Shown here piece by piece: positions 1 to 64,000 of a stretch of DNA of 64,000 nt (position 1 is the first letter of the stretch; every line of letters starts with the position of its first letter). The position numbers were made by a program, and so were the translations under genes. The notes under the pieces were generated by a model that was not told the DNA's origin, did no database searches, and worked only from the letters and a program-made list of their open reading frames with translations. This DNA is from Pseudoclavibacter sp. CFCC 11306 (lineage in GTDB: Bacteria; Actinomycetota; Actinomycetes; Actinomycetales; Microbacteriaceae): contig NZ_WBKF01000001.1 of the NCBI RefSeq assembly GCF_008831235.1, positions 1,484,529 to 1,548,528 on the forward strand. The letters are read 5' to 3'.

Positions 1-2
1 GC

Positions 3-842
3 ACATTCAATGTCGTACTGGGCGACGCGAGCACTGGGAATGCCCTGGTCGGTCATCCAGTGCCCCGACTCGTCTCGATCACCGGCTCGGTGCGGGCCGG
101 GCGCGAGGTCGCGCAGACGGCCAGCGAGGATCTCAAACGACTGCATCTCGAGCTGGGCGGCAAGGCACCGGTCATCGTCTTCGCCGATGCCGATCTCGAC
201 CGTGCAGTCGAGACGCTGGCCACCGCGGCATTCTTCAACGCCGGACAAGACTGCACGGCCGGAACTCGACTGCTCGTCGAGGCACCGGTGCATGACGCAT
301 TCGTGCAGCGCCTGGTCGAGCACATCGAACGACATGTGCGCACAGGCGATCCCCGATCAGCCGACACGTTCTATGGGCCTGTGAACAACGTCAACCAGTT
401 CGAACGACTGCTTGGCATCTTCGACCGCGTGCCCAGTCATGCGACAGTGCGCACGGGAGGGCATCGGGTAGGCGAGCTGGGCTTCTTCATAGCACCGACG
501 GTCATCACCGGAGTGCGCCAACAGGACGAACTCGTGCAAGAGGAGATCTTCGGCCCCGTCATCACTGTGCAGTCTTTTCGCGATGAGCCCGAGGCACTCG
601 AGCTCGCCAACGGAGTTGACTATGCTCTGGCGGCTTCTGTCTGGACGCAGCAGCATGGGCGAGCCGTTCGATTTCAGCGAGACCTCGACTTCGGCTGTGT
701 CTGGGTGAACACCCACCTGCCGTTCGTCTCAGAGATGCCTCACGGCGGGTTCAAACATTCTGGCTATGGCAAAGACCTCTCACACTACGCCTTTGACGAG
801 TACACACGAGTCAAACACGTCATGAGCTACACCGGGCCGTGA
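3..842 (+). CDS. Aldehyde dehydrogenase, gamma-aminobutyraldehyde dehydrogenase (PatD)-like, 5' truncated by window edge
   Basis: NAD(P)-dependent oxidation of an amino-aldehyde to the acid, probably cytosolic. The reading frame is open from base 3, so the N-terminal cofactor half lies outside the window; the visible part holds the GSVRAGREVA segment, the general-base Glu in HLELGGKAP, the catalytic Cys in NAGQDCTAG and the EIFGPV motif. The C-terminus (FKHSGYGKDLSHYAFDEYT) is typical of PatD/betaine-aldehyde-type enzymes, which act in putrescine degradation. It ends 27 bases before the convergent end of the next gene. The family is certain; the substrate is inferred from the C-terminal signature only. 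Confidence 0.9.
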   Translation, partial: TFNVVLGDASTGNALVGHPVPRLVSITGSVRAGREVAQTASEDLKRLHLELGGKAPVIVFADADLDRAVETLATAAFFNAGQDCTAGTRLLVEAPVHDAFVQRLVEHIERHVRTGDPRSADTFYGPVNNVNQFERLLGIFDRVPSHATVRTGGHRVGELGFFIAPTVITGVRQQDELVQEEIFGPVITVQSFRDEPEALELANGVDYALAASVWTQQHGRAVRFQRDLDFGCVWVNTHLPFVSEMPHGGFKHSGYGKDLSHYAFDEYTRVKHVMSYTGP

Positions 843-868
843 ACGCGCGACGACGCGCACTCTGTCTG

Positions 869-1369
869 TCAGCGGCCCACCGCAGAGATTCGCCCGGCGC
901 TCGCCAGTCCGAGAACGCCCGACACGATCAGGGCGGCGCCGACCGCCCACAGCACCCATACAGCGTCTCGCAGGGCGACCAAGCTGCCTCCCCAGCGACC
1001 GCCGACGAAGACCGGAGCATCCCATCCACCGTTAATGAGCACGAGCAGCGGCCCACCAGCGACAATCACACCGGCCGTCAGCATGGCTGTCCAAATCATT
1101 CGCCCAGGCGCTCTTCTGCGCACGACCGCGACCATCAGCACCAAGCAGGGCAGGGTGAGGCCGAAAAGCAGTGATCCCGCCACAACTGGGGCACCCCCTG
1201 CTGAGCCGAGTGACAGGCCGAGAGCCAGCGTCGCAAGGCCGGCGCAGGCCGTGAGACCGAACAGCGACGTGACGAAGATCACCGAACTGCGACGCTCGGC
1301 AGGCACACCGAGCACTGCGCGGTCGATGCGCTCGGTGACGGTCGGTCTGCGAAGGGGTCTGGCGTACAT
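869..1369 (-). CDS. Small integral membrane protein of unknown function
   Basis: About 166 residues with four predicted membrane segments: two closely spaced hydrophobic stretches around residues 30-75, one around 88-110 and one near 140-160, separated by short basic loops. No family was recognised. The start at 1369 is chosen because GGAAAGG lies about 8 bases upstream; an in-frame ATG at 1510 would start inside the upstream terminator hairpin and is unlikely. It sits downstream of rplI on the same strand but behind a strong terminator, so it probably has its own promoter. Confidence 0.7.
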   Translation of the reverse strand: MYARPLRRPTVTERIDRAVLGVPAERRSSVIFVTSLFGLTACAGLATLALGLSLGSAGGAPVVAGSLLFGLTLPCLVLMVAVVRRRAPGRMIWTAMLTAGVIVAGGPLLVLINGGWDAPVFVGGRWGGSLVALRDAVWVLWAVGAALIVSGVLGLASAGRISAVGR

Positions 1370-1496
1370 CAGGTGCCTTTCCGATACGACGATTCGCCTA
1401 GCGTAGCCGAGCGGAGCAGCTTCGAGAGGCTCCGTGCGGCCCGAGCCGGAACTCGGGGCCGGCGGATGCGCTGCTGACGCCAGCATGGAAACGGCA

Positions 1497-1533
1497 AGAG
1501 GCCCCGACATCCGTGATGGATGTCGGGGCCTCT
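1497..1533 (-). terminator. Rho-independent-type terminator of the rpsF-ssb-rpsR-rplI operon
   Basis: A perfect 16-bp inverted repeat (arms 1497-1512 and 1518-1533, loop GTGAT) lies 54 bases beyond the rplI stop codon. The arms contain GGCCCCGACATCC, giving a very stable stem. There is no long T-run after it, which is usual for actinobacterial terminators. Confidence 0.85.
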
Positions 1534-1587
1534 CCGCATCAGCCGACTGAGCGGGCTGACAGCCCGTGCCGTTCGGCTCTGCCTGAA

Positions 1588-2040
1588 CTACTTCTTGGCG
1601 ATGACCTGCAGCGTGATGTCTGCGACGACGTCGGGGTGCAGTTTGAGCTGCGCCTTGTGGTCACCGGTCGCCTTGATCGGATCGGCGATGACGATGCGCT
1701 TGCGGTCGACCTTGCCGATGCCTGCGGCTTCAATCGCCTCGGCGATGTCGGCGGGCTTCACCGCACCGAAGAGACGGCCTTCGCGGCCGGCCTTCGTCTC
1801 GAGGCGCACGCGCACGTTCTCGATGCGCAGCTTGAGGTCTTTGGCCTCTTCGATGGTCGCGAGCTCGCGAGCGGCACGAGCCGCGCGAATCTGCTCGACC
1901 TGCTTGGCGCCGCCGGCGCTCCAAGCGACGGCGTAGCCGTGCGGCAGCAGGTAGTTGCGCGCGTAGCCAGCCTTGACGTCGACGATGTCACCGGCAGTGC
2001 CGAGTCCGTCGACTTCCTGAGTCAGAATGAGTTTCGACAT
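1588..2040 (-). CDS. rplI: 50S ribosomal protein bL9
   Basis: Structural protein of the large ribosomal subunit that contacts 23S rRNA near the L1 stalk. The 150-residue product starts [14 protein letters not shown] and has the N-domain signature [21 protein letters not shown], followed by the long connecting helix and the C-terminal domain ([18 protein letters not shown]). Length and order are normal. It is the last gene of a four-gene operon, 30 bases after rpsR, and is followed by the strong hairpin at 1497-1533. Confidence 0.98.
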
Positions 2041-2070
2041 TGTGTTTCAGTCCCTTTCGCTTCTCGCGCC

Positions 2071-2334
2071 TCAGTGGCGGCCCGCGCCGGAGTACGGCAG
2101 CAGAGCGAGTTCACGGGCGTTCTTGACAGCGCGTGCGATCAGGCGCTGCTCCTGCACGCTCACACCGGTGATGCGACGTGAGCGAATCTTGCCACGCTCC
2201 GACACGAACTTGCGCAGGGTGTTGACATCTTTGTAGTCGACGACGTCGACGCGAATCACCTTGGAGGGCACAACCTTCTGGTTGAGCTTGGCGTTGCGCG
2301 CGGCCTTGGCGCGCGCTGCTCCCTTACCAGCCAT
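2071..2334 (-). CDS. rpsR: 30S ribosomal protein bS18
   Basis: Small-subunit protein that pairs with S6 on the platform of the 30S particle. The 87-residue product contains the S18 core ([19 protein letters not shown] and [19 protein letters not shown]) and a short basic N-terminus. There is no CXXC zinc-type motif, so this is the zinc-independent form. The 80-bp gap to ssb upstream holds no other gene. Confidence 0.98.
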
Positions 2335-2414
2335 TTTCTACTTCTTTCTGAGTTCTTGAAACTGTGTGTTGCGGATGCCGGGTCGCCCCTGCCTCCGCGG
2401 TGTCTGAGACCGGC

Positions 2415-3044
2415 TTAGAACGGAGTGTCGTCGAGGTTGACGCCCGGCTGATTCCAGCCGTCGCCGCTCGAGACGGGCTCGCCCCATGCGTCGCCGCCGG
2501 GCTGACCGCCGCGGTTCTGACCACCCGGGTTCTGACCGCCTTGACCGCCGGCAGGCTGTGCCTGCTGACCGCCGAAGCCGCCCTGACCGCCCTGCTGGCC
2601 GTAACCACCCTGGCCGCCGCCGACTTGGCCGCCGCCCTGGTTGCTCTGGCCGCCGCCGAAGCCGCCCTGGCCACCACCACGAGCGACGCGCTCGACCTGA
2701 GCCGTCGCATAGCGCAGCGACGGACCGACCTCATCGATGTCGAGCTCGTAGCTGGTGCGGTTGTTGCCTTCACGATCCTGGTATGACCGCTGGCGCAGCC
2801 GACCCTGGGCGATGACGCGCATGCCCTTGGTCAGGCTCTTCGCGACGTGCTCTGCGAAGTCACGCCAAACGCTCGCACGAAGGAACAGCGCGTCGCCGTC
2901 CTTCCACTCACCCGAGGCGCGGTCGAAGCTGCGCGGGGTCGAGGCGATCGTGAATGACGCCACTGCGACACCGTTCTGGGTGTAGCGCAGCTCAGGGTCG
3001 CCGGTCAGGTTGCCGACGACCGTGATGACGGTCTCGCCAGCCAT
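2415..3044 (-). CDS. ssb: Single-stranded DNA-binding protein
   Basis: Binds single-stranded DNA during replication, repair and recombination. Residues 1-115 form the OB fold ([38 protein letters not shown]), then comes a disordered Gly/Gln-rich linker with repeated GGQGG-type units (about residues 120-190) and the acidic tip LDDTPF. The usual tip is DDDIPF or DDEPPF; Thr at the third-last position is a modest variant, while the terminal Pro-Phe that docks partner proteins is kept. Its start codon lies 3 bases from the end of rpsF, implying coupled translation. Confidence 0.97.
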
Positions 3045-3046
3045 GG

Positions 3047-3382
3047 TCAGCTGGCCTTCCGGGGCTGACGCAGCACGACACGCGCGTCTTCGGCGCGCAG
3101 CACCTTGGTGCGCAGCACGGAATCTGACAGACGCAGCAGACGGTCGACCTCGTTGATGGTGTCAGGGGTCGAGCTGATCTGCACGAAGGCGTAGCTGCCC
3201 TCGGTCTTCTTCTGAATGGGGTATGCGAACTGACGACGGCCCCAGATGTCGACGTTGTCGACGGTGCCGCCCTCTTTCGGGACGACAGCCAGGAACTTCT
3301 CGATGGTCGTGGCAACCTTTCGGTCATCCACCGACGGATCGAGAATCACGGCCAGCTCATACTTGTTGATGTTCTGAGACAT
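3047..3382 (-). CDS. rpsF: 30S ribosomal protein bS6
   Basis: Binds 16S rRNA as a heterodimer with S18. The 111-residue product starts [20 protein letters not shown] and contains the family motif [23 protein letters not shown] strong AAGGAGG Shine-Dalgarno sequence precedes the ATG. It is the first gene of the operon; the roughly 110-base leader upstream contains a small hairpin (GCAGA/TCTGC). Confidence 0.98.
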
Positions 3383-3493
3383 GAATCACCCACCTCCTTC
3401 GGACTCGAACGGCCGCAGAGCTCTTCTGCAGCAGGAGGGTAATCTCACTGCCCGGTCGTCGACACATGGGGTGCGACGGCACAGACTGGCCAA

Positions 3494-3499
3494 TCATAT
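3494..3499 (-). promoter_or_regulatory. Candidate -10 box for the rpsF operon
   Basis: TATGAT on the minus strand, with no convincing -35 hexamer at 16-18 bases. It would give a leader of about 105 bases before rpsF, enough for an S6:S18-type autoregulatory structure, although I cannot fold it here. It lies in the only gap between rpsF and the upstream operon. Confidence 0.35.
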
Positions 3500-3525
3500 C
3501 AGCAGCAGGAGCCGTTCTGCCAGAG

Positions 3526-4323
3526 TCACTCGAGCAGATGCCGCCGAACGCCCTCGCCGACCGCGCGCATCTGCGCCAGCGCCTCGTCGCGCCGGTCATC
3601 GCCGCGACGCCAGTTCGCGAGCACCGCGTAGGCGACTCGACGTGTCTGCGACATCGCGACGCCGATGTCTGCACGGGCGCAGCCGATCGTGCCCGTCTTG
3701 TTCCAGAGCCACACCTCAGGGTCGTAGTAGTAATGCGAGAGCGGATCGACGTTGAATGCACTGGCGACCATCGAGCAGTCCATGCCGGCACCCAGCCACC
3801 GGGTGAAGACGTCGATGCTCGACGACGTGAGCGTCTCGCCGCGGGCGATGCGCGCCACGAAGTCCGCGAGCTCTCGCGCACTGCCATGCGAAAGCGTCGG
3901 CGACTGCCCTGGCTGCATGGGCCAGCGCACGATGTCGTCGAGACCAGAGTCTCGATAGCCAAGTCGCTCGGTATGCTGCTGCACGGCGTCCAGCCCCACC
4001 ACTCGACACAGAGTGTTCGTGGCGGCGTTGTCGCTCACCGCGCCGATCAGCGTGCAGATGTCGTAGACGCTGAGCGTGTCAGCCTGCAGCAGATACCAGA
4101 GCCCGGAGTTGTCGATGATCTCCGACGGGCGACGGGTGATCTGCTCCTCAAGCACCCGCTCTCCGCGATCGACCTGATCGAGCACAGTGTGCAGCAGAAA
4201 GATCTTGCCGACGCTCGCGGTGTTGAGCACTCGATCGACGGAGTGCTCCAGCAGCACTTCTCCGGTGTCGATGTCGAACACCTTGGCCGACCACTGCATG
4301 GTCTCATCGTCGTGCACCTGCAT
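3526..4323 (-). CDS. Signal-less class A beta-lactamase-fold serine hydrolase (paralogue 1)
   Basis: A 265-residue penicillin-recognising serine hydrolase. The three active-site boxes are visible: SVGK (Ser37-Lys40), SDN (97-99) and KTG (209-211). The omega-loop ExxLN motif that supplies the deacylating Glu of true class A beta-lactamases was not found, and there is no signal peptide, so it is probably a cytosolic amidase/peptidase rather than a resistance enzyme. The start at 4323 shares its A with the upstream stop (TGATG) and has AGGAGG just upstream; a start at 4374 would overlap the previous gene by 50 bases. It is the last gene of the long peptide operon and a paralogue of the product at 5411-6232. 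Confidence 0.85.
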   Translation of the reverse strand: MQVHDDETMQWSAKVFDIDTGEVLLEHSVDRVLNTASVGKIFLLHTVLDQVDRGERVLEEQITRRPSEIIDNSGLWYLLQADTLSVYDICTLIGAVSDNAATNTLCRVVGLDAVQQHTERLGYRDSGLDDIVRWPMQPGQSPTLSHGSARELADFVARIARGETLTSSSIDVFTRWLGAGMDCSMVASAFNVDPLSHYYYDPEVWLWNKTGTIGCARADIGVAMSQTRRVAYAVLANWRRGDDRRDEALAQMRAVGEGVRRHLLE

Positions 4324-5414
4324 CAGATCTCCTCCTGCTCTCCGCGGACGAAGGCGCTCAGACGCCCTGTCCACGCCTTCGTCGACGCCTGCACCGTGAT
4401 GCGATCGCCGGTGAGGTCGGCCACCGCGGTCGCCAGCGTATACAGGTCGTCACGCCGGTTCAGCACGCCGGGCGCGCGCAGTGCCGCCAGCACACCGGCG
4501 GCATCCACCGTGCCCGACGACGTCTCAGCACTCTCGACCGCCGACGACAGGGCACGACGCCGAGCGCGGCTCTCGGCGAGCCACTCGTCGTCATCGGCGA
4601 CGCTCAGCCCGGCCTGCGCGCCGTCGACGAGACGCAGATGGTTGGTGTGGCAGACCGCGGCGGAGGCTGCGGAGACCTCGCTCACCCGCCCGGCCGCGTT
4701 CTCGATCACGTCGGCTCGACCGGCGAGGGCATCTGCGATGTCGAACGAGAAGCCTCCGGCGCACGGAGTCTCGCGCACCACACGGCGCGCCGCCTCCCCG
4801 TCAGACTGGCGTTGGGCGTGACGCGCGACGAAGTGTCGCCCACACCCGGTCACGGCAGGGGTCGTCACGGGAACGTGGTCGAGGCCGAAGACCAGGCCCG
4901 CCGAGGTCGCGACGAACGAATTCGCGGGCAGCATTCCCGGGTACCAGATCACGGTGCAGCTGGGGTCGCCATCGATGTCGAGTGTGATGAGACGCACATC
5001 GTCGCGGAGATGGGCGTCTCCGTCTTCGTTGTGGCCCAGCACGACGTGGCCGTCGTTGGCGGTGCAGACGTCTGAGCACCCAGTGCCGTCGCGACCGAGA
5101 TCACCGCGCAGGTTGTACACCCAGAGATCGAGTTCGTGCTGACCGGCCCCTGCAGCGATCCAGGCGAGCTCCTGGGCCTCAACGGGCAGCTGTCGTGTGG
5201 TGCTGTCGATGATGCGGCTCAGTCGTTCGGCCCATTGCGGGTCGTCGATTCGGCTCATCAGCGACTGCCACTGCTGATCGACGCGGCTGCGCACCGAGGC
5301 GATCAGCTCGGCGTGCTCGCGGCCGAGGGCGAGAAAGACCGACTCGCGGTCACCGCGAAAGACCGTCCACGGCAGACCCGCGACAGTCGGCAGCGACTCG
5401 ACCTGGGCGGTCAT
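4323..5414 (-). CDS. C45-family Ntn hydrolase / acyl-CoA:6-APA acyltransferase-like protein
   Basis: A 363-residue member of the family of fungal isopenicillin-N acyltransferase and bacterial acyl-peptide hydrolases, which self-cleave to expose an N-terminal Cys nucleophile. The likely cleavage point is before Cys113 (DGTGCSDV), followed by the family block HVVLGHNEDGD and later FGLDHVPVTTPAVTG. There is no signal peptide. Its ATGA start overlaps the upstream beta-lactamase-like gene and its stop overlaps the next, so all three are translated together. Known relatives make or hydrolyse amide bonds of beta-lactams, N-acyl amino acids or D-peptides; the substrate here is not known. Confidence 0.8.
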   Translation of the reverse strand: MTAQVESLPTVAGLPWTVFRGDRESVFLALGREHAELIASVRSRVDQQWQSLMSRIDDPQWAERLSRIIDSTTRQLPVEAQELAWIAAGAGQHELDLWVYNLRGDLGRDGTGCSDVCTANDGHVVLGHNEDGDAHLRDDVRLITLDIDGDPSCTVIWYPGMLPANSFVATSAGLVFGLDHVPVTTPAVTGCGRHFVARHAQRQSDGEAARRVVRETPCAGGFSFDIADALAGRADVIENAAGRVSEVSAASAAVCHTNHLRLVDGAQAGLSVADDDEWLAESRARRRALSSAVESAETSSGTVDAAGVLAALRAPGVLNRRDDLYTLATAVADLTGDRITVQASTKAWTGRLSAFVRGEQEEI

Positions 5415-6232
5415 GCAGGCAGCCCGGTGACATGCTCGCGAATCTGCTCGCCGATGGCATGCATCGCCCGCAGCACAGGAGCACGCAGATCGTCGGGCTC
5501 ACCCTTCCAGTTGGCGGCCACCGCATAGGCGACGCCTGACTGCGGCCCGCTGACGACGCCCACATCGATGCGGGCGAAGTCGGTGCTGCCGGTCTTATGA
5601 CGCAGCACCATCTGCTGGTACTCGGGTTCGACGTGTGCGAGAGGATCAAGCAGGAACGCATCGGCGACCATCGAGGTGTCGACGTCTGCGGCAAGCCAGT
5701 CGAGCACCTGCTCGCTGACGGCAGCCGAAATGATCTCGCGACGCCCGAGCCGCCCGATCACGTCGCTGAGCTCGGCGGCGGTGCCGTACGACGGCGTCCA
5801 GGGCAGATCGGGGGTGCGCTCGTTGCGAATGTAGTCATGCAGTGACGTGCGCGCATACCCCAGCGCCGGTGCGACCGCGCGCACTGAGTCGAGGCCGCAC
5901 AGATGGATGAGCGCGTTGGTCGCCAGATTGTCGCTGACCGCACCGACCAAAAGAGCGGCGTCATGCACGGTGATGCGCTGATCGTGCATGCGATACAGCA
6001 GACCTGAATCGGCGACACGCAGCTCGTCGGGAATCTCGATACGCTGCTCCGCGACCAGGCTGCCTTCGTCGAGTCGCCGCGCAGTCTCGATCAGCAGAAA
6101 GATCTTGCCGATGCTTGCGGTCTCACACTGCGTATCGGGCTGGTGCGAGGCGAGCACCTCGCCGGTCTGCGCATCGGCAGCCTGGATCGACCAGGTCACA
6201 CGTGGATGCAGCTCGGGAATCTCGATGGTCAC
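5411..6232 (-). CDS. Signal-less class A beta-lactamase-fold serine hydrolase (paralogue 2)
   Basis: A 273-residue paralogue of the product at 3526-4323, with SIGK (Ser40-Lys43), SDN (100-102) and KTG (213-215). As in its partner, the omega-loop Glu motif ExxLN is missing (the region reads YIRNERTPDLPW) and no export signal is present. It starts with GTG overlapping the lrp stop (GTGA) and has AAGGAG upstream. The pair flanking a C45 enzyme suggests two related substrates or a heteromeric complex; this is inference. Confidence 0.85.
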   Translation of the reverse strand: MTIEIPELHPRVTWSIQAADAQTGEVLASHQPDTQCETASIGKIFLLIETARRLDEGSLVAEQRIEIPDELRVADSGLLYRMHDQRITVHDAALLVGAVSDNLATNALIHLCGLDSVRAVAPALGYARTSLHDYIRNERTPDLPWTPSYGTAAELSDVIGRLGRREIISAAVSEQVLDWLAADVDTSMVADAFLLDPLAHVEPEYQQMVLRHKTGSTDFARIDVGVVSGPQSGVAYAVAANWKGEPDDLRAPVLRAMHAIGEQIREHVTGLPA

Positions 6233-6759
6233 TGCGGCTCCTTGTCGGTCATTGCGGTGTCGGTCGTTGCGGTGTCGGTCATGGTCTGCGCTCCCGTCGG
6301 CGTGCAGGCCAGCTGTTCATGGCGATGTTCGAAGGGCGTACTCAGAATAATCGTGGTTCGAGTTGTGACCCGTGCATGAAGACGAATGCTGCCGATCAGC
6401 TGTTCCAGCGCGTCGGGCCCTGCCACGCGCACGAACAGCACGTAGCTGGCCGCGCCTGCCACCGAGTAGCACGAGACGATACCCTCGACGTGATGCAGCC
6501 GCTCGGGGGCGTCGTCCGGCTGCCCGGGATCGACCGGGGTGATCTCGATGAGGGCGGTCAGCGAGCGCCCGAGCCGGTCGTAGTCGACTCGTGCCTGATA
6601 ACCCGTGATGAGGCCCGTGCTCTCGAGCCGGCGCAGGCGCAGCTGCACTGCCGACGTCGACAGCCCGGTCGCCTCGGCCAGTGCGGCGAGACGCGCCCGA
6701 CCATCGCGCATCAGCAGATCGATGATGATGCGGTCGATCTCGTCGACTCTTTCAGTCAT
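6229..6759 (-). CDS. Lrp/AsnC-family transcriptional regulator
   Basis: A 176-residue regulator with an N-terminal winged-helix domain (IDRIIIDLLMRDGRARLAAL ... LSTSAVQLRLRRLESTGLI) and a C-terminal RAM ligand-binding domain. Lrp proteins sense amino acids and often control neighbouring amino-acid or peptide genes. The last 20 residues are an unusual repetitive tail (TDTATTDTAMTDKEPQ) encoded by short direct repeats that also place the ribosome-binding site of the next gene. Being inside the operon it probably regulates, autoregulation is likely. Confidence 0.9.
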   Translation of the reverse strand: MTERVDEIDRIIIDLLMRDGRARLAALAEATGLSTSAVQLRLRRLESTGLITGYQARVDYDRLGRSLTALIEITPVDPGQPDDAPERLHHVEGIVSCYSVAGAASYVLFVRVAGPDALEQLIGSIRLHARVTTRTTIILSTPFEHRHEQLACTPTGAQTMTDTATTDTAMTDKEPQ

Positions 6760-6780
6760 CAGCCACCACCTCTCTGCGTC

Positions 6781-7791
6781 TCAGATCGACTCGACGACCA
6801 GACGGGGATGCTCCGTCGCGAGAGCGCACAGCCGGGCAGTCGCGCCCATGGGGACGCTCGGCGCTTCGGGGTCATGCCCGATGCCCAGCTCCCAGGCCAC
6901 TGGAACGCCCAGATCGCCCACGTAGTGCATCATGAGCGCACGAACGTCGTCGGACGGAGCGCAGTCGTGCCATGAGCCGAACACGATGCCGGCGGCCGCA
7001 CGCAGCCAGCCGCAGCGCTGCAGCTGGATCATGAGGTTGTCGAGTCGATAGAGGTCTTCTTCGATGTCTTCGAGAATCGCGATGCCCCCCGTGGGCAGCG
7101 TGAACTCGGGGGCGCCGATCGACGCCGCGATCAGACTCAGATTGCCTCCGAAGGTACGCCCTCGCACCTCGCCGGCGACGAGCGTCTCAGCCTGGGGCCC
7201 GGTGATCACCCGACCGCCCCACGGCTCCATCATCCAACGATGCACATCGGCTCGAATGAACGACGAATCGTGAAACACCGCGTTGGCCGGCATCGGGCTG
7301 AACAGCGTGGGAACGCCGACGTTCGCACCCCAGGCCTGATGCAGGGCGGTGACGTCTGATGACCCGGTGAGCAGCTTGACTCGCCCGGACGCGCTGATGC
7401 GTGCGTCACGCATCGCCGACCAGTCGATCTCGTCGAGCAGCCGCATCGCGCCATACCCGCCGCGCAGACAGACCACCGCCTGCGCCTCCGGGTCGAGCCA
7501 TGCCTCGACGAGGTCGGCCCGGCGATCGTCGTCGGTGCCCGCAAGGTAGGGCAGCTGCCCGTCGGTGTCGTGGGCGTGGCGACCGACGACAGGACGCAGC
7601 CCCCATATGCTCAGCTGCTCGACGGCATACGCGATGCTGGCCGCGCTGCTCGGGCCGGAGGGCGCCACCAAGCGCACGCGATCGCCCGGGCGCAGCGGCG
7701 CCTCGCTGAGAAAGGCGTCGTCGAGAAAGCCCGCATCCGTGCTGGCATGGCCGTGGTCGGCAACGCCGACGGTCTGGGGCGCCGCGCTCAC
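6781..7791 (-). CDS. ldcA: S66-family LD-carboxypeptidase (muramoyltetrapeptide carboxypeptidase-like)
   Basis: Cytosolic serine peptidase that removes the terminal D-amino acid from murein tetrapeptides. The 336-residue product has the N-terminal RLVAPSGPSS motif, the nucleophile box GSSD (Ser145; usually GYSD), CLRGGYGAMRLLDEID, the Glu in LEDIEED and the His in GIGHD, i.e. a complete Ser-Glu-His triad. It begins with GTG overlapping the ATPase stop (GTGA). About 30 extra N-terminal residues precede the domain. Its place behind a dipeptide importer supports muropeptide recycling or scavenging. Confidence 0.88.
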   Translation of the reverse strand: MSAAPQTVGVADHGHASTDAGFLDDAFLSEAPLRPGDRVRLVAPSGPSSAASIAYAVEQLSIWGLRPVVGRHAHDTDGQLPYLAGTDDDRRADLVEAWLDPEAQAVVCLRGGYGAMRLLDEIDWSAMRDARISASGRVKLLTGSSDVTALHQAWGANVGVPTLFSPMPANAVFHDSSFIRADVHRWMMEPWGGRVITGPQAETLVAGEVRGRTFGGNLSLIAASIGAPEFTLPTGGIAILEDIEEDLYRLDNLMIQLQRCGWLRAAAGIVFGSWHDCAPSDDVRALMMHYVGDLGVPVAWELGIGHDPEAPSVPMGATARLCALATEHPRLVVESI

Positions 7792-9440
7792 GCCGTCACC
7801 CGCTCGATCTGCGGAGCCGCTTGCAGCAGCTTCTTGGTGTAGTCGTCCTGAGGGTCGAGCAGCACCTGTTCGGTCGTGCCGTGTTCGACGATGCGCCCCT
7901 GATGCATCACAGCGACGGTGTCGGCGATGTTCCAGGCCAGACCGAGGTCGTGCGTGATCACCAGTGCAGAGAGCCCCAGGCGACGACGCAGCCCCAGCAG
8001 CAGGGCGAGGATCTCGCCGCGAACCGACGCGTCAAGCGAGGCGACCGGCTCGTCTGCGATGAGCATCGACGGATGCAGTGCGAGCGCGCCTGCGATCACG
8101 ACCCGCTGGCGCTGCCCGCCCGAGAGCTCCTGTGGAATCGCTCCCAGATAGCGCGATGCGGGGCGCAGCTCGGCGTTCTCGATGCTCTCGACCACGCGTG
8201 CGTGCTCGTCACCGCCGTAGCCCTGGATGCGCAGCCCCTCGGCCACTGACTCGTAGACGCTGAGCTTGGGGTTCAGCGCCGCCGATGGATCCTGCAGCAC
8301 CAGCTGCACCTGCTGACGAAAGCGCCTCAGCTCTTTCGACCGCGTCGGAATGGGGCTGCCCGAGTAGAGCACCTCGCCGCCGGGATCGACGGGCTGCAGA
8401 CCGAGCAGTGCACGGGCGAGACTCGTCTTGCCCGACCCCGACTGGCCCACCAGTGCGAGAATCTCGCCGCGATGGCAGGCGAGGTTGACATCGTGCACAG
8501 CCGTGTGCGGGCGTTTGCCGGTGCGGTAGGTGATCGACACGTTGCGCGCTTCGAGCAGCACCTCATCGGTCATCTCGTGGTTCAGCCCGTCATCGGGTTT
8601 GTCTTGATGCTGGCGCGTCACCGGATGCATGCGAGATGCGGGGTCGCCGATCGTCGGGAAGGCGTGTGCGAGCTGCTGCGTGTACGGCTCGCTGGGCTCC
8701 GTGCAGATGCGGTGCGACTCGCCCACCTCGACCAGTTCGCCGCCGCGCATCACGGCGATGCGCTCACATGCGGTGGCGAGCACAGAGAGGTCGTGGCTGA
8801 TCATCAGCAGTGAGATGCCACGCTCGGTGACGAGGTGGGCGATCATGTCGAGAATCTGCTTCTGAACGATCACGTCGAGCGCGGTCGTCGGTTCGTCGGC
8901 GATGATGATCTGCGGTTCGCAGGCCAGTGCCATGGCGATCATCACGCGCTGCTTCTGCCCACCCGAGAGTTCGTGCGGGTAGCTGGCGGCCTTGGCCTTG
9001 GCCAGGTCGACCGATTCCAGCAGCTCGTGCAGACGGGCGCGCCGTGCCTCTGCGGTCTTCCATTTGCCCTTGGTGTGCAGTTCGAGAGCCTCGAGAATCT
9101 GCTGCCCCACCGTGCGCACGGGGTTGAGCGAGTGCATGGCCCCCTGGAAGACGATCGAGGCCTCGGCCCAGCGCACGGCTCGCAGCTCGCCGAAGCTCAG
9201 CTCGTCGACTCGCTTGTCGCCGAGCAGCACTTCGCCATCGATGCGTGCGTTCTTGGGCAGCAGCCTGAGCGCGCTCATGGCGAGCGTCGACTTGCCCGAG
9301 CCCGATTCGCCGGCGAGACCGAGGGTGCCGCCTTCCGGAAGAGCGAGCGAGACCCCCTTCACCGCGGCGACGGTGCCTCGGTCGTTGCGACCCGAGGTGC
9401 GATAGGTGATAGAGACGTTGTCGAAGACGAGATCCGGCAT
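7788..9440 (-). CDS. Oligo/dipeptide ABC transporter, fused double ATP-binding protein (DppD-DppF type)
   Basis: A 550-residue protein with two complete ATPase domains. Domain 1 (about 1-260) has Walker A GESGSGKST, signature LSGGQKQR and Walker B IIIADEPTTALD. Domain 2 (about 300-550) has GQSGSGKTS, LSGGQRQR and LIADEPVASLD. It energises peptide uptake through the two permeases encoded just upstream. The start at 9440 (MPDLVFDNV) lies 2 bases after the permease stop; the open frame further upstream only shadows the permease gene. Confidence 0.95.
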   Translation of the reverse strand: MPDLVFDNVSITYRTSGRNDRGTVAAVKGVSLALPEGGTLGLAGESGSGKSTLAMSALRLLPKNARIDGEVLLGDKRVDELSFGELRAVRWAEASIVFQGAMHSLNPVRTVGQQILEALELHTKGKWKTAEARRARLHELLESVDLAKAKAASYPHELSGGQKQRVMIAMALACEPQIIIADEPTTALDVIVQKQILDMIAHLVTERGISLLMISHDLSVLATACERIAVMRGGELVEVGESHRICTEPSEPYTQQLAHAFPTIGDPASRMHPVTRQHQDKPDDGLNHEMTDEVLLEARNVSITYRTGKRPHTAVHDVNLACHRGEILALVGQSGSGKTSLARALLGLQPVDPGGEVLYSGSPIPTRSKELRRFRQQVQLVLQDPSAALNPKLSVYESVAEGLRIQGYGGDEHARVVESIENAELRPASRYLGAIPQELSGGQRQRVVIAGALALHPSMLIADEPVASLDASVRGEILALLLGLRRRLGLSALVITHDLGLAWNIADTVAVMHQGRIVEHGTTEQVLLDPQDDYTKKLLQAAPQIERVTA

Positions 9441-9442
9441 GG

Positions 9443-10369
9443 TCAGCGGCTCCTCAGTGTGGGGTTGACGATCGACTCGACGGCGCGGCCGACCAAGGTG
9501 AAGGCGAGCACGACCAGAAGAATCGCGATGCCGGGAACGAGCACGTACCACCAGTACCCGCTCGTCGCAGCCGAGACGTCCATGGAGTTCTTCAGGATGG
9601 TGCCCCAAGACTGCTGGTTCGGGTCGCCGAGGCCCAAGAACGCCAGCGTCGATTCAGAGATCACAGCAGACCCGACGGTCAGCGTCGTATTGGCCATCAC
9701 CAGCGGCATGACTGCGGGCAGCACGTGCTTGAAGATGACGTGCCAGTGCCCGGCGCCGAGCACGCGCGAGCGCTCGATGTAGGCGCGCGACTCGACCGAC
9801 AGCGTCTGCGCCCGCACCACTCGGGCGGTCGAGGCCCATGAGGTGATGCCGATGGCGATCACGATCGTCAGCACGCCGCGCGACAGCACGGTCGAGAGCA
9901 CGATCGCAAGAATGAGCGACGGCAGAACCAAGAAGAAGTCGACGATGCGCATCAGCAGCCCGCCGGTGAACCCGGTGAAGTGGCCGGCCGCCATACCGAT
10001 CACGGTGCCGATGATCATCGACATCGCCGTGGCGGCGAACGCGACGATCAACGAGACTCGGGCGCCCCACAGCATCCGCACCCAGATCTCACGGCCCTGA
10101 TGGTCGGTGCCGAGAGGATGCGCCAGTGACGGCGGTGCGAAGCGCGGCTGATCCATGAGCTGCGTGACGTCGAGCATGCGCGCGGGAGCGATCACGGGAG
10201 CGAGAATGGCCAGCAGCACGATGACGACCAGGAAGATCAGACCGACCATGCCTGAACGGCTGTGGCTGAACAGTCGGAACGAGTCGCCGATGGCCTGAGT
10301 GCGACGACGCCAGGCCAGCCGTCTGGGTGATGTGGTGGATGTCATGGTGGTTTCGGTCGTGGTGGTCAT
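9443..10369 (-). CDS. Dipeptide-type ABC transporter permease (DppC-like)
   Basis: A 308-residue inner-membrane permease with the N-terminal OppC helix, the GTDHQGREIWVRMLWGARVS motif and the EAA-type loop near SRVLGAGHWHVIFKHVLP. About six membrane segments are visible. The start ATG overlaps the dppB-like stop (ATGA). The N-terminus carries a Thr-rich stretch (MTTTTETTMTSTTS) from short DNA repeats. Confidence 0.95.
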   Translation of the reverse strand: MTTTTETTMTSTTSPRRLAWRRRTQAIGDSFRLFSHSRSGMVGLIFLVVIVLLAILAPVIAPARMLDVTQLMDQPRFAPPSLAHPLGTDHQGREIWVRMLWGARVSLIVAFAATAMSMIIGTVIGMAAGHFTGFTGGLLMRIVDFFLVLPSLILAIVLSTVLSRGVLTIVIAIGITSWASTARVVRAQTLSVESRAYIERSRVLGAGHWHVIFKHVLPAVMPLVMANTTLTVGSAVISESTLAFLGLGDPNQQSWGTILKNSMDVSAATSGYWWYVLVPGIAILLVVLAFTLVGRAVESIVNPTLRSR

Positions 10370-11409
10370 GCCCGCCTCACTCTCGGGTCGAGCTGCCGGT
10401 AGATGAGGTCGGCGATCAGGTTCATCAGGATGATGATCGCGGAGAAGACGACGAAGGTGCCCTGCAGCAGCGGCAGGTCAGGACCGCTGATCGCCTCATA
10501 GGTGAGTTTGCCGAGACCTGGCCATGAGAACACCGTCTCGACGGTGACGGCGCCGGCGATCAGACCGCCGAGATGCATGAAGACCAGAGTCACCGTCGGC
10601 AGCAGCGCGTTCGGCACTGCGTGACGGCGACGAACGAGATCTTCGCGCAGGCCTTTGGCCCGTGCGGTCGTGAGGTAGTCGGCCGACATCTCTTCGAGCA
10701 GCGATGCGCGCATCACCATGACGTACTGGGCGTAGATGACCGCGACCATGGTGATCACGGGAAGAATCATGTGGCTGATCACGTCGAGCACCAGCCCGAA
10801 GCCGCTCGAGGGTGCGTTGGGCGAGACCATGCCGCCGGTCGGGAACCAGTGCAGCGTGCCCCCGAAGACCATCAGCAGAATCAGACCGAGCCAGAAGGTC
10901 GGCACCGACCAGAACACCAGCGACGTGCCGGTCGTGATCTTGTCGAACAGACCGCCGGCCTGCCAGGCCGCCTTCTGCCCGAGCCAAAGGCCGAGTGCGA
11001 TCGCGATGACCGCAGAGGTCGCCGTGAGCAGCAGCGTCGGGCCGAGGTACTGCACGATCAGCGATGACACCGACTGGTGGTACACATAGCTCTCGCCGAA
11101 GTTGCCCGAGAACACGTTGACGAGATAGTCCCAGAACTGTGCGAGCAGCGGCTTGTCCAGGCCGTACTCCTGCCGCAGCTGGGCGATCTGCTCGGCGCTC
11201 ATCTGCTTCTCACGCGCCATGGCACGCACCGGGTCGCCGGGCAGGATCTTGAACGCGAAGAATCCGAGCACGATGACCATGGCGAGGCTGATGAGCGCCC
11301 CGCCGACCTTGTTCAGCAGATACCGCAGACCTGAGCCGCCGCCAGCGACGCTCTCTTCGTCTGCCTCGTTCTGCAGCACCGCCCCGACGGGCGCCACGAC
11401 ATCAGGCAT
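10366..11409 (-). CDS. Dipeptide-type ABC transporter permease (DppB-like)
   Basis: A 347-residue permease with the DppB signatures GLDKPLLAQFWDYL and RARLLEE-like MRASLLEEMSADYLTTARAKG, followed by HAVPNALLPTVT. A clear AAGGAG precedes the ATG at 11409 (MPDVVAPVG). The first 35 residues are an extra hydrophilic N-terminus. It follows the binding-protein gene after a 119-base spacer with two hairpins. Confidence 0.95.
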   Translation of the reverse strand: MPDVVAPVGAVLQNEADEESVAGGGSGLRYLLNKVGGALISLAMVIVLGFFAFKILPGDPVRAMAREKQMSAEQIAQLRQEYGLDKPLLAQFWDYLVNVFSGNFGESYVYHQSVSSLIVQYLGPTLLLTATSAVIAIALGLWLGQKAAWQAGGLFDKITTGTSLVFWSVPTFWLGLILLMVFGGTLHWFPTGGMVSPNAPSSGFGLVLDVISHMILPVITMVAVIYAQYVMVMRASLLEEMSADYLTTARAKGLREDLVRRRHAVPNALLPTVTLVFMHLGGLIAGAVTVETVFSWPGLGKLTYEAISGPDLPLLQGTFVVFSAIIILMNLIADLIYRQLDPRVRRA

Positions 11410-11443
11410 GTCGACTCCTTGAAATCTCGACTGTTGCAGTTGT

Positions 11444-11511
11444 GTCTGCCGACCGTCGCGAGACGGCCGGCAGACGAAGCGGGGTGCGCCCGACCTCTGC
11501 GAGCGCACCCC
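11444..11511 (-). promoter_or_regulatory. Two tandem hairpins between binding-protein and permease genes
   Basis: Hairpin 1 has arms 11481-11489 and 11503-11511 (GGGGTGCGC/GCGCACCCC). Hairpin 2 has arms 11444-11457 and 11462-11475 (14 bp, one mismatch). Such structures behind a solute-binding-protein gene usually give partial termination or protect the 3' end of the message, so the binding protein is made in excess. There is no T-run. The 14-mer at 11432-11445 partly overlaps hairpin 2 and recurs at 29525-29538. Confidence 0.6.
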
Positions 11512-11528
11512 TATGAAGCATTCTCGAC

Positions 11529-13376
11529 CTATTCGACGTCGTCAGCGCGCTTCTTGCGACGAGCGAAGAAGATGACGCCGCCGATGATCACCACGACGAG
11601 CACTCCTGCGCCCACCCACAGACCGACTGCGGTGCCTGACCCGCTGCCAGCCTCTGACGCCGGCTCGACGTTGATGTAGCTCCAGTAGCCTGCCTGACCG
11701 GCGATCATGCCGTTCGAGGCGGGCTGCGTGCCGAATCCGGTGAACCGATCCGAACGGTAGGCCTCAAGCGCCTTGCCGTACCACAGCGCGACCTGAGCGG
11801 TGTCGTCGTAGTTCAGACGCAGCATGTCGCGAACGATCTCGGTGCGCTTGTCATGATCCTGCTCTGAGCGCTGCTGTGCGTACAGCTTGTCGAACTCAGG
11901 GTTGCAGTAGCCGTCCTGCGTGGTGCCGTTGTTTCCTTCGGCGTCGGGCAGGTTCTCACACGTGTTGATGCCGAGCTGGTAGTCGGGGTCGGGGTTCACG
12001 CTCCAGCCGCTGAAGTACATGTCGTAGTCGCCCTTGGCTGCGCGATCGCTGATCGTGTCGGAGTCAGACGACTGCACGTCGACGGCGATGCCGATCGACT
12101 GCATCCACGGCTTGAAGTACTCGGCGATCGACTGCTCGGTCGGTTCGTCGGCGTCGACGAGCAGTCGCAGCGACAGCTTCTGCCCGTTCTTCTCGCGGAT
12201 GCCGTCGGCGCCGGCCTTCCAGCCGTCGTTTTCGAGCAGCTGCTTGGCGGCGTCCGGATCGAAGCTCTTGATCACTGAGTCGTCATCCGGCAGGTGCCAC
12301 TGGTCGAAGGCCGAGGGGATGAAGCTGGTCGCCACAGTGCCCTGACCGTCGAGCACCTGCTTGAGCAGCGCCTCGGAGTCGGTGCCCTGTCGAATGGCCT
12401 GTCGCACGGCCTTGTCCTGCAGTGCCGGCGATCCGGTGCCGTAGGCCTCGCCCTCGGGCGTCTTGAGCCCGGAGTTGATGCTGATCGAGGTGTACCTGCG
12501 GCCCTCGCCCGAATGGGTGGTGACGCCGTCGGCGCCGTTGAGCGCGTTGAACTGCGTCGGGCTCAGCCCGGTCACGAAGTCGATATCACCTGAGCGCAGC
12601 GCTTGCACCTGTGCGTCTGAGTTCGTGTAGTAGACGTACTGGATGCCGTCGATCTTGGGACGACCCTGCCAGAAGTTGTCATTGGCCTTGAGCGTGATCG
12701 ACTGGTTGGCCGAATAGCTCGAGAGCAGGAACGGCCCTGACCCCACGACATCGGTGTCGTTGGCGTAGTCGCCCTTGTCGGCGATGCCCTCCCAGACGTG
12801 CTTCGGCACCACCGGAATCTCGAGGCCGGGGTTCGGCGCCTGGGGGGTCTTGAGGTTGATGACCAGAGTCTGGTCGTCGGGGGCCTCGACGCTCTCGAAA
12901 TTCGAGACCAGGTTGCCGTTGGCCGTGCCGAGCTTTGAGTCGTTCATCATCTGCTCGTAGGTGAACTTCGGGTCTGCCGAGGTGATCGGCTGGCCGTCAG
13001 ACCATTTCAGGTCGGACTGCATCTTGTAGACCCAGCGCTTGCCGTCCTCTTCGACCGTCCATGAGTCGGCCAGGCCCTTGGTCGGAGATCCGTCCTGCTG
13101 ATCGTTCTGCACGAGGTTCTCATAGACGTTGCGCAGAATCTGCGTCGGCGTGAGATAGATCGAGGTGAACGGGTTGAAGCTGTCGACGTGGCCCGACGTG
13201 GCGATGCGCAGCACCTGTTCGCTGCCCTCGCCCTCTGCCTGCGTCGTCACAGACGACTGCGCCGGCTCGGCGAATGCAGCAGCGCCGATGCCGAAGGCAG
13301 AGCCCATCACCAATGCCGCGGTCGTGAACGTGGCGGCCAGCGGTCGCACCCGCCGAGAGATTTTTCCAGATCGCAT
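11529..13376 (-). CDS. Family 5 peptide-binding protein with C-terminal membrane anchor
   Basis: A 615-residue extracellular solute-binding protein of the DppA/OppA class. It has a Sec signal peptide (cleavage near AAAFA-EPAQ), the SBP_bac_5 body (VLRIATSGHVDSFNPFTSIY, WSDGQPITSADPKFTYEQMM, NDNFWQGRPKIDGIQYVYY) and then a C-terminal transmembrane helix (about 580-602) ending in RRKKRADDVE. Most Gram-positive relatives are lipoproteins; here no lipobox Cys is present and the helix replaces the lipid anchor. First gene of the peptide operon; two palindromes lie in its upstream region. Confidence 0.93.
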   Translation of the reverse strand: MRSGKISRRVRPLAATFTTAALVMGSAFGIGAAAFAEPAQSSVTTQAEGEGSEQVLRIATSGHVDSFNPFTSIYLTPTQILRNVYENLVQNDQQDGSPTKGLADSWTVEEDGKRWVYKMQSDLKWSDGQPITSADPKFTYEQMMNDSKLGTANGNLVSNFESVEAPDDQTLVINLKTPQAPNPGLEIPVVPKHVWEGIADKGDYANDTDVVGSGPFLLSSYSANQSITLKANDNFWQGRPKIDGIQYVYYTNSDAQVQALRSGDIDFVTGLSPTQFNALNGADGVTTHSGEGRRYTSISINSGLKTPEGEAYGTGSPALQDKAVRQAIRQGTDSEALLKQVLDGQGTVATSFIPSAFDQWHLPDDDSVIKSFDPDAAKQLLENDGWKAGADGIREKNGQKLSLRLLVDADEPTEQSIAEYFKPWMQSIGIAVDVQSSDSDTISDRAAKGDYDMYFSGWSVNPDPDYQLGINTCENLPDAEGNNGTTQDGYCNPEFDKLYAQQRSEQDHDKRTEIVRDMLRLNYDDTAQVALWYGKALEAYRSDRFTGFGTQPASNGMIAGQAGYWSYINVEPASEAGSGSGTAVGLWVGAGVLVVVIIGGVIFFARRKKRADDVE

Positions 13377-13402
13377 AGTAGCTGTTCCTTTGTTCAGAGA
13401 TC

Positions 13403-13423
13403 GATGATCATGACGGGATCATC
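13403..13423. promoter_or_regulatory. Palindrome in the 5' region of the binding-protein gene
   Basis: Inverted repeat GATGATC-N7-GATCATC, 27 bases upstream of the binding-protein start. Position and size suit an operator; no regulator can be assigned. Confidence 0.35.
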
Positions 13424-13539
13424 AGCTCGCTAACATGATGCAAGCCGATGGCCCGACACACGTCAAACCGAAACAGGGCTTTCGTTGATCTTTTTACGTA
13501 TCGGAAACAATGTTGTGACTTAGCAGAATCGCTCGTTGA

Positions 13540-13561
13540 ATTCATGCGCCCTTGCATGAAT
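13540..13561. promoter_or_regulatory. Candidate operator ATTCATGC-N6-GCATGAAT
   Basis: A perfect 8-bp inverted repeat with a 6-base spacer, in the middle of the divergent region between the peptide operon and the C39-like gene. It is AT-rich for this genome and spaced like a one-turn dimeric-regulator site. The operon-encoded Lrp protein is one candidate binder (inference). Confidence 0.45.
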
Positions 13562-13647
13562 CATGGATCTTTTCCAGCGCCATCGCTTCCCACTGCATCA
13601 GTTTAGTCGGGTGACCGGGCATATGCCGAACGATGACGCAACGTATA

Positions 13648-13653
13648 TATGAT
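13648..13653 (+). promoter_or_regulatory. -10 box of a leaderless C39-peptidase transcript
   Basis: TATGAT lies 7 bases before the ATG at 13661, the spacing expected when transcription starts at the start codon itself. No Shine-Dalgarno sequence is present near any of the three nearby ATGs, which favours 13661 as the start. Confidence 0.5.
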
Positions 13654-13660
13654 GCGTATC

Positions 13661-14845
13661 ATGCCAGAACTCCCTCACGCCCCTCATAGTCTTCTGCGCC
13701 GGATGACCGGCCCTCTCGCCATCGAGGGCCAGTGGATCTCTCCGTGGGCGGCATTCGACTTCGGAGCCACCGAGATCGTGCCGTCGTGGAATCTCTCGGC
13801 CCCGCCCGAGGCGACGGTCGTCGTCTCGCTGGAGGCTCGTCTCGACGACGGCACCACCACCGGCTGGCTGCCGACAGCCCGCTGGAACGACCTGCCTGCC
13901 GACATCACCACGCCGTCGGCGACGACGCGTTCCAGCGAATCCTCCGTCGCCTCCGCGCCGACGACTTCGCAGGGCGCGTCTCTGCAGGTCGACACGCTGA
14001 CGGCCGTCGCCCCCAGACGACTGACCGCCGCACGACTCAAGATAGAGATCGATGCGCCGCCAGCCGGAGAGACGCCCGCCCAAGTGGTGTTGCATCTTGC
14101 CACACTCTCCGGCTTCGCTCCCGGCAAGTGCCAGCATCGCGAAGAGATCCAGAATCACGAGCAGGGCCAGAATCACGCACAGGCCCAGAATCACGGGCAG
14201 AGCGCGAACGAGCAGGGTGCGGACGCCTCTCGGAAGCCCCCGACAGCACCGCTCGCCGTGCCGGTGCGATCACAGATGCTGCACGCCGACACCCACCGAG
14301 CGGTCGGCGGCGGCGGCGAATCGTGGTGCTCGCCGACCTCGATGGTGATGCTGCAGGAGTTCTGGCGCGGTCGTCCCCTCGACGCCGAGACGGAAGAGCA
14401 CCCGGTGCCGTGGACGGCGCTGCGCACCTACGATGCCGCATACTCACGCGCCGGAAACTGGTCGTTCAACGTCGCCCATGTCGGCCGCCGCGAAGCCGAC
14501 GGTCAGGGCCTCGAGGCTCTCGTGACTCGGCTGCACAGTCTGGCCGAGGCGCAGACGCTGACCGACGGCGGCATTCCGCTGGCGGCCTCAGTGTCGTTCA
14601 CCAGCGACGAGCTGCCAGAGGCCGGCTACGAGACCGACGGGCACCTGCTCGTCATCGCGGGTTTCACAGCGAGCGGCGACGTGGTCGTGAACGACCCGGC
14701 CGCACCGGACGACTCCGGCGTGAGACGCACATACCCTCGCGGAGTCTTCGACCTGGCATGGCGGCGCAGCAACCGAACCGTCTATCTCGTGCACCCGACG
14801 GACGTGCCGCTTCCGCCTTCGCCCGCCCACGAGCCGGCCTGGTAA
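13661..14845 (+). CDS. C39-like cysteine peptidase family protein with Gln/Asn/His repeat linker
   Basis: A 394-residue protein. Residues about 15-150 resemble an accessory beta-sandwich domain; residues 165-180 are a repeat tract (NHEQGQNHAQAQNHGQ) encoded by tandem copies of CAGAATCACG; residues about 200-385 are a peptidase_C39_2-type papain-fold domain with WCSPTS (Cys223), GHLLVIAGF (His) and VNDPAA (Asp). No signal peptide is seen. In-frame ATGs at 13649 and 13652 are alternatives. It is divergent from the peptide operon and nearly touches the convergent M20 gene, so it is probably part of the same peptide-breakdown programme. Confidence 0.8.
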   Translation: MPELPHAPHSLLRRMTGPLAIEGQWISPWAAFDFGATEIVPSWNLSAPPEATVVVSLEARLDDGTTTGWLPTARWNDLPADITTPSATTRSSESSVASAPTTSQGASLQVDTLTAVAPRRLTAARLKIEIDAPPAGETPAQVVLHLATLSGFAPGKCQHREEIQNHEQGQNHAQAQNHGQSANEQGADASRKPPTAPLAVPVRSQMLHADTHRAVGGGGESWCSPTSMVMLQEFWRGRPLDAETEEHPVPWTALRTYDAAYSRAGNWSFNVAHVGRREADGQGLEALVTRLHSLAEAQTLTDGGIPLAASVSFTSDELPEAGYETDGHLLVIAGFTASGDVVVNDPAAPDDSGVRRTYPRGVFDLAWRRSNRTVYLVHPTDVPLPPSPAHEPAW

Positions 14846-14854
14846 CAGGGCGGC

Positions 14855-16087
14855 TCACTCCGACAGCAGCACCGCCAGCATTTCGATGCGCTGGTACAGC
14901 GTCGGCAGCACGATGTGTTCGCTCACCGCATGCGCTCCGCCGCCCAGCGGGCCGAATCCGTCCACGGTCGGCACGCCAAGCGACCCGACCAGATTCGTGT
15001 CACCGGCGCCGGCGGCCGGTCGGCCTGAGATCTCGACCCCCATCGCCGCACCGGCCCGCGCGACCCGATCGCAGAGCGCCGCGTCGGCATCCCCCGCCAG
15101 CCAGGCCGGGCGGTGGCTGAGCACCTCGACGTCGACCACTGCTCCCTCGCGAACCGGAGTCAGATGCTGCAGGGCGTCGAGCACGGTGCGCTCCGACTCG
15201 CCGTCGATGAAGCGCAGCCCCAGCTCGGCCTCGGCATGCGCCGCCACCACGTTGGCACGGGTACCGCCGCTGACAGTGCCCGAGTTGCACAGCACCTCGG
15301 TGTGCTCGCTCGCTGCCGCCACGATGCCGCGCACCCGCACGAGCTGGTCGACCAGCTCGTCGATCGCGCTGATGCCCTTCTTCGGGTCGAGCGCGGCGTG
15401 GGCGGCACGCCCGGTGACCGCGATGCGCACTCGCGTGCTGCCGCGACGACCCACTTTCAGCGCTCCGTCAGGGTGCGGCGACTCGAACCCGATCGCTCCG
15501 GCGACGCCCTGCAGCGCACGCCGCATCAGCTGCTGTGAGGTCGGCGACCCGACCTCTTCGTCGGCCACGATGATGATGCGCACGGGGCGATGCTCACGAT
15601 CACGCAGCACCTCAAGCGCCGTGAGCATGCAGATCACGCCGCTCTTCATGTCGTAGACACCCGGCCCCCGAACGACGTCGCCGTCGACGACCCAGGGCAC
15701 GTCGCCCTGCAGCGTGCCGAACGGCCAGACCGTGTCGGAGTGGCCGATCAGCAGCAGCGGCCGCAGATCGGCCTCGCTCGGCGCGCCCGAAACGGCAGAT
15801 GCTGCGGCGACGGGGGCAACGGGGGCGGATTCAGCGGCCTGCGCGTCGAACCGGCCGGTGCCCGGCACCTCGATCAGCAGGTGCACGCCGGCTTCGGTCT
15901 CGATGCGCTCGACCGTGCCGCCGACCGCCTCGAACCATGCGCCGAGCAGATCGGTGATCTGCCGCGACGCTTCGAGGGCGAACGAGGGAGTCTCAAGCAT
16001 GACCAGCTCGCGCAGCCGTTCGAACACCCGCTCTCGGCCATTCTGCACTCGCTCGTGGATCTCACTGCTCGTCGTCACCGCGTTCAT
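14855..16087 (-). CDS. M20-family carboxypeptidase (glutamate carboxypeptidase/CPG2-like), candidate N-acyl-amino acid hydrolase
   Basis: A 410-residue zinc metallopeptidase: LLLIGHSDTVWP (metal His and catalytic Asp), GPGVYDMKSG (metal Asp), VADEEVGS (general-base Glu) and the dimerisation-domain motif TGRAAHAALDPKKGISAIDE. Such enzymes remove a terminal acidic residue or hydrolyse N-acyl amino acids. The start at 16087 follows AGAGGAAG; the open frame continues upstream without support. An Ala/Pro-rich insert lies at about residues 105-125. Divergent from a GNAT-SIS-racemase operon, it fits as the N-succinyl-L-amino acid hydrolase of a D-to-L conversion route. Confidence 0.88.
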   Translation of the reverse strand: MNAVTTSSEIHERVQNGRERVFERLRELVMLETPSFALEASRQITDLLGAWFEAVGGTVERIETEAGVHLLIEVPGTGRFDAQAAESAPVAPVAAASAVSGAPSEADLRPLLLIGHSDTVWPFGTLQGDVPWVVDGDVVRGPGVYDMKSGVICMLTALEVLRDREHRPVRIIIVADEEVGSPTSQQLMRRALQGVAGAIGFESPHPDGALKVGRRGSTRVRIAVTGRAAHAALDPKKGISAIDELVDQLVRVRGIVAAASEHTEVLCNSGTVSGGTRANVVAAHAEAELGLRFIDGESERTVLDALQHLTPVREGAVVDVEVLSHRPAWLAGDADAALCDRVARAGAAMGVEISGRPAAGAGDTNLVGSLGVPTVDGFGPLGGGAHAVSEHIVLPTLYQRIEMLAVLLSE

Positions 16088-16244
16088 CGTCGCTTCCTCT
16101 GGTCTCTCGTTCTGCTGCCTGCCGAGGCAGTCTGTCATCTCGCCTTTATTACCGACGATGTGACACATAAACCGAGGATACCTTTCCTGAAGAAATGCGG
16201 GAGTCACCGTATATCTTGCTAACAAACCTGAAACATAGGATACG

Positions 16245-16250
16245 TATACT
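16245..16250 (+). promoter_or_regulatory. -10 box for the GNAT-racemase operon
   Basis: TATACT ends 8 bases before the GTG start at 16259 within the AT-rich element GGATACGTATAC, and no ribosome-binding site is seen. A near-leaderless transcript is likely. The palindromic ACGTAT/ATACGT core recurs near 13496 and 13641, in the other divergent promoter region of this cluster. Confidence 0.4.
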
Positions 16251-16258
16251 CGTCTTCT

Positions 16259-17113
16259 GTGAACACTTGCACGACTTCTCAGCCCGGCTCGAAACGAGCG
16301 GCCGGGGCCGCGGCCCCGCAAGACTTAGCGCTCTGGAGCGGCACGCTCTCAGAGCACGCCGAGTTCATCGAGGCCAGCGCGCTCTACAACCGCGTCTTCC
16401 GATACGGAGACAAAGGGCTGGCCCTCAACAGCAACCTGCTCAGCGCCTTGGTGCACAACGGTGGCTCGGCTGTGGGCGTGCGCGCGCCCTCGGGCGACCT
16501 GATCGGCTTCGCCTACGGTTTCCCGGGAACCGACGGAACCCACTCATTTCATTACTCTCAGGCGGCAGTCGTCGACCCGGCATTCCAAGGGCACGGCATC
16601 GGCCGCATGCTCAAAGAGCAGCAGAAGCAGGTGGCGCTGGGCTGGGGCTCTCACCGCATGCACTGGACGTTCGACCCGATGCTCTCACGCAACGGGCACT
16701 TCAACTTCAACTCGCTGGGCGGCGTTGGCGTGAAGTTCGTCGAAGACTACTACGGTCGCGAGCGCACCGACCGCGTGCTCGTCGAGTGGATTCTCGACGA
16801 CCGCCCCGATCCCTATGCCCAATACCGCAGCCTCGCTCCGCAGAGCGCACTGGGCGAGAGCGACTGGGGGCACGTGATCGCCGATGGCGATCGGCGCTGG
16901 GTGCCGATCGATGCGGGCATCAGCTCTGGCGACGACGAGACCGAGGCGATCAGCTGGGGCCGGGCCAACCTGCGGTCGAGCCTGCACGACCTGTACGACC
17001 AGGGCTTCGTCATCGTGAGCTGCCGGCGTCTGACCGCTGAGACGTCGGTCTACCTCGCGGTGGAACGAGCCGATGATGCTCCGACGCCTGCACCGAAGGA
17101 GGCCGCCAAGTGA
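16259..17113 (+). CDS. GNAT acyltransferase (COG3375 type), candidate D-amino acid N-succinyltransferase
   Basis: A 284-residue acyl-CoA-dependent N-acyltransferase. The acetyl-CoA-binding motif A is visible as VDPAFQGHGIGRMLKEQQ (about 106-125), followed by MHWTFDPMLSRNGHFNFN, which marks the COG3375 group. In Geobacillus a GNAT of this type next to an N-succinylamino acid racemase succinylates D-amino acids; the same neighbour is present here two genes downstream. It starts with GTG, probably leaderless, and its stop overlaps the next start (GTGA). Confidence 0.85.
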   Translation: MNTCTTSQPGSKRAAGAAAPQDLALWSGTLSEHAEFIEASALYNRVFRYGDKGLALNSNLLSALVHNGGSAVGVRAPSGDLIGFAYGFPGTDGTHSFHYSQAAVVDPAFQGHGIGRMLKEQQKQVALGWGSHRMHWTFDPMLSRNGHFNFNSLGGVGVKFVEDYYGRERTDRVLVEWILDDRPDPYAQYRSLAPQSALGESDWGHVIADGDRRWVPIDAGISSGDDETEAISWGRANLRSSLHDLYDQGFVIVSCRRLTAETSVYLAVERADDAPTPAPKEAAK

Positions 17114-17904
17114 CGCCAGACACCCCGCAGGAACGGGCCGAGCGCCTGCACGACCGCACCCTCTCGTCACCGCACGACCGGTTCGGCGAGCGTCTCAAGA
17201 CGAACGCCACCGCAGAGGTGCTGCAGACCCGTCTGATGCAGGCAGAGGTCGCCTCGCTCAACACCACGTTCGAGCATCTGACCGAATCGGGCGCGCTGCC
17301 GACAGCCGCTGCTGCTCTGCTCGGCGCTCGTCGTCGCTATATCGTGGGCGCAGGCAAGTCGGCGACCTACGCCGCGCTGCTCGCCGCCGACCTCTCGGCG
17401 GCACTCTCGAACGTGTTCAGCGTCGACGGCCAGTCGTTGACCGAGCTCACCGTGCTCACCGACGTGCGCGCCACCGACGTGCTCGTGGTCTTCTCGCTGC
17501 GTCGCTACCGCGCCGAGAGCGTGCGCTTCGGTCGCCTGTTCGCCGAGGCCGGCGGCACGCTGGTGGTCGTCACCGACTCGGCGGATGCCCCGCTTGCGTC
17601 GCTGGCGTCATGTCTCGTGATCGTACAGACCGGTTCGGCCTCCTATGCCGACTCCCCCACATCCGTGGCAGCCGTCTGCCACGTGCTCAGCGCGCTCACC
17701 GCTGCGAGCGCCAAGGGCGCCCGACGACGGCTGACCCTGCGCGATCGCATCAGCGCCACACTGGGGCTGTATCATGCAGAGCCGGTCGCCACCGACGCGT
17801 CCGCCGCCGGCAGCGACCCCGCAGAAAAGGGCACGGGCGCGCAGCGCAGCGCAACCCGGAAGCACCGCACGCACGACCACCAGAGAGGGAACTCCGACCG
17901 ATGA
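17110..17904 (+). CDS. SIS-domain protein, RpiR-like but without the HTH domain
   Basis: A 264-residue product. Residues about 45-225 match the linker and SIS sugar-isomerase domain of RpiR regulators (ALLGARRRYIVGAGKSATYA; DVRATDVLVVFSLRRYRAE; VVVTDSADAPLASLASCLVI). The roughly 75-residue helix-turn-helix domain that normally precedes it is absent: the protein begins about where the inter-domain linker would. It may be a phospho-ligand-binding partner, an isomerase, or a degenerate regulator. Its tail is basic and low-complexity (RKHRTHDHQRGNSDR). Start and stop overlap both neighbours by 4 bases. Confidence 0.75.
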   Translation: MTPDTPQERAERLHDRTLSSPHDRFGERLKTNATAEVLQTRLMQAEVASLNTTFEHLTESGALPTAAAALLGARRRYIVGAGKSATYAALLAADLSAALSNVFSVDGQSLTELTVLTDVRATDVLVVFSLRRYRAESVRFGRLFAEAGGTLVVVTDSADAPLASLASCLVIVQTGSASYADSPTSVAAVCHVLSALTAASAKGARRRLTLRDRISATLGLYHAEPVATDASAAGSDPAEKGTGAQRSATRKHRTHDHQRGNSDR

Positions 17905-19073
17905 AGATCACCCGCATCCAGCTGCACGAGGTGCGTCTGCCACTCGTGCACAGCTTTCAGACCAGCTCGCATCGCAAGTCGAGCCTCGATCACATTCTGG
18001 TCGAGCTGACCGACGACGCAGGTCGCACCGGCTGGGGCGAGATCGCCTCGCCCGCCGACCCCTTCTACTGCCCAGAGACGACCGACACCGCCTGGCTGAT
18101 CTCAGAGCGCTATCTCGTGCCCCGTGCGCTGGACGCCGACTGGGCGACGCCTGCCGAGCTCGAGACCGCCTGGGCGAAGATCCGCGGGCACGAGTTCACC
18201 AAGGCCGGCTTCGTCGGCGCGGCCTGGGATCTGTGGGCGAAAGCCGAGGGCGTCTCGCTGGCGTCGGCGCTGGGCGGCACCCGGCACGAGGTGCGCGCGG
18301 GCGTGTCTCTCGGCATCGAGCCGACCATCGACGCGCTGCTCGAGCAGGTCGAGAAGCAGCTGGTCGCCGGTTACCACCGCATCAAGCTGAAGATCGCACC
18401 GGGGTGGGATCTCGAGCCGGTTCATGCCGTGCGTGCCGCGCACCCCGACATCGACCTGCATGTCGACGCCAACGGCGCCTACACCAGCGACGACCAGACG
18501 ATCGACTACCTGTTGGGCCTTGACGCTGCGCATCTGACGATGATCGAACAGCCTTTCGCTCCACGCGACTTCGTGGGACACGCCCGACTGCAGCAGCGCC
18601 TGCAGACCCCGGTGTGCCTCGACGAGTCGGTGGTCTCTCTCGACGACCTGCAGACCATGATCGCGCTCGACGCCGGCCGCGTGCTCAATATCAAGGTGTC
18701 CCGCATGGGCGGGCTCACCGTCGCGAAGACGGCACACGACCTTGCGACCGAGCATGGCATCCCCGTCTGGTGCGGCGGCATGCACGAGTTCGGCGTGGGG
18801 CGCGCTGCCAACGTGGCCATCTCGTCGCTGCCGGGCTTCACGCTGCCCTCAGACGTCTCAGGCTCGGACAAGTACTACGCTCGCGACGTCATCGTGCCGC
18901 CGGTCGTCGCCCACGACGGCACCGTGGCCGTGCCGTCGGCCCCGGGCATCGGGCACGAGGTCGATGCCGATTGGGTCGCCGAGAACCGGCTGCGCCACCT
19001 CGACACCGATCTGGCTGAGTCTGCTCCGCACGGATCCGCTGAGATGCACACGGTTCCGCTCACATCGGCCTGA
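17901..19073 (+). CDS. Enolase-superfamily N-acylamino acid racemase / o-succinylbenzoate synthase-like
   Basis: A 390-residue muconate-lactonising-subgroup enzyme with the full catalytic set: KLK (Lys162 and Lys164), metal ligands Asp189 (HVDANGAY), Glu216 (MIEQPF) and Asp241 (CLDESV), and Lys265 (LNIKVSRMGG). CGGMHEFGVGRAANVAISSLPGF resembles N-acylamino acid racemases more than dedicated MenC enzymes, and the neighbouring GNAT and M20 genes point to N-succinylamino acid racemisation; no men genes are nearby. The last 20 or so residues are encoded inside a palindromic intergenic-type repeat (19029-19112), so the C-terminus may be a repeat-derived extension. ATGA overlap with the SIS gene. 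Confidence 0.88.
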   Translation: MKITRIQLHEVRLPLVHSFQTSSHRKSSLDHILVELTDDAGRTGWGEIASPADPFYCPETTDTAWLISERYLVPRALDADWATPAELETAWAKIRGHEFTKAGFVGAAWDLWAKAEGVSLASALGGTRHEVRAGVSLGIEPTIDALLEQVEKQLVAGYHRIKLKIAPGWDLEPVHAVRAAHPDIDLHVDANGAYTSDDQTIDYLLGLDAAHLTMIEQPFAPRDFVGHARLQQRLQTPVCLDESVVSLDDLQTMIALDAGRVLNIKVSRMGGLTVAKTAHDLATEHGIPVWCGGMHEFGVGRAANVAISSLPGFTLPSDVSGSDKYYARDVIVPPVVAHDGTVAVPSAPGIGHEVDADWVAENRLRHLDTDLAESAPHGSAEMHTVPLTSA

Positions 19074-19112
19074 TCTCAGCGGAACCGCGTACATCTCGAC
19101 GGAACCGCGTAC
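19029..19112. repeat. Palindromic repeat element overlapping the racemase 3' end
   Basis: Contains CACGGATCCGC, then CGGTTCCGCT (19051-19060) and AGCGGAACCG (19078-19087) forming a hairpin across the stop codon, then a further CGGAACCGCGTAC copy (the motif occurs twice). The same modules occur at 33833-33921 and 37870-37940. It could also terminate the racemase transcript. Confidence 0.65.
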
Positions 19113-19173
19113 AGCTCCCCCATTCACCCTGTCTCCCCACCAGCACCCCAGCACCCGCACGAAAGAAGTCACA

Positions 19174-20052
19174 ATGTCAGCACCAGTCCTGTTCTTCGTC
19201 GACGAACTCGCCGAAGGCGTCAGCGCTGAACAGCGGTTCCACCAGGCCGATCCTGATGCGCCGCACATCAACGTCATGGATCTGAGCGTCACCCGCGGTG
19301 ACGGCATCTTCGAGACGGCTGGCGCCCAGCACGGCATTCTGATGGCCATCGACGCGCATCTCGCCCGCTTCGCGCACTCGGCCGCCATGCTCGATCTGCC
19401 GAAGCCGCGGCTCGACGTCTGGCAGGCGGCCATCGAGGCCGCCGTCGCCGCACATGAGCCGGCTGATCTGCTCTCGGCGAAGTTCATCATGACCCGCGGA
19501 ATCGAAGGCACTGGGGTGCCGGTCGGCTGGGTGTACGTCTTCGAGGGCGATGAGCACGACGGCGAGCGCGAGCATGGCATCTCGGCCGTCACTCTCGACC
19601 GCGGCTACCGTCACGACGTGGCGAAGACGTCGCCCTGGCTGCTGCAGGGAGCGAAGACTCTGTCGTACGCGGTGAACAAGGCCGTGCTTCGCGAGGCCGC
19701 CCGTCGCGGCGCCGACGACGTCATCTTCATCAGCAGCGACGGCTTCGTGCTCGAGGGGCCGACCTCGAGCGTCATCCTGCTCATCGACGGGCGCTTCGTC
19801 ACCCCGTCGACCGACCAGGGCATCCTCGCGGGCACCACGCAGGCCGACGCGTTCGCCGTGCTCGAGTCACTGGGCCATGAGACCGAGTACCGCGAGGTCG
19901 CCGCCGACGAGCTGGGTCGTGTCGACGGCCTGTGGATGCTGTCGAGCACCCGGTGCGCGGCTCCCGTTCGCGAGCTCGACGGGCATGCCGTGCCGATCGC
20001 TCGTGAGATCACCGATCAGCTGAACGACGCGCTGCTGGTGCGCACGAAGTAG
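19174..20052 (+). CDS. Class IV PLP-dependent aminotransferase (D-amino acid aminotransferase / branched-chain type)
   Basis: A 292-residue fold-type IV enzyme with RGDGIFETAG at residues 41-50, the PLP lysine in GAKTLSYAVNKA (Lys161) and the cofactor-phosphate loop EGPTSS. This family includes D-amino acid aminotransferase, BCAT and aminodeoxychorismate lyase; the subfamily cannot be fixed by eye, but the surrounding D-amino acid genes favour D-amino acid transamination. AAGAAG precedes the ATG. About 100 bases with a repeat element separate it from the racemase gene. Confidence 0.85.
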   Translation: MSAPVLFFVDELAEGVSAEQRFHQADPDAPHINVMDLSVTRGDGIFETAGAQHGILMAIDAHLARFAHSAAMLDLPKPRLDVWQAAIEAAVAAHEPADLLSAKFIMTRGIEGTGVPVGWVYVFEGDEHDGEREHGISAVTLDRGYRHDVAKTSPWLLQGAKTLSYAVNKAVLREAARRGADDVIFISSDGFVLEGPTSSVILLIDGRFVTPSTDQGILAGTTQADAFAVLESLGHETEYREVAADELGRVDGLWMLSSTRCAAPVRELDGHAVPIAREITDQLNDALLVRTK

Positions 20053-20161
20053 CACGCGCCAGCGCAGCAGCACAGCAGCACACATTTGCCAGCACTGCAC
20101 ACGCGCGCCAGCACTGCAGGAGAGCAGCACACGCGCAAGCACAGCAGCACAGAGGAGCACC
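20053..20161. repeat. Low-complexity AGCAC-rich spacer
   Basis: The gap before the dipeptidase gene is built from about ten degenerate copies of AGCAC/CAGCAC, ending in the ribosome-binding site AGAGGAG. No stable hairpin or gene is seen; it looks like slippage-derived sequence. Confidence 0.6.
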
Positions 20162-21250
20162 ATGTCGTCACAGAGCCTCACTGATTCCGCATCAGCGGCA
20201 TTCCCCGCAGCAGCCGAGCTGCCGCTCGTCTTCGACGGGCACAACGATCTTGCCTGGGCCTGCCGCGAGCATCACGACTACCGTGTCGACGGAGTCGGAA
20301 CAGGTCTGCCAGATCTGCACACCGACCTGCCACGGCTGAGAGCCGGTCGCGTCGGGGGCCAGTTCTGGTCGGTCTGGGTCGACGACGAGGCGCTGCACGG
20401 CGCCGAGCAGGTGACCGCGACGTTGGAGCAGATCGACTTCGTGCATCGGCTGGCGGCGCAGTATCCCGACGATCTGCAACTGGCCCGCACCGCGGCAGAG
20501 GCTCGGCAGGCCATGCAGCGCGGCCGCATCGCATCGCTGATCGGCATCGAGGGCGGCGACCAGATCGACGAGTCGCTTGGGGTACTGCGCTCGTACGCCC
20601 GGCTCGGCGCCCGCTATATGACGCTCACCTGGGCTCAGACGATTCCGTGGGCAGACTCGTCGACTGACGAACCGCGCAGTCATGGGCTGAGCGAGTTCGG
20701 CCGGGAGGTGGTCGCCGAGATGAACCGCATCGGCATGCTGGTCGATCTCGCCCACGTCTCGGATGCGACCATGAGCGACGCGCTCGACGCATCCACACTG
20801 CCCGTGCTGGTGAGCCATTCAGGAGCGCGCGCCCTGTGCGACCACCCGCGCAACGTTCCTGACGAGCTGATTCGGCGCATCGGTGCCAGCGGCGGCGTGC
20901 ACATGGTGGCCTTCGTGCCATCGTTCGTCAGCCAGGCGCGACGCGACTGGGTCATCGGCGGCGAGCAGGGAGAGCCGCCGATGGTGACTGTCGCCGACGT
21001 CGCCGACCACATCGAGCACGTGCGCGACCTCGCAGGCGTCGACGCCGTCGGAATCGGCGCTGACTACGACGGCACCGGCAGCATGCCCAGCGGACTCGAC
21101 GACGTCAGCGGCTACCCCCGGCTGCTCGCCGAGCTCGCCGACCGTGGCTGGTCGCACGCAGATCTCGACAAGGTCGCCCACGAGAACGTGCTGCGCGTTC
21201 TGGAGGCCTCAGACGCGAACCACCTCGCCTTTCTCGCAGGCGAGCGCTGA
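20162..21250 (+). CDS. Membrane-dipeptidase family (M19) zinc dipeptidase
   Basis: A 362-residue renal-dipeptidase homologue that cleaves dipeptides, commonly those with a C-terminal D-residue, and dehydropeptides. Metal ligands and signatures are intact: DGHNDL (His27, Asp29), GIEGGD (Glu130), LTWAQT, VDLAHVSD, PVLVSHSGAR and GIGADYDG. No signal peptide is evident, so it is probably cytosolic despite the family name. L-D or D-L dipeptides freed by the other peptidases of the cluster are its natural substrates (inference). Confidence 0.93.
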   Translation: MSSQSLTDSASAAFPAAAELPLVFDGHNDLAWACREHHDYRVDGVGTGLPDLHTDLPRLRAGRVGGQFWSVWVDDEALHGAEQVTATLEQIDFVHRLAAQYPDDLQLARTAAEARQAMQRGRIASLIGIEGGDQIDESLGVLRSYARLGARYMTLTWAQTIPWADSSTDEPRSHGLSEFGREVVAEMNRIGMLVDLAHVSDATMSDALDASTLPVLVSHSGARALCDHPRNVPDELIRRIGASGGVHMVAFVPSFVSQARRDWVIGGEQGEPPMVTVADVADHIEHVRDLAGVDAVGIGADYDGTGSMPSGLDDVSGYPRLLAELADRGWSHADLDKVAHENVLRVLEASDANHLAFLAGER

Positions 21251-21290
21251 GGGCACGCCCGCGCGGCGTCCCACGACCAGCATTCATCGA

Positions 21291-21341
21291 CAGACCGGCT
21301 GCACCGAGAGACCGGCTCCATAGGCAGACCCGCTGCACCAA
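21291..21341. repeat. Three 17-bp tandem repeats before the amidotransferase gene
   Basis: Imperfect units beginning CAGACCGGCT (21291), GAGACCGGCT (21308) and CAGACCCGCT (21325), just upstream of the ribosome-binding region. Role unknown. Confidence 0.5.
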
Positions 21342-21356
21342 CAGAAGAGAGCGACC

Positions 21357-22112
21357 ATGACCACCACCGACCGTCTGACAGCCCGCACCGCACCTCGTGT
21401 GCTCGTCGTCGTCAACTCCACGTCGAGCGGCCTGCGCCGTCTGGAGCGGTGGCTCGAAGAGGCCGGGCTCGACCTCGACCAACGGATCGGCAGCGAGGGC
21501 CTGCCCACCGGCCTCGACGGGTACGACGGGTACGACGGGCTCGTGATGCTCGGCGGGGGGCTCATGCCCGACGACGACGAGCGTGCGCCCTGGCTCGCTC
21601 AGGAGCGCCGGCTCGCCGCCGAGGCCATCGACCGTGATCTGCCCACCCTCGGCATCTGCCTCGGCGGTCAGGTGCTTGCCCAGGTGTGCGGCGGCACAGT
21701 CAAGGCCAAGACGGGTGTGCCAGAGCGAGGGATGACCCGCATCAGCACCACATCGGCGGGAACGGCAGACCCGGTGATCGGCGTCTTGGCCCCCTCTGCG
21801 CCCATGATCGAGAACCACGAAGATCGCATCACCGCGCTCGGCGATCAGGCCGTGCTGCTGGCCAGCAGCGCCGACTGCGAGTTCCAGGCCTTCCGACTCG
21901 GTCGGCATGTGCGCGGGCTGCAGTTTCACCCTGAGGTGAATGCCGAGCGGCTGCGCACTTGGGACGACGCAGCGCTGGCAGAGCAGAACTTCGACCTGGC
22001 TCGCATGATCGCCGAGGCCGACGCCCATGACGGCGAGAACACCGCGATCAGCCGCGCGCTGGCCGACGCCTTCGCCGGCGAAGTGCGCGAGCATGCCGAG
22101 GTCTCTCGATGA
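21357..22112 (+). CDS. Class I glutamine amidotransferase-like protein
   Basis: A 251-residue stand-alone GATase1 domain with the nucleophile elbow GICLGGQ (Cys101) and the His-Glu pair in LQFHPEV. It resembles the GMP-synthase-like amidotransferases that hydrolyse Gln or gamma-glutamyl compounds; no synthetase partner is next to it, so a gamma-glutamyl-peptide hydrolase role is possible. A DGYDGYDG duplication lies at about residues 54-61. Its stop overlaps the next start (ATGA). Confidence 0.88.
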   Translation: MTTTDRLTARTAPRVLVVVNSTSSGLRRLERWLEEAGLDLDQRIGSEGLPTGLDGYDGYDGLVMLGGGLMPDDDERAPWLAQERRLAAEAIDRDLPTLGICLGGQVLAQVCGGTVKAKTGVPERGMTRISTTSAGTADPVIGVLAPSAPMIENHEDRITALGDQAVLLASSADCEFQAFRLGRHVRGLQFHPEVNAERLRTWDDAALAEQNFDLARMIAEADAHDGENTAISRALADAFAGEVREHAEVSR

Positions 22113-23701
22113 GTCTGCACGTCGATCATCTGCGACCTGATCGCGACGCGCTGGCGGCTGCCGGTGCGGCGGCGCTCGAGCAGCGTCTCGATGCGGCAAC
22201 ACTGCGCCTGGCACCCTCGTTCAGCGCCGCGGTCTTCGACGCGGACGGCGTGGTCGCCTGGGTCGGCCGAGGTCACCAGCGACGAGATGCGGCCACACCG
22301 ACACGTGGCACGATCTATCGCATCGCCTCGATGTCGAAGAGCTTTCTGGGTGCGGCGGCGTTGGTGCTGCGAGACGAGGGCCGACTCGACATGCACGCGC
22401 CGGTCACAGACTATGTGCCCGAGTTCGCAGCGGCGACCTACCAGGGTCGACCGGTGCATGTGACGCTCGACATGCTGATGTCGAACCGCGCCGGCCTGGC
22501 CGAAGACAATCCCTGGGGAGACAACCACCTCGGCGCCTCTCGGGCCGAGATGAGCCGAGTGCTCAGCGACGGGCTTCGGCTCGCCCTGCCCCCGGACGAG
22601 ACCTATCAGTACTCCAACCTGGGCATCTCGCTGATCGGGCGCGCCATCGAACAGGTGACCGGGCAGCCTGTCGAACGGTTCGTCTCAGAGCGGCTGCTGC
22701 GCCCTCTGGGCCTGCACCACACCGCCTATTCACTCGACGACATCGCGACCGAGTCTGCTCGGCCTGACGCCGCGACCGGCTGGCGCACCTTCGATTCCGG
22801 TGCGTCGTGGGCGAACGAGCCCTATGTCGGCTGCGGCGCGCTCGGCTGCATTGGGGCGCTCTTCAGCACCGTCGACGACATCGCCGCATGGGGAGGTTTT
22901 CTGCGCTCTGCCTTCACGGACCATCCACTGAGCGAAGACGTGCTCTCGGCTGCGTCACGTCGCGAGCTGCAGCGGGTGCACACCATCATCGCCGGCACTG
23001 ACGAACGGCTGTCGAGCCGGCCGCTCACCGGTGCGGGATACGGCTACGGTCTGGTCGTCGAACACCATCGACGTCTCGGCCGCATCGTGCAGCACTCGGG
23101 AGGTCTGCCCGGGTTCACCTCGCATATGCGCTGGCACGTCGACAGCGGTGTGGGCGTGGTCGTCTTCGGCAACAGCGACGCCACCAGTGCCGCAGCCATC
23201 GCGATCGACGTGCACGACCGGCTGCTCGACGAGGTCGTGCTCACATCGACTGGCGAGCCGAGCCGAGCCGAGCCCGCCGGTGTGCTCGGGGCTCAGCTGC
23301 GCCCATGGCCCGAAACGCTGCGCGCCGCCCGGCTGCTCGATGCGCACGTGCGCACCGGCGAGCAGTCGATCGCCTCGCTCAGCGATCTCTTCGCACGAAA
23401 CGTCCTCACTGACGAGCCCGCCGACGTGAGAGACGCCGCTCTGAACGCAGCCAGGGCGCGCGTCGGAGGCGTGCCTGCCGCAGCATCCGCCCTCGAAACC
23501 CGCCTGATCGACGCCCCCACTGAGGCCGTGCTGCGATGGCGTGTGCCGGGTGCAGCCGGCGAGCTGATCTGCACGCTGCGGATGGTCGGGCTGAGCCACC
23601 CGCTCGTCCAGGCATTCAGCGTGGTCGCAGGAGACGCCGCTGCCGACGATCGGCCGAGTGCCATGCGCAGCCTGCCGGTGACTGCCGAACCTGGTCGGTG
23701 A
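22109..23701 (+). CDS. Class C beta-lactamase-fold serine hydrolase (D-aminopeptidase/esterase-like)
   Basis: A 530-residue serine hydrolase with SMSK (Ser74-Lys77), the Tyr-x-Asn motif YSN (168-170) and the HxG-type motif QHSGGLPGF. An extra domain of about 150 residues follows the catalytic core, as in D-aminopeptidases and related esterases. There is no signal peptide. It is the third signal-less penicillin-recognising hydrolase of the cluster and ends the plus-strand run, converging on the C1B peptidase gene 18 bases away. Confidence 0.85.
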   Translation: MSLHVDHLRPDRDALAAAGAAALEQRLDAATLRLAPSFSAAVFDADGVVAWVGRGHQRRDAATPTRGTIYRIASMSKSFLGAAALVLRDEGRLDMHAPVTDYVPEFAAATYQGRPVHVTLDMLMSNRAGLAEDNPWGDNHLGASRAEMSRVLSDGLRLALPPDETYQYSNLGISLIGRAIEQVTGQPVERFVSERLLRPLGLHHTAYSLDDIATESARPDAATGWRTFDSGASWANEPYVGCGALGCIGALFSTVDDIAAWGGFLRSAFTDHPLSEDVLSAASRRELQRVHTIIAGTDERLSSRPLTGAGYGYGLVVEHHRRLGRIVQHSGGLPGFTSHMRWHVDSGVGVVVFGNSDATSAAAIAIDVHDRLLDEVVLTSTGEPSRAEPAGVLGAQLRPWPETLRAARLLDAHVRTGEQSIASLSDLFARNVLTDEPADVRDAALNAARARVGGVPAAASALETRLIDAPTEAVLRWRVPGAAGELICTLRMVGLSHPLVQAFSVVAGDAAADDRPSAMRSLPVTAEPGR

Positions 23702-23719
23702 GGCAGCCACCCGGCAAGG

Positions 23720-25093
23720 TCAGGCGAGCGCGCCCATCGGATCCCACGCGTCGAGCACGATCGGCTCGGCGCTGATCGCGGCCTGCAGCTCGGCAGGCAG
23801 ACGGTCCTTGCGAACGACGACCTCGAAGACGTACTCGTCGAACCAGGAATCATGCATGGTGCAGAAGCCCTTGTCGAACTTCTCGATGCCCCAGCTGTTC
23901 TCGACTCGCCAGCGACGGGGTGCGCCGGGCTGCTCTGCATCGTCACCGGCCAGGTCGACGCCGGTGAAGAGCATGGCGTGCGTCATCTCGCTGTCGCCGT
24001 AGCGAATGCGGTCTTCTTTCGTCGTGCTCAGATCAACCCCGTATACGCCGGAGTAGTCGAACAGGTCGGCAGCCCAGACGCCGTCTTCCCGGTAGAACTG
24101 AGGGTCGACGTCGCAGCCGAACCAGACCGGCTCGCCGTCGGCGATCGTGGCTGCCGTGACGCTCTTGATCGTGTCGATGTCCGCGTTGAGATAGAGCACC
24201 GGGTCTCCGCCGACGACGTTGCCCAAGTGGGCGACGGTGAGCGTCGAGCCTTTGGGATGCTCAGGGCGCGGGTCGTCGACGAGGCAGATGTAGTCGCGCA
24301 GGTCGATGTCGGTGTACTCCGCGAGGAACTGCTGGGGAGTGAACACGCCCGCACGATGGAACTCGTTCTTGTCGTCGTTCCACTGCCATTCGAACTCGGT
24401 CGGCGGCACACCGAGGTGAATGGTCAGAATGGTGTGCGTATCGGCCAGCAGGCGGTCTTTGAACGTACGGGCGTCGTCGAGGCTGGCGCCGGAGCGCACG
24501 AGTTCGCGCAGCTCTTTGGCGCCCTTGCGCAGCAGGGTGCTGAGCGATGAGTTCATGCGGCTCGTATTGCCCGACGACTCGGTCTCTGGCATGACCTCTT
24601 TGGGCACCACGCCGTGCTTCAGAAAGACGCTGACCTCCATGTTCCACTGCCCGCCGTCGCTGAGCAGGTTCTTCAGCAGAAACGACATGAGGCGGTCATC
24701 CGGCTCACGGTCGGCCAGGGCGATGACGTCTTCGAGAAAGTAATTGGCTCGCTCGATCTTGTCCCAGTACATGGCATGGTTCTGGCTGAACTCGAAGTTC
24801 TTGACCCCCAGCTTCTTTCGCGTGTCGCTGCGCAGCAGGTTGAGCGCGGCGAAGAGCCAGCATCGCCCGCTGTTCTTCTGGTTGGCGGCCTCCCAGTCGT
24901 CAAGGCGATTCGACATGCTGCGAGGCGTGTCGATCAGACGCTGACGATTCAGCGCGATGTCGTCGATCTTCGACTTGGTGACGGCGTTCTCCGCGCGCAC
25001 ACGTGCGGGGTCGGCGAGAAACTGCTGTCGGAGCTGACCGAGCAGATCAGGTGAGAGGGAGGGTTCGGGAATGGACACAGTTGCTTCTTTCAT
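23720..25093 (-). CDS. C1B-family aminopeptidase C / bleomycin hydrolase
   Basis: A 457-residue cytosolic papain-fold aminopeptidase. The catalytic residues are in NQKNSGRCWLF (Gln72, Cys78), HAMLFTGVDL and VENSWG. The length matches PepC (about 445). It trims N-terminal residues from imported peptides. No good Shine-Dalgarno sequence precedes the ATG at 25093; a GTG at 25078 is an alternative start. Last gene of a transporter - D-aminoacylase - M20 - C1B operon, 25 bases after the M20 gene. Confidence 0.93.
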   Translation of the reverse strand: MKEATVSIPEPSLSPDLLGQLRQQFLADPARVRAENAVTKSKIDDIALNRQRLIDTPRSMSNRLDDWEAANQKNSGRCWLFAALNLLRSDTRKKLGVKNFEFSQNHAMYWDKIERANYFLEDVIALADREPDDRLMSFLLKNLLSDGGQWNMEVSVFLKHGVVPKEVMPETESSGNTSRMNSSLSTLLRKGAKELRELVRSGASLDDARTFKDRLLADTHTILTIHLGVPPTEFEWQWNDDKNEFHRAGVFTPQQFLAEYTDIDLRDYICLVDDPRPEHPKGSTLTVAHLGNVVGGDPVLYLNADIDTIKSVTAATIADGEPVWFGCDVDPQFYREDGVWAADLFDYSGVYGVDLSTTKEDRIRYGDSEMTHAMLFTGVDLAGDDAEQPGAPRRWRVENSWGIEKFDKGFCTMHDSWFDEYVFEVVVRKDRLPAELQAAISAEPIVLDAWDPMGALA

Positions 25094-25118
25094 CTCTGGT
25101 GGAGTTGGCGGTGCGAGG

Positions 25119-26324
25119 TCACTCGCGGCTTCTCGGGGTCGAGGCCAGGGCGGCCCAGGTGAGTCCGAGTGCCGTGTCGATCATCGTCTCATAGGCGATG
25201 ATCGTATCGGCTGCCGCGCAGAACCCCTGAGAGTGCAGTGGATGCTGCACTCCCGGAATGCTGACCCATGGGTGCAGGCTCGGGATGCGCTGGGAGACAT
25301 TGCCCATGTCTGTGGAGCCCGGCACCGGCAGCCGGTCGGGCAGCAGCGATCGACCGAACCGGGACATCACCTCGTTCCAGGCATCGGCGAGCGCCGGGTC
25401 TTGCTCCAGTGGTTCGTATGTCGGCTCGGTCGAGGTGATGGCGAGTTCGACGTTCGCCGCATGCGCGGCGCCCTCGAGGCAGCGCGTCACGCGTGCTGAC
25501 AACGCTGCAAAGCCCGTGAGCGTGTCACTTCTGAACTCGAAGTCGAGAACCGCACGGTCAGAGATGACGTTGGTGGCGCATCCCCCGTCTCGCGCGATGA
25601 GCGACATGCGCTCCTGCGGCCGAATCTGCTGACGCAGCAGCCCTGCCGCGACCTGCGCGATGACTGCCGCATCATTGGCGTTGCGGCCCAGATGAGGTGC
25701 TGCCGCGGCGTGTGCTGAGACTCCGGTGAACTCCGCGCGGAAGCGCCCGATTGCGAGCGATCGGGCACTGTGGGCGTCATGGCTGTATCCGTCTGGCACG
25801 GGGTGGGCCATGATCGCGATGTCGGCGTCGTCGAAGGCGCCCTGCTCCAGCAGCAGTATCTTGCCGCCACCGTGCTCTTCGGCGGGGCAGCCGATGACGA
25901 CGACCCGTATGCCGGTCTCTTCGGCGACTGCAGCCAGCCCGACAGCGGCCAGGAGCCCTTGCCCCAGAATGATGTTGTGTCCGCACGCGTGGCCGATCTG
26001 CGGCAGTGCGTCGTACTCCAGACAGATGGCGACCGTGAACGAACCGCTGCCAGCGGATTCGCCTGCGTCGTACACGGCGGTGAAGGCTGTGGGCAGATCG
26101 GCGACGTCTTCGACGACGAACTCGCGCTGGCCGAGAAAGTCGCGGGCTCGCTGCGCGCTTCGATGCTCGTCGAATGCGGTCTCAGGGTCGTCGTGAACGG
26201 CCTGCGACAGGCTGTGCACCGCACTCAGCTCTGACAGCATGCCTGCCGCGCTGCGCCGCTCGATGTCGGTGGCGGTGGTCTCTGACAGCCGCCTGCGCAG
26301 GTGCTCGGTCAGCAGATCATGCAT
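25119..26324 (-). CDS. M20D-type amidohydrolase (AbgB / aminoacylase-like)
   Basis: A 401-residue metal-dependent amidohydrolase with GHACGHN (metal Cys/His), AEEHGGGK (Glu pair) and TGVSAHAAAAPHLG. The family hydrolyses p-aminobenzoyl-glutamate, N-acetyl or indole-acetyl amino acids. It overlaps the D-aminoacylase end by 8 bases, so both are translated together. A paralogue lies at 51775-52938 inside the island. Confidence 0.9.
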   Translation of the reverse strand: MHDLLTEHLRRRLSETTATDIERRSAAGMLSELSAVHSLSQAVHDDPETAFDEHRSAQRARDFLGQREFVVEDVADLPTAFTAVYDAGESAGSGSFTVAICLEYDALPQIGHACGHNIILGQGLLAAVGLAAVAEETGIRVVVIGCPAEEHGGGKILLLEQGAFDDADIAIMAHPVPDGYSHDAHSARSLAIGRFRAEFTGVSAHAAAAPHLGRNANDAAVIAQVAAGLLRQQIRPQERMSLIARDGGCATNVISDRAVLDFEFRSDTLTGFAALSARVTRCLEGAAHAANVELAITSTEPTYEPLEQDPALADAWNEVMSRFGRSLLPDRLPVPGSTDMGNVSQRIPSLHPWVSIPGVQHPLHSQGFCAAADTIIAYETMIDTALGLTWAALASTPRSRE

Positions 26325-27912
26325 GAGCAGCCTCCGTTCTGCGGTCGAGCACGCTCCCGGCCCGCGCGCCCGTGGGGCGTCCGTCGTTGAGAGCGGTCAC
26401 TCCGGCGACCAGCACCCGTTCGATGCCCACTGACAGCTGCCATGGGCTCTGGTAGGTCGACCGGTCGGCCACCGTGATCGGGTCGAACATGACGAGATCG
26501 GCGATCGCTCCGGTGGCGACACGTCCCCGCCTCGCGAGCCCGATCCGAGATGCCGGCAGTGACGTCATCTTGCGCACGGCCTCGACGAGATCGAGCACAT
26601 CCGTCTCACGGGCGTAATGCCCGAGCACACGGGTGAACGTGCCGAAGCTGCGTGGGTGAGGATTGCCCTCACGGCTCATGTCGAGTATCCAGCCGTCACT
26701 CGCAACGGCAGTGATCGGATGCCGCAGAATGGTGCGCACGTCGGCTTCGGCCATCGAGTGGTTGATGATCGAGACGGCCGCATGGTGGTGTTCGAGAACC
26801 CGCAGGGCCGCCTCCTGCGCAGTGCACCCTTCGCGAGCTCCGATGTCCACGAGCGAGTGCCCGACGGCCCAAGAGTAGCGCCCGGCCGGGAGGTCGGCGA
26901 TGATGACTCCGGCCGGGTCGATATCGTGGCCGAAGCGAGCAGCCAGCTCACCCGCGATCTTGGCGCGCGTCTCTGCGTGAGCGAGTCGGCGCACCAGCGC
27001 CTCAGGCCCGCCGTCCATGGCCCACGGCGGCATCCGCGATGTCAGCGTGGTGCTGGATGCCGTATACGGGTAGACGTCGGTGGTCGCATCGACGCCCTCC
27101 GCTCTCGCCGCCTCGATACGGTCGAGCGCATCGACGACCGTTCCGTGGTTCTCGGGCCCCATGGCCTTCAGATGAGAGATCTCGAGTCGAACCCCTGTGG
27201 CACGGGCGACGTCGAGGGCTTCGTCGACGGCGTCGACCAGGCGATTCGTCTCGTTGCGCATATGCGTCGAGTAGAGCATGCCATGTCGATGCGCAGTCGC
27301 CGCGAGCGTCCGCAGCTCCTCGGGGTCGGCGAAGACGCCCGGGGTGTAGATCAGCCCCGAGGTGAAGCCGAAGGCGCCATCATCGGCCGCCTGCTCGAGC
27401 ATGGTCTGCATGAGTGCGAACTCAGGTTCTGTCGGCGGTCGTCGTTCCATGCCCAATGCGGCGATGCGCAGCGCATTGTGTCCGACCTGAGGAGCGATGT
27501 TGACGGCAGGATGCGCGGCATTGATCGCACGCCGGAATCCACGCAGGTCCGTCCAGTCGAACGTCGTCCCAGACGTATCCATGAAGCCGATGGATTCGCG
27601 CATCATGTCGAGATCGATCACGGGAAACGGCGAGAATCCGCAGTTGCCCGTGACCAAAGTGGTGACTCCCTGTGTGAGCTGTGTCTCTGACGAGGCCGCA
27701 CCCTGAATCGAGAAGTCGGCGTGCGAATGCAGATCGATGAATCCCGGGCACACGACCTTTCCCACTGCGTTGACGTGCTCTCGCGCTGCGAGCGGCTCTG
27801 TGGTGATCGCGGCGATGATTCCGTCGCTGACGCCGACGTTGGCGGTGAACGGCGCACGCCCCGTGCCGTCGATGACGGTCGCCGAGTCGAAAGAGAGATC
27901 GCATTCAGCCAT
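26317..27912 (-). CDS. N-acyl-D-amino acid deacylase (D-aminoacylase)
   Basis: A 531-residue amidohydrolase-superfamily enzyme that splits N-acyl-D-amino acids into the acid and the free D-amino acid. It has GFIDLHSHADF (first metal His pair), TLVTGNCGFSPFP, STHMRNETNRLVDAVDEAL, EISHLKAMGPENHG, VASDGWILD and the family mark HPRSFGTFTRVLGHY. GAGGAG precedes the ATG. It directly supports a D-amino acid role for the cluster. Confidence 0.93.
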   Translation of the reverse strand: MAECDLSFDSATVIDGTGRAPFTANVGVSDGIIAAITTEPLAAREHVNAVGKVVCPGFIDLHSHADFSIQGAASSETQLTQGVTTLVTGNCGFSPFPVIDLDMMRESIGFMDTSGTTFDWTDLRGFRRAINAAHPAVNIAPQVGHNALRIAALGMERRPPTEPEFALMQTMLEQAADDGAFGFTSGLIYTPGVFADPEELRTLAATAHRHGMLYSTHMRNETNRLVDAVDEALDVARATGVRLEISHLKAMGPENHGTVVDALDRIEAARAEGVDATTDVYPYTASSTTLTSRMPPWAMDGGPEALVRRLAHAETRAKIAGELAARFGHDIDPAGVIIADLPAGRYSWAVGHSLVDIGAREGCTAQEAALRVLEHHHAAVSIINHSMAEADVRTILRHPITAVASDGWILDMSREGNPHPRSFGTFTRVLGHYARETDVLDLVEAVRKMTSLPASRIGLARRGRVATGAIADLVMFDPITVADRSTYQSPWQLSVGIERVLVAGVTALNDGRPTGARAGSVLDRRTEAAHA

Positions 27913-28046
27913 GGGTTCCGACTCCTCGGTTCGTGATTGTCGCGTAATTGTCGATCGTGCAGATGGTCATTGACACGGGCGATGAGTCTGCGCCGCGACA
28001 TGGTGTCAGAGGAGGCGCAGACTCATCGCGGATCAGCGAGAGGGAC

Positions 28047-29468
28047 TCATCGGGTCTCGAAGAAGAGAATGACCAAGTACATCAGACAGGTCGGCACAAG
28101 CAGCAGCCATCCGGTGATGATCATGTTCTTCAGGTTTCTCGACCCTGCGAGACCCATGGCCCCGATCATGTTGCCGTTCGGGAACGGACCATAGGTGTCG
28201 GCCTTCGAGGCGAAGAGCAGCACGATGACCCAGGCGCTGGCCGGAACGCCGAGGGCGGCTCCGATTCCCCCGAACACTTTGTCGATGAGCACCACCTGCG
28301 CTGCGGTTCCTCCGGGAACCCCGACCCAGCCGAGCAGCGCGATGATGATGGTGAACGCATAGGCCGATCCGCTGGCGAGGCTGTCGCCGAAGCTGTCGAG
28401 GATGACCTGGAACGGAGCCAATGCGTCGATCTGCGCGAAGAGCACGGCCAGCAGCCAGAACAGCGCGAACATGCTGATCATGCCCGACATGCCGTCGTAC
28501 ATGCGTTTGAGCACACCGACGAGCGACAGCCCGCCGGCCAGGCCCGTGGCCACGGCGATGACAGGCAGGGCCAACAGCGGGAACGACGTTCCCGAGTTCG
28601 AGACGATCGCATAGGCGACGCTGGCGACCAACGTGATCACGAAGGCAAGAGTGGCCGCGCCCACACGGCGCTTCTCACCGGGTTCGCTCTGCACAGGCTC
28701 GATCGTCTCGTAGTAGTCGCTCGCATCGTCCTTCGTACGCTTCTGCATCCAACGCACGACGAAGACGCCCAAGATCATGGTGAGCAGAGCAAGCGGGCCG
28801 GCACCGTAGATGACGAAGTCGAGGTACCCGACCTCGGCGGCCTCCATGATGACCACGTTCGAACCGGCGAACGGGGCGAGAGCGAGACCGGCGCATCCAC
28901 CGGTGAACATCATCGATGCGGTCGCAGACTTCGTGAAGCCCACGCGAGCTGCGATCGGGATCAGCACAGGTGCTGCGATCGCCAGGGCGCCGGCCAGCGT
29001 GCCGAGGCTCAGCACCAGAACCAGACATGACACCATGATGCCGATGCTGATCGCGGTCTGTCCGCGGCCGCCGACCACACCCATGATGCTTCGCACGATC
29101 TTCTCGGCGACTCCCGTCTCGCGCAGCACCTCGCCCACACCGGCCCCAAGCATGATGATGAGACCGATGACGACGAGCGAGTCTCCCAAGGAGTCGCCGA
29201 GCATGACCCCGGCGTCTTTCGGGCTGGGATGCAGCATGGCAAAGCCTGCGATAATTGCCGCGACCGTGGCGATCACGACGTCCATGCCCATCAGGCAGAG
29301 CACGGCGTAGAGAACGATCGGCAGCACTCCCCAAAGCGTGGGAGCGCTGTTGAACGCGCCGAGTACGGCCGAGGCGACGATACCGACCAGAGCGATCACA
29401 TAGGTGATGCGCTCTTTCGTCGAGAGCGGTCCTCTCTTCTCGAGGTGGGCATGCAGCGCTGTGGACAT
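28047..29468 (-). CDS. NhaC/ion-transporter-superfamily permease, candidate amino-acid or peptide uptake carrier
   Basis: A 473-residue polytopic membrane protein with about 12 hydrophobic segments, GLIIMLGAGVGEVLRETGVAE and SLGTLAGALAIAAPVLIPIA, resembling NhaC/AbgT/DcuC-like secondary carriers. The substrate is not readable from sequence; its position in front of D-aminoacylase suggests uptake of N-acyl or D-amino acids. The start at 29468 has GGAAGGA upstream. A 134-base gap separates it from the next gene of the operon. Confidence 0.75.
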   Translation of the reverse strand: MSTALHAHLEKRGPLSTKERITYVIALVGIVASAVLGAFNSAPTLWGVLPIVLYAVLCLMGMDVVIATVAAIIAGFAMLHPSPKDAGVMLGDSLGDSLVVIGLIIMLGAGVGEVLRETGVAEKIVRSIMGVVGGRGQTAISIGIMVSCLVLVLSLGTLAGALAIAAPVLIPIAARVGFTKSATASMMFTGGCAGLALAPFAGSNVVIMEAAEVGYLDFVIYGAGPLALLTMILGVFVVRWMQKRTKDDASDYYETIEPVQSEPGEKRRVGAATLAFVITLVASVAYAIVSNSGTSFPLLALPVIAVATGLAGGLSLVGVLKRMYDGMSGMISMFALFWLLAVLFAQIDALAPFQVILDSFGDSLASGSAYAFTIIIALLGWVGVPGGTAAQVVLIDKVFGGIGAALGVPASAWVIVLLFASKADTYGPFPNGNMIGAMGLAGSRNLKNMIITGWLLLVPTCLMYLVILFFETR

Positions 29469-29524
29469 CAGGTTCCTTCCGCGGGGGGATCTACAGCCGA
29501 GCTCAGGCAAAGCTAGTGCAAGGA

Positions 29525-29538
29525 TGTTGCAGTTGTGT
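29525..29538 (-). promoter_or_regulatory. 14-bp motif shared with the dppB-like upstream region
   Basis: TGTTGCAGTTGTGT (plus-strand reading) lies 57 bases upstream of this transporter start and is repeated exactly at 11432-11445, 22 bases upstream of the DppB-like start. Both sit in front of minus-strand transport genes of the same cluster, which suggests a common regulator site. Confidence 0.4.
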
Positions 29539-29726
29539 TTCGAATCCTAAAGATCGCAGCGAACGCTCGTCACCGATCTCAGGCACAAATATACGATCAG
29601 GGCACAGTACCCGGCACATCTGTGGGCCGGACGGCTGCAGCGTTGATCATTCTCGCGACGGATAATCGCATACGTCCTTAATGATTTGAATCGTATGATC
29701 TTCGAGCAGGCCTCGTCTGATGCTGC

Positions 29727-30905
29727 TTACAGCCCAAACCGCGAGAGCGCGAACCGTGGCATCGGGCGGGCGTCGGCGTTCAACGCATGATCAGCCAGCA
29801 TCCGCCCCACGGCGGGAGTGAATTTGAAGCCGTGCCCGCTGAAGCCGGCGCCGACCACGATCGGGCCGCGTCGGTCGACGACGAAGTCTTCATCGGGAGT
29901 TGTGGTGTACGTGCAGCTCACCGGCACCAGACGATCGGGGTCGGCGCCCGGCAGCCATTCGCGCACGTAGCGCTGCAGCGCAGCCAGCTGACGGGGTTCG
30001 GGCTGATATGAGCGATGATCGGGGTCGACCACCGGCCCGGTGCCATGCCAGCCGGCCTTGACGCCCTCACCGGGGGTGAGCATGCCGTAGACATCTGAGT
30101 ACCACCAGTCAGTGCGGTGGTCGCCTGCGGCCGCAAGGTGGTTGAAACCGGGCCAGAGCGCCTGCGTGGCCTCGTCGACGCCGACGAGTGCTGCGGCGCC
30201 ATCGGCTGCGCCGGCTGCGGTCAGGGCGAAGTGGGCCGGTTGCTCCTGTGTGACCCGCAGCGGCGGCAGAGCCACAAGCCCGTCAAGCAGCGGATGCGCC
30301 CACGCGCCTGCTGTGACGACCAGGCTGGGTGCGGAGTAGGTCGCATCATCGGTGCTCACGCGAACGGTCTGGCCGTCGGCGGCGACCTCGATCGCGCGCA
30401 CCGCGGTGTCGTACCGGAACTCGGCGTCGTGCCGGACCGCAGCAGCCTGCAGCGCGGGAATCGCGCGATCGGGGTTCAGCCGGCCGCCGTCAGGCGTGTA
30501 TGTCACGCGGGTGTCGAAGCGGATGCCTGGCCAGCGTTCCTGCGCCTCGTGCGGCGTCAGCGTGGTCGCCGAGAAGCCATGCTGATGCAGCAGCTCGTCG
30601 TGATGCTCGGGCTCGCCGGCACCATGGTTGACCAGACCGACCAAGTCGAGTACGCGGGTGTCGGTCTCGGCTTCGAGCGCACGCCACAGATACCCGGCCT
30701 CGGCAACGAGATCGAGGTAGTCGGGCTCGGTGTAGGCGATGTTGAAGTTGCGGCTCGCCCCATGCGACGCGCCATGAGCGTGCAGCTGTGCGAAGCGCTC
30801 GATCAGCAGCACCGACCTGCCGGCACGGGCGAGCTGCCAGGCGGTCGCCGAGCCCATCGCTCCGCCGCCGATGATGATGTGGTCGTAGCTGGCATCTGCA
30901 GTCAT
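29727..30905 (-). CDS. Monomeric sarcosine oxidase / N-methyl-amino acid oxidase (MSOX/SolA family)
   Basis: A 392-residue FAD-dependent amine oxidase that oxidises secondary or N-methyl amino acids to imines with production of H2O2. The FAD-binding GGGAMGSA is at residues 13-20, and the Cys that covalently binds FAD is in SCTYTTTPDEDF (Cys331), followed by GAGFSGHGFKF. The start codon follows a TAGGCT -10 box by exactly 6 bases, so the transcript is probably leaderless. Divergent from the phosphatase gene. Confidence 0.9.
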   Translation of the reverse strand: MTADASYDHIIIGGGAMGSATAWQLARAGRSVLLIERFAQLHAHGASHGASRNFNIAYTEPDYLDLVAEAGYLWRALEAETDTRVLDLVGLVNHGAGEPEHHDELLHQHGFSATTLTPHEAQERWPGIRFDTRVTYTPDGGRLNPDRAIPALQAAAVRHDAEFRYDTAVRAIEVAADGQTVRVSTDDATYSAPSLVVTAGAWAHPLLDGLVALPPLRVTQEQPAHFALTAAGAADGAAALVGVDEATQALWPGFNHLAAAGDHRTDWWYSDVYGMLTPGEGVKAGWHGTGPVVDPDHRSYQPEPRQLAALQRYVREWLPGADPDRLVPVSCTYTTTPDEDFVVDRRGPIVVGAGFSGHGFKFTPAVGRMLADHALNADARPMPRFALSRFGL

Positions 30906-30911
30906 CGAACC

Positions 30912-30917
30912 AGCCTA
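30912..30917 (-). promoter_or_regulatory. -10 box of leaderless sarcosine-oxidase-like gene
   Basis: TAGGCT on the minus strand ends 6 bases before the ATG at 30905. This is the classical spacing for an actinobacterial leaderless message. Confidence 0.5.
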
Positions 30918-30974
30918 GCGAGCTGCGGCGCATGGCCCATCTCACGCGCGCTGCACAGCGTCGTGCCCGCACGA

Positions 30975-30980
30975 TAGCCT
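30975..30980 (+). promoter_or_regulatory. -10 box of leaderless tyrosine-phosphatase gene
   Basis: TAGCCT ends 6 bases before the ATG at 30987, mirroring the arrangement of the divergent gene. Confidence 0.5.
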
Positions 30981-30986
30981 GAACAC

Positions 30987-31757
30987 ATGCCTGCCGCCGA
31001 CCACGCTTTCACGCAATCTGACTCGATGCGCTCCCGCGACATCCGCCTGCCGGGCTTCATCAACCTGCGCGACGTCGGCGGGCTGCCGCTCGCACACGGT
31101 GGGCAGACCCGCTCGCAGCGTCTGTATCGCAGCGCGGCGCCGGGCACGCTCAGCCCAGAGGCATCGCAGTGGCTCGAGGCCAGTCCGATCGACACGGTGG
31201 TCGATCTGCGCACCGCCCGCGAGCGCGAGGATCTGCCCAACGCGTTCGGCATTCGGCGGGCCGTACGCACGCTCAACCTGCCGCTGCTCGAGGGCTCCCT
31301 GCAGGCGAGCCTCGCCGGACTGCCCACGCTGCCCGACCTCTACCGCAGCATGCTCGACGACGATGCCGAGGTCTTCGCTGCGATCGCACGTGACGTGGCT
31401 GAAGATCGCGGCGCGGTGCTGGTGCACTGCACGGCGGGCAAAGACCGCACCGGCGTGACCGTCGCGCTGCTGCTGCTCGCCGTCGGTGTGCCGCAGGATG
31501 CCGTCGTCGCCGACTACGCCGAGACCACCGCGAACCTGGCCGGGCGCTGGCTGCAGGGCACGCTTGCGAAGGTCGAGGCCGCCGGTGCGGTGGTGACGGA
31601 TGCGTTGCGCACGCTGATCGCCGAAGCCCCGCCCGAAGCGTTGGAGGCTGCGATCGACCACCTCGACACTCGGTATGGCAGTGCGGTCGAATACCTGCTG
31701 CGCAACGGACTCACCGATGCCGAGGTTGCGGCGCTGCAGAGCTCGCTGAGTGTCTGA
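30987..31757 (+). CDS. Tyrosine/dual-specificity protein phosphatase (IphP/Y_phosphatase3 family)
   Basis: A 256-residue cytosolic phosphatase with the P-loop HCTAGKDRTG (Cys148, Arg154) and the N-terminal family motif INLRDVGGLP ... LYRSAAPGTLS, plus VVDLRTAREREDLPN. Relatives dephosphorylate phosphotyrosine or phosphoinositides. It does not obviously fit amino-acid metabolism and may be a bystander. Leaderless start as described for 30975-30980. Confidence 0.9.
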   Translation: MPAADHAFTQSDSMRSRDIRLPGFINLRDVGGLPLAHGGQTRSQRLYRSAAPGTLSPEASQWLEASPIDTVVDLRTAREREDLPNAFGIRRAVRTLNLPLLEGSLQASLAGLPTLPDLYRSMLDDDAEVFAAIARDVAEDRGAVLVHCTAGKDRTGVTVALLLLAVGVPQDAVVADYAETTANLAGRWLQGTLAKVEAAGAVVTDALRTLIAEAPPEALEAAIDHLDTRYGSAVEYLLRNGLTDAEVAALQSSLSV

Positions 31758-31779
31758 GACTTGTGGTTCCGGCACGCAC

Positions 31780-31866
31780 CTGCAGCGTTCGCTCCGTCTG
31801 TACCTCGTTCGCTCCAGATCGAGCGATCCTGAGCGAACCGTGCCTGCTCCGAGCGATCGCTGCAGG
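31780..31866. repeat. Nested inverted repeats in front of dsdA
   Basis: Outer arms CTGCAGCGTTCGCTC (31780-31794) and GAGCGATCGCTGCAG (31851-31865) pair with one mismatch. Inner arms GTTCGCTC (31807-31814) and GAGCGAAC (31831-31838) pair perfectly. The structure fills the gap after the phosphatase gene and may terminate its transcript or regulate dsdA. Confidence 0.6.
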
Positions 31867-31907
31867 CAGACCAGACCATGCTGTAGCTGCACCGGCGAAC
31901 AGGCGCA

Positions 31908-31913
31908 TATCAT
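31908..31913 (+). promoter_or_regulatory. -10 box of leaderless dsdA
   Basis: TATCAT ends 6 bases before the ATG at 31920; no ribosome-binding site is visible. Confidence 0.5.
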
Positions 31914-31919
31914 CAGTGC

Positions 31920-33560
31920 ATGGATGCAGTGACCGATCTGACGAACAGTCTGGAGAACCGCCTCAGAGACCGCCTGGGCGCAGCCGCACTCATGCGACTT
32001 CGTGCCGGTGAATCAGTGTTCTGGCCCGACCCCGACGTACTTGCAGCCGACGAGGCACTGGCCCCGGCGCCGACGGCCACAGAGCTCGCGGCACCAGCGC
32101 CTGCTACAGCATCAGCGACAGGAGCAGCAACAGCAACAACACCTGCCACAGCTGCAGCAGCTGCAGCCGCACGAGCACCGTCTCAATACCCCGTGCTCGG
32201 CGCCGCAGACATCGCAGATGCGACCGAGCGCCTGCGCAGGTTCGCCCCATACCTCGCACTGGTCTTTCCCGAGACCGAGCGAACGCTCGGCGTCATCGAG
32301 TCGCCTGTGGTCGCAGTGCCGAGTCTGCAGCAGCGGCTCAGCGAGAGCCTGAACCTGTCAGGCGTGTCAGCGGATGCTGCGGCGCCGTCACCAGACCGGG
32401 CGTCGGCCGGTCATGCGGGCGCGAGCATGGCATCCGCAGGCACGATAGACAGGACCCAGACCGGCAGAGCCCAGCTCAGCAGCACCCAACCCGGCATGTC
32501 GCTGCCCGGCACGCCGCTGCCTGGCAACCTGTGGCTGAAGCTCGACAGCCGCCTTCCCATCTCGGGTTCGATCAAGGCACGCGGCGGCATCTACGAAGTG
32601 CTGCGCCATGCCGAGTCGCTCGCCCTCGACGCCGGCATGATCACCACCCGCGACGACTACCGGCGCTTCGCCGACCCGGCGTTCACCGAGTTCTTCGCGC
32701 GGCATTCGGTGTCGGTGGGCTCGACCGGCAACCTGGGGCTCTCGATCGGCATCATGGCAGCGAAGCTCGGGTTCAGCACCACGGTGCACATGTCGGCCGA
32801 CGCCCGCCAATGGAAGAAAGACCGGCTGCGCCACGACGGCGTCGAGGTGCTCGAGTACGAAGGCGACTACTCGACGGCTGTGGCCGCCGGCCGTGAGCGC
32901 GCGCAGGGCGACCCGCTGGCACACTTCATCGACGACGAGAACTCTCCCAGCCTGTTTCTGGGCTACGCCGTCGCCGCCCACCGCATCAAAGCGCAGTTCG
33001 AGGCGCTCGACGTGGTGATCGACGAGGAGCATCCGCTGTTTCTGCACCTGCCCTGCGGCGTCGGCGGCGGGCCCGGCGGCATCACCTTCGGCGCGAAGCA
33101 CGCGTTCGGCGACGCCGTGCACTGTGTCTTCGTCGAGCCGGCCCGCAGCCCCAGCATGCTGCTCGGCCTCGCATCCAGCCTCGACGACCAGATCGACGTG
33201 CACGCGGCCGGCCTCGACAACGTGACCGCGGCCGACGGACTCGCCTGTGCCCGCCCCTCCGGCTTTGTCGCCCACACCGTTCGGCATCTGGTCGACGCCT
33301 GCGCGACCGTGCCCGATGCGCACATGTTCGAGCTGCTCGCCCTGCTGCACGACAGCGAGGGCATCGACATAGAGCCCTCATCGACGGTGGGCATCGATTC
33401 GTTCGTGAGGCTTGCGTCACTGCCCGCTGACGATCCGTACCGCCTGCGGATGCGACTGACCGACGAGCGCATGGCTCGCGCCACGCATGTGGCCTGGGCG
33501 ACCGGCGGCAGCATGGTCCCAGCCGCTGAGATGGCTGCGTACATCGCACGCGGGCGGTGA
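31920..33560 (+). CDS. dsdA: D-serine dehydratase with two low-complexity insertions
   Basis: PLP-dependent conversion of D-serine to pyruvate and ammonia. The PLP lysine is in SGSIKARGG (Lys219); [13 protein letters not shown] and the phosphate loop CGVGGGPGG are intact. At 546 residues it is about 100 longer than E. coli DsdA (442): an Ala/Thr/Pro-rich insert at about 46-91, and a second disordered insert at about 148-200 just before the [14 protein letters not shown] strand. The core motifs are unbroken, so activity is likely. It provides an exit for D-Ser from the D-amino acid pathway. Confidence 0.9.
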
Positions 33561-33634
33561 GCTGGTCACTTGCGCACAGGCTCATCCGTGAGAATCTGCG
33601 CGCGGAGCCTGCTGACCGGGCCAACTCTGCCGCC

Positions 33635-33810
33635 CGAAAGTACAGAACGCGCGACCATCACTCGGTGACGCCCACACCTTCTGCCGCCTCACTTCCAAAC
33701 CCGTCACAGCATCCACCGAAAGTGCAGAAGCTGTGACCTTCGCGCGCTGATGCCCACGTCTTCTGCACACTCGCGTCAAAACCAGCCACAGCATCCACCG
33801 AAAGTACAGA
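33635..33810. repeat. 82-bp tandem repeat array
   Basis: Units begin with CGAAAGT(A/G)CAGA at 33635, 33717 and 33799, exactly 82 bases apart; two full units and a partial third. The 33717 unit has inverted arms GTGCAGAAG and CTTCTGCAC, so it can fold as a hairpin. Similar units occur at 37528-37830. The rest of the 456-base gap (33561-34016) contains no gene. Confidence 0.75.
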
Positions 33811-33832
33811 TTCGGCCCCGCGCAGTGAGTCC

Positions 33833-33921
33833 CGTGCACGGATCCGCCGGCCACGACACCGTTCCGCTCAGATCAGCTCAATTTCAGCGGAGCGGCGCCC
33901 GCCTCAGCGGATCCGTGCACG
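33833..33921. repeat. Large nested palindrome, same family as 19029 and 37870
   Basis: Outer arms CGTGCACGGATCCGC (33833-33847) and GCGGATCCGTGCACG (33907-33921) are perfectly complementary. Inner arms CCGTTCCGCT (33859-33868) and AGCGGAGCGG (33886-33895) pair with one mismatch. It lies immediately after the 82-bp array. Confidence 0.7.
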
Positions 33922-34016
33922 CGCCGGCCTCCCACTCGTCAGCCCTCAATGTGACGCGACTCTGCGCGGGCGCTCAAACCGAGGCCAGCCTGCCCTCCAC
34001 ACTCGCCCGCGCCCCG

Positions 34017-34808
34017 CTACCCCAGCGCGACGACGGGGCCAGAGCGCCCTGAAGACACCGCCCGCAGACCGATCGGCACGGCCTCGGCGGCACGAGCCGC
34101 AAGCTCCCCGCCCGATGACGCGGATGCTCCCCCGCCGCCCATGACCCGGTCACGTTGGTCGGCGCCCGGCCACACGACCGCCGCCACGTTGTCAGTGGGT
34201 TCGGGCAGCTGTGCGCCGACCAGCAGAAACCGCTGATCGAGGCTGCTGGCCGAGACGCGGTCGACGACCGCGTTGAGCGCTGCGCCCACCACGATGATCA
34301 GGGCGGGATGATCGTCCACCAGCTCCTGCAGCCGGGCGTCGTCCTGCTCTGCCACGGCGAGGTCGACGCGTCGCACAGCGTCGGCGTGCGAACGAACGGC
34401 CTCGATCACGGCCGCAGATGCGTTGCGGGCGTCGCCTGCGGCATCCGCCGGAACGACCACGACGACCGAGCCGAACCTCGCCGACGTCGTCGCAAGCGCA
34501 TCTGGTGCGATCGTCGCGCCGGCGACGTCGACCACCTCTGCCGAGCCGGCTGCGGCGGATGCGGCGTCCGAGCCGGCCTCCGCGGCTTCTGCCGACAGCG
34601 TGGGCGCGGTCGCGGCGCTGAGCGGCTGCTCGGGCTGGTCGGAATCCGCGACGCAGCCAGATGCCGCGCAGGCGCCCCCCACGACGAGCGACATTCCGCT
34701 CGCGATCACGGCCAGACGGCGCAACGCCCGTGCCGCCCACCGCGACGTCGGAACGACCGACGAACGCGAGCGAGCGGCACGGGCCTGCCTCAGGTCGGCG
34801 ACGGTCAT
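34017..34808 (-). CDS. Putative lipoprotein with a BMP-like domain fragment
   Basis: A 263-residue product with a basic N-terminus and hydrophobic stretch ending GGACAASGC, a weak lipobox, then an Ala-rich linker and a region (about 160-220) resembling basic-membrane-protein binding domains (HPALIIVVGAALNAVVD, DQRFLLVGAQLPEPTDN). It is shorter than full BMP proteins (about 350) and lacks their N-terminal core, so it may be a reduced or degenerate member. It follows the phosphoesterase gene by 22 bases on the same strand. Confidence 0.55.
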   Translation of the reverse strand: MTVADLRQARAARSRSSVVPTSRWAARALRRLAVIASGMSLVVGGACAASGCVADSDQPEQPLSAATAPTLSAEAAEAGSDAASAAAGSAEVVDVAGATIAPDALATTSARFGSVVVVVPADAAGDARNASAAVIEAVRSHADAVRRVDLAVAEQDDARLQELVDDHPALIIVVGAALNAVVDRVSASSLDQRFLLVGAQLPEPTDNVAAVVWPGADQRDRVMGGGGASASSGGELAARAAEAVPIGLRAVSSGRSGPVVALG

Positions 34809-34830
34809 CGCCGAGCCTCGCAGGTCATCG

Positions 34831-37287
34831 TCATGCGCGGCGACGCCGCACGATCAGGGTGACCGCACCGGCGGCCGCGAGCAGCAGACCGACGGCGAGG
34901 GCGGCCCCGGTTGCACCGGTCTGAGCGAGGCGCCCGGGCTGGTCAGCGGCGGGTAGCTCAGCGGTGGGCTGGTCAGCGGATGCAGGAGACTGGTCAGCGG
35001 GCGACTGCGGCGCATCGTTCTGCCCCGTGCCCTCTTCGCCCGTGTCCTCACCAGGCTCAGGCGTCGGCGTGGCCTTCGCAGCCACTGTCACCGTGCGCTT
35101 CGCGGTCGCTGCGTTGTTCGCGGCGTCAGTCACCGTGTAGGTGAGCGTGTAGGCACCGGGAGTCGCGGTGTCGACCGTTCCCTCGACCTTCACCGAGCCG
35201 GTCAGGTCGCCGTCGCGAACGTCGACGGCGCTGACCCCGTTGAGCGGGTCGAACTCGGCGCCCTGCTCGATCGTGCCGTCAGCCGGCACGGTGAGCGCAG
35301 GCGCAGTCGTGTCGACCTTCTGCAGCTTGACCTCGTCGACGACGCTGTTCACCGGCTTGTCGTCACCCTTCTGCTCGCTGCGCAGCGTCTTCACGGTGAT
35401 CGAGTCGTCGGTCACGGCGATGTGCGAGTAGTTGCGCACCTTCTCTTGGTTCTGCACCGAGGCGTACCAGGCATCGGGCGCGGTGATGTCGTAGTACTTC
35501 GAGCCGCTGGCCGAGTTGGCCGTGACATAGAGCACCTCGCCGGGCTTGGCGGTGACCGTGCCCTGCGCGGCGGTCTCGTCGGGGTTCGCGAGCTCGCCGT
35601 CCTTGATCAGGTAGGTGCGCGTGTACGAATGATCGTGGCCCTGCAGCACCAGGTCGAAGCCGGCGTCAGAGGCGATCGTGGGCAGTGCGGCTCGCAGGTC
35701 TTTGATCTGCTTGTCGTTGACGTGAGCTGCGATCGAGTAGATCGAGTGGTGGAACGCGAGCACCTTCCACTTGGCCTTGGCACCCTGTTCTCTCACGACC
35801 CGGTCGACGAACTCCTTGTGGCTGGCCGTGTCGCCGTTGTTCGAGTTGAGCACCACGTAGAGCACGTCTTTGTAGATGAACCAGTAGTCGCCGCCCGATG
35901 CTGTCGCGCTGGTCGCCTTGCCGTGATCCTGATCCCAGTTCGGCACCGAGAAGTGCTGCTCGTAGGCCTTCGACCCCACGTCGTGGTTGCCGTTGACCGG
36001 CACCAGCGGCACTTGGCGCATCTGCTTCGGCTTCAGGAACGTGTCGTACTCGTCTTCACGCGAGGCGGTGTTGACCTGGTCGCCTGCCGAGAACAGCATC
36101 TCGCTGTTCGGGTAGGTCTGCTCGGCGACGTCGACGGTGTCGACCCAGCCCTTCTCGTCGTTCGCAAGATTGCCCGAGGCGCCCACCTGCGGGTCGCCGA
36201 AGAAGAGAAACTCATAGTCGCCCGAGAAGGCCTTGGTGGCGAAGGTCTCGGTCGCCGCCCAGCCGGTCGCGTCGCTGCCGACGCGGTAGACGTAGGTCGT
36301 GTTCGGCTCGAGCCCGGTGATGGTCGCGTCGTGCGCGAACTCGCCGCTGGTCGTCTTGCCCTTGGCGGATGCGGCGATCGTCTTGGCCTTGTCGGCCGGA
36401 AACTGATCGCCGGTCACGTCGGTCTGCTTCGCGACCTGCACGGCTTGATCGGTCGAAGTGGCGGTGTACCAGTTCAGGCGACGCTGCGATTCGTCGTCGC
36501 CGATGGTGAGCACCACGTCAGTGGGCGGGGTCGGGTCAACCGGAGCTTCAGGCTGCGCCGGGGCAAGCGACTGCAGATCGAAGTAGACGTCGGAGCTGCT
36601 CTTGCGATCCTGGTAGAGCGCCACTGCGATCGTGTTCTCGCCCTCGTGCAGCGCGGTCGACGGCACGCTGAACGTCGCCGGCGCCGGATCGCTCGCCCCG
36701 CTGCCGGCATACATCAGATTGCGCTGAGCCTCAGGAGCCTGCTCGACGCGTTCGTCCGAGAGCCCGGCGACCTTGGCGCCGTTGACGAAGATCTGCGCGC
36801 CGTCGTCGTAGAGTGCGGTGCCGGTGAACTCCGTCGCCGACGCGAGCTGCTGCTTCGTGACGTTCACCTTGGTGCGAAAGTGAAAGGTCGGCACGTCGTC
36901 TTTGCTGTCGCCGATGTACTGGGTCAGCAGAGTGTTCGCGGTGTGGCCGCCGATGCCGGTCGCAGCGCCGTGCTTCGCACCGAACGAGCCCTTGCCGCTC
37001 TTCCACTTCGAGTCGTCGAAGGATGCAGTGGTCCAGCTGAGTCGATCAGCCGAGCCCGCAGCCGGGTCGGTGTTGTTGTCTGAGTACTTCCAGGTCGTCG
37101 ATGCGGTGCTGAGCAGCGGCTGAACCGCCTCGGCAGCGATGGCCTGCGGCTCGGCTGTCGTGCCGAACGAAGCGCCGACGACGAGCGGAGCACCCACAAG
37201 GGCGATGCCGGTCATGATGGCTGTGAGTCTGGTGCGCCGACGGCCGGCGCCCGAATGGGCTCCAGCCGCGGGGAGGGGGACGTTCAC
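34831..37287 (-). CDS. Secreted cell-wall-anchored metallophosphoesterase (purple acid phosphatase-like) with LAQTG sorting signal
   Basis: An 818-residue exported protein. A long signal peptide (about 1-52) is followed by a beta-sandwich region (60-245), a purple-acid-phosphatase fibronectin-like domain (about 255-350), and a calcineurin-like phosphoesterase domain with FFGDPQVG, SAGDQVN, GNHD, AFHHS and LQGHDHSYTR. Then come an Ig-like domain (TVTDAANNAATAKRTV), a Pro/Glu/Ser linker and the sorting signal LAQTGATG plus a membrane helix and RRRRA. The LAxTG form is typical of class E sortase substrates. It starts with GTG behind GGAG. It likely releases phosphate from external phosphoesters. 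Confidence 0.92.
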   Translation of the reverse strand: MNVPLPAAGAHSGAGRRRTRLTAIMTGIALVGAPLVVGASFGTTAEPQAIAAEAVQPLLSTASTTWKYSDNNTDPAAGSADRLSWTTASFDDSKWKSGKGSFGAKHGAATGIGGHTANTLLTQYIGDSKDDVPTFHFRTKVNVTKQQLASATEFTGTALYDDGAQIFVNGAKVAGLSDERVEQAPEAQRNLMYAGSGASDPAPATFSVPSTALHEGENTIAVALYQDRKSSSDVYFDLQSLAPAQPEAPVDPTPPTDVVLTIGDDESQRRLNWYTATSTDQAVQVAKQTDVTGDQFPADKAKTIAASAKGKTTSGEFAHDATITGLEPNTTYVYRVGSDATGWAATETFATKAFSGDYEFLFFGDPQVGASGNLANDEKGWVDTVDVAEQTYPNSEMLFSAGDQVNTASREDEYDTFLKPKQMRQVPLVPVNGNHDVGSKAYEQHFSVPNWDQDHGKATSATASGGDYWFIYKDVLYVVLNSNNGDTASHKEFVDRVVREQGAKAKWKVLAFHHSIYSIAAHVNDKQIKDLRAALPTIASDAGFDLVLQGHDHSYTRTYLIKDGELANPDETAAQGTVTAKPGEVLYVTANSASGSKYYDITAPDAWYASVQNQEKVRNYSHIAVTDDSITVKTLRSEQKGDDKPVNSVVDEVKLQKVDTTAPALTVPADGTIEQGAEFDPLNGVSAVDVRDGDLTGSVKVEGTVDTATPGAYTLTYTVTDAANNAATAKRTVTVAAKATPTPEPGEDTGEEGTGQNDAPQSPADQSPASADQPTAELPAADQPGRLAQTGATGAALAVGLLLAAAGAVTLIVRRRRA

Positions 37288-37527
37288 GAAGATGACTCCT
37301 CTGTTTCAGGGGTTTCGGGGAATGTCGTCTGAACGCTCGCAGCAGGATGTCGCAGAAACGAGCATCAGGCCATCCGAAGTGATCAGACTCGGCGACAGTA
37401 CGGTTCTCAGATGACGCCAAGCCTGATCACAGCTGAACAACAGGTGAAGCCAGCTCAGCTCCTTGCCTTGTGTGACAGCCCCTGCTGCTTCTGCGCAGGC
37501 GATGCCGATCGAGCCAGAGCCGCTCCG

Positions 37528-37830
37528 CGAAAGCACAGAACCTGCGGAATGACCCACGAAAGTGCAGAACGTGCCGAATGAGCCAGAGCCGCCCTGCGAA
37601 AGCACAGAACCTGTGACCTTCGCCCGCTGATGCCCGCATATTCTGCCAACTCGGATGCGGACACCCCACACCCACACCTACACCCGCACCCGCACCCGAA
37701 AGTGCAGAAGCTGTGGCATCCACTCGCTGATGCCCACGGCTTCTGCCAACTCGACGAGGAGCACCCTGCGTCTCTCACGCGAGTGCACAGAAGCTGTGGG
37801 ATAGCCCCTCGAAAGTGCAGAAGCTGTGGC
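37528..37830. repeat. Second array of the CGAAAG-CAGAA repeat family
   Basis: Units starting CGAAAG(C/T)(A/G)CAGAA at 37528, 37557, 37597, 37697 and 37810, at irregular spacing. The unit at 37697 carries GTGCAGAAGCTGTGG ... CTGATGCCCACGGCTTCTGC and closely matches the unit at 33717. Together with the palindrome at 37870 it fills the 773-base gap 37288-38060; the first 150 bases of that gap are probably the phosphoesterase promoter region. No gene is seen. Confidence 0.7.
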
Positions 37831-37869
37831 CTTGGCCACAGGGTCACGTGCACCGTTGGGCCGGGAAGT

Positions 37870-37912
37870 GCACCGTTCCGCTGCAAAGTGCCCATATTCA
37901 GCGGAACGGTGC
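37870..37912. repeat. Perfect 13-bp palindrome, same family as 19029 and 33833
   Basis: Arms GCACCGTTCCGCT (37870-37882) and AGCGGAACGGTGC (37900-37912), loop 17. A decayed outer arm (AGCGAATCCGTGCG) follows at about 37920. It sits at the 3' side of the repeat array, as in the 33.8-kb copy. Confidence 0.7.
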
Positions 37913-38060
37913 AGTCATCAGCGAATCCGTGCGCAAGTGTTCGTGTGCGATGAAGCGTACCCACACCGGCCGCCCACATCTTGGCCGCATTGCCTCTCAG
38001 CTGGAGGCTTGCTACAGGCTTACTCGTGGCCTGGGCGGCCTGCTACAACCCCCTGCGCCC

Positions 38061-38864
38061 CTACTCCTGGTGCGGCTGTCCGGTCGAAGCGGTGGTGCCG
38101 CCGTCGACCGTCAGCACTGTGCCCGTGATGTACCTCGCGTCGTCACTGGCCAGAAAAAGCACCGCGGGCGCGATGTCATCCGGCGTGCTCGGCCGCCCCA
38201 ACGCGATGCGGTTCGTGAACGCCGAGATGTCGCGGCCGTCGGCCCACACATCGGCATTGAGATCGGTCTCGGTGAACGCCGGTGCCACCGCGTTCACGCG
38301 CACGCCGCGCTCCCCGTAGTCGAGCGCCAGCGAGCGCACCAGCCCGTTGACGGCATGCTTCGTCGAGTTGTAGACCGACTGCCCCCAATCACCGGCAAGA
38401 CCAGAGACCGATGTGATCGCGATGAAGCTGCCACGCGTCTCGGTCAGCTGCGGCAGTGCCGCCTTCGCCAGGTGGAACACCCCGTCGACGTTCACGCTGA
38501 ACAGCTTGCGCCAGGCGTCTTCGGCGGTCTCGGCGATGTCTCCTGTCGTATAGATCGCCGCGCAGTTCACCACGACGTCCACACGACCGAAGCGTTCGAC
38601 GACCGTGTCGATCAGAGTGCGCACGGCATCCGCATCAGAGATGTCAGTGGGGATCGCCACCGCCTGCGAGGCGGGCGCATCGCCCAGCGTCTCTTTCAGC
38701 GGCTCGGGTCGGCGACCGACGGTCACCACCGTGGCACCGTTGCCCAGAAAGGCTCGTGCGATGGCACGCCCCATGCCGCTGCCGGCGCCGGTGACGATCA
38801 CCACCTTGTCATCGAGTGCGTAACGGTTGACGGTGCTTCCGGTCGCCTGGACGTGTGCGGTCAT
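38061..38864 (-). CDS. Short-chain dehydrogenase/reductase (3-oxoacyl-ACP reductase / glucose dehydrogenase-like)
   Basis: A 267-residue classical SDR with the cofactor motif TGAGSGMGRAIA, NCAAIYTTGD in the NNAG position, catalytic Ser (ITSVSG), YNSTK and the C-terminal ITGTVLTVDGG. Substrate unknown. The ATG at 38864 has AAGGAG at proper distance; the GTG at 38870 overlaps that site. It is divergent from the island and ancestrally probably divergent from argG. Confidence 0.92.
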   Translation of the reverse strand: MTAHVQATGSTVNRYALDDKVVIVTGAGSGMGRAIARAFLGNGATVVTVGRRPEPLKETLGDAPASQAVAIPTDISDADAVRTLIDTVVERFGRVDVVVNCAAIYTTGDIAETAEDAWRKLFSVNVDGVFHLAKAALPQLTETRGSFIAITSVSGLAGDWGQSVYNSTKHAVNGLVRSLALDYGERGVRVNAVAPAFTETDLNADVWADGRDISAFTNRIALGRPSTPDDIAPAVLFLASDDARYITGTVLTVDGGTTASTGQPHQE

Positions 38865-38893
38865 GCTCACTCCTTCTCGTAGCCCCCTCGTCT

Positions 38894-38941
38894 ACGGCGC
38901 AGCGTACCACCCACGGAATCGCCTGCAGCGATCTCGCGCAG
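38894..38941. repeat. 48-bp direct repeat, left copy (attL-like)
   Basis: Matches 56752-56799 at 46 of 48 positions and in the same orientation. It begins ACGGCGCAGCGTACCACCC and contains an inverted-repeat core ATCGC-CTGCA-GCGAT, the architecture of a recombinase crossover site. The distance between copies is 17,858 bases. Confidence 0.8.
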
Positions 38942-39006
38942 GGCCCGGCGACGCCAAGGTTCATGCGACGAACCCGTCTCACTGCGTGCTGACGAATACA
39001 CGTTCG

Positions 39007-40173
39007 TCACGCCCCGCACGGTATCTGACTGGATGCCGGCTCACATGAGCGATGAGCGTCGAGACCGTAAACCAGTGGATCGTAGCCGTCTGGCAGTTCG
39101 CCCAACGCCAGTCTTGCTGCCCACCTGCTGAAGATCGGCGCGAACTTGAAACCGTGCCCGGAAAGCCCGGCGACGACGGTCAGCCTTCCGTCGTCCGACG
39201 AGTCGATGATCGGCACACGGTCGCTCGCGTAGGCGTCGTAGTGCATGCTCACCCGCACCGGTTCTGGGTTGAGATCCGGCAAGAACCACGAGGCTGTGCG
39301 CGCGATGTGCTCGAGCGTCGGCAGATCGACCTCTTTGGGAGACTCTCCGAGACTCGCGTAGTTTCCCCAGAGCTCGCCGGCGCTGGCCTTGATGCTGAAT
39401 CCGTCGAGTGTCGGCACGCCGAAGAGATGTGCACCGCCCCGATCTCGAAGAAAGACAGGAAAACGGTCGGGCGAGAATCGATCGATTTGATGCGGCGCGA
39501 ACCACGTGAGCGAAAGCGGCGTCACCCGCAGGAGCCCCGCGAGCTGAGGAAGCAGCTCTCCCGCCCAGCTGCCGGCGCAGACCACCACACGGTCGGCGAC
39601 GATCTCGCCCTCGGCTGTGATCACAGCCACGGCATCCCCACGATGCTCGATGGCGGTTGCCGGCGAGCGAACCGCGATCTCTGCCCCATTTGCCGAGGCG
39701 ATCTCCAAGCCGCTCAGCACGGCCAACTCGGGGCGAAGACCGCCTCCGAGCAGATCGAGAAAGCCGACGTCGTCTGAATCGAGGTCGTGCTGCGGGTAGC
39801 GCCGATGCAGCTCGGCGTGGTCGAGAGCCTCGTGAGGCAGGCTGAAGCGCTGCGCTTCGGATGCTGTGGTCTCGATGGCTGCAGAACCGCTCGGGCCGAT
39901 TGAGAGCACCCCCGTCTCAAGCAGCAGGCTGCGTCCGACCTGTGCGCCGAGGCTCTTCCACAGGCGTCGTGCCTCGAGCAGAGCGGGCACATAGCGCTCG
40001 CCTTCGTGCACCGCGGTGCGAAACACCCTTGACTCCCCGGTGAAGGCGCCATGGCTGTGCACCGGGCCGAACCGTTCGACACCGACGACCTTGCGGCCAG
40101 GAACGGCGCTCAGCTCGGCCAGGGTCAGCGCCCCAATGGTTCCCAGTCCGACTACGACAACATCTGCTCGCAT
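39007..40173 (-). CDS. MSOX-like FAD amine oxidase lacking the flavinylating Cys
   Basis: A 388-residue DAO-superfamily flavoprotein with the FAD motif GLGTIG (residues 9-14) and the C-terminal GLSGHGFKFAPIFS. At the position of the covalent-FAD Cys of sarcosine oxidase it has Met310 (SMHYDAYASDRVPIID), so FAD must bind non-covalently or by another residue. Compare the product of 29727-30905, where the Cys is kept. It probably oxidises a secondary amine in the island pathway. GGAG precedes the ATG. Confidence 0.88.
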   Translation of the reverse strand: MRADVVVVGLGTIGALTLAELSAVPGRKVVGVERFGPVHSHGAFTGESRVFRTAVHEGERYVPALLEARRLWKSLGAQVGRSLLLETGVLSIGPSGSAAIETTASEAQRFSLPHEALDHAELHRRYPQHDLDSDDVGFLDLLGGGLRPELAVLSGLEIASANGAEIAVRSPATAIEHRGDAVAVITAEGEIVADRVVVCAGSWAGELLPQLAGLLRVTPLSLTWFAPHQIDRFSPDRFPVFLRDRGGAHLFGVPTLDGFSIKASAGELWGNYASLGESPKEVDLPTLEHIARTASWFLPDLNPEPVRVSMHYDAYASDRVPIIDSSDDGRLTVVAGLSGHGFKFAPIFSRWAARLALGELPDGYDPLVYGLDAHRSCEPASSQIPCGA

Positions 40174-40220
40174 CCGTCTCCGCCTCTCTGCCTCTTACTC
40201 AGTCGTGCTGCCATGCCTCG

Positions 40221-41867
40221 TCATTCGACTCGGTAGACGCTCACGCCGTCGACGAAGGTCTCGACGACCTCGACCGTCGACAGGTCGGGAGTCGTGCGAA
40301 GGCTCTGGCGCAGCAGCACGAGATCTGCTGCCAGCCCCGGACGCAGCACCCCACGGTCGTCGAGTCGGTTCACCCAGGCAGCACCGGTCAGATAGGCGTC
40401 CAAGGCCGCGCTGAACTCGATGCCTTCCTGCCGTTCCAGAGGATGCGTCAGCGCCTCGTCTCCGATCGCGTGCACATCGGCTGATGGGGCAGTCCGCAGC
40501 ATCCCTGTGTGCATCGCCCAGAGCGGATTGGGATCGGAGACCGGCCAGTCACTGCCCGCTGCCAGACGCGCACCGGCTCGTCTCAGAGAGGCGAACGGGA
40601 ACTGAGCCGTCTCGCGGGCGACGCCGAGCTGCGGCAGCTTGCGCTCGATCATCTCTTTGTCACGACGAGCCCAGAGCATCTGTATGTTGGCAGTGACGTC
40701 GAGCTCTGCGAAACGTTCCAAGTCGGCAGGACTCACGACATCGAGATGGGCGATCTGATGCCGCCGCCCCACTCCCCCGCCCGAGCGACGGACCGCCTCG
40801 ACCGCGTCCAGACACTCGCGCACGGCTCGGTCCCCACAGGCGTGATAGTGGATGTCGAAGTTCTGCGCATCGAGACGCTGAGAGATCTCGTTCAGCTCGT
40901 GCGGAGCGATGAACGACTCACCGGCCTGCGCCGGATCTGTGGCATCGGCGTATGGCGCGAGCATGGCGGCCGTGTGATTCTCGACCATGCCGTCTTGCAT
41001 GATCTTGACAGTCGAAGCACTGAGCAGAGGCTCGTCACGCACCAGCTCACGCCGCCTGACGAAATCCTCGATCTGTTCCAGGCCTCGCGTTCGATCCCAC
41101 CAAAGCCCCAGCGAGACGTGACTGTGCAGCGCTCCTTCATGAGCCAGCTGCAGGTACGCCTCGAACGGGTCAGGGCCCAGTTCGCTGACGCCGACCATGG
41201 CATCCGCCCAAGCGGTCACGCCGACGGAGTTGAGCCGACGCTGTGCGGCGAGTAGCGCGGCTTTCACGCCATCCAGAGATTTGACCGGCCGCAAGGCTGC
41301 CGCGAGATCCATTGCAGCGTCGAGCAGTGTGCCCAGAGGCCGACCCGCTGCGTCGCGAACGATGCGGCCGCCACGAGGGTCAGGCGTCGTGACCGTGATT
41401 CCCGCCCGTTCCAACGCACGTGAGTTGCACCACATGCTGTGACCATCATGGCCGTTCACGATGACTGGTCGATCGCTGATCACCTCGTCCAGGACAGCGG
41501 CGTTCGGCATCCCTCCCGGAAAGAGATCTCCGTACCAGCCGTACCCGACGATAACCTCGTCGTGAGGATGCTGCTCGGCATAGTCCCGCAGCAGCCGCTG
41601 GTAGCTGGTGACGTCATGCACAGGCGCCAGATCGACGCCGAGAAGGCCACTGCCGCCATGCTCCGGGTGCACATGCGCATCTTGAAAGCCCGGCAGCAGG
41701 CTTCCTCCGCGTGCATCGATCACTCGCCCGGTCGGCGACGTACCGGACCCATCCTCTGTGACGTCGGTGATGAGCCCATCGCTCACGTTGATCTGTCCTC
41801 TGACCCAGCGTCCCTGCCCCAGGTAGAGGTTCGCGTTGACAATCGTGAAAGTGCGGTCGGTCTGCAT
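40221..41867 (-). CDS. Amidohydrolase family 3 (YtcJ / N-substituted formamide deformylase-like)
   Basis: A 548-residue metal-dependent hydrolase: LPGFQDAHVHPEH (first metal motif), HYHACGDRAVRECLDAVE, RHQIAHLDVVSPAD and AAGSDWPVSDPNPLWAMHTG. The family includes NfdA, which deformylates N-substituted formamides to amines, a plausible link to the amine oxidases of the island. The start at 41867 has AGGAA upstream. It is divergent from the ABC importer operon. Confidence 0.9.
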   Translation of the reverse strand: MQTDRTFTIVNANLYLGQGRWVRGQINVSDGLITDVTEDGSGTSPTGRVIDARGGSLLPGFQDAHVHPEHGGSGLLGVDLAPVHDVTSYQRLLRDYAEQHPHDEVIVGYGWYGDLFPGGMPNAAVLDEVISDRPVIVNGHDGHSMWCNSRALERAGITVTTPDPRGGRIVRDAAGRPLGTLLDAAMDLAAALRPVKSLDGVKAALLAAQRRLNSVGVTAWADAMVGVSELGPDPFEAYLQLAHEGALHSHVSLGLWWDRTRGLEQIEDFVRRRELVRDEPLLSASTVKIMQDGMVENHTAAMLAPYADATDPAQAGESFIAPHELNEISQRLDAQNFDIHYHACGDRAVRECLDAVEAVRRSGGGVGRRHQIAHLDVVSPADLERFAELDVTANIQMLWARRDKEMIERKLPQLGVARETAQFPFASLRRAGARLAAGSDWPVSDPNPLWAMHTGMLRTAPSADVHAIGDEALTHPLERQEGIEFSAALDAYLTGAAWVNRLDDRGVLRPGLAADLVLLRQSLRTTPDLSTVEVVETFVDGVSVYRVE

Positions 41868-42060
41868 GAGGTTCCTGTCGCTGTGAGCCGCTGGTCGACG
41901 GCTGGGGTCAACCGTTCTCACACTCATTGAGCCGATTGTCAGTCAGACATTGCAAATCACCTGGGCACAAGGTGTGGATACAGGATTCAGATATGTCATT
42001 CCTGTAAACCGTGGCGACACTGATCTGCCCCTGCAGGCGCACCACATTGCCGCGGTGTTA

Positions 42061-42090
42061 CACATTCATTTCTTCGTTATTACGAATGTG
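42061..42090. promoter_or_regulatory. Inverted repeat in the divergent promoter region
   Basis: CACATTC (42061-42067) and GAATGTG (42084-42090) with a 16-base AT-rich spacer, in the 353-base gap 41868-42220. This stretch is clearly AT-richer than its surroundings and contains no gene; a LysR-type or other regulator could bind here. Confidence 0.4.
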
Positions 42091-42220
42091 CTGTATCAGT
42101 TTTTCTGATGTTTTGAGCAATGGATGCGCATTTGCTTACGCCCCGCCACACGTCGAATCTTGAGCCATGAAACGCACGGCAGAAGCTCGGTTTCGTGCGA
42201 CGAACGATCAAAGGAGCACC

Positions 42221-43231
42221 TTGTTCACCATCACATCACGCCCTTCTCGGCGACGCGCTCTGGCCGCCACGGCCCTCATCACCGCTCTGTCTGCAAGTGC
42301 CCTCGTCGGCTGCAGCTCTGCGAACTCCAACAGCTCTGACAGTGCCACCGACACCATCACGATCGCGACGCAGCCGTGGCTCGGCTACGGGCCGTGGTAC
42401 ATCGCACAGGACAAAGGCTACTTTGCAGATCAGGGGGTCGACGCCAAGATCACCAGCGTCGACGACGATTCCCAGATGACCGCGGCACTCGGTTCGGGCC
42501 AGGTCGACGTCGCGAATGCCGCCTCGCACTCTGCCCTGCAGTGGCTTGAGAACGGACAGGAGGGCTATATCGGCCTGCTGCTCGACACGTCGCTCACCGC
42601 GGATGCAGTGCTCGCTTCGGACGGCATCTCGTCGATCACCGATCTGAAGGGCAAGAAAGTCGCCTATGAAGAAGGCTCCGTCAGCAACCTGCTGCTCGAT
42701 CACGCGCTGACTGAGAACGGCATGTCAATCAACGACGTCGAATCGGTGCCGATGGCTCCGTCAGATGCCGCTGTCGCCCTCTCCTCTGGCCGGGTGGATG
42801 CCGCGGTCACCTACGAGCCTTACATCACCGATTCGCTGGCTCAGAACTCGTCGATCAAGAAGCTCTACACAGCCGACAAGAAAGAGGGGCTGATCTCGGA
42901 CGTGCTGTTCATCTCGAAGAAGGCTCTCGAAGAGAAGCCCGAAGCGGTGCGCAAGACCATTGCAGCATGGGGCCCCGCAGTCGACTTCTACAACTCGAAC
43001 ACCGATGAGGCGCAGAAGATCATCGCCACCAACATCGGTTCGTCGGCTGACGATCTGAAAACCGCTTTCGCAGGAGTGAAGTTCTTCTCCCTCGAAGACA
43101 ACAAGACAGAGCTCGGCGGCAACTACCTCGAAAACGTGCTGCCCAGCGTTCAGGAGTCGGCTCTCAGCGCCGGCATCCTCACGAAGAAGACCGACCTCAG
43201 CAAAGTCGTCGACACCCAGTTCGTGAAGTGA
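42221..43231 (+). CDS. NitT/TauT-type ABC transporter substrate-binding lipoprotein
   Basis: A 336-residue lipoprotein: basic N-terminus, hydrophobic core and lipobox SALVGC, then the SsuA/TauA/NMT1-like fold (IATQPWLGYGPWYIAQDKGYFADQG; QVDVANAASHSALQW; GRVDAAVTYEPYITDSL). The start is a TTG at 42221 because AAAGGAG sits 5 bases upstream and gives a normal signal peptide; an in-frame ATG at 42167 would add 18 hydrophilic residues without a ribosome-binding site. The substrate could be a sulfonate, amide, pyrimidine or amine. Confidence 0.9.
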   Translation: MFTITSRPSRRRALAATALITALSASALVGCSSANSNSSDSATDTITIATQPWLGYGPWYIAQDKGYFADQGVDAKITSVDDDSQMTAALGSGQVDVANAASHSALQWLENGQEGYIGLLLDTSLTADAVLASDGISSITDLKGKKVAYEEGSVSNLLLDHALTENGMSINDVESVPMAPSDAAVALSSGRVDAAVTYEPYITDSLAQNSSIKKLYTADKKEGLISDVLFISKKALEEKPEAVRKTIAAWGPAVDFYNSNTDEAQKIIATNIGSSADDLKTAFAGVKFFSLEDNKTELGGNYLENVLPSVQESALSAGILTKKTDLSKVVDTQFVK

Positions 43232-43281
43232 CGCTGGCTCAGGCCGAGACCGTTGAGATCGAAGAGAGAGGACACACAGCT

Positions 43282-44130
43282 ATGACATCGGTTGCACAGA
43301 GCAACGGCAGCAGCAGTGCAGAGAGCCGCAGAACCACACGGCGGTTCAAGAACGTTCTGCCGACGCCAATCGCGCGAGCGAAATACATCGGCATCGCCAT
43401 CAGCTCATTCGTCGTCGTGCTCGTGGTCTGGTCGATCATCACCGGTCTTGGCCTGGTCAAAGAGATGTTCCTGCCCTCGCCGCTGGCTGTTCTCGACGTG
43501 CTCGTCAAGACGACCGAGAACGGCCAGCTGTGGGGAGATATGTCAGTGAGCATCTACCGCGTCATGGTCGGCTATCTGCTGGCCAGCGTGGTCGCTCTGC
43601 CTCTGGGAATCCTGGCCGGGTCAGACCCGCGCTTCGAGGCGGCCATCGAGCCCTTCGTCGACTTCATTCGGTACATGCCCGTCGTCGCCTTCGTGCCACT
43701 GACCATTCTCTGGGTCGGCACGGATGACACGCAGAAGTTTCTGATCATCTGGCTCGGCACTTTCTTTCAGGAGGTGCTGATGGTCGCAGATGCAGTACGT
43801 CAGGTGCCACGCTCATATCAGAATCTGGGTGCCACGCTCGGCATGTCTCGATTCCAGATTCTGGTTCGCATCGTGCTTCCCTCTGCCATGCCGCGCATCT
43901 GGGACACACTGCGCATCTGCCTCGGCTGGGCTTGGACCTGGCTCGTGGTCGCCGAGCTCGTCGCCGCCACCAGCGGCATGGGCTACCGCATCACACAGGC
44001 ACAGCGCTTTCTCGCCACCGACACCATCATCGCCTACGTCATCGTGCTCGGGGTGCTCGGTCTGGTCTTCGACCAGATCATGCGCGGGGTCGGGCGACGG
44101 ATGTTCCGCTATCTGAAAGGACGCTCATGA
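43282..44130 (+). CDS. NitT/TauT-type ABC transporter permease
   Basis: About 282 residues with six membrane segments and the permease motif QVPRSYQNLGATLGMSRF. GAGAGAGGA precedes the ATG at 43282. A GTG at 43228, overlapping the lipoprotein stop, is an alternative start that would add 18 residues. Partner of the lipoprotein and ATPase on either side. Confidence 0.92.
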   Translation: MTSVAQSNGSSSAESRRTTRRFKNVLPTPIARAKYIGIAISSFVVVLVVWSIITGLGLVKEMFLPSPLAVLDVLVKTTENGQLWGDMSVSIYRVMVGYLLASVVALPLGILAGSDPRFEAAIEPFVDFIRYMPVVAFVPLTILWVGTDDTQKFLIIWLGTFFQEVLMVADAVRQVPRSYQNLGATLGMSRFQILVRIVLPSAMPRIWDTLRICLGWAWTWLVVAELVAATSGMGYRITQAQRFLATDTIIAYVIVLGVLGLVFDQIMRGVGRRMFRYLKGRS

Positions 44131-44903
44131 ACGCCACCACCCAGCCAATCGTCGAACAGACCGATGTGGTCGTACAAGTCGCCGAGGTCACCAAACGCTT
44201 CGGAGACGTCACGGCTCTGCACGACGTGACGCTCAACCTGCACCGCAACGAGTTCGTGTCGATCGTCGGGCAGTCAGGATGCGGCAAATCGACGCTGCTG
44301 TCGATCATCGCCGGTCTTGAACCGGCTACGGAAGGCGACGTGACAGTCGGCGGCAGCGAGATCTCCGGCCCCGGCCGTGATCGCGGAGTGGTCTTCCAGA
44401 GCGCGACGCTTCTGCCGTGGCTGACCGTTTTCGACAACGTCATGTTCGCGTTGCGCGGAGAGCCCGGCATGTCCAAGTCCGAGGCGAAGACGATCACGCA
44501 GGAGCATCTTCACCTCGTCGGTCTTGACGGCTTCGAAGACAAGTTTCCCAATCAGCTCTCAGGCGGCATGCAGCAGCGCGTCGCCTTGGCTCGTTCGCTG
44601 TCATACCGCCCCAAGGTGCTGCTCATGGACGAACCGTTCGGTGCCCTTGACGCCCTGACGCGACGCAGTATGCAGGAGCTGCTCACTCGCGTCTGGGAGC
44701 AGCACAAGCTGACGGTCATGCTGATCACCCACGACATCGAAGAGGCCGTCTTCACCTCTGACCGCGTCGTCATCATGAGTTCGCGCCCCGGCACCATCAA
44801 GCGTGAAGTGCCGATCGACCTGCCTCGGCCACGCGGCAAAGAGGTGATCGTCAGCGATCGGTTCCGCGCACTCTACGCCGACATTCTGAGCGCGTTCGAA
44901 TGA
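44127..44903 (+). CDS. NitT/TauT-type ABC transporter ATP-binding protein
   Basis: A 258-residue ATPase with Walker A GQSGCGKST, Q-loop VVFQSATLLPWLTVFDNV (typical of SsuB/TauB), signature LSGGMQQR, Walker B LLMDEPFGALD and the His switch ITHDIEEAV. It overlaps both neighbours by 4 bases (ATGA). Confidence 0.95.
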   Translation: MNATTQPIVEQTDVVVQVAEVTKRFGDVTALHDVTLNLHRNEFVSIVGQSGCGKSTLLSIIAGLEPATEGDVTVGGSEISGPGRDRGVVFQSATLLPWLTVFDNVMFALRGEPGMSKSEAKTITQEHLHLVGLDGFEDKFPNQLSGGMQQRVALARSLSYRPKVLLMDEPFGALDALTRRSMQELLTRVWEQHKLTVMLITHDIEEAVFTSDRVVIMSSRPGTIKREVPIDLPRPRGKEVIVSDRFRALYADILSAFE

Positions 44904-46036
44904 GCGTCCGAGTCGATTCGCCGACCGCGGCCGGACCCCTCGCCTTTCGCTATCTGGACGAACCCGCATTGGTGCGCTGCGGTGCCAGGGACATGGCCGC
45001 CTGCATGTCGACGCTTGACGAGATGTTCCGCCTGCTCGCGTCTGGCGACTACGTGATGGCCGGCGAACTCGGCGAATCGCACGGCCTCGAAATGGGCTTT
45101 CCTGACAGCAGCCCGTTTGCGAACATGCCGATGAACGGCCCCGATCGTCGATTCGCCGCCATGCCTGCCTACCTCGGCGGACGCTTCGACATGCTCGGCC
45201 TCAAGTGGTACGCCTCGAATGTCGACAACCGCAACAAGGGGCTGCCGCGCTCGATTCACATGATCGCCCTGCACGACAAAGACACCGGCGCACCGCTGTG
45301 CATCATGTCGGGCAACCTGATCAGCGCCTACCGCACTGCCGGCGTGCTCGGCGTCGGCGCACGGATGCTCGCTCGGGAGGATGCCCGGGTGCTCGCAGTG
45401 ATCGGCCCCGGTGCCATCAACATCGCTGCGGTCGAGGCCTATCTGGTCGCGCGGCCCTGCATAGAACGCATCGTCGTCGTCGGCCGCTCGCAGTCCGGCA
45501 TCGATCACTTCGCGCAGGCGCTTTCGGCTCGCATCCGTCAGCTTCCCGAGATCGTCGTCGTCGCATCCGTCGCCGAGGCGGTGGCCGACGCCGATATCGT
45601 GAGTGTCGCGATCTCGAGCGATGACCCGCCGACGATCGCCACCGCCGATCTGAAGCCCGGCGCACTGGTGTGTCTGCCAGCCGACATCAGCCTGGACGAC
45701 GAGGCATGGGGGCAGACCACCATCGTCGACAGCACGAAACTCTACGACCAATGGATGCTCGAGGTTCCCCCACCCCGCGAGTCAATTCGCGGACTCTTCG
45801 GGGTGCAGCTGGCTGAGCGGTGCCAGGCCGATCCGGAATCCGCCACACCTGTCTCACTCGCCGACGTCTTCTCGGGCAGGCACAGCGGGCGCCGCAGCGA
45901 CGACGAGATCATCTTCTTCGGCACCGGAGGACTGCCCGTCGAGGACATCGCCTGGGCCACCGAGCTGTATCGCCGAGCGACAGAGAGCGATCTCGGCGTG
46001 CGACTGCCGATCTGGGAAACCCCTGAGCTGCGCTGA
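44900..46036 (+). CDS. Ornithine cyclodeaminase / mu-crystallin family protein
   Basis: A 378-residue NAD(P)-binding protein of the OCD/mu-crystallin family: LKWYASNVDNRNKGLPRS, IMSGNLISAYRTAG and the Rossmann strand VLAVIGPGAINIAAVEAYL, where the usual GxGxQ is GPGAIN. Members are imine reductases, opine or alanine dehydrogenases, or cyclodeaminases; some large relatives are annotated as a tyramine oxidase subunit. In this operon an imine or amino-acid reduction step is plausible. It overlaps the ATPase stop by 4 bases. Confidence 0.85.
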   Translation: MSVRVDSPTAAGPLAFRYLDEPALVRCGARDMAACMSTLDEMFRLLASGDYVMAGELGESHGLEMGFPDSSPFANMPMNGPDRRFAAMPAYLGGRFDMLGLKWYASNVDNRNKGLPRSIHMIALHDKDTGAPLCIMSGNLISAYRTAGVLGVGARMLAREDARVLAVIGPGAINIAAVEAYLVARPCIERIVVVGRSQSGIDHFAQALSARIRQLPEIVVVASVAEAVADADIVSVAISSDDPPTIATADLKPGALVCLPADISLDDEAWGQTTIVDSTKLYDQWMLEVPPPRESIRGLFGVQLAERCQADPESATPVSLADVFSGRHSGRRSDDEIIFFGTGGLPVEDIAWATELYRRATESDLGVRLPIWETPELR

Positions 46037-46086
46037 CCGCAGAGATGGTCCTGACTAAGAGAACACCTATGATCGAAGGAGCAACA

Positions 46087-47523
46087 ATGCGTGACTTCAG
46101 ACTGCCGACCAAGTACTGCATCGTGGGCGGCGGACCGGCAGGTCTCGTGACAGCACGGGCCTTTCGCCGCTACGGCATCGAGACAGAGATCATCGAACGC
46201 CATGCGCAACCGGGTGGGATCTGGAACAAGGACCAGCCCGGTTCGCCCATGTACACCTCATGCAACTTCATCTCAAGCCGCGACTTCGGCGGATTCATCG
46301 GGTATCCAATGCCCTCTGACTACCCGATGTACCCTCGATGGGATCAGATTCGCGACTACGTGCAGGCCTTCGCCCGCGATTTCAATCTCACTTCGGGCGG
46401 ACGCTTCGGTGTCGCCGTGACGAAGGCCTGGCCCGTTGACACCGACGACGCCGGTCGCTACTGGCAGGTGCAGACGAGTGATGGGCAGACCAGGTCCTAT
46501 CGCGGCGTAGTCGTTGCCTCAGGCGCTCAATGGGATCCAGTCGTCCCCGACATCCCGGGCCTGTCAACGTTCGCGGGTGACGTGATCCACTCAGCTGCCT
46601 ACGAGGGCCCGGCGCAGTTCGCCGGCCGCAACGTGCTCGTCGTGGGAGCGGGAAACTCAGGCGTGGACATCGTCGCCGACGCCGCCTTTCATGGCCGGAA
46701 CGCCTATCTGTCCACGCGGCGCGGCTACTGGTTTCTGCCGAAGTATCTGTTCGGGCTTCCTGTTCCCGATCTTATGGCTGGGAACATTCCGCCCCAGACG
46801 AGCGGGCCGCTGGCAGGCAAGACTCCCGCACAGATCGAGCAGATGATCATCGATTCGGTCGGAGACCTCACCGTGTATGGGCTGCCTACCCCGGATCACC
46901 GATTGGGGGCGACGCACACCATCGTGAACGGTCAGGTCATCCACTGTCTCGCACACGGCATGCTGGCTCACAAACCTGACATTGCAGAGGTGAGAGAGCA
47001 CTCCGTGCTGTTCTCCGACGGGACCGAAGAGGCGATCGACATGATCGTTCTGGCGACAGGATACAACGTGTCGCTTCCGTGGCTGGGTGACGAGCTCGTG
47101 CCGTCTGCCCATGGGCACCCTGTGACGCACCTCGGCACGTTCTCGCCGACACAACGCGGGCTGTACTTCGCTGGAGCCATACACTTCGGCGGCAGCACCT
47201 TCCCGACCTTCGACCGGGTCGTTCAGCTTGCGGCGGCAGATGCGCACGCCGAGCTGACCGGCGAGAACGCCGATGGCATGGCCCACCTGCGAAACGACTT
47301 TCACCCCGATCTCACGGGTGGCTTCCCTTTCCTGAACATCGACAGGAACGCCAATCAGGTGCATCTGCCTGCGCTCGAAGAGGCCTTCGCGACCATTGCC
47401 GAGAGATATGGCGTGGTGATCCCTTCCGTACACGATCGCGACTTCTACCAAGGTCAACAGGATCCCGGATCGCGAACACACCGTCATTCCTGTGACATCA
47501 AAATCGGAGGAGTAGTGCGATGA
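46087..47523 (+). CDS. Flavin-containing monooxygenase-like protein (1)
   Basis: A 478-residue two-Rossmann flavoprotein: FAD motif GGGPAG near residue 14, NADPH motif GAGNSG near 197, and the late FMO motif LATGYN. It probably catalyses N-oxygenation or Baeyer-Villiger-type oxidation of the imported compound. AAGGAG precedes the ATG at 46087; an upstream in-frame ATG at 46045 is less likely. The stop overlaps the next gene (ATGA). Confidence 0.9.
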   Translation: MRDFRLPTKYCIVGGGPAGLVTARAFRRYGIETEIIERHAQPGGIWNKDQPGSPMYTSCNFISSRDFGGFIGYPMPSDYPMYPRWDQIRDYVQAFARDFNLTSGGRFGVAVTKAWPVDTDDAGRYWQVQTSDGQTRSYRGVVVASGAQWDPVVPDIPGLSTFAGDVIHSAAYEGPAQFAGRNVLVVGAGNSGVDIVADAAFHGRNAYLSTRRGYWFLPKYLFGLPVPDLMAGNIPPQTSGPLAGKTPAQIEQMIIDSVGDLTVYGLPTPDHRLGATHTIVNGQVIHCLAHGMLAHKPDIAEVREHSVLFSDGTEEAIDMIVLATGYNVSLPWLGDELVPSAHGHPVTHLGTFSPTQRGLYFAGAIHFGGSTFPTFDRVVQLAAADAHAELTGENADGMAHLRNDFHPDLTGGFPFLNIDRNANQVHLPALEEAFATIAERYGVVIPSVHDRDFYQGQQDPGSRTHRHSCDIKIGGVVR

Positions 47524-48533
47524 AGGCCGCAGCCACGGTTTGTGCCACTGCTATGACGCTGAACCAGGATCTGACGCTGAGCATTGTGTCAGTCGATGTC
47601 GTCCGCTCACCGGCTGACGTGTTAATCGATGTCTCTTGCGCCGGTCTCTGCGGCTCTGATCTGCATGCGATCCACACTGGTGACTGGGTTGGTTACTGGC
47701 CAGCAATACTTGGTCATGAAGTGACGGGGTACGTACGAGAAGTGCCACTCTCACCGTCCCCTAACGGCCGTGAACTGACGCCTGGAGACCAGGTGGTGGT
47801 CGACTCACGAATAGCCTGTGGTGTCTGCAAAGGGTGCCGGACCAGCGCACGTCTATGTGAAAGACTCACGTGGCTAGGTGAGTCCCGAGCTGGTGGCTTT
47901 AGTACGCTGCTCAGCGTCCCCGCCTCTCTGGTCCACCTCGTCCCCCGATCTACGGAACCGTGCATTATGGTGCTCGCCGAACCTCTCGCTGTGGCGATCG
48001 CAGCAACGCGGCATGTATCAGCAGCTTCGCCGCAACAGGTCGTCATCTTCGGGTACGGACCGATCGGAGCGCTATGCCATGCCACCCTCGAACTACTGCT
48101 TCCAACAGCGGCAGTGTTCGTCGTCGAACGGAATCAGGCACGCGCGACGACCGCCGCTGCAAACGGAGCTCAAATCCTTCAGCCCGACAGCGCCCTGTCT
48201 CCAGATGCCATCATAGAGGCCGCGGGGTATCCTGAGGCTCTCAACGATGCAATTCGTTTGTCCCATCGTGGCACCGCTATCAGCCTGGTTGCGCTAGCAC
48301 ATACCGCCTCTGCCGTTCTTGCTTCGCAAATCGTGGAGAAGGATCTCACTATCAGAGGATCGAACGGTTTCGACACCGATGACTTGGAGATGGCTATACA
48401 GCTTCTTGCTGAACACCCCGATCGGTTCGCACCAATTGTCACTCACCGTCTCTCGCTGGAAGAGTTCTCGACAGCACTGCCAGACGACCTTCCTCCGGAT
48501 GCGCTGAAAGTCGTAGTGGACTTCACCGCTTAG
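47520..48533 (+). CDS. Zinc-dependent medium-chain alcohol dehydrogenase
   Basis: A 337-residue MDR enzyme with the catalytic zinc motif CAGLCGSDLH and GHE, four cysteines for structural zinc (IACGVCKGCRTSARLC) and a glycine-rich cofactor strand IFGYGPIGALCH. Codon use looks unlike neighbouring genes, with more A/T third positions (TTA, ATA, AAA present), which suggests a separate origin. A very strong GGAGG precedes the ATG. Its stop codon abuts the stop of the convergent GMC gene with no gap. Confidence 0.9.
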   Translation: MKAAATVCATAMTLNQDLTLSIVSVDVVRSPADVLIDVSCAGLCGSDLHAIHTGDWVGYWPAILGHEVTGYVREVPLSPSPNGRELTPGDQVVVDSRIACGVCKGCRTSARLCERLTWLGESRAGGFSTLLSVPASLVHLVPRSTEPCIMVLAEPLAVAIAATRHVSAASPQQVVIFGYGPIGALCHATLELLLPTAAVFVVERNQARATTAAANGAQILQPDSALSPDAIIEAAGYPEALNDAIRLSHRGTAISLVALAHTASAVLASQIVEKDLTIRGSNGFDTDDLEMAIQLLAEHPDRFAPIVTHRLSLEEFSTALPDDLPPDALKVVVDFTA

Positions 48534-50132
48534 TTACTGTTCACCGGCGATAAGATCGACTGCGCGCTCAGCCAGCATCATGATCGTGATGACTGGATTG
48601 ATCGACGTGATCGCGGGGAACGCTGATGCGTCGGCCACGCGGAGTCCCTGAACGCCTCTCACCCGCAGCCTGTTATCGAGGACGCTGCTCGCATCGGAGG
48701 CGGCGCCGATGCGGCAGGTGCCGCAAGGATGATAGACCGTCTGGTGCACCGCTCGTTGGGACGCCGAGATCTGTTCGTCGGTCTGAACCTCAGGGCCGGG
48801 GAACACCTCCCGAATCACCTCGTCTGCGAACGGCTGCTGGCGCGCGAGGCGGCGCGCGTTGCGCACGCCCAGCACAAGCGCTGCTTCGTCGTGGCCTTCG
48901 GCATCGGTGAAGTATCCGTAGTCGATGCGCAGCTCGGCGTCCGAACGATCTGAGTCGATCCAGACCCGACCACGACTGCGCGGACGCGACACGTTCGGAG
49001 CGACACCGGCGATGTGCTCGGGCAGGGCCACCCCGGTGCGCACGAGCTGCTCGACCCACGGCTCTCTCGGAAGATGCGTCGTGACAACGGGCACCGGGTC
49101 AAGATCAGACATCTCGGGGTCGTCAGCATGCTCGTCTCCGTACAGGTAACCGGCGTCCCAGCCCGTGGCTGACTGCGGTTCGACCGCCCGACTCACCTCC
49201 CACACTACGATGCCCTCGGCGTGATCCTGAAGATTGCGTCCCACACCGGGCGATGCGGCGCGTACCGGTATGCCTGCAGCCTGCAGCATCTCAGGATCGC
49301 CGATGCCAGAGAGCATGAGCAGTCTGGGCGTCTCGAACGCACCTGCGCACACGACGACTTCGCAATCAGCCTGGATCACCCGCTCATCGGCGGCTCGCAG
49401 CGCAGGCGTCTCTCCGTCGACAGACTGCGCATCGGTCTCTGTGGCGACGACTGCACCGGAGACACGGTCTCGGTCGAAGAGCAGCCGAAGAGCTCGCGAA
49501 CGCGTGTGAACAGTGAGGTTGCCACGCATCTCGGCTCGAGTGAGCAGGTCGCGATAGGCGTTGGATCCACTCGAACGCTGATTCGTCTCGGGAATGTACC
49601 CGATCTCGAAGAAGCCGGCACCCGGTCGGTAGTCATGGTCATTCCACTCTTTGACCCGCTCGATACCGAGCGCCTCACTGGCCGAAACGATCATGCGAGC
49701 CAGCCGAGGGTTCTGATCGCATTCAGGGATGACCGAGATCCGAGTGCGCAGCCGCTGCGCATACGGCAGGAATTCGTCAGGCCCCCACCCCTGGGCGCCC
49801 AGACGTTCCCATTCCTGCAGGTCCCCGCGAAACGGCACCCACGAGATCATGGTGTTTGCCGTTGAGCAGCCGCCGAGGATGTGCAGCCGGGTGTGGTCGA
49901 TATTGCTGTTTCCTCGCCTCTGAGGCACGCTGCGATGCTGCACCGCATATTCGCTCTGGACCATCTCATCCCACCGGCGAATGGACTGGGCGCGCGGTTC
50001 CTGCGCATCATCCGGCCCCCACTCGACGAGGGTGACCCGCGGATGATGTGGCAGATCGGCCAGTCTGCCTGCGACGATGCATCCAGCAGTTCCTCCTCCG
50101 ATCACAAGGTAGTCGGTGCGTTCCGCCTTCAT
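48534..50132 (-). CDS. GMC-family FAD oxidoreductase (choline dehydrogenase-like)
   Basis: A 532-residue flavoprotein: N-terminal YLVIGGGTAGCIVAGRL, LHILGGCSTANTMISW (GMC signature 1 region), CAGAFETPRLLMLSGIG (signature 2) and the C-terminal active site YHPCGTCRIG ... NPVITIMMLAER. It oxidises an alcohol to the aldehyde, which the ALDH encoded just upstream could take on to the acid. The start at 50132 has AGGAG at good spacing. Confidence 0.92.
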   Translation of the reverse strand: MKAERTDYLVIGGGTAGCIVAGRLADLPHHPRVTLVEWGPDDAQEPRAQSIRRWDEMVQSEYAVQHRSVPQRRGNSNIDHTRLHILGGCSTANTMISWVPFRGDLQEWERLGAQGWGPDEFLPYAQRLRTRISVIPECDQNPRLARMIVSASEALGIERVKEWNDHDYRPGAGFFEIGYIPETNQRSSGSNAYRDLLTRAEMRGNLTVHTRSRALRLLFDRDRVSGAVVATETDAQSVDGETPALRAADERVIQADCEVVVCAGAFETPRLLMLSGIGDPEMLQAAGIPVRAASPGVGRNLQDHAEGIVVWEVSRAVEPQSATGWDAGYLYGDEHADDPEMSDLDPVPVVTTHLPREPWVEQLVRTGVALPEHIAGVAPNVSRPRSRGRVWIDSDRSDAELRIDYGYFTDAEGHDEAALVLGVRNARRLARQQPFADEVIREVFPGPEVQTDEQISASQRAVHQTVYHPCGTCRIGAASDASSVLDNRLRVRGVQGLRVADASAFPAITSINPVITIMMLAERAVDLIAGEQ

Positions 50133-50204
50133 CTTCTGCTCCTCTGGTTCGATCGCCCGCATGTCAGGCACAGTCGTTCATCATCTCGACGCTCTGCCCC
50201 GCAG

Positions 50205-51728
50205 TCAGCTCTCTGCGGCGAACCATGTCGTCTTCAGAGAGGTGAATTTGTCCAGAGCGTGCAGCGACAGGTCGCGACCGAATCCCGACTGTCGAACGCC
50301 GCCGAACGGAACGGTCACGTCGAGGGCGTCGACGGTGTTGACAGAGACTGTTCCTGCACTCAGCCTTCGACTCACACGACGGGCTCGGTGGATGTTGTCA
50401 GTCCATACCGATGCCGCCAGCCCGTACTCGCTGGCGTTGGCCAGTCGAACAGCCTCTTCTTCGGTTTCGAACGGCATGATCGCCAGCACTGGCCCGAAGA
50501 TCTCTTCGACGGCGATCGTGGCATGCGCGGCGACGTCGCTGAACACCGTCGGCTCCAGGAAGCTGCCGCCAGAGCATTCGTCGCCGAGATCGGCCGGCCG
50601 CCGACCGCCGGCCACGAGCGTGGCCTGCTGCTCTCCGGCTTCCACGAATCTGCTCACGCGCTGCAGCTGCTGGTTCGACACCAGCGGTCCCATCTCGGTG
50701 TTCTCGTCCAGCGGGTCGCCGACACGCAGGCTTCGTGCCTTGGCAACGACGCCGTCCACAACCCGATCGTAAATCGAGCGCTGCACGAGTAGGCGTGAGT
50801 TCGCCGAGCAGACCTGACCACTCAGTGAGAATATGCCTCGTGCCGCATATTCGATTGCCCGGTCGAGATCAGCGACGTCGTCGAACAGGAGGTTCGCGCT
50901 CTTGCCCCCGCACTCAAGCCAGATCTGCTTCATGTTCGACTGCCCGGCATACTCCAGGAACATGCGGCCGACAGCGGTCGAACCGGTGAACGTCACACAG
51001 TCGACATCATGATGCAGGCCCAGTGCCTGCCCTGCTTCGACTCCGAGCCCAGGCACGACGTTGAGCACGCCGTCGGGCACCCCTGCCTGAGCAGCCAGCT
51101 CGGCGAGACGCAATGCCGAGAGCGGAGTCTCCTCTGCGGGTTTCAGCACCACGCTGTTACCCGCGGCCAGTGCCGGCGCGAGCTTCCAAGCGGCCATCTC
51201 CAATGGGTAGTTCCAGGGAATCACCGCACCGACGACGCCCAAAGGCTCCCGTGTCACGATGGCCAGATCGTCGCCGCCGGTGGGAGCGACTTCTCCGTAC
51301 ATCTTGTCGAGTGCTTCTGCGTACCAACGAAAGATGGCCGCAGTGCCCGGCACGTCTTCAGTGGTGGTCTGCGAGATGAGTTTGCCTCCGTCGATGCTTT
51401 CCAGCAGCGCCAGTTCGACGCTGTGCTCATCGATCAGATCGGCCAGAGCGAGCAGGGTCTCCCGGCGCTCTCGCGGTGTCACGTCGCTCCAACGGCCCGA
51501 GGCAAAGGCACGTCGTGCCGAAACCACTGCGGCGTCTATGTCCTCCGCACCACCTCGGGCGACCTCGGCGATCACCTTCCCCGTCGCCGGATCATGAGTC
51601 ACGAAGGTGCGCCCGTCACGTGCCGGGCGAAAGGCGCCGTCGATGAAGATCTGCGTGCGCGGCTGCAGCCTCGCTGCACGCTGCCGCCAGGTCATGCCGT
51701 TCTCGATGTCTCCTGCGTTCATCATCAA
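50205..51728 (-). CDS. Aldehyde dehydrogenase (PuuC-like)
   Basis: A 507-residue ALDH with PWNYPLEMAAWKLAPALAAGN, FTGSTAVGR, the Glu in WLECGGKSAN and catalytic Cys in SLSGQVCSANSRLL. The C-terminus SLHALDKFTSLKTTWF resembles gamma-glutamyl-gamma-aminobutyraldehyde dehydrogenase. It follows the M20 gene by 46 bases and precedes the GMC gene by 72 bases on the minus strand. Start at 51728; a second ATG at 51695 is possible. Confidence 0.92.
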   Translation of the reverse strand: MMMNAGDIENGMTWRQRAARLQPRTQIFIDGAFRPARDGRTFVTHDPATGKVIAEVARGGAEDIDAAVVSARRAFASGRWSDVTPRERRETLLALADLIDEHSVELALLESIDGGKLISQTTTEDVPGTAAIFRWYAEALDKMYGEVAPTGGDDLAIVTREPLGVVGAVIPWNYPLEMAAWKLAPALAAGNSVVLKPAEETPLSALRLAELAAQAGVPDGVLNVVPGLGVEAGQALGLHHDVDCVTFTGSTAVGRMFLEYAGQSNMKQIWLECGGKSANLLFDDVADLDRAIEYAARGIFSLSGQVCSANSRLLVQRSIYDRVVDGVVAKARSLRVGDPLDENTEMGPLVSNQQLQRVSRFVEAGEQQATLVAGGRRPADLGDECSGGSFLEPTVFSDVAAHATIAVEEIFGPVLAIMPFETEEEAVRLANASEYGLAASVWTDNIHRARRVSRRLSAGTVSVNTVDALDVTVPFGGVRQSGFGRDLSLHALDKFTSLKTTWFAAES

Positions 51729-51774
51729 TGCCTGTCTGTCAGTGGGCCGTGGTCTTCTTCACTGCCGGATGTGG

Positions 51775-52938
51775 TCAGGGAATCGTGTCGAGACATTCGT
51801 CGGCTGCCGTGAGCGCCATGAGCAGTGCTCCGTCGATCACGGCTTCTCGGCCCGCATCTGTCATCGTCGCATCGGCAAACGCAGCCTGGTGGTTGACCGC
51901 CGGCAGGGAGTCGATACCGAGGTACGGATGAATGGCCCGAACCCGCCGCGAGACGTTTCCCATGTCGGTCGAGGCGGTGTTCATGCCGCCGGGCCGCTGC
52001 TCCTGCGCGTCCATATCGCGCCCGGCCGCGGCTGCTCGGGTCACGAATCGCTCAAGCAGCCGATGATCGTTGCGGAACTCGCTGTATCGGGGGCTGGTCT
52101 CTTCGTAATCGAAGGTGCAGCCCGTCGCAAGGGCTCCCGCTTCAAAACAGCGGATGACCTTCTGGAAGATCTCGTCGAGCTGCTCCAACGTCTGCGCACG
52201 CACGTACCAGTGCCCAGCAGCCGATGCTGGAATCGCATTTGGAGCCGTTCCCGCCTCTGAGACGATGCCGTGCACACGCACACCGGGCGGCAGCTGCTGT
52301 CGCAGCATACCGATGGCCACCTGTGCGATCACCATCGCGTCACTGGCGTTGACGCCCGCCTGAGGGTAGGCCGAGGCGTGTGAGCCGACTCCGGTGTAGC
52401 GCACGTCAAGATGGGCGACGGCGAGCGGGCGCGCCCAGACCGAATCAGCGGGCCCAGGATGCACCATCATGGCGAAGTCCAGACCGTCGAAAACGCCGGC
52501 CTCCAGCATGAGGATCTTGCCTCCGCCGCCCTCTTCGGCCGGTGTGCCGATAGCCTCGACCGTGATGCCGAGATCGTCGGCGACGGATGCCAACGCGAGC
52601 GCCGCGCCCAGCCCGGCAGCCGCGATGATGTTGTGCCCACAGGCGTGCCCCAGCCCGGGCAGTGCGTCGTATTCAAGCACGATACCGACGCGGCGGCTGC
52701 CGTCGCCTGCCTTGGCGACGAAGGCCGTAGGCAGGTCAGCCGCACGCCGCGTGACCGTGAACCCTTCAGCTTCGAGCCGAGTGCACAGCAGCTCAGCCGA
52801 TGCGAACTCCTGCCACTTGGTCTCTGGGTGGGCGAACAGGGCGTCGCGCACGCCGATCAGGCTAGGAGCGAGCCGCTCCACTCGATCTCTGATGCGCTGT
52901 TCGATGTCGTCCACGACACCGCCTCTCGGCTTGATCAT
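51775..52938 (-). CDS. M20D-type amidohydrolase (paralogue of 25119-26324)
   Basis: A 387-residue amidohydrolase with GHACGHNIIAAAG, AEEGGGGKILMLEAG and TGVGSHASAYPQAG. It probably hydrolyses an N-acyl amino acid or amide intermediate. The start overlaps the DUF1028 stop (ATGA), giving tight coupling with the RidA-DUF1028 pair. Confidence 0.88.
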   Translation of the reverse strand: MIKPRGGVVDDIEQRIRDRVERLAPSLIGVRDALFAHPETKWQEFASAELLCTRLEAEGFTVTRRAADLPTAFVAKAGDGSRRVGIVLEYDALPGLGHACGHNIIAAAGLGAALALASVADDLGITVEAIGTPAEEGGGGKILMLEAGVFDGLDFAMMVHPGPADSVWARPLAVAHLDVRYTGVGSHASAYPQAGVNASDAMVIAQVAIGMLRQQLPPGVRVHGIVSEAGTAPNAIPASAAGHWYVRAQTLEQLDEIFQKVIRCFEAGALATGCTFDYEETSPRYSEFRNDHRLLERFVTRAAAAGRDMDAQEQRPGGMNTASTDMGNVSRRVRAIHPYLGIDSLPAVNHQAAFADATMTDAGREAVIDGALLMALTAADECLDTIP

Positions 52939-53609
52939 CGGTCGCCCGGTACACCGTAACTCGGTGCTGCCTCCGGGTGCACTGCTCGCAAGGCGTACTC
53001 GTCGCGCTGCGGCAGCCACAAGGTCAGCAGGCGCTGCAGTTCGTCGAGTGGGTCATCCGCATCATCGACGCGCAGATCGGTCAGCCGCCACGGTCGGTCG
53101 TCGACCACGGCGAGCCCTGCCGAACGCACCGGCCCCGCCTCCCCGCCAAGTGCGAGGCCGGCAATGATGCCGTCGAGCAGGCGCTGTTCGAACTGGGCAG
53201 AGGTGCTGTCGAGAAAGCCATCGACCATGGCCTGGGGCACTGCAGGGTCGGCCAGCATATTGCCTGCCGCCACTGCGCCGTCGGCCTGTGCGAAACCGTG
53301 CACGCCGAGAGTTCCCTCGCCGTTGAACACCGCTGACCGCCCCTGGGCGTCGAGCACGGTCACCTGCCGATACTCAATGTACTGGTCGGCATCACGCAGT
53401 CTGGCGACGACCTCGTCCGGCGTGGCCCCTCCTTCGAGCAGATCGAGACCGATGGGGCCGAGCCCTGGATTGGTCACGTTCTGCGACGACACTGCGCCGA
53501 CTCCGGCGCGCAGGTTGACGCAGCGTGCGGCGACAGCGGGGCTGGACGAGCTGAGCACGAGCCCGAATCGTCCGGTCTTCGGGTCTTTGGCTGCGAGCGA
53601 GAACGTCAT
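52935..53609 (-). CDS. DUF1028 family protein (predicted Ntn-hydrolase fold)
   Basis: A 224-residue protein starting MTFSLAAKDPKTGRFGLVLS, the family hallmark; after Met removal Thr2 could act as N-terminal nucleophile. Function is undefined, but the family is often encoded with RidA and M20 hydrolases in amino-acid or amine catabolic clusters, as here. Start and stop overlap both neighbours (TGATG and ATGA). Confidence 0.88.
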   Translation of the reverse strand: MTFSLAAKDPKTGRFGLVLSSSSPAVAARCVNLRAGVGAVSSQNVTNPGLGPIGLDLLEGGATPDEVVARLRDADQYIEYRQVTVLDAQGRSAVFNGEGTLGVHGFAQADGAVAAGNMLADPAVPQAMVDGFLDSTSAQFEQRLLDGIIAGLALGGEAGPVRSAGLAVVDDRPWRLTDLRVDDADDPLDELQRLLTLWLPQRDEYALRAVHPEAAPSYGVPGDR

Positions 53610-54082
53610 CAGGCGCCCACTCTGCGTGTCGGGTCGGCATCGGCGGATGCTGGCGCCAGCCCGGTCTCCGGGTCGCTGACGACCGCAGTGGCATCGATCT
53701 CCACAAGCCACTCCGGGCGTGCGAGTGCGCTGATGACGAGGCCGGTCGAGACGGGAAAGACGCCCTTCAGCCAGCGTCCGACGACCCGGTAGACCTCTTC
53801 TCGGTGACGAATGTCGACAAGGTAGATCGTGACCTTCACGACGTCTTCAAGGCGACTACCCGCCTCTTCCAACAGCATGGCGATGTTCGACATCGCCTTC
53901 TCCGCCTGCGCTCTGGCATCGCCGACCCCGACGTTCTCTCGGGTGTCGAGATCCTGCCCGATCTGGCCGCGCAGATAGACGACGCCCCCGGCGACCACGG
54001 CCTGACAGAGGTCATTGTCCAAGTTCTGCTCTGGGTAGGTGTCTTTCGTGTTGAACGGGCGAATGCGAATGTGCGTGCTCAA
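53609..54082 (-). CDS. RidA-family enamine/imine deaminase
   Basis: A 157-residue YjgF/RidA protein (AVVAGGVVYLRGQIGQDL, RAQAEKAMSNIAMLLEEAG, VVKVTIYLVDI). RidA proteins hydrolyse reactive enamine/imine products of amine oxidases and PLP enzymes, matching the oxidases of the island. It is longer than usual (about 130) by a C-terminal Ala/Asp-rich tail. The start is TTG overlapping the FMO stop (TTGA); no ATG exists before residue 60. Confidence 0.9.
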   Translation of the reverse strand: MSTHIRIRPFNTKDTYPEQNLDNDLCQAVVAGGVVYLRGQIGQDLDTRENVGVGDARAQAEKAMSNIAMLLEEAGSRLEDVVKVTIYLVDIRHREEVYRVVGRWLKGVFPVSTGLVISALARPEWLVEIDATAVVSDPETGLAPASADADPTRRVGA

Positions 54083-55425
54083 CTGTGGCTCACTTTCTCG
54101 AGGTGTTCGACATGGGCATCGGCGCAGCTGGAAGGCATAGTGTCGGCCGCCGCACGGTCACGGTGCGATTCGTACTGCTGATAGTCATGCTGGATCACGA
54201 TCTGGTCGGCGACGTACTTCGCGTCGTGCCAGACCCCCCAGATGAAGCTCGACCCGCGGCTCGACTGCCAGGGCAGACCGAGAAAGTAGACGCCTGGTTC
54301 GTTCGACACGCCGCGCTGCTGCACTGGCTGCCCCTGCTGGTCGAACGCATCGACGTGCAGCCAGCTGTAGTCGAGCCGAAACCCGGTCGCCCACACAATC
54401 GCAGTCACTCCGGCTGCAGCGAGATCGAGTTCGGTGATGGGAATGACCGCGCAGGCCGGCAGCGGGCCGAGCACGCGCGCCTCGGGCTCCTCGGGCAGAT
54501 CGAGGCCGTTGCGTTCGATGTACTCGTCAGCCGCGTCAAGCACAGACAGGTAGTTGGCGTCGCCCTTGGCGATGTTCGTGGCGAGATCTTCGTTGAAGCG
54601 CATCCGCGTTCCGTCGAACGCTGATGTACGCCCCACCAGAGTGATGCCACTGGCAGCGAGATCGCGAAAGTCCACCGTGTGCCCGCCTTTGGCCCCGCTG
54701 ACCACGATCGTCACGTGATCGGCGCCCTGAGGCGGCGTCGCCTTGCCCCAAAGGCCCAATACTCCGAGCCACCAGACGTTGTCACGGTCACGGTACCGTC
54801 GAGGGGGGCGATCGTGCGGCCCGACTGACAGGTACACCTGGCGGCCGGACTGCTGCAGTTCGTCGGCGATCTGCACCCCCGATGCGCCTGCACCGACGAC
54901 CAGCACGTTCCCTTCAGGCAGCTGTTGAGGGTTGCGGTACTGGCTGCTGTGCAGCTGGGTCAGGCCGGCTTCGTCAGAGACGATCGGCGGGATGGACGGC
55001 TGTTGGAAGGCGCCGGTCGCTGCGACGACAGCTCGCGCACGGATGCGGCCCTGCGTCGTTCCGTCGGTGTACTCGACGAGAAAGCCGGGTTCGCCCTCGG
55101 TCTTCGTGACCGAGGTGACTTCAACCCCGCATCGCACAGGTGCATGAATCTTTTCGGCATAGTCTTCGAAGTATCGGGCGACCCGATCTTTCGGCACGAA
55201 GTCATCCGGGTCGGCGTCGGCGAACTCCAGACCTGGAAACCGGTCATGCCAGACGGGACCGTTCGTCACGAGCGAGTCCCACCGCTCGGTGCGCCAGCGC
55301 TCGGCGATACGGCCACGCTCCAAGACGATGTGCGGCATCCCGCGAGCGCTCAAGTGCTCGCTCATCGCCACCCCGGCCTGACCTCCTCCGACGACGACGA
55401 CTTCGGTCTCTTCCTGCTTGGGCAT
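54079..55425 (-). CDS. Flavin-containing monooxygenase-like protein (2), CzcO type
   Basis: A 448-residue flavoprotein with the FAD motif GGGQAGVAMS, the NADPH motif GAGASGVQIADEL and the ATG-type motif WATGFRLDYSWL. CzcO/YUCCA-like enzymes oxygenate N- or S-containing substrates or carry out oxidative decarboxylation. GGAG precedes the ATG at 55425. First gene of a six-gene minus-strand operon divergent from the LysR regulator. Confidence 0.9.
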   Translation of the reverse strand: MPKQEETEVVVVGGGQAGVAMSEHLSARGMPHIVLERGRIAERWRTERWDSLVTNGPVWHDRFPGLEFADADPDDFVPKDRVARYFEDYAEKIHAPVRCGVEVTSVTKTEGEPGFLVEYTDGTTQGRIRARAVVAATGAFQQPSIPPIVSDEAGLTQLHSSQYRNPQQLPEGNVLVVGAGASGVQIADELQQSGRQVYLSVGPHDRPPRRYRDRDNVWWLGVLGLWGKATPPQGADHVTIVVSGAKGGHTVDFRDLAASGITLVGRTSAFDGTRMRFNEDLATNIAKGDANYLSVLDAADEYIERNGLDLPEEPEARVLGPLPACAVIPITELDLAAAGVTAIVWATGFRLDYSWLHVDAFDQQGQPVQQRGVSNEPGVYFLGLPWQSSRGSSFIWGVWHDAKYVADQIVIQHDYQQYESHRDRAAADTMPSSCADAHVEHLEKVSHS

Positions 55426-55815
55426 CCGATCTCCATTCCACTGGGCTCGCTGGTGCCCCAAATGTAGGTATCAGCCGTGAAACAGAGCAAGTAACCACAA
55501 GTGGGTTTGCCGATCAGAAAAATCGATGCTGCGGCCCCAGTAATATCTCTGAAACGCATTCGTAACGCGCAGGGGCAACTCACTCCCACTGGTTCTGCTT
55601 CAGGTGGTACCGCACGTACTCTGATCGCCCGGAATGTCCCTATTCGCAGTTTCGACGAGGCCCCGCATCAGAGTTATAGATACGCTTTCGCTGCAATATC
55701 AATGAAATCAGTCTGCAACACAGAACCCGTAGCGTGAACAGCGAATGGAACGCCTCGACGCATGCCAGATGAAGGGTCTGGTCGCCGACGCATAGGACTC
55801 GATTGAGGAGCTGCC
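55426..55815. promoter_or_regulatory. Divergent regulatory region between monooxygenase and LysR genes
   Basis: A 390-base gap that is clearly AT-richer than its flanks. It can be read open over 55501-55737 but without a ribosome-binding site or recognisable protein, so I treat it as non-coding. As the spacer between a LysR gene and its divergent operon it should hold the LysR T-N11-A sites and both promoters; I could not fix them. Confidence 0.55.
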
Positions 55816-56739
55816 GTGGGAGTTGGTTCGGAGGTCTCGATCGCTCAGCTGATCTATTTCGTGCATGCCGCCGAGAACGGCAGCATGACGGCCGCCGCCG
55901 AGGAGCTCTTCGTCGCGCAGTCCGCCGTGTCGACGTCGATCAGTCTGCTCGAACGCAAGCTGGGGACGACTCTGTTTCTGCGCAAGCGTGCGAAAGGCCT
56001 GGAGCTCACGGCTGACGGCCGCGAGCTCCTGATCCGGGCCCGGCAAATCCTCACCTCGATCCGAGACGCCGTCGACTCAGTCAGCCCGAACGCGCTCAGC
56101 GGGGTTCTAGAGACCGCATGTTTCAAGACTCTGGCTCCATTCTTCCTGCCGCCCATCTGGGCGCGGCTCTCCGACGCCTGCCCGACGCTGCGGGTGAAGG
56201 TCACCGAACTCTCGTGCCCAGAGACGCTTCATGCGTTGAAGGAACGCCGCATCGATGTCGCAATCACGTACGACATCATCGCCGACGCGGCGGTGCACTT
56301 TGAAGTGCTCCAGAAGCGGCCCGCCTACATCGGGCTGGCCAGCAACCATCCACTGGCCTCCCGATCGGCGATCTCACTGCGCGAGCTCGCCGATGAGCCC
56401 TTCATCCTGCTCAATCTGCCGGCCAGCCGCGAGTACTTTCTCAACGCGTTCACCTCGAACGGGGTGGCCCCGAACATCAGCTACGAGTTTGAGAGCTTCG
56501 AGACCGTGCGCAGCATGGTCGCCGGTGGTCATGGATACACGTTGCTTAACCAAGCGCCTTCGCATGAGCTGACGTACTCGGGCTTGCCGATCGCTGCTGT
56601 GCCCGTGCTTGAGCCAGTCACCCCGCTGAACGTCGTTCTCGCATATCGCACCGGCGAACATCTCACCGCTAAGGCAGAGGCATTCACCTCGATCTGTCGC
56701 AAGGTGGTGCAGCAGTCAGGCGAGCAGGCAGGGTCATGA
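55816..56739 (+). CDS. LysR-family transcriptional regulator
   Basis: A 307-residue regulator: N-terminal winged helix (LIYFVHAAENGSMTAAAEEL ... SAVSTSISLLERKLGTTLFL) and a C-terminal effector-binding domain. It starts with GTG behind GAGGAG. It is divergent from the FMO-RidA-DUF1028-M20-ALDH-GMC operon and is likely its regulator. It is the last gene before the right 48-bp repeat, whose left edge lies 13 bases after the stop. Confidence 0.93.
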   Translation: MGVGSEVSIAQLIYFVHAAENGSMTAAAEELFVAQSAVSTSISLLERKLGTTLFLRKRAKGLELTADGRELLIRARQILTSIRDAVDSVSPNALSGVLETACFKTLAPFFLPPIWARLSDACPTLRVKVTELSCPETLHALKERRIDVAITYDIIADAAVHFEVLQKRPAYIGLASNHPLASRSAISLRELADEPFILLNLPASREYFLNAFTSNGVAPNISYEFESFETVRSMVAGGHGYTLLNQAPSHELTYSGLPIAAVPVLEPVTPLNVVLAYRTGEHLTAKAEAFTSICRKVVQQSGEQAGS

Positions 56740-58308
<1,569 letters not shown>

Positions 58309-58338
58309 TCTCGCCGCTGCTTTCGGGCAGTGACATCG

Positions 58339-58388
58339 CTGAACGCCCCGCGGCGCCTCTGCTCATGCAGGCGCCGCGGGGCGTTCAG
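58339..58388 (+). terminator. Strong terminator after argG
   Basis: A perfect 20-bp inverted repeat (arms 58339-58358 and 58369-58388, loop 10), very GC-rich (GAACGCCCCGCGGCGCC), followed by TGTTTT. It lies between convergent genes and could serve both. Confidence 0.92.
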
Positions 58389-58454
58389 TGTTTTCAGTGA
58401 CGGCCTTCGGCGGCACCTCATGCTGGGGCTTTCGTCAGGCCGTGCCGCTCTGGG

Positions 58455-59465
58455 TCAGTGCTCAGAGAGATACGCATCCAGTCGAGCGAGCAGCGCCTCT
58501 CGTCTGCCTTCGTCGACCCAGCTGATCTCGAGTGAGTTGCGTGCCAGCTGCGCCAGATCGTCGCGGGTGAGGTGCTGTTTGTCGGCGAGCGCGACGATGT
58601 TGTCGACGACGTAGCCGCCGAAGTAGGCCGGGTCGTCAGAGGCGATCGACACCTTAACGCCGTCGTGCAGCAGCTGTGCGATCTCTGCGCCCTTCATGTC
58701 TGCGGTGACGAACGAGTTCGACACGGGGCAGCAGGTGAAGCCGATGCCGCGTTCTTTCGCCTCGGCGACGAGCATCGGGTCTTCGACGATGTTCGTGCCG
58801 TGATCGATGCGCTCGACTCCGATGGTGTGCAGCGCTGTGCGAATGTGATCGATCGATCCGACCTGATCGATGTCGCAGTGCATGGTCAGTCGGTAGCCCA
58901 GCTCGCGAGCGCGGGCGAACACCTCGGCGAATTTCTCGGGCGGGTTGTCGCGCTCGTCTGAGTCGAGCCCCACGCCGACGATGCGGTCGCGGTACGGAGC
59001 CGACGCCGTGAGTGTCTCCATCGCAGACTCTGCCGACAAGTCGCGCAGAAAGCACATGATCAGCGCGGCGTCGACGCCAAGCGAGGGAGCATCCTGCACA
59101 GCACGCCAGAGCCCGTCGATGACGGTCTCGAACGCGACCCCGCGGCTGGTGTGTGCCTGCGGGTCGAAGAAGATCTCGGCGTGCACGACGCCGTCGGCGG
59201 CAGCGCGGCGCAGGTAGTCCATGGCCAGGTCGTAGAAGTCGTCTTCGGTGACCAGAACGTTCATCGCGGGATAGTAGACGGCCAGAAAGCTGGTCAGATC
59301 GTGAAACTCGTAGCTCTCGCGCACCTGCTCGACTGTCGTCTGCCCGATGTCGACCCCGTTGCGCTGCGCGAGACGCAGCTTCAGCTCGGGCTCGAGCGTG
59401 CCCTCGATGTGCAGATGCAGTTCGGCCTTCGGCAGGCCGGTGATGAATTCTCGGGTGGATGTCAT
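58455..59465 (-). CDS. Adenosine deaminase family protein, probably adenine deaminase
   Basis: A 336-residue zinc aminohydrolase: KAELHLHIEGTLEPEL (metal His pair), LRDLSAESAMETL, HCDIDQVGS, ERIDHGTNIVED and ASDDPAYFGGYVVDNI. The last motif and FLRDLSAESA are closer to bacterial/fungal adenine deaminases than to classical adenosine deaminase, so adenine to hypoxanthine is the better guess. The start at 59465 is the ATG nearest the conserved N-terminus; the open frame upstream is unsupported. Confidence 0.9.
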   Translation of the reverse strand: MTSTREFITGLPKAELHLHIEGTLEPELKLRLAQRNGVDIGQTTVEQVRESYEFHDLTSFLAVYYPAMNVLVTEDDFYDLAMDYLRRAAADGVVHAEIFFDPQAHTSRGVAFETVIDGLWRAVQDAPSLGVDAALIMCFLRDLSAESAMETLTASAPYRDRIVGVGLDSDERDNPPEKFAEVFARARELGYRLTMHCDIDQVGSIDHIRTALHTIGVERIDHGTNIVEDPMLVAEAKERGIGFTCCPVSNSFVTADMKGAEIAQLLHDGVKVSIASDDPAYFGGYVVDNIVALADKQHLTRDDLAQLARNSLEISWVDEGRREALLARLDAYLSEH

Positions 59466-59664
59466 GGTTCGGTTCTTTCTCTCGGTGCTGTGGCCGGCTC
59501 GTCTGAGAGCCTCACGCAGCACTGCCGGTGCGACTCTCGCACGCTGTGCCCCCCACGAGCAACCAGTCTAGGTCTAGCCGCCGTACGACGACCTGCTGTC
59601 GTCAACCTGAACGAGTGAGATCAACCCACGTCGCGTGGCGCTGTCGTTCATCGCCGCCGACTGG

Positions 59665-60693
59665 TCATAGAGCGCTCCACCACTCTTCGTTGCTGCGATA
59701 CCAGTCGACCGTCGCGCGAAGCCCGTCCCCAAAATCGGCGTGATGCGGCTTCCACCCCAGTTCGTCGCACAGTCGGGTGGCGTCAATCGCCAGCCGCTGA
59801 TCGTGTCCCGCGCGATCTGCGATGTGTTTCACGTGAAACGGGATGCCCCGCTCGCCCAAGATCGTGTGAAGCGTCTCGAGCACCGCAAGATTCGATCGCT
59901 GCTCGCCCGCGCTCACGCCGTAGCTCTGCCCGACCCGACCGCGCTCGATGATCGACCAGATCGCTTCGCAGTGGTCGTCGACGTGCAGCCAGTCCCGCAC
60001 ATTGAGGCCGCTGCCGTAGACGACTGCGGGCTCTCCGCGCAGCGCCCGGGTGATCTGCTGCGGAATGAACTTCTCAGGGTGCTGGTACGGACCATAGTTG
60101 TTGCTGCAGTTACTGATCGTCGCGCGGATGCCGTACGTGCGCACCCAGGCGCGCACCAGATGGTCGGCACTGGCTTTGGTCGCCGCATATGGGCTCGACG
60201 GTCGATAGGGGTCGCCTTCGCGAAACCCCTCTGCTCGTTCGTCAGGGCAAGCGCCTGCCGCCGTCTCAGATCTGCCTGCGGCACTGCTCGGGTTCAGCGG
60301 CAGATCACCGTAGACCTCATCGGTCGACACGTGATGCAGACGCACCCCATGACGGCGAACGGCTTCGAGCAGCGTGAACGTGCCGACGATGTTGCTCTGC
60401 ACGAACGGGGCGGGGTCGGCGATCGAACGGTCGTTATGGCTCTCGGCGGCAAGGTGGATGACCACGTCATCAGCATCTGTCATCTCGCCGACCAGCGTGC
60501 TCACCAGCGCAGCATCCTCGACTCTTCCGCGAACGAAGCGAATGCGCTCACGCACGTCTGCGATCGAGCTCAGGTGCCCCGCGTAGGTCAGGGCGTCGAG
60601 CACCGTGATCTCAGCGTCAGGCCGGTGTCTCAGCGTCCAGCGCACGAGGTTGCTGCCGATGAAACCGGCGCCCCCGGTGATCAGTACGTGCAT
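59665..60693 (-). CDS. rmlB: dTDP-glucose 4,6-dehydratase
   Basis: Second step of dTDP-rhamnose/deoxysugar synthesis for cell-envelope glycans. The 342-residue extended SDR has TGGAGFIGSNLVRWTL, HLAAESHNDRSI, STDEVYGDL, YAATKASADHLVRA, NCSNNYGPYQHPEKFIP and NVRDWLHVDDHC. A roughly 25-residue Ala/Glu-rich insertion (about 145-165) enlarges the loop after STDEVYGDL. No other rml gene is visible. The ATG lies 6 bases after a TAGCAT -10 box, implying a leaderless message. Confidence 0.96.
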   Translation of the reverse strand: MHVLITGGAGFIGSNLVRWTLRHRPDAEITVLDALTYAGHLSSIADVRERIRFVRGRVEDAALVSTLVGEMTDADDVVIHLAAESHNDRSIADPAPFVQSNIVGTFTLLEAVRRHGVRLHHVSTDEVYGDLPLNPSSAAGRSETAAGACPDERAEGFREGDPYRPSSPYAATKASADHLVRAWVRTYGIRATISNCSNNYGPYQHPEKFIPQQITRALRGEPAVVYGSGLNVRDWLHVDDHCEAIWSIIERGRVGQSYGVSAGEQRSNLAVLETLHTILGERGIPFHVKHIADRAGHDQRLAIDATRLCDELGWKPHHADFGDGLRATVDWYRSNEEWWSAL

Positions 60694-60699
60694 AGTGTC

Positions 60700-60705
60700 A
60701 TGCTA
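60700..60705 (-). promoter_or_regulatory. -10 box of leaderless rmlB
   Basis: TAGCAT on the minus strand ends 6 bases before the ATG at 60693. It lies inside a small inverted repeat TGTCA-N7-TGACA (60696-60712). Confidence 0.45.
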
Positions 60706-60890
60706 GGTGACAGACCTGCACCGTCTTCGTCTTCCCGGCGATGCGCTCAGCCCAGCAGACGTCGTACAGCACAGACCGAATTCGATTCCGCACATGCTTT
60801 GCGGTCGCTGACAGAGACGATCATCAGTGCAGCTTTCGCGTGCACTGTCAGCAAGCGCTGACGGTGTTCAAGAAGGCGGCATGCCCGAAT

Positions 60891-63800
60891 TCAGGAGACA
60901 TAACTGCTATTCGGACTCCAATGGATTTCCCCTCCAGAGAAGGACTGCACTTTCCCCCCAGGAGTTCCCGGGTCGTCACGCTCGTCTGTCGTGGGGTAGC
61001 CGAGTCTTCCGGTCTCCCATCCCTGAGCTGCCCAAATGCCTTGGATGGCTCCTTTGGTGATATGCCCACCTGTGCCCGGCGACCAGTGAATCTGGGAACC
61101 ACTGCGGAAACTCTGGGAAGCACCTCCTGAGAGAGCGCGCTCATCGCTTGAAGGAAAGCCGAGTTCTCCTTGTTCCCAACCAGCTGATTCGTATTTCTGC
61201 TGGATAGCCCCTCGCGTTCCGAATGTCCGTCCCGACTCCTGATCCCAGAACAGAGTCGCGGACTCGAAGCGCTGGGAGGCCCCTCCGCGAACAGAGAGCT
61301 CATCGCCGACGGGATAGCCGGCATAGGAGTTTTCCCAATTGTTCGTCCCCCAATAGGAGCTGATCGCTCCACGCGTGGCATGTGCGCCAGTTCTCGACGA
61401 CCAGTGAATCTGCCCCTTCTGGAAACTCTGGAAAACACCACCGTCGCGAAGGCCACCGATCTCGTCGGTCAGGGGGAACCCGAGTTCGCCGCCCTCCCAA
61501 CCGGTGGCGGCGTACTCATCGAGCACAGCGGCTTTCACCAAATGTGCTTGAGAGGAAGGAGACCAAAACACCGTACCCCCTTCGAAACGTTGTGAGGCTC
61601 CGCCCCTCACTGCGAGCTCTTCCCCGATCGGATACCCCAAGGCCCCGAATTCCCACCCGCTGTGGGCCCAATAGTCCTGCACAGCTCCGCGAGTTGCATG
61701 CGCGCCGGACTGCGGCGACCAATGCATCTGTCCACGCTGGAAAGGCTGGTATGCACCACGACCGTCTGCAGACTTGGACTCAGTGCCGGTCGGCAGCCCA
61801 ATTGCTGACCTCACAGATGCCTCTCCCAGATAGGTATCTCGGATCGCTCCAGACACCACGACTGCCCCGGTATCCGGCGACCAGAAAATGGCACCATTCT
61901 GAAACGTCTGAAAACGAGCACCTGTGCCATCGACGTCAGTGGCCTCCGCCGACTGTGGAGATCCCAGCCACTGGTTGTCGCGCCATTTCGCTCCGATAGC
62001 CCCATAAGGCGCGACGCTCTGAACCGGTGTCATCGTCACATAGTCGACAACATCCGTTCTTGTCTTGAACGCGGCGTTGTGATTGGGCCCGGGAATCCAG
62101 CCCGTCTTGTCTTCAAAGACTCTCGAGTCGAAGATCAGCTGCCACGGATAGTCATTCATCATGCGGTTGAAATCAGCGTCCGACAGCCCTAAGCTCGCGG
62201 CGGTCGTCTCATACTCCGAATGCGCACTGTATCGAAGAGGCACTGGGACCCCATCGAGGAAGTAGCGAATGGAGTAGCCGTTCCACTCCATACGATAGGT
62301 GTGCCATGCACCGGCAATCTGAGCGTCGAGCTGGTTGTAGTTCCGATTTGTGTCAGTGGAAGATTTGCCTTCACAGCCGATGTGCGAGGTGTTCGTCGTA
62401 AACTGGCGGCCTGGATCTGAGAACACCTCCATCGTGTCGATCTCGGCGATATCAGACTTATTGATCGTCGGGCTGCAGTACGGCTGATTGTTTCGCACCC
62501 AACCAGCGAAGTGCAGCCCGGGGATCGTCCCGTCGCTCATCCGGGCGCGCACTTCCATAGTGAAGGGCCCCTGGGTGCCGTGCGCAGCGCTGTTGTAGAT
62601 GAAATCTGTGCTCACCCGTCCCGAACTGAACACCGAGCGCTTACCATCCTCGCATGGCTTCTCACTGACGTTCTCGTCACTGAGATCTTCGTCAACTCTG
62701 CCGTCCGCATCCACTCGGACACAATGGCGCTTTGTGATCAGCTCGAGTTTGCCGTCCTTCACTTTGACATTTGAGGCGAGGTACACCGTGTTCTGGCCTC
62801 GCGGCAGCCCTTTGCCCGCGTTGCGATAGACAGACCAGTCTTTGGCCAGCAGCTCCGAAGGATCGTCGAATCCGTCTCCGGAGGTGAGAGAGTACGTAGG
62901 TCGTTTAGGGAAGATATGCTCCCACTCGGTCTTTCCGCTCAGAATCGCTGTCGCTGAAACTGGTCTCGCTTCGACACGAATCCTGACGCCTTCAGAGACT
63001 CCGTCAGACTCGGTGTATGTACCGGGTTTTGAGAAGTTCTGAGAGGCATCCTTCGACAGGGGGACATCGCTGTCACCGACATAGATGTAGTACCGAATAC
63101 CTGAGTCGGACGGAATGTAGACAGAGGAGCCGTCATCACGGAACGTCGGGCCAATCGGGGTCTTCGCGGGGAACACGTGCTCCCACGACGTCACACCAGA
63201 CAGAATTGACGTAGCGGATACAGGCTTCGCCTCTACCCGAATCGTCTGATCCGCGACCAGACCATCGCTCGATGTGTACGTACCCGGCTTTGCGAAGTCC
63301 TGCGACGCGTCTTTCGAAAGCGTCACATGGCTGTCACCGACATAGATGTAGTACCGAACACCTGGGTCGGAAGGAATCGTCAGCGTCGATACGTCATCAC
63401 GAAACGCCGGTCCACGTGGCGTCAGCACCAACCCGAACTGGTGTTGCCAGCTGCCGAGCACGTCGTCGGAGGTGCCATCGGCGGGCCTTGCCACCACGCT
63501 CACATTCGAGCCGCCGGGCATTTCATGTCTGCCTGCATCCGCCTGTGCTCCATTGATGCTGAACTTCACCCCGGCGACATCAGGAATGGTGACAGCGGTC
63601 TCTTTGCCGTCAAACGCTGGCGATGAGGCTTCGTCGAAGAACAGATGACGCCAGACGACCGTACCGGAAAGCTGCGGACTCGATCCTGCAGCCCTCGCTT
63701 CAACGCGCACGACCTGCCCTGGCACGACACCATCGGCAAGTGAGTACGTGCCTGGTTTCGAGTACGGCAGACCGTCTTTCACCACAGGCTGTGTGTCATT

Positions 63801-64000
63801 CCCGACGTAGATGTAATAGCGCACACCCGCATCCGACGGGATATAGACAGCAGAGATATCGTCACGGAACGTCGGACCCTTGGGGGTGACAGTCGGGACG
63901 GCAGCTGGGAACGCATGCTCCCAAGACCGGATGACTTCACCTTCTGCTGAGAACCGAGCTGCTACATCGACCGATTCGCCAGAGGCGTACTGATGGGTTC
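60891..64000 (-). CDS. Giant secreted GH16 glycoside hydrolase with CHB-like and LGFP repeats, 5' end outside window
   Basis: At least 1035 residues; the N-terminus lies beyond base 64000. From N to C: four or more repeats of about 85 residues (GPTFRDDxSxVYIPSD, RYYIYVGDS, KPGTYTxSDG, IRVEAxPVSAT; about 62900-64000) resembling CHB_HEX_C-type sugar-enzyme modules; a GH16 laminarinase-like domain (about 62020-62870) with catalytic EIDTME (62427-62444); and seven LGFP repeats (about 60891-62010; motifs FxxGxIxWSPxTGAHxxxGAI and GWExGxLGYPxxDE) that bind the actinobacterial cell wall. Base composition is less GC-rich than in neighbours, suggesting acquisition. It probably degrades beta-glucans or related glycans. 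Confidence 0.9.
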   Translation of the reverse strand, partial: THQYASGESVDVAARFSAEGEVIRSWEHAFPAAVPTVTPKGPTFRDDISAVYIPSDAGVRYYIYVGNDTQPVVKDGLPYSKPGTYSLADGVVPGQVVRVEARAAGSSPQLSGTVVWRHLFFDEASSPAFDGKETAVTIPDVAGVKFSINGAQADAGRHEMPGGSNVSVVARPADGTSDDVLGSWQHQFGLVLTPRGPAFRDDVSTLTIPSDPGVRYYIYVGDSHVTLSKDASQDFAKPGTYTSSDGLVADQTIRVEAKPVSATSILSGVTSWEHVFPAKTPIGPTFRDDGSSVYIPSDSGIRYYIYVGDSDVPLSKDASQNFSKPGTYTESDGVSEGVRIRVEARPVSATAILSGKTEWEHIFPKRPTYSLTSGDGFDDPSELLAKDWSVYRNAGKGLPRGQNTVYLASNVKVKDGKLELITKRHCVRVDADGRVDEDLSDENVSEKPCEDGKRSVFSSGRVSTDFIYNSAAHGTQGPFTMEVRARMSDGTIPGLHFAGWVRNNQPYCSPTINKSDIAEIDTMEVFSDPGRQFTTNTSHIGCEGKSSTDTNRNYNQLDAQIAGAWHTYRMEWNGYSIRYFLDGVPVPLRYSAHSEYETTAASLGLSDADFNRMMNDYPWQLIFDSRVFEDKTGWIPGPNHNAAFKTRTDVVDYVTMTPVQSVAPYGAIGAKWRDNQWLGSPQSAEATDVDGTGARFQTFQNGAIFWSPDTGAVVVSGAIRDTYLGEASVRSAIGLPTGTESKSADGRGAYQPFQRGQMHWSPQSGAHATRGAVQDYWAHSGWEFGALGYPIGEELAVRGGASQRFEGGTVFWSPSSQAHLVKAAVLDEYAATGWEGGELGFPLTDEIGGLRDGGVFQSFQKGQIHWSSRTGAHATRGAISSYWGTNNWENSYAGYPVGDELSVRGGASQRFESATLFWDQESGRTFGTRGAIQQKYESAGWEQGELGFPSSDERALSGGASQSFRSGSQIHWSPGTGGHITKGAIQGIWAAQGWETGRLGYPTTDERDDPGTPGGKVQSFSGGEIHWSPNSSYVS

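Follow-up and report, generated by a model that had tools for sequence, protein, structure and literature searches.

The Geobacillus N-succinylation pathway consists of a D-amino acid N-succinyltransferase, an N-succinylamino acid racemase, and an L-desuccinylase. The dpp-ykf operon of Bacillus subtilis is a Dpp/LD-carboxypeptidase operon for cell-wall peptides, and dipeptide epimerases occur in other LD-carboxypeptidase clusters. Both systems were compared with a locus in a 64,000-nucleotide stretch of DNA from Pseudoclavibacter sp. CFCC 11306 (the whole stretch is called the window here). The window has a GNAT gene and a racemase gene homologous to the adjacent pair of Geobacillus icigianus (locus L110), with an M20 gene beside them as in that species. 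However, the M20 protein is of another subfamily, the GNAT and the racemase belong to divergent clades, and the window has an extra SIS gene and a D-peptide gene setting. As in dpp-ykf type operons, genes for a Dpp-type transporter, an S66 protein, and an enolase-superfamily enzyme are clustered, but the enolase-superfamily enzyme of the window is NSAR-like with a GNAT partner, rather than a dipeptide epimerase. The four genes probably serve D-to-L conversion via an N-acyl intermediate, as one branch of a gene cluster for D-peptide catabolism. The sequences suggest that this module is a distinct branch whose racemase has an altered active site, whose hydrolase is of another kind, and which includes an additional sensor-like protein.

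Gene layout and D-peptide surroundings

The first-pass annotation described an M20 hydrolase gene (M20a) divergent from a GNAT-SIS-racemase gene set, and all four genes were found in this arrangement (Table 1). M20a could also be read from a TTG at 16321, but this longer form would overrun the GNAT start and is therefore less probable. In the plus-strand operon (16259-19073), the GNAT/SIS and SIS/racemase overlaps are GTGA and ATGA, so the three genes look translationally coupled. The order M20, GNAT, SIS, and racemase is common to the three other genomes of the genus. The placement of the module among D-peptide genes also holds, as Dpp, S66, and M19 genes are present. The fold-IV aminotransferase next to the racemase gene scores just below the cut-off of NF005888 (271.9 vs 273) and above that of NF005886 (260.7 vs 253).

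Table 1. Features of the window at and around the N-acylamino acid racemase module
Feature	Position	Strand	Details
Beta-lactamase2-fold hydrolases (3526-4374, 5411-6232) flanking a C45 acyltransferase/hydrolase (4323-5414)	3526..6232	-	
Lrp/AsnC-type regulator	6229..6759	-	
S66 LD-carboxypeptidase	6781..7791	-	two domains, 101.4 and 89.1 bits
Dpp/Opp-type permeases (10366-11508, 9443-10369) and fused double ATPase (7788-9608)	7788..11508	-	
Dpp/Opp-type solute-binding protein	11529..13376	-	SBP_bac_5 296.2 bits
C39-like peptidase	13649..14845	+	59.2 bits
M20 metallohydrolase (M20a), carboxypeptidase-G2/PRK07338-like, proposed N-acyl-L-amino acid hydrolase	14855..16087	-	Peptidase_M20 85.1 bits; ATG start at 16087, reading down to 14855
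Divergent intergenic region M20a/GNAT, 171 bp	16088..16258	.	TATACT at 16245-16250
GNAT acyltransferase, proposed acyl-CoA:D-amino acid N-acyltransferase	16259..17113	+	GTG start; Acetyltransf_1 27.4 bits
SIS-domain protein, RpiR-like putative sensor domain without HTH_6	17110..17904	+	SIS 49.4 bits
NSAR/OSBS-subfamily N-acylamino acid racemase, divergent GGMHEFG clade	17901..19073	+	MR_MLE_C 167.4 bits; TIGR01928 295.6
Fold-IV aminotransferase (aminodeoxychorismate-lyase/D-amino acid transaminase-like)	19171..20052	+	Aminotran_4 149.3 bits
M19 dipeptidase	20162..21250	+	370 bits
Class-I glutamine amidotransferase-like protein	21357..22112	+	60.8 bits
Class-C beta-lactamase-fold hydrolase	22109..23701	+	167.2 bits
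M20 gene of the Geobacillus kind	25119..26324		
M20 gene of the Geobacillus kind	51775..53019		

Racemase and acyltransferase clades

The racemase passes the NSAR/OSBS subfamily profile TIGR01928 (295.6 bits, cut-off 200.65), which is named o-succinylbenzoate synthase, so a passing score cannot separate NSAR from OSBS activity. In the alignment, K161, K163, D189, E214, D239, and K263 (1sja numbering) are kept; positions 161/163 and 263 presumably provide the two lysines of the barrel, and positions 189, 214, and 239 its three metal-binding acids. The identity is 48% over 355 columns to the G. icigianus racemase and 46% over the aligned length to 1sja, the classical actinobacterial NSAR/OSBS of Amycolatopsis. 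The latter shares the catalytic residues, and enzymes of this kind have an M20a-type neighbour in several loci. However, it has GGMIETG in place of the GGMHEFG of the window clade, differs at other clade residues, and is placed outside this clade in the tree.

An o-succinylbenzoate synthase role in menaquinone synthesis was also considered for the racemase-like enzyme, given the name of TIGR01928. According to PMC4215206, related enzymes are bifunctional, and OSBS was judged the relevant function of the Amycolatopsis enzyme. This role is extremely improbable here, since the genome carries a separate dedicated MenC (PRK02901, 409.5 bits over the cut-off of 288), the operon partner is a GNAT gene rather than men genes, and the racemase has its own clade-specific residues. 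The racemase was rejected as the MenC of this genome, and the objection that the first-pass annotation had raised against itself, that the racemase might be a dedicated MenC, does not apply.

Is the pairing with GNAT a local accident? From at least 588 confirmed stretches, the best 80 GNAT loci were picked by GNAT similarity and not by context; 68 of these 80 have an NSAR-family racemase (57 within 500 bp), so the linkage is not due to chance. No racemase was seen on the other 12, three of which are truncated by a contig end. This linkage also bears on whether the racemase is a dipeptide epimerase for cell-wall dipeptides (the L-Ala-D/L-Glu type), an identity that its enolase superfamily membership and the nearby S66 and Dpp genes might suggest. 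Besides passing TIGR01928, the racemase fails both epimerase profiles by a wide margin (72.6 vs a cut-off of 500 and 53.9 vs 343). The dipeptide epimerase, a very improbable identity, was rejected on the profile cut-offs and the GNAT linkage.

In quick tree searches with SH-aLRT as the only support, the racemase clade (SH-aLRT 100, stem of 0.86 changes per column) and the GNAT clade (SH-aLRT 99, LG+G4) are both separate. After near-duplicates and some others had been thinned out by name (19 racemase and 27 GNAT loci), the trees comprised 64 of 83 and 70 of 97 rows, respectively. The racemase clade has 22 specific residues, including those at positions 293 and 322. Position 293 is His in the clade and Leu, Val, Phe, or Ile in all of the 70 others. 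Among the Amycolatopsis entries of the PDB, it is one of the sites at which the engineered enzymes depart from the wild type. Position 323, which was also engineered, is Tyr as in most of the family and is thus not special to the clade. Outside the genus, six of the eight clade genomes have a second racemase with 43-45% identity to that of the window.

The GNAT is 30% identical to the G. icigianus GNAT over 247 columns, and judging from the sequences, the two are of one family. The structure model (pLDDT 89.6) has GNAT folds as its best PDB matches, and a PDB sequence search gave weak matches to GNAT proteins only. No description of the racemase/GNAT clade was found in the literature searched, including passages of PMC8142540, PMC4823265, PMC4215206, and PMC4922564, with subscription papers mostly outside the coverage; searches for COG3375 and for cluster terms gave no match. 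PMC8142540 has a table for Geobacillus kaustophilus that includes the racemisation of N-succinyl-phenylalanine.

Because of these divergent clades and the changed racemase active site, the label N-succinyl in the first-pass annotation is not simply transferable and does not stand as written; the own clades, the 22 residues, and the second racemases leave succinyl unproven. The module may follow the same three-step logic with a changed specificity, for another acyl donor or for a single class of peptide-derived D-residue. The clade supports, the residue at the engineered site 293, the second racemases, and an M20 of another type than in Geobacillus all point this way. On the other hand, the fixed differences may reflect drift after a single origin, Tyr323 is the common residue, and succinyl-CoA should be available, given that the genome has a 2-oxoglutarate dehydrogenase E1. 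The genus of the window has 2-oxoglutarate dehydrogenase, and succinyl-CoA synthetase was not found in it. This changed specificity, which overlaps with the preferred reading, comes only a little short of an even chance. Such a naturally occurring set, in which a racemase clade with altered pocket loops (His293) has an acyltransferase clade and a hydrolase of its own, would be of use in N-acylamino acid racemase engineering.

The hydrolase and the proposed D-to-L branch

The best PDB match of M20a is carboxypeptidase G2 (E 1.7e-25), and its top-scoring profiles are PRK07338 and PRK06133, both below cut-off. The metal-ligand and catalytic-Glu positions are kept in all of the 19 copies compared. 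An M20a-type gene adjoins the GNAT gene, always divergently, in 22 of the 26 clade loci (window counted). Among M20a relatives of at least 139 bits in 58 related genomes, eight of nine have a GNAT or racemase gene no more than about 3 kb away. The match to the G. icigianus M20, which passes TIGR01891, is 25 bits (E 0.004), and at this score M20a is not in the subfamily of the Geobacillus hydrolase. Thus, the proposal of a Geobacillus-type pathway fits the homologous GNAT/racemase pair and the M20 gene alongside, but not the hydrolase type. Either of the two Geobacillus-type M20 genes of the window (25119-26324 or 51775-53019) could also be the hydrolase of the pathway. The gene set called complete does fill every reaction slot, and the chemistry is predicted from sequence.

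From the gene identities, linkage, conserved catalytic residues, and clades, the following activities, direction, and peptidase link may be proposed. The Dpp-type transporter would import peptides containing D-residues, and the S66, M19, and beta-lactamase-fold hydrolases would cleave them. The GNAT would transfer an acyl group from acyl-CoA to the freed D-amino acid, and the two lysines of the NSAR-type racemase would interconvert the N-acyl-D and N-acyl-L forms. M20a would then deacylate the L form and so draw the reaction toward the L-amino acid, with one acyl-CoA spent. Homology to Geobacillus makes succinyl the initial candidate for the acyl group, but another acyl group or a narrower amino acid set may apply. 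In this way, the module would connect N-acyl racemisation with feeding on D-peptides, perhaps cell-wall peptides.

Alternatively, the module may salvage or detoxify pre-formed N-acylamino acids or N-acyl peptides, with a GNAT substrate other than free D-amino acids. The C45 acyltransferase/hydrolase gene and, farther along, a second M20 gene and an amidohydrolase-3 gene would suit this role, but the GNAT/racemase pairing persists across phyla without these three genes, which makes salvage improbable. As for the D-to-L branch, Dpp, S66, and M19 genes accompany the module in many, but not all, loci. In the genome G002 of the same genus (L072, L230), no Dpp, S66, M19, or GATase genes were found around the module in the 35 kb examined, and L217 and L224 are likewise without these genes; thus, the module is not strictly tied to D-peptides. 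In three Nesterenkonia loci, GNAT and racemase genes are present, and neither M20a nor SIS was found there.

The SIS protein and Bacillota operons

The first-pass annotation lists the SIS gene and gives no explanation for it. The best PDB folds for the SIS protein are RpiR SIS domains, although the model alignment contained RpiR rows and may be biased. A sugar isomerase was rejected on computational grounds, as the sole enzyme-profile match has 24.7 bits vs a cut-off of 160 and RpiR domains rank top by fold. A profile search found no HTH_6 in the SIS proteins of the window, L073, L091, and L094 (four of four); the only HTH_6 match in the own genome is below cut-off and away from the locus. HTH_6 is over the cut-off in L102, L105, L143, L121, and L151, and below it in L112 (24.5 vs 28.3). 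From sequence and model, a ligand-binding accessory role is probable for the SIS protein, which is akin to RpiR regulators but without the DNA-binding part. It raises the question of a sensor role without DNA binding.

Bacillota RpiR-M20-GNAT-racemase operons also have a SIS protein in the gene set (18 loci, one titled Arthrobacter, among the best 80 of at least 588 stretches). In contrast to the SIS-only proteins here, theirs carries HTH_6 (all of the five tested). It may be speculated that the whole actinobacterial module (acyltransferase, racemase, and hydrolase) changed its specificity and operates alongside the classical pathway within one cell, acting on D-residues that imported D-peptides (for example, cell-wall peptides) supply, and that it gained a sensor domain of the RpiR type which has lost DNA binding; a succinyl-using cycle in the genus of the window could also convert succinyl-CoA to succinate. 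I regard this combination as rather unlikely. Concerning an RpiR ancestry in the Bacillota pathway, a Bacillota-only SIS profile gave 57.7-83.7 bits for the clade SIS proteins and up to 56.3 bits for the background. The SIS tree, which has long branches, retained seven of the 17 background loci, L112, and a second L147 protein.

The module and the Geobacillus pathway

It had been claimed that an M20 hydrolase (M20a) is divergent from a GNAT-SIS-racemase operon, and this was confirmed for all four genes. M20a and the operon are separated by 171 bp, and the gene junctions of the operon are GTGA and ATGA overlaps. TATACT lies 8 bases 5′ of the GNAT start codon, a GTG (16245-16259), a placement that would fit a leaderless transcript.

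Genes of the module and their positions in the window
Gene	Position	Strand	Arrangement
M20a (M20 hydrolase)	14855-16087	minus	faces the GNAT operon
GNAT	16259-17113	plus	first gene of the GNAT-SIS-racemase operon
SIS protein	17110-17904	plus	operon, between GNAT and racemase
Racemase	17901-19073	plus	last of the three operon genes

In Geobacillus icigianus (L110), the M20, GNAT, and racemase genes are consecutive. The GNATs of the window and L110 are 30% identical over 247 columns and the racemases 48% over 355 columns, whereas M20a scores only 25 bits against the L110 M20. The latter lies above the TIGR01891 cut-off, while the top models of M20a are PRK07338 and PRK06133, both below cut-off. 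Thus, homology to the Geobacillus set covers two of the three steps, and another type of M20 occupies the remaining slot. The Geobacillus-type N-succinylation set proposed in the first-pass annotation holds in outline for the GNAT and the racemase, but not for the hydrolase. The module stands as a divergent version of a known pathway, with succinyl as a putative acyl group. Two further M20 genes of the window pass TIGR01891 and score 67.8 bits (25119-26324) and 95.9 bits (51775-53019) against the L110 M20.

The top PDB match of M20a is carboxypeptidase G2, and the metal-ligand and catalytic-glutamate positions read off the alignment to that enzyme are retained in 19 of 19 copies compared. Among 58 related genomes, eight of nine M20a relatives scoring at least 139 bits are no more than about 3 kb away from a GNAT gene or a racemase gene (the exception is G041:C1); a tenth, weaker relative in G034 is near neither. 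By its neighborhood and retained residues, M20a is a likely partner of the GNAT and the racemase.

The GNAT has general GNAT matches in Pfam, and no close solved relative was found by sequence among PDB entries. Its predicted model (pLDDT 89.6) has a GNAT domain and a C-terminal part, and the top PDB folds are GNATs. I scanned the named genomes with a GNAT alignment and retained the best 80 of at least 588 confirmed stretches. In these best 80, a family racemase is present on 68 loci, counting a cut one (L099) and an archaeal one on the opposite strand (L100); the gap, measured between stop-to-stop frames, is at most 500 bp in 57 and at most 3 kb in 67. Of the 80 loci, 37 have an M20 gene no farther than 4 kb away. 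Three of the 12 loci without a racemase (L113, L156, and L170) run into a contig end. In the taxonomic family, GNAT matches with E-values of 1e-30 or lower occur in 18 of 398 genomes, representing 13 of 85 genera.

A divergent clade of racemases

The racemase scores 295.6 bits with TIGR01928 (cut-off 200.65), a profile named o-succinylbenzoate synthase (OSBS). The PDB entries that it matches best, among them the Amycolatopsis NSAR/OSBS structure 1sja (E 4.9e-86), are named as N-acylamino acid racemases or OSBS. A menaquinone role was rejected; another gene of the genome passes the dedicated MenC model PRK02901 (409.5 versus a cut-off of 288). Dipeptide epimerase was also rejected, as the racemase scores far under cut-off in the epimerase models.

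The window racemase belongs to a clade of GGMHEFG racemases. The racemase tree (64 rows) recovers the clade as a single group (SH-aLRT 100, stem 0.86), as does the GNAT tree (70 rows, support 99). I aligned 13 racemases of the clade with 70 from outside it, 1sja among them (83 in total). Catalytic positions are retained in this alignment. At 22 positions, a residue shared by at least 12 of the 13 clade members occurs in at most two of the 70 others. Several of them are grouped at 1sja 24-31, 48-49, 264-267, and 293-322, in loops which I take to shape the pocket. Position 293 is His in all 13 clade members and Leu, Val, Phe, or Ile in all 70 others. The wild-type and engineered Amycolatopsis sequences among the PDB matches differ at 291, 293, and 323, of which only 293 distinguishes the clade; the G291D/F323Y mutant was used in PMC4823265. 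A second racemase, 43-45% identical to that of the window, is found in six of eight searched clade genomes outside the genus. That of G006 (L074) lies outside the clade in the tree, and the other five are set apart by their identity values. I read the clade divergence as a possible shift of specificity; drift after a single origin could also have given these differences.

The SIS protein

Apart from five loci of the clade, a SIS protein is encoded within 8 kb on 18 of the best 80 of at least 588 GNAT stretches; one of these 18 is titled Arthrobacter and the others are Bacillota. In five of five tested, HTH_6 is present in addition to SIS, and thus these are RpiR regulators. SIS is found without HTH_6 in four of four tested clade members. 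The window SIS model (pLDDT 83.1), whose alignment included RpiR rows, ranks RpiR SIS domains at the top (3sho, RccR 8k3b, and MurR 7en5). My reading is that the protein may be a sensor without an HTH, although it might instead be an enzyme. The SIS proteins of the clade could descend from the regulator of the Bacillota pathway. The locus titled Arthrobacter beigongshangensis (L123) has an RpiR-M20-GNAT-racemase operon and falls within Bacillota in the SIS tree; either a recent transfer or a mislabelled assembly would account for this.

Conservation of the cluster

I compared the window with 25 further loci of the clade, 26 in all, counting tblastn matches of more than 60 bits and taking L070 and L071 together with their extensions L228 and L229. 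Since the stretches are unequal in length, gene counts are lower bounds. GGMHEFG is present in all 26. M20a is in at least 22, divergent from the GNAT every time, SIS in at least 21, Dpp permeases in at least 16 (excluding a weak L225 match), M19 and GATase together in at least 15, and S66 in at least 14. In the stretches searched, SIS was not found in L215 and L226, M20a was not found in L093, and neither was found in three Nesterenkonia loci; TRAP-transporter genes lie 3′ of the racemase in L097, the sole Nesterenkonia locus examined. Dpp, S66, M19, and GATase were not found beside the module in the searched stretches of G002 (L072 and L230), L217, and L224. Thus, the tie of the module to D-peptides is not strict.

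It is quite probable that the module is the D-to-L branch of a D-peptide catabolic cluster, whatever its acyl group. It seems doubtful that the whole module has a changed specificity and serves D-peptide residues beside the classical pathway, with an RpiR-type sensor without DNA binding. Both readings are slightly weakened by the loci without D-peptide genes and by position 323, which is not clade-specific. The module is of interest less for its completeness than for the altered active site, the exchanged hydrolase, and the orphan SIS protein.

Each of the 30 genomes checked has 2-oxoglutarate dehydrogenase E1, as judged by its C-terminal domain. Succinyl-CoA synthetase beta (TIGR01016) had no match in the window's genus (four genomes) and was matched in all 26 others checked; the CoA-ligase domain PF00549 had no match in the same four and is present in both relatives tested. 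If succinyl is used, the cycle would turn succinyl-CoA into succinate in this genus. Since the other checked clade genomes have the synthetase, succinate release would be a secondary role at best.

An amidohydrolase-3 gene follows the racemase in Kribbella (L094 and L095) and G006 (L073). In G002, of the same genus as the window, the racemase is followed by a tandem pair of fold-IV aminotransferases with 61% and 77% identity (L072 9538-11539 and L230). Elsewhere in the window, 31920-33560 encodes a PLP enzyme matching a D-serine ammonia-lyase profile (584.5 versus a cut-off of 246) over residues 198-545 of 546, with about 197 N-terminal residues unmatched. M20b (the M20 gene at 25119-26324), amidohydrolase-3, and Na+/H+-antiporter-like genes (25119-29510) lie between the C1 peptidase and DAO genes. 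The C1 and DAO genes adjoin without them in G003 (L070) and G002 (L072), and thus these genes look like an accessory insertion.
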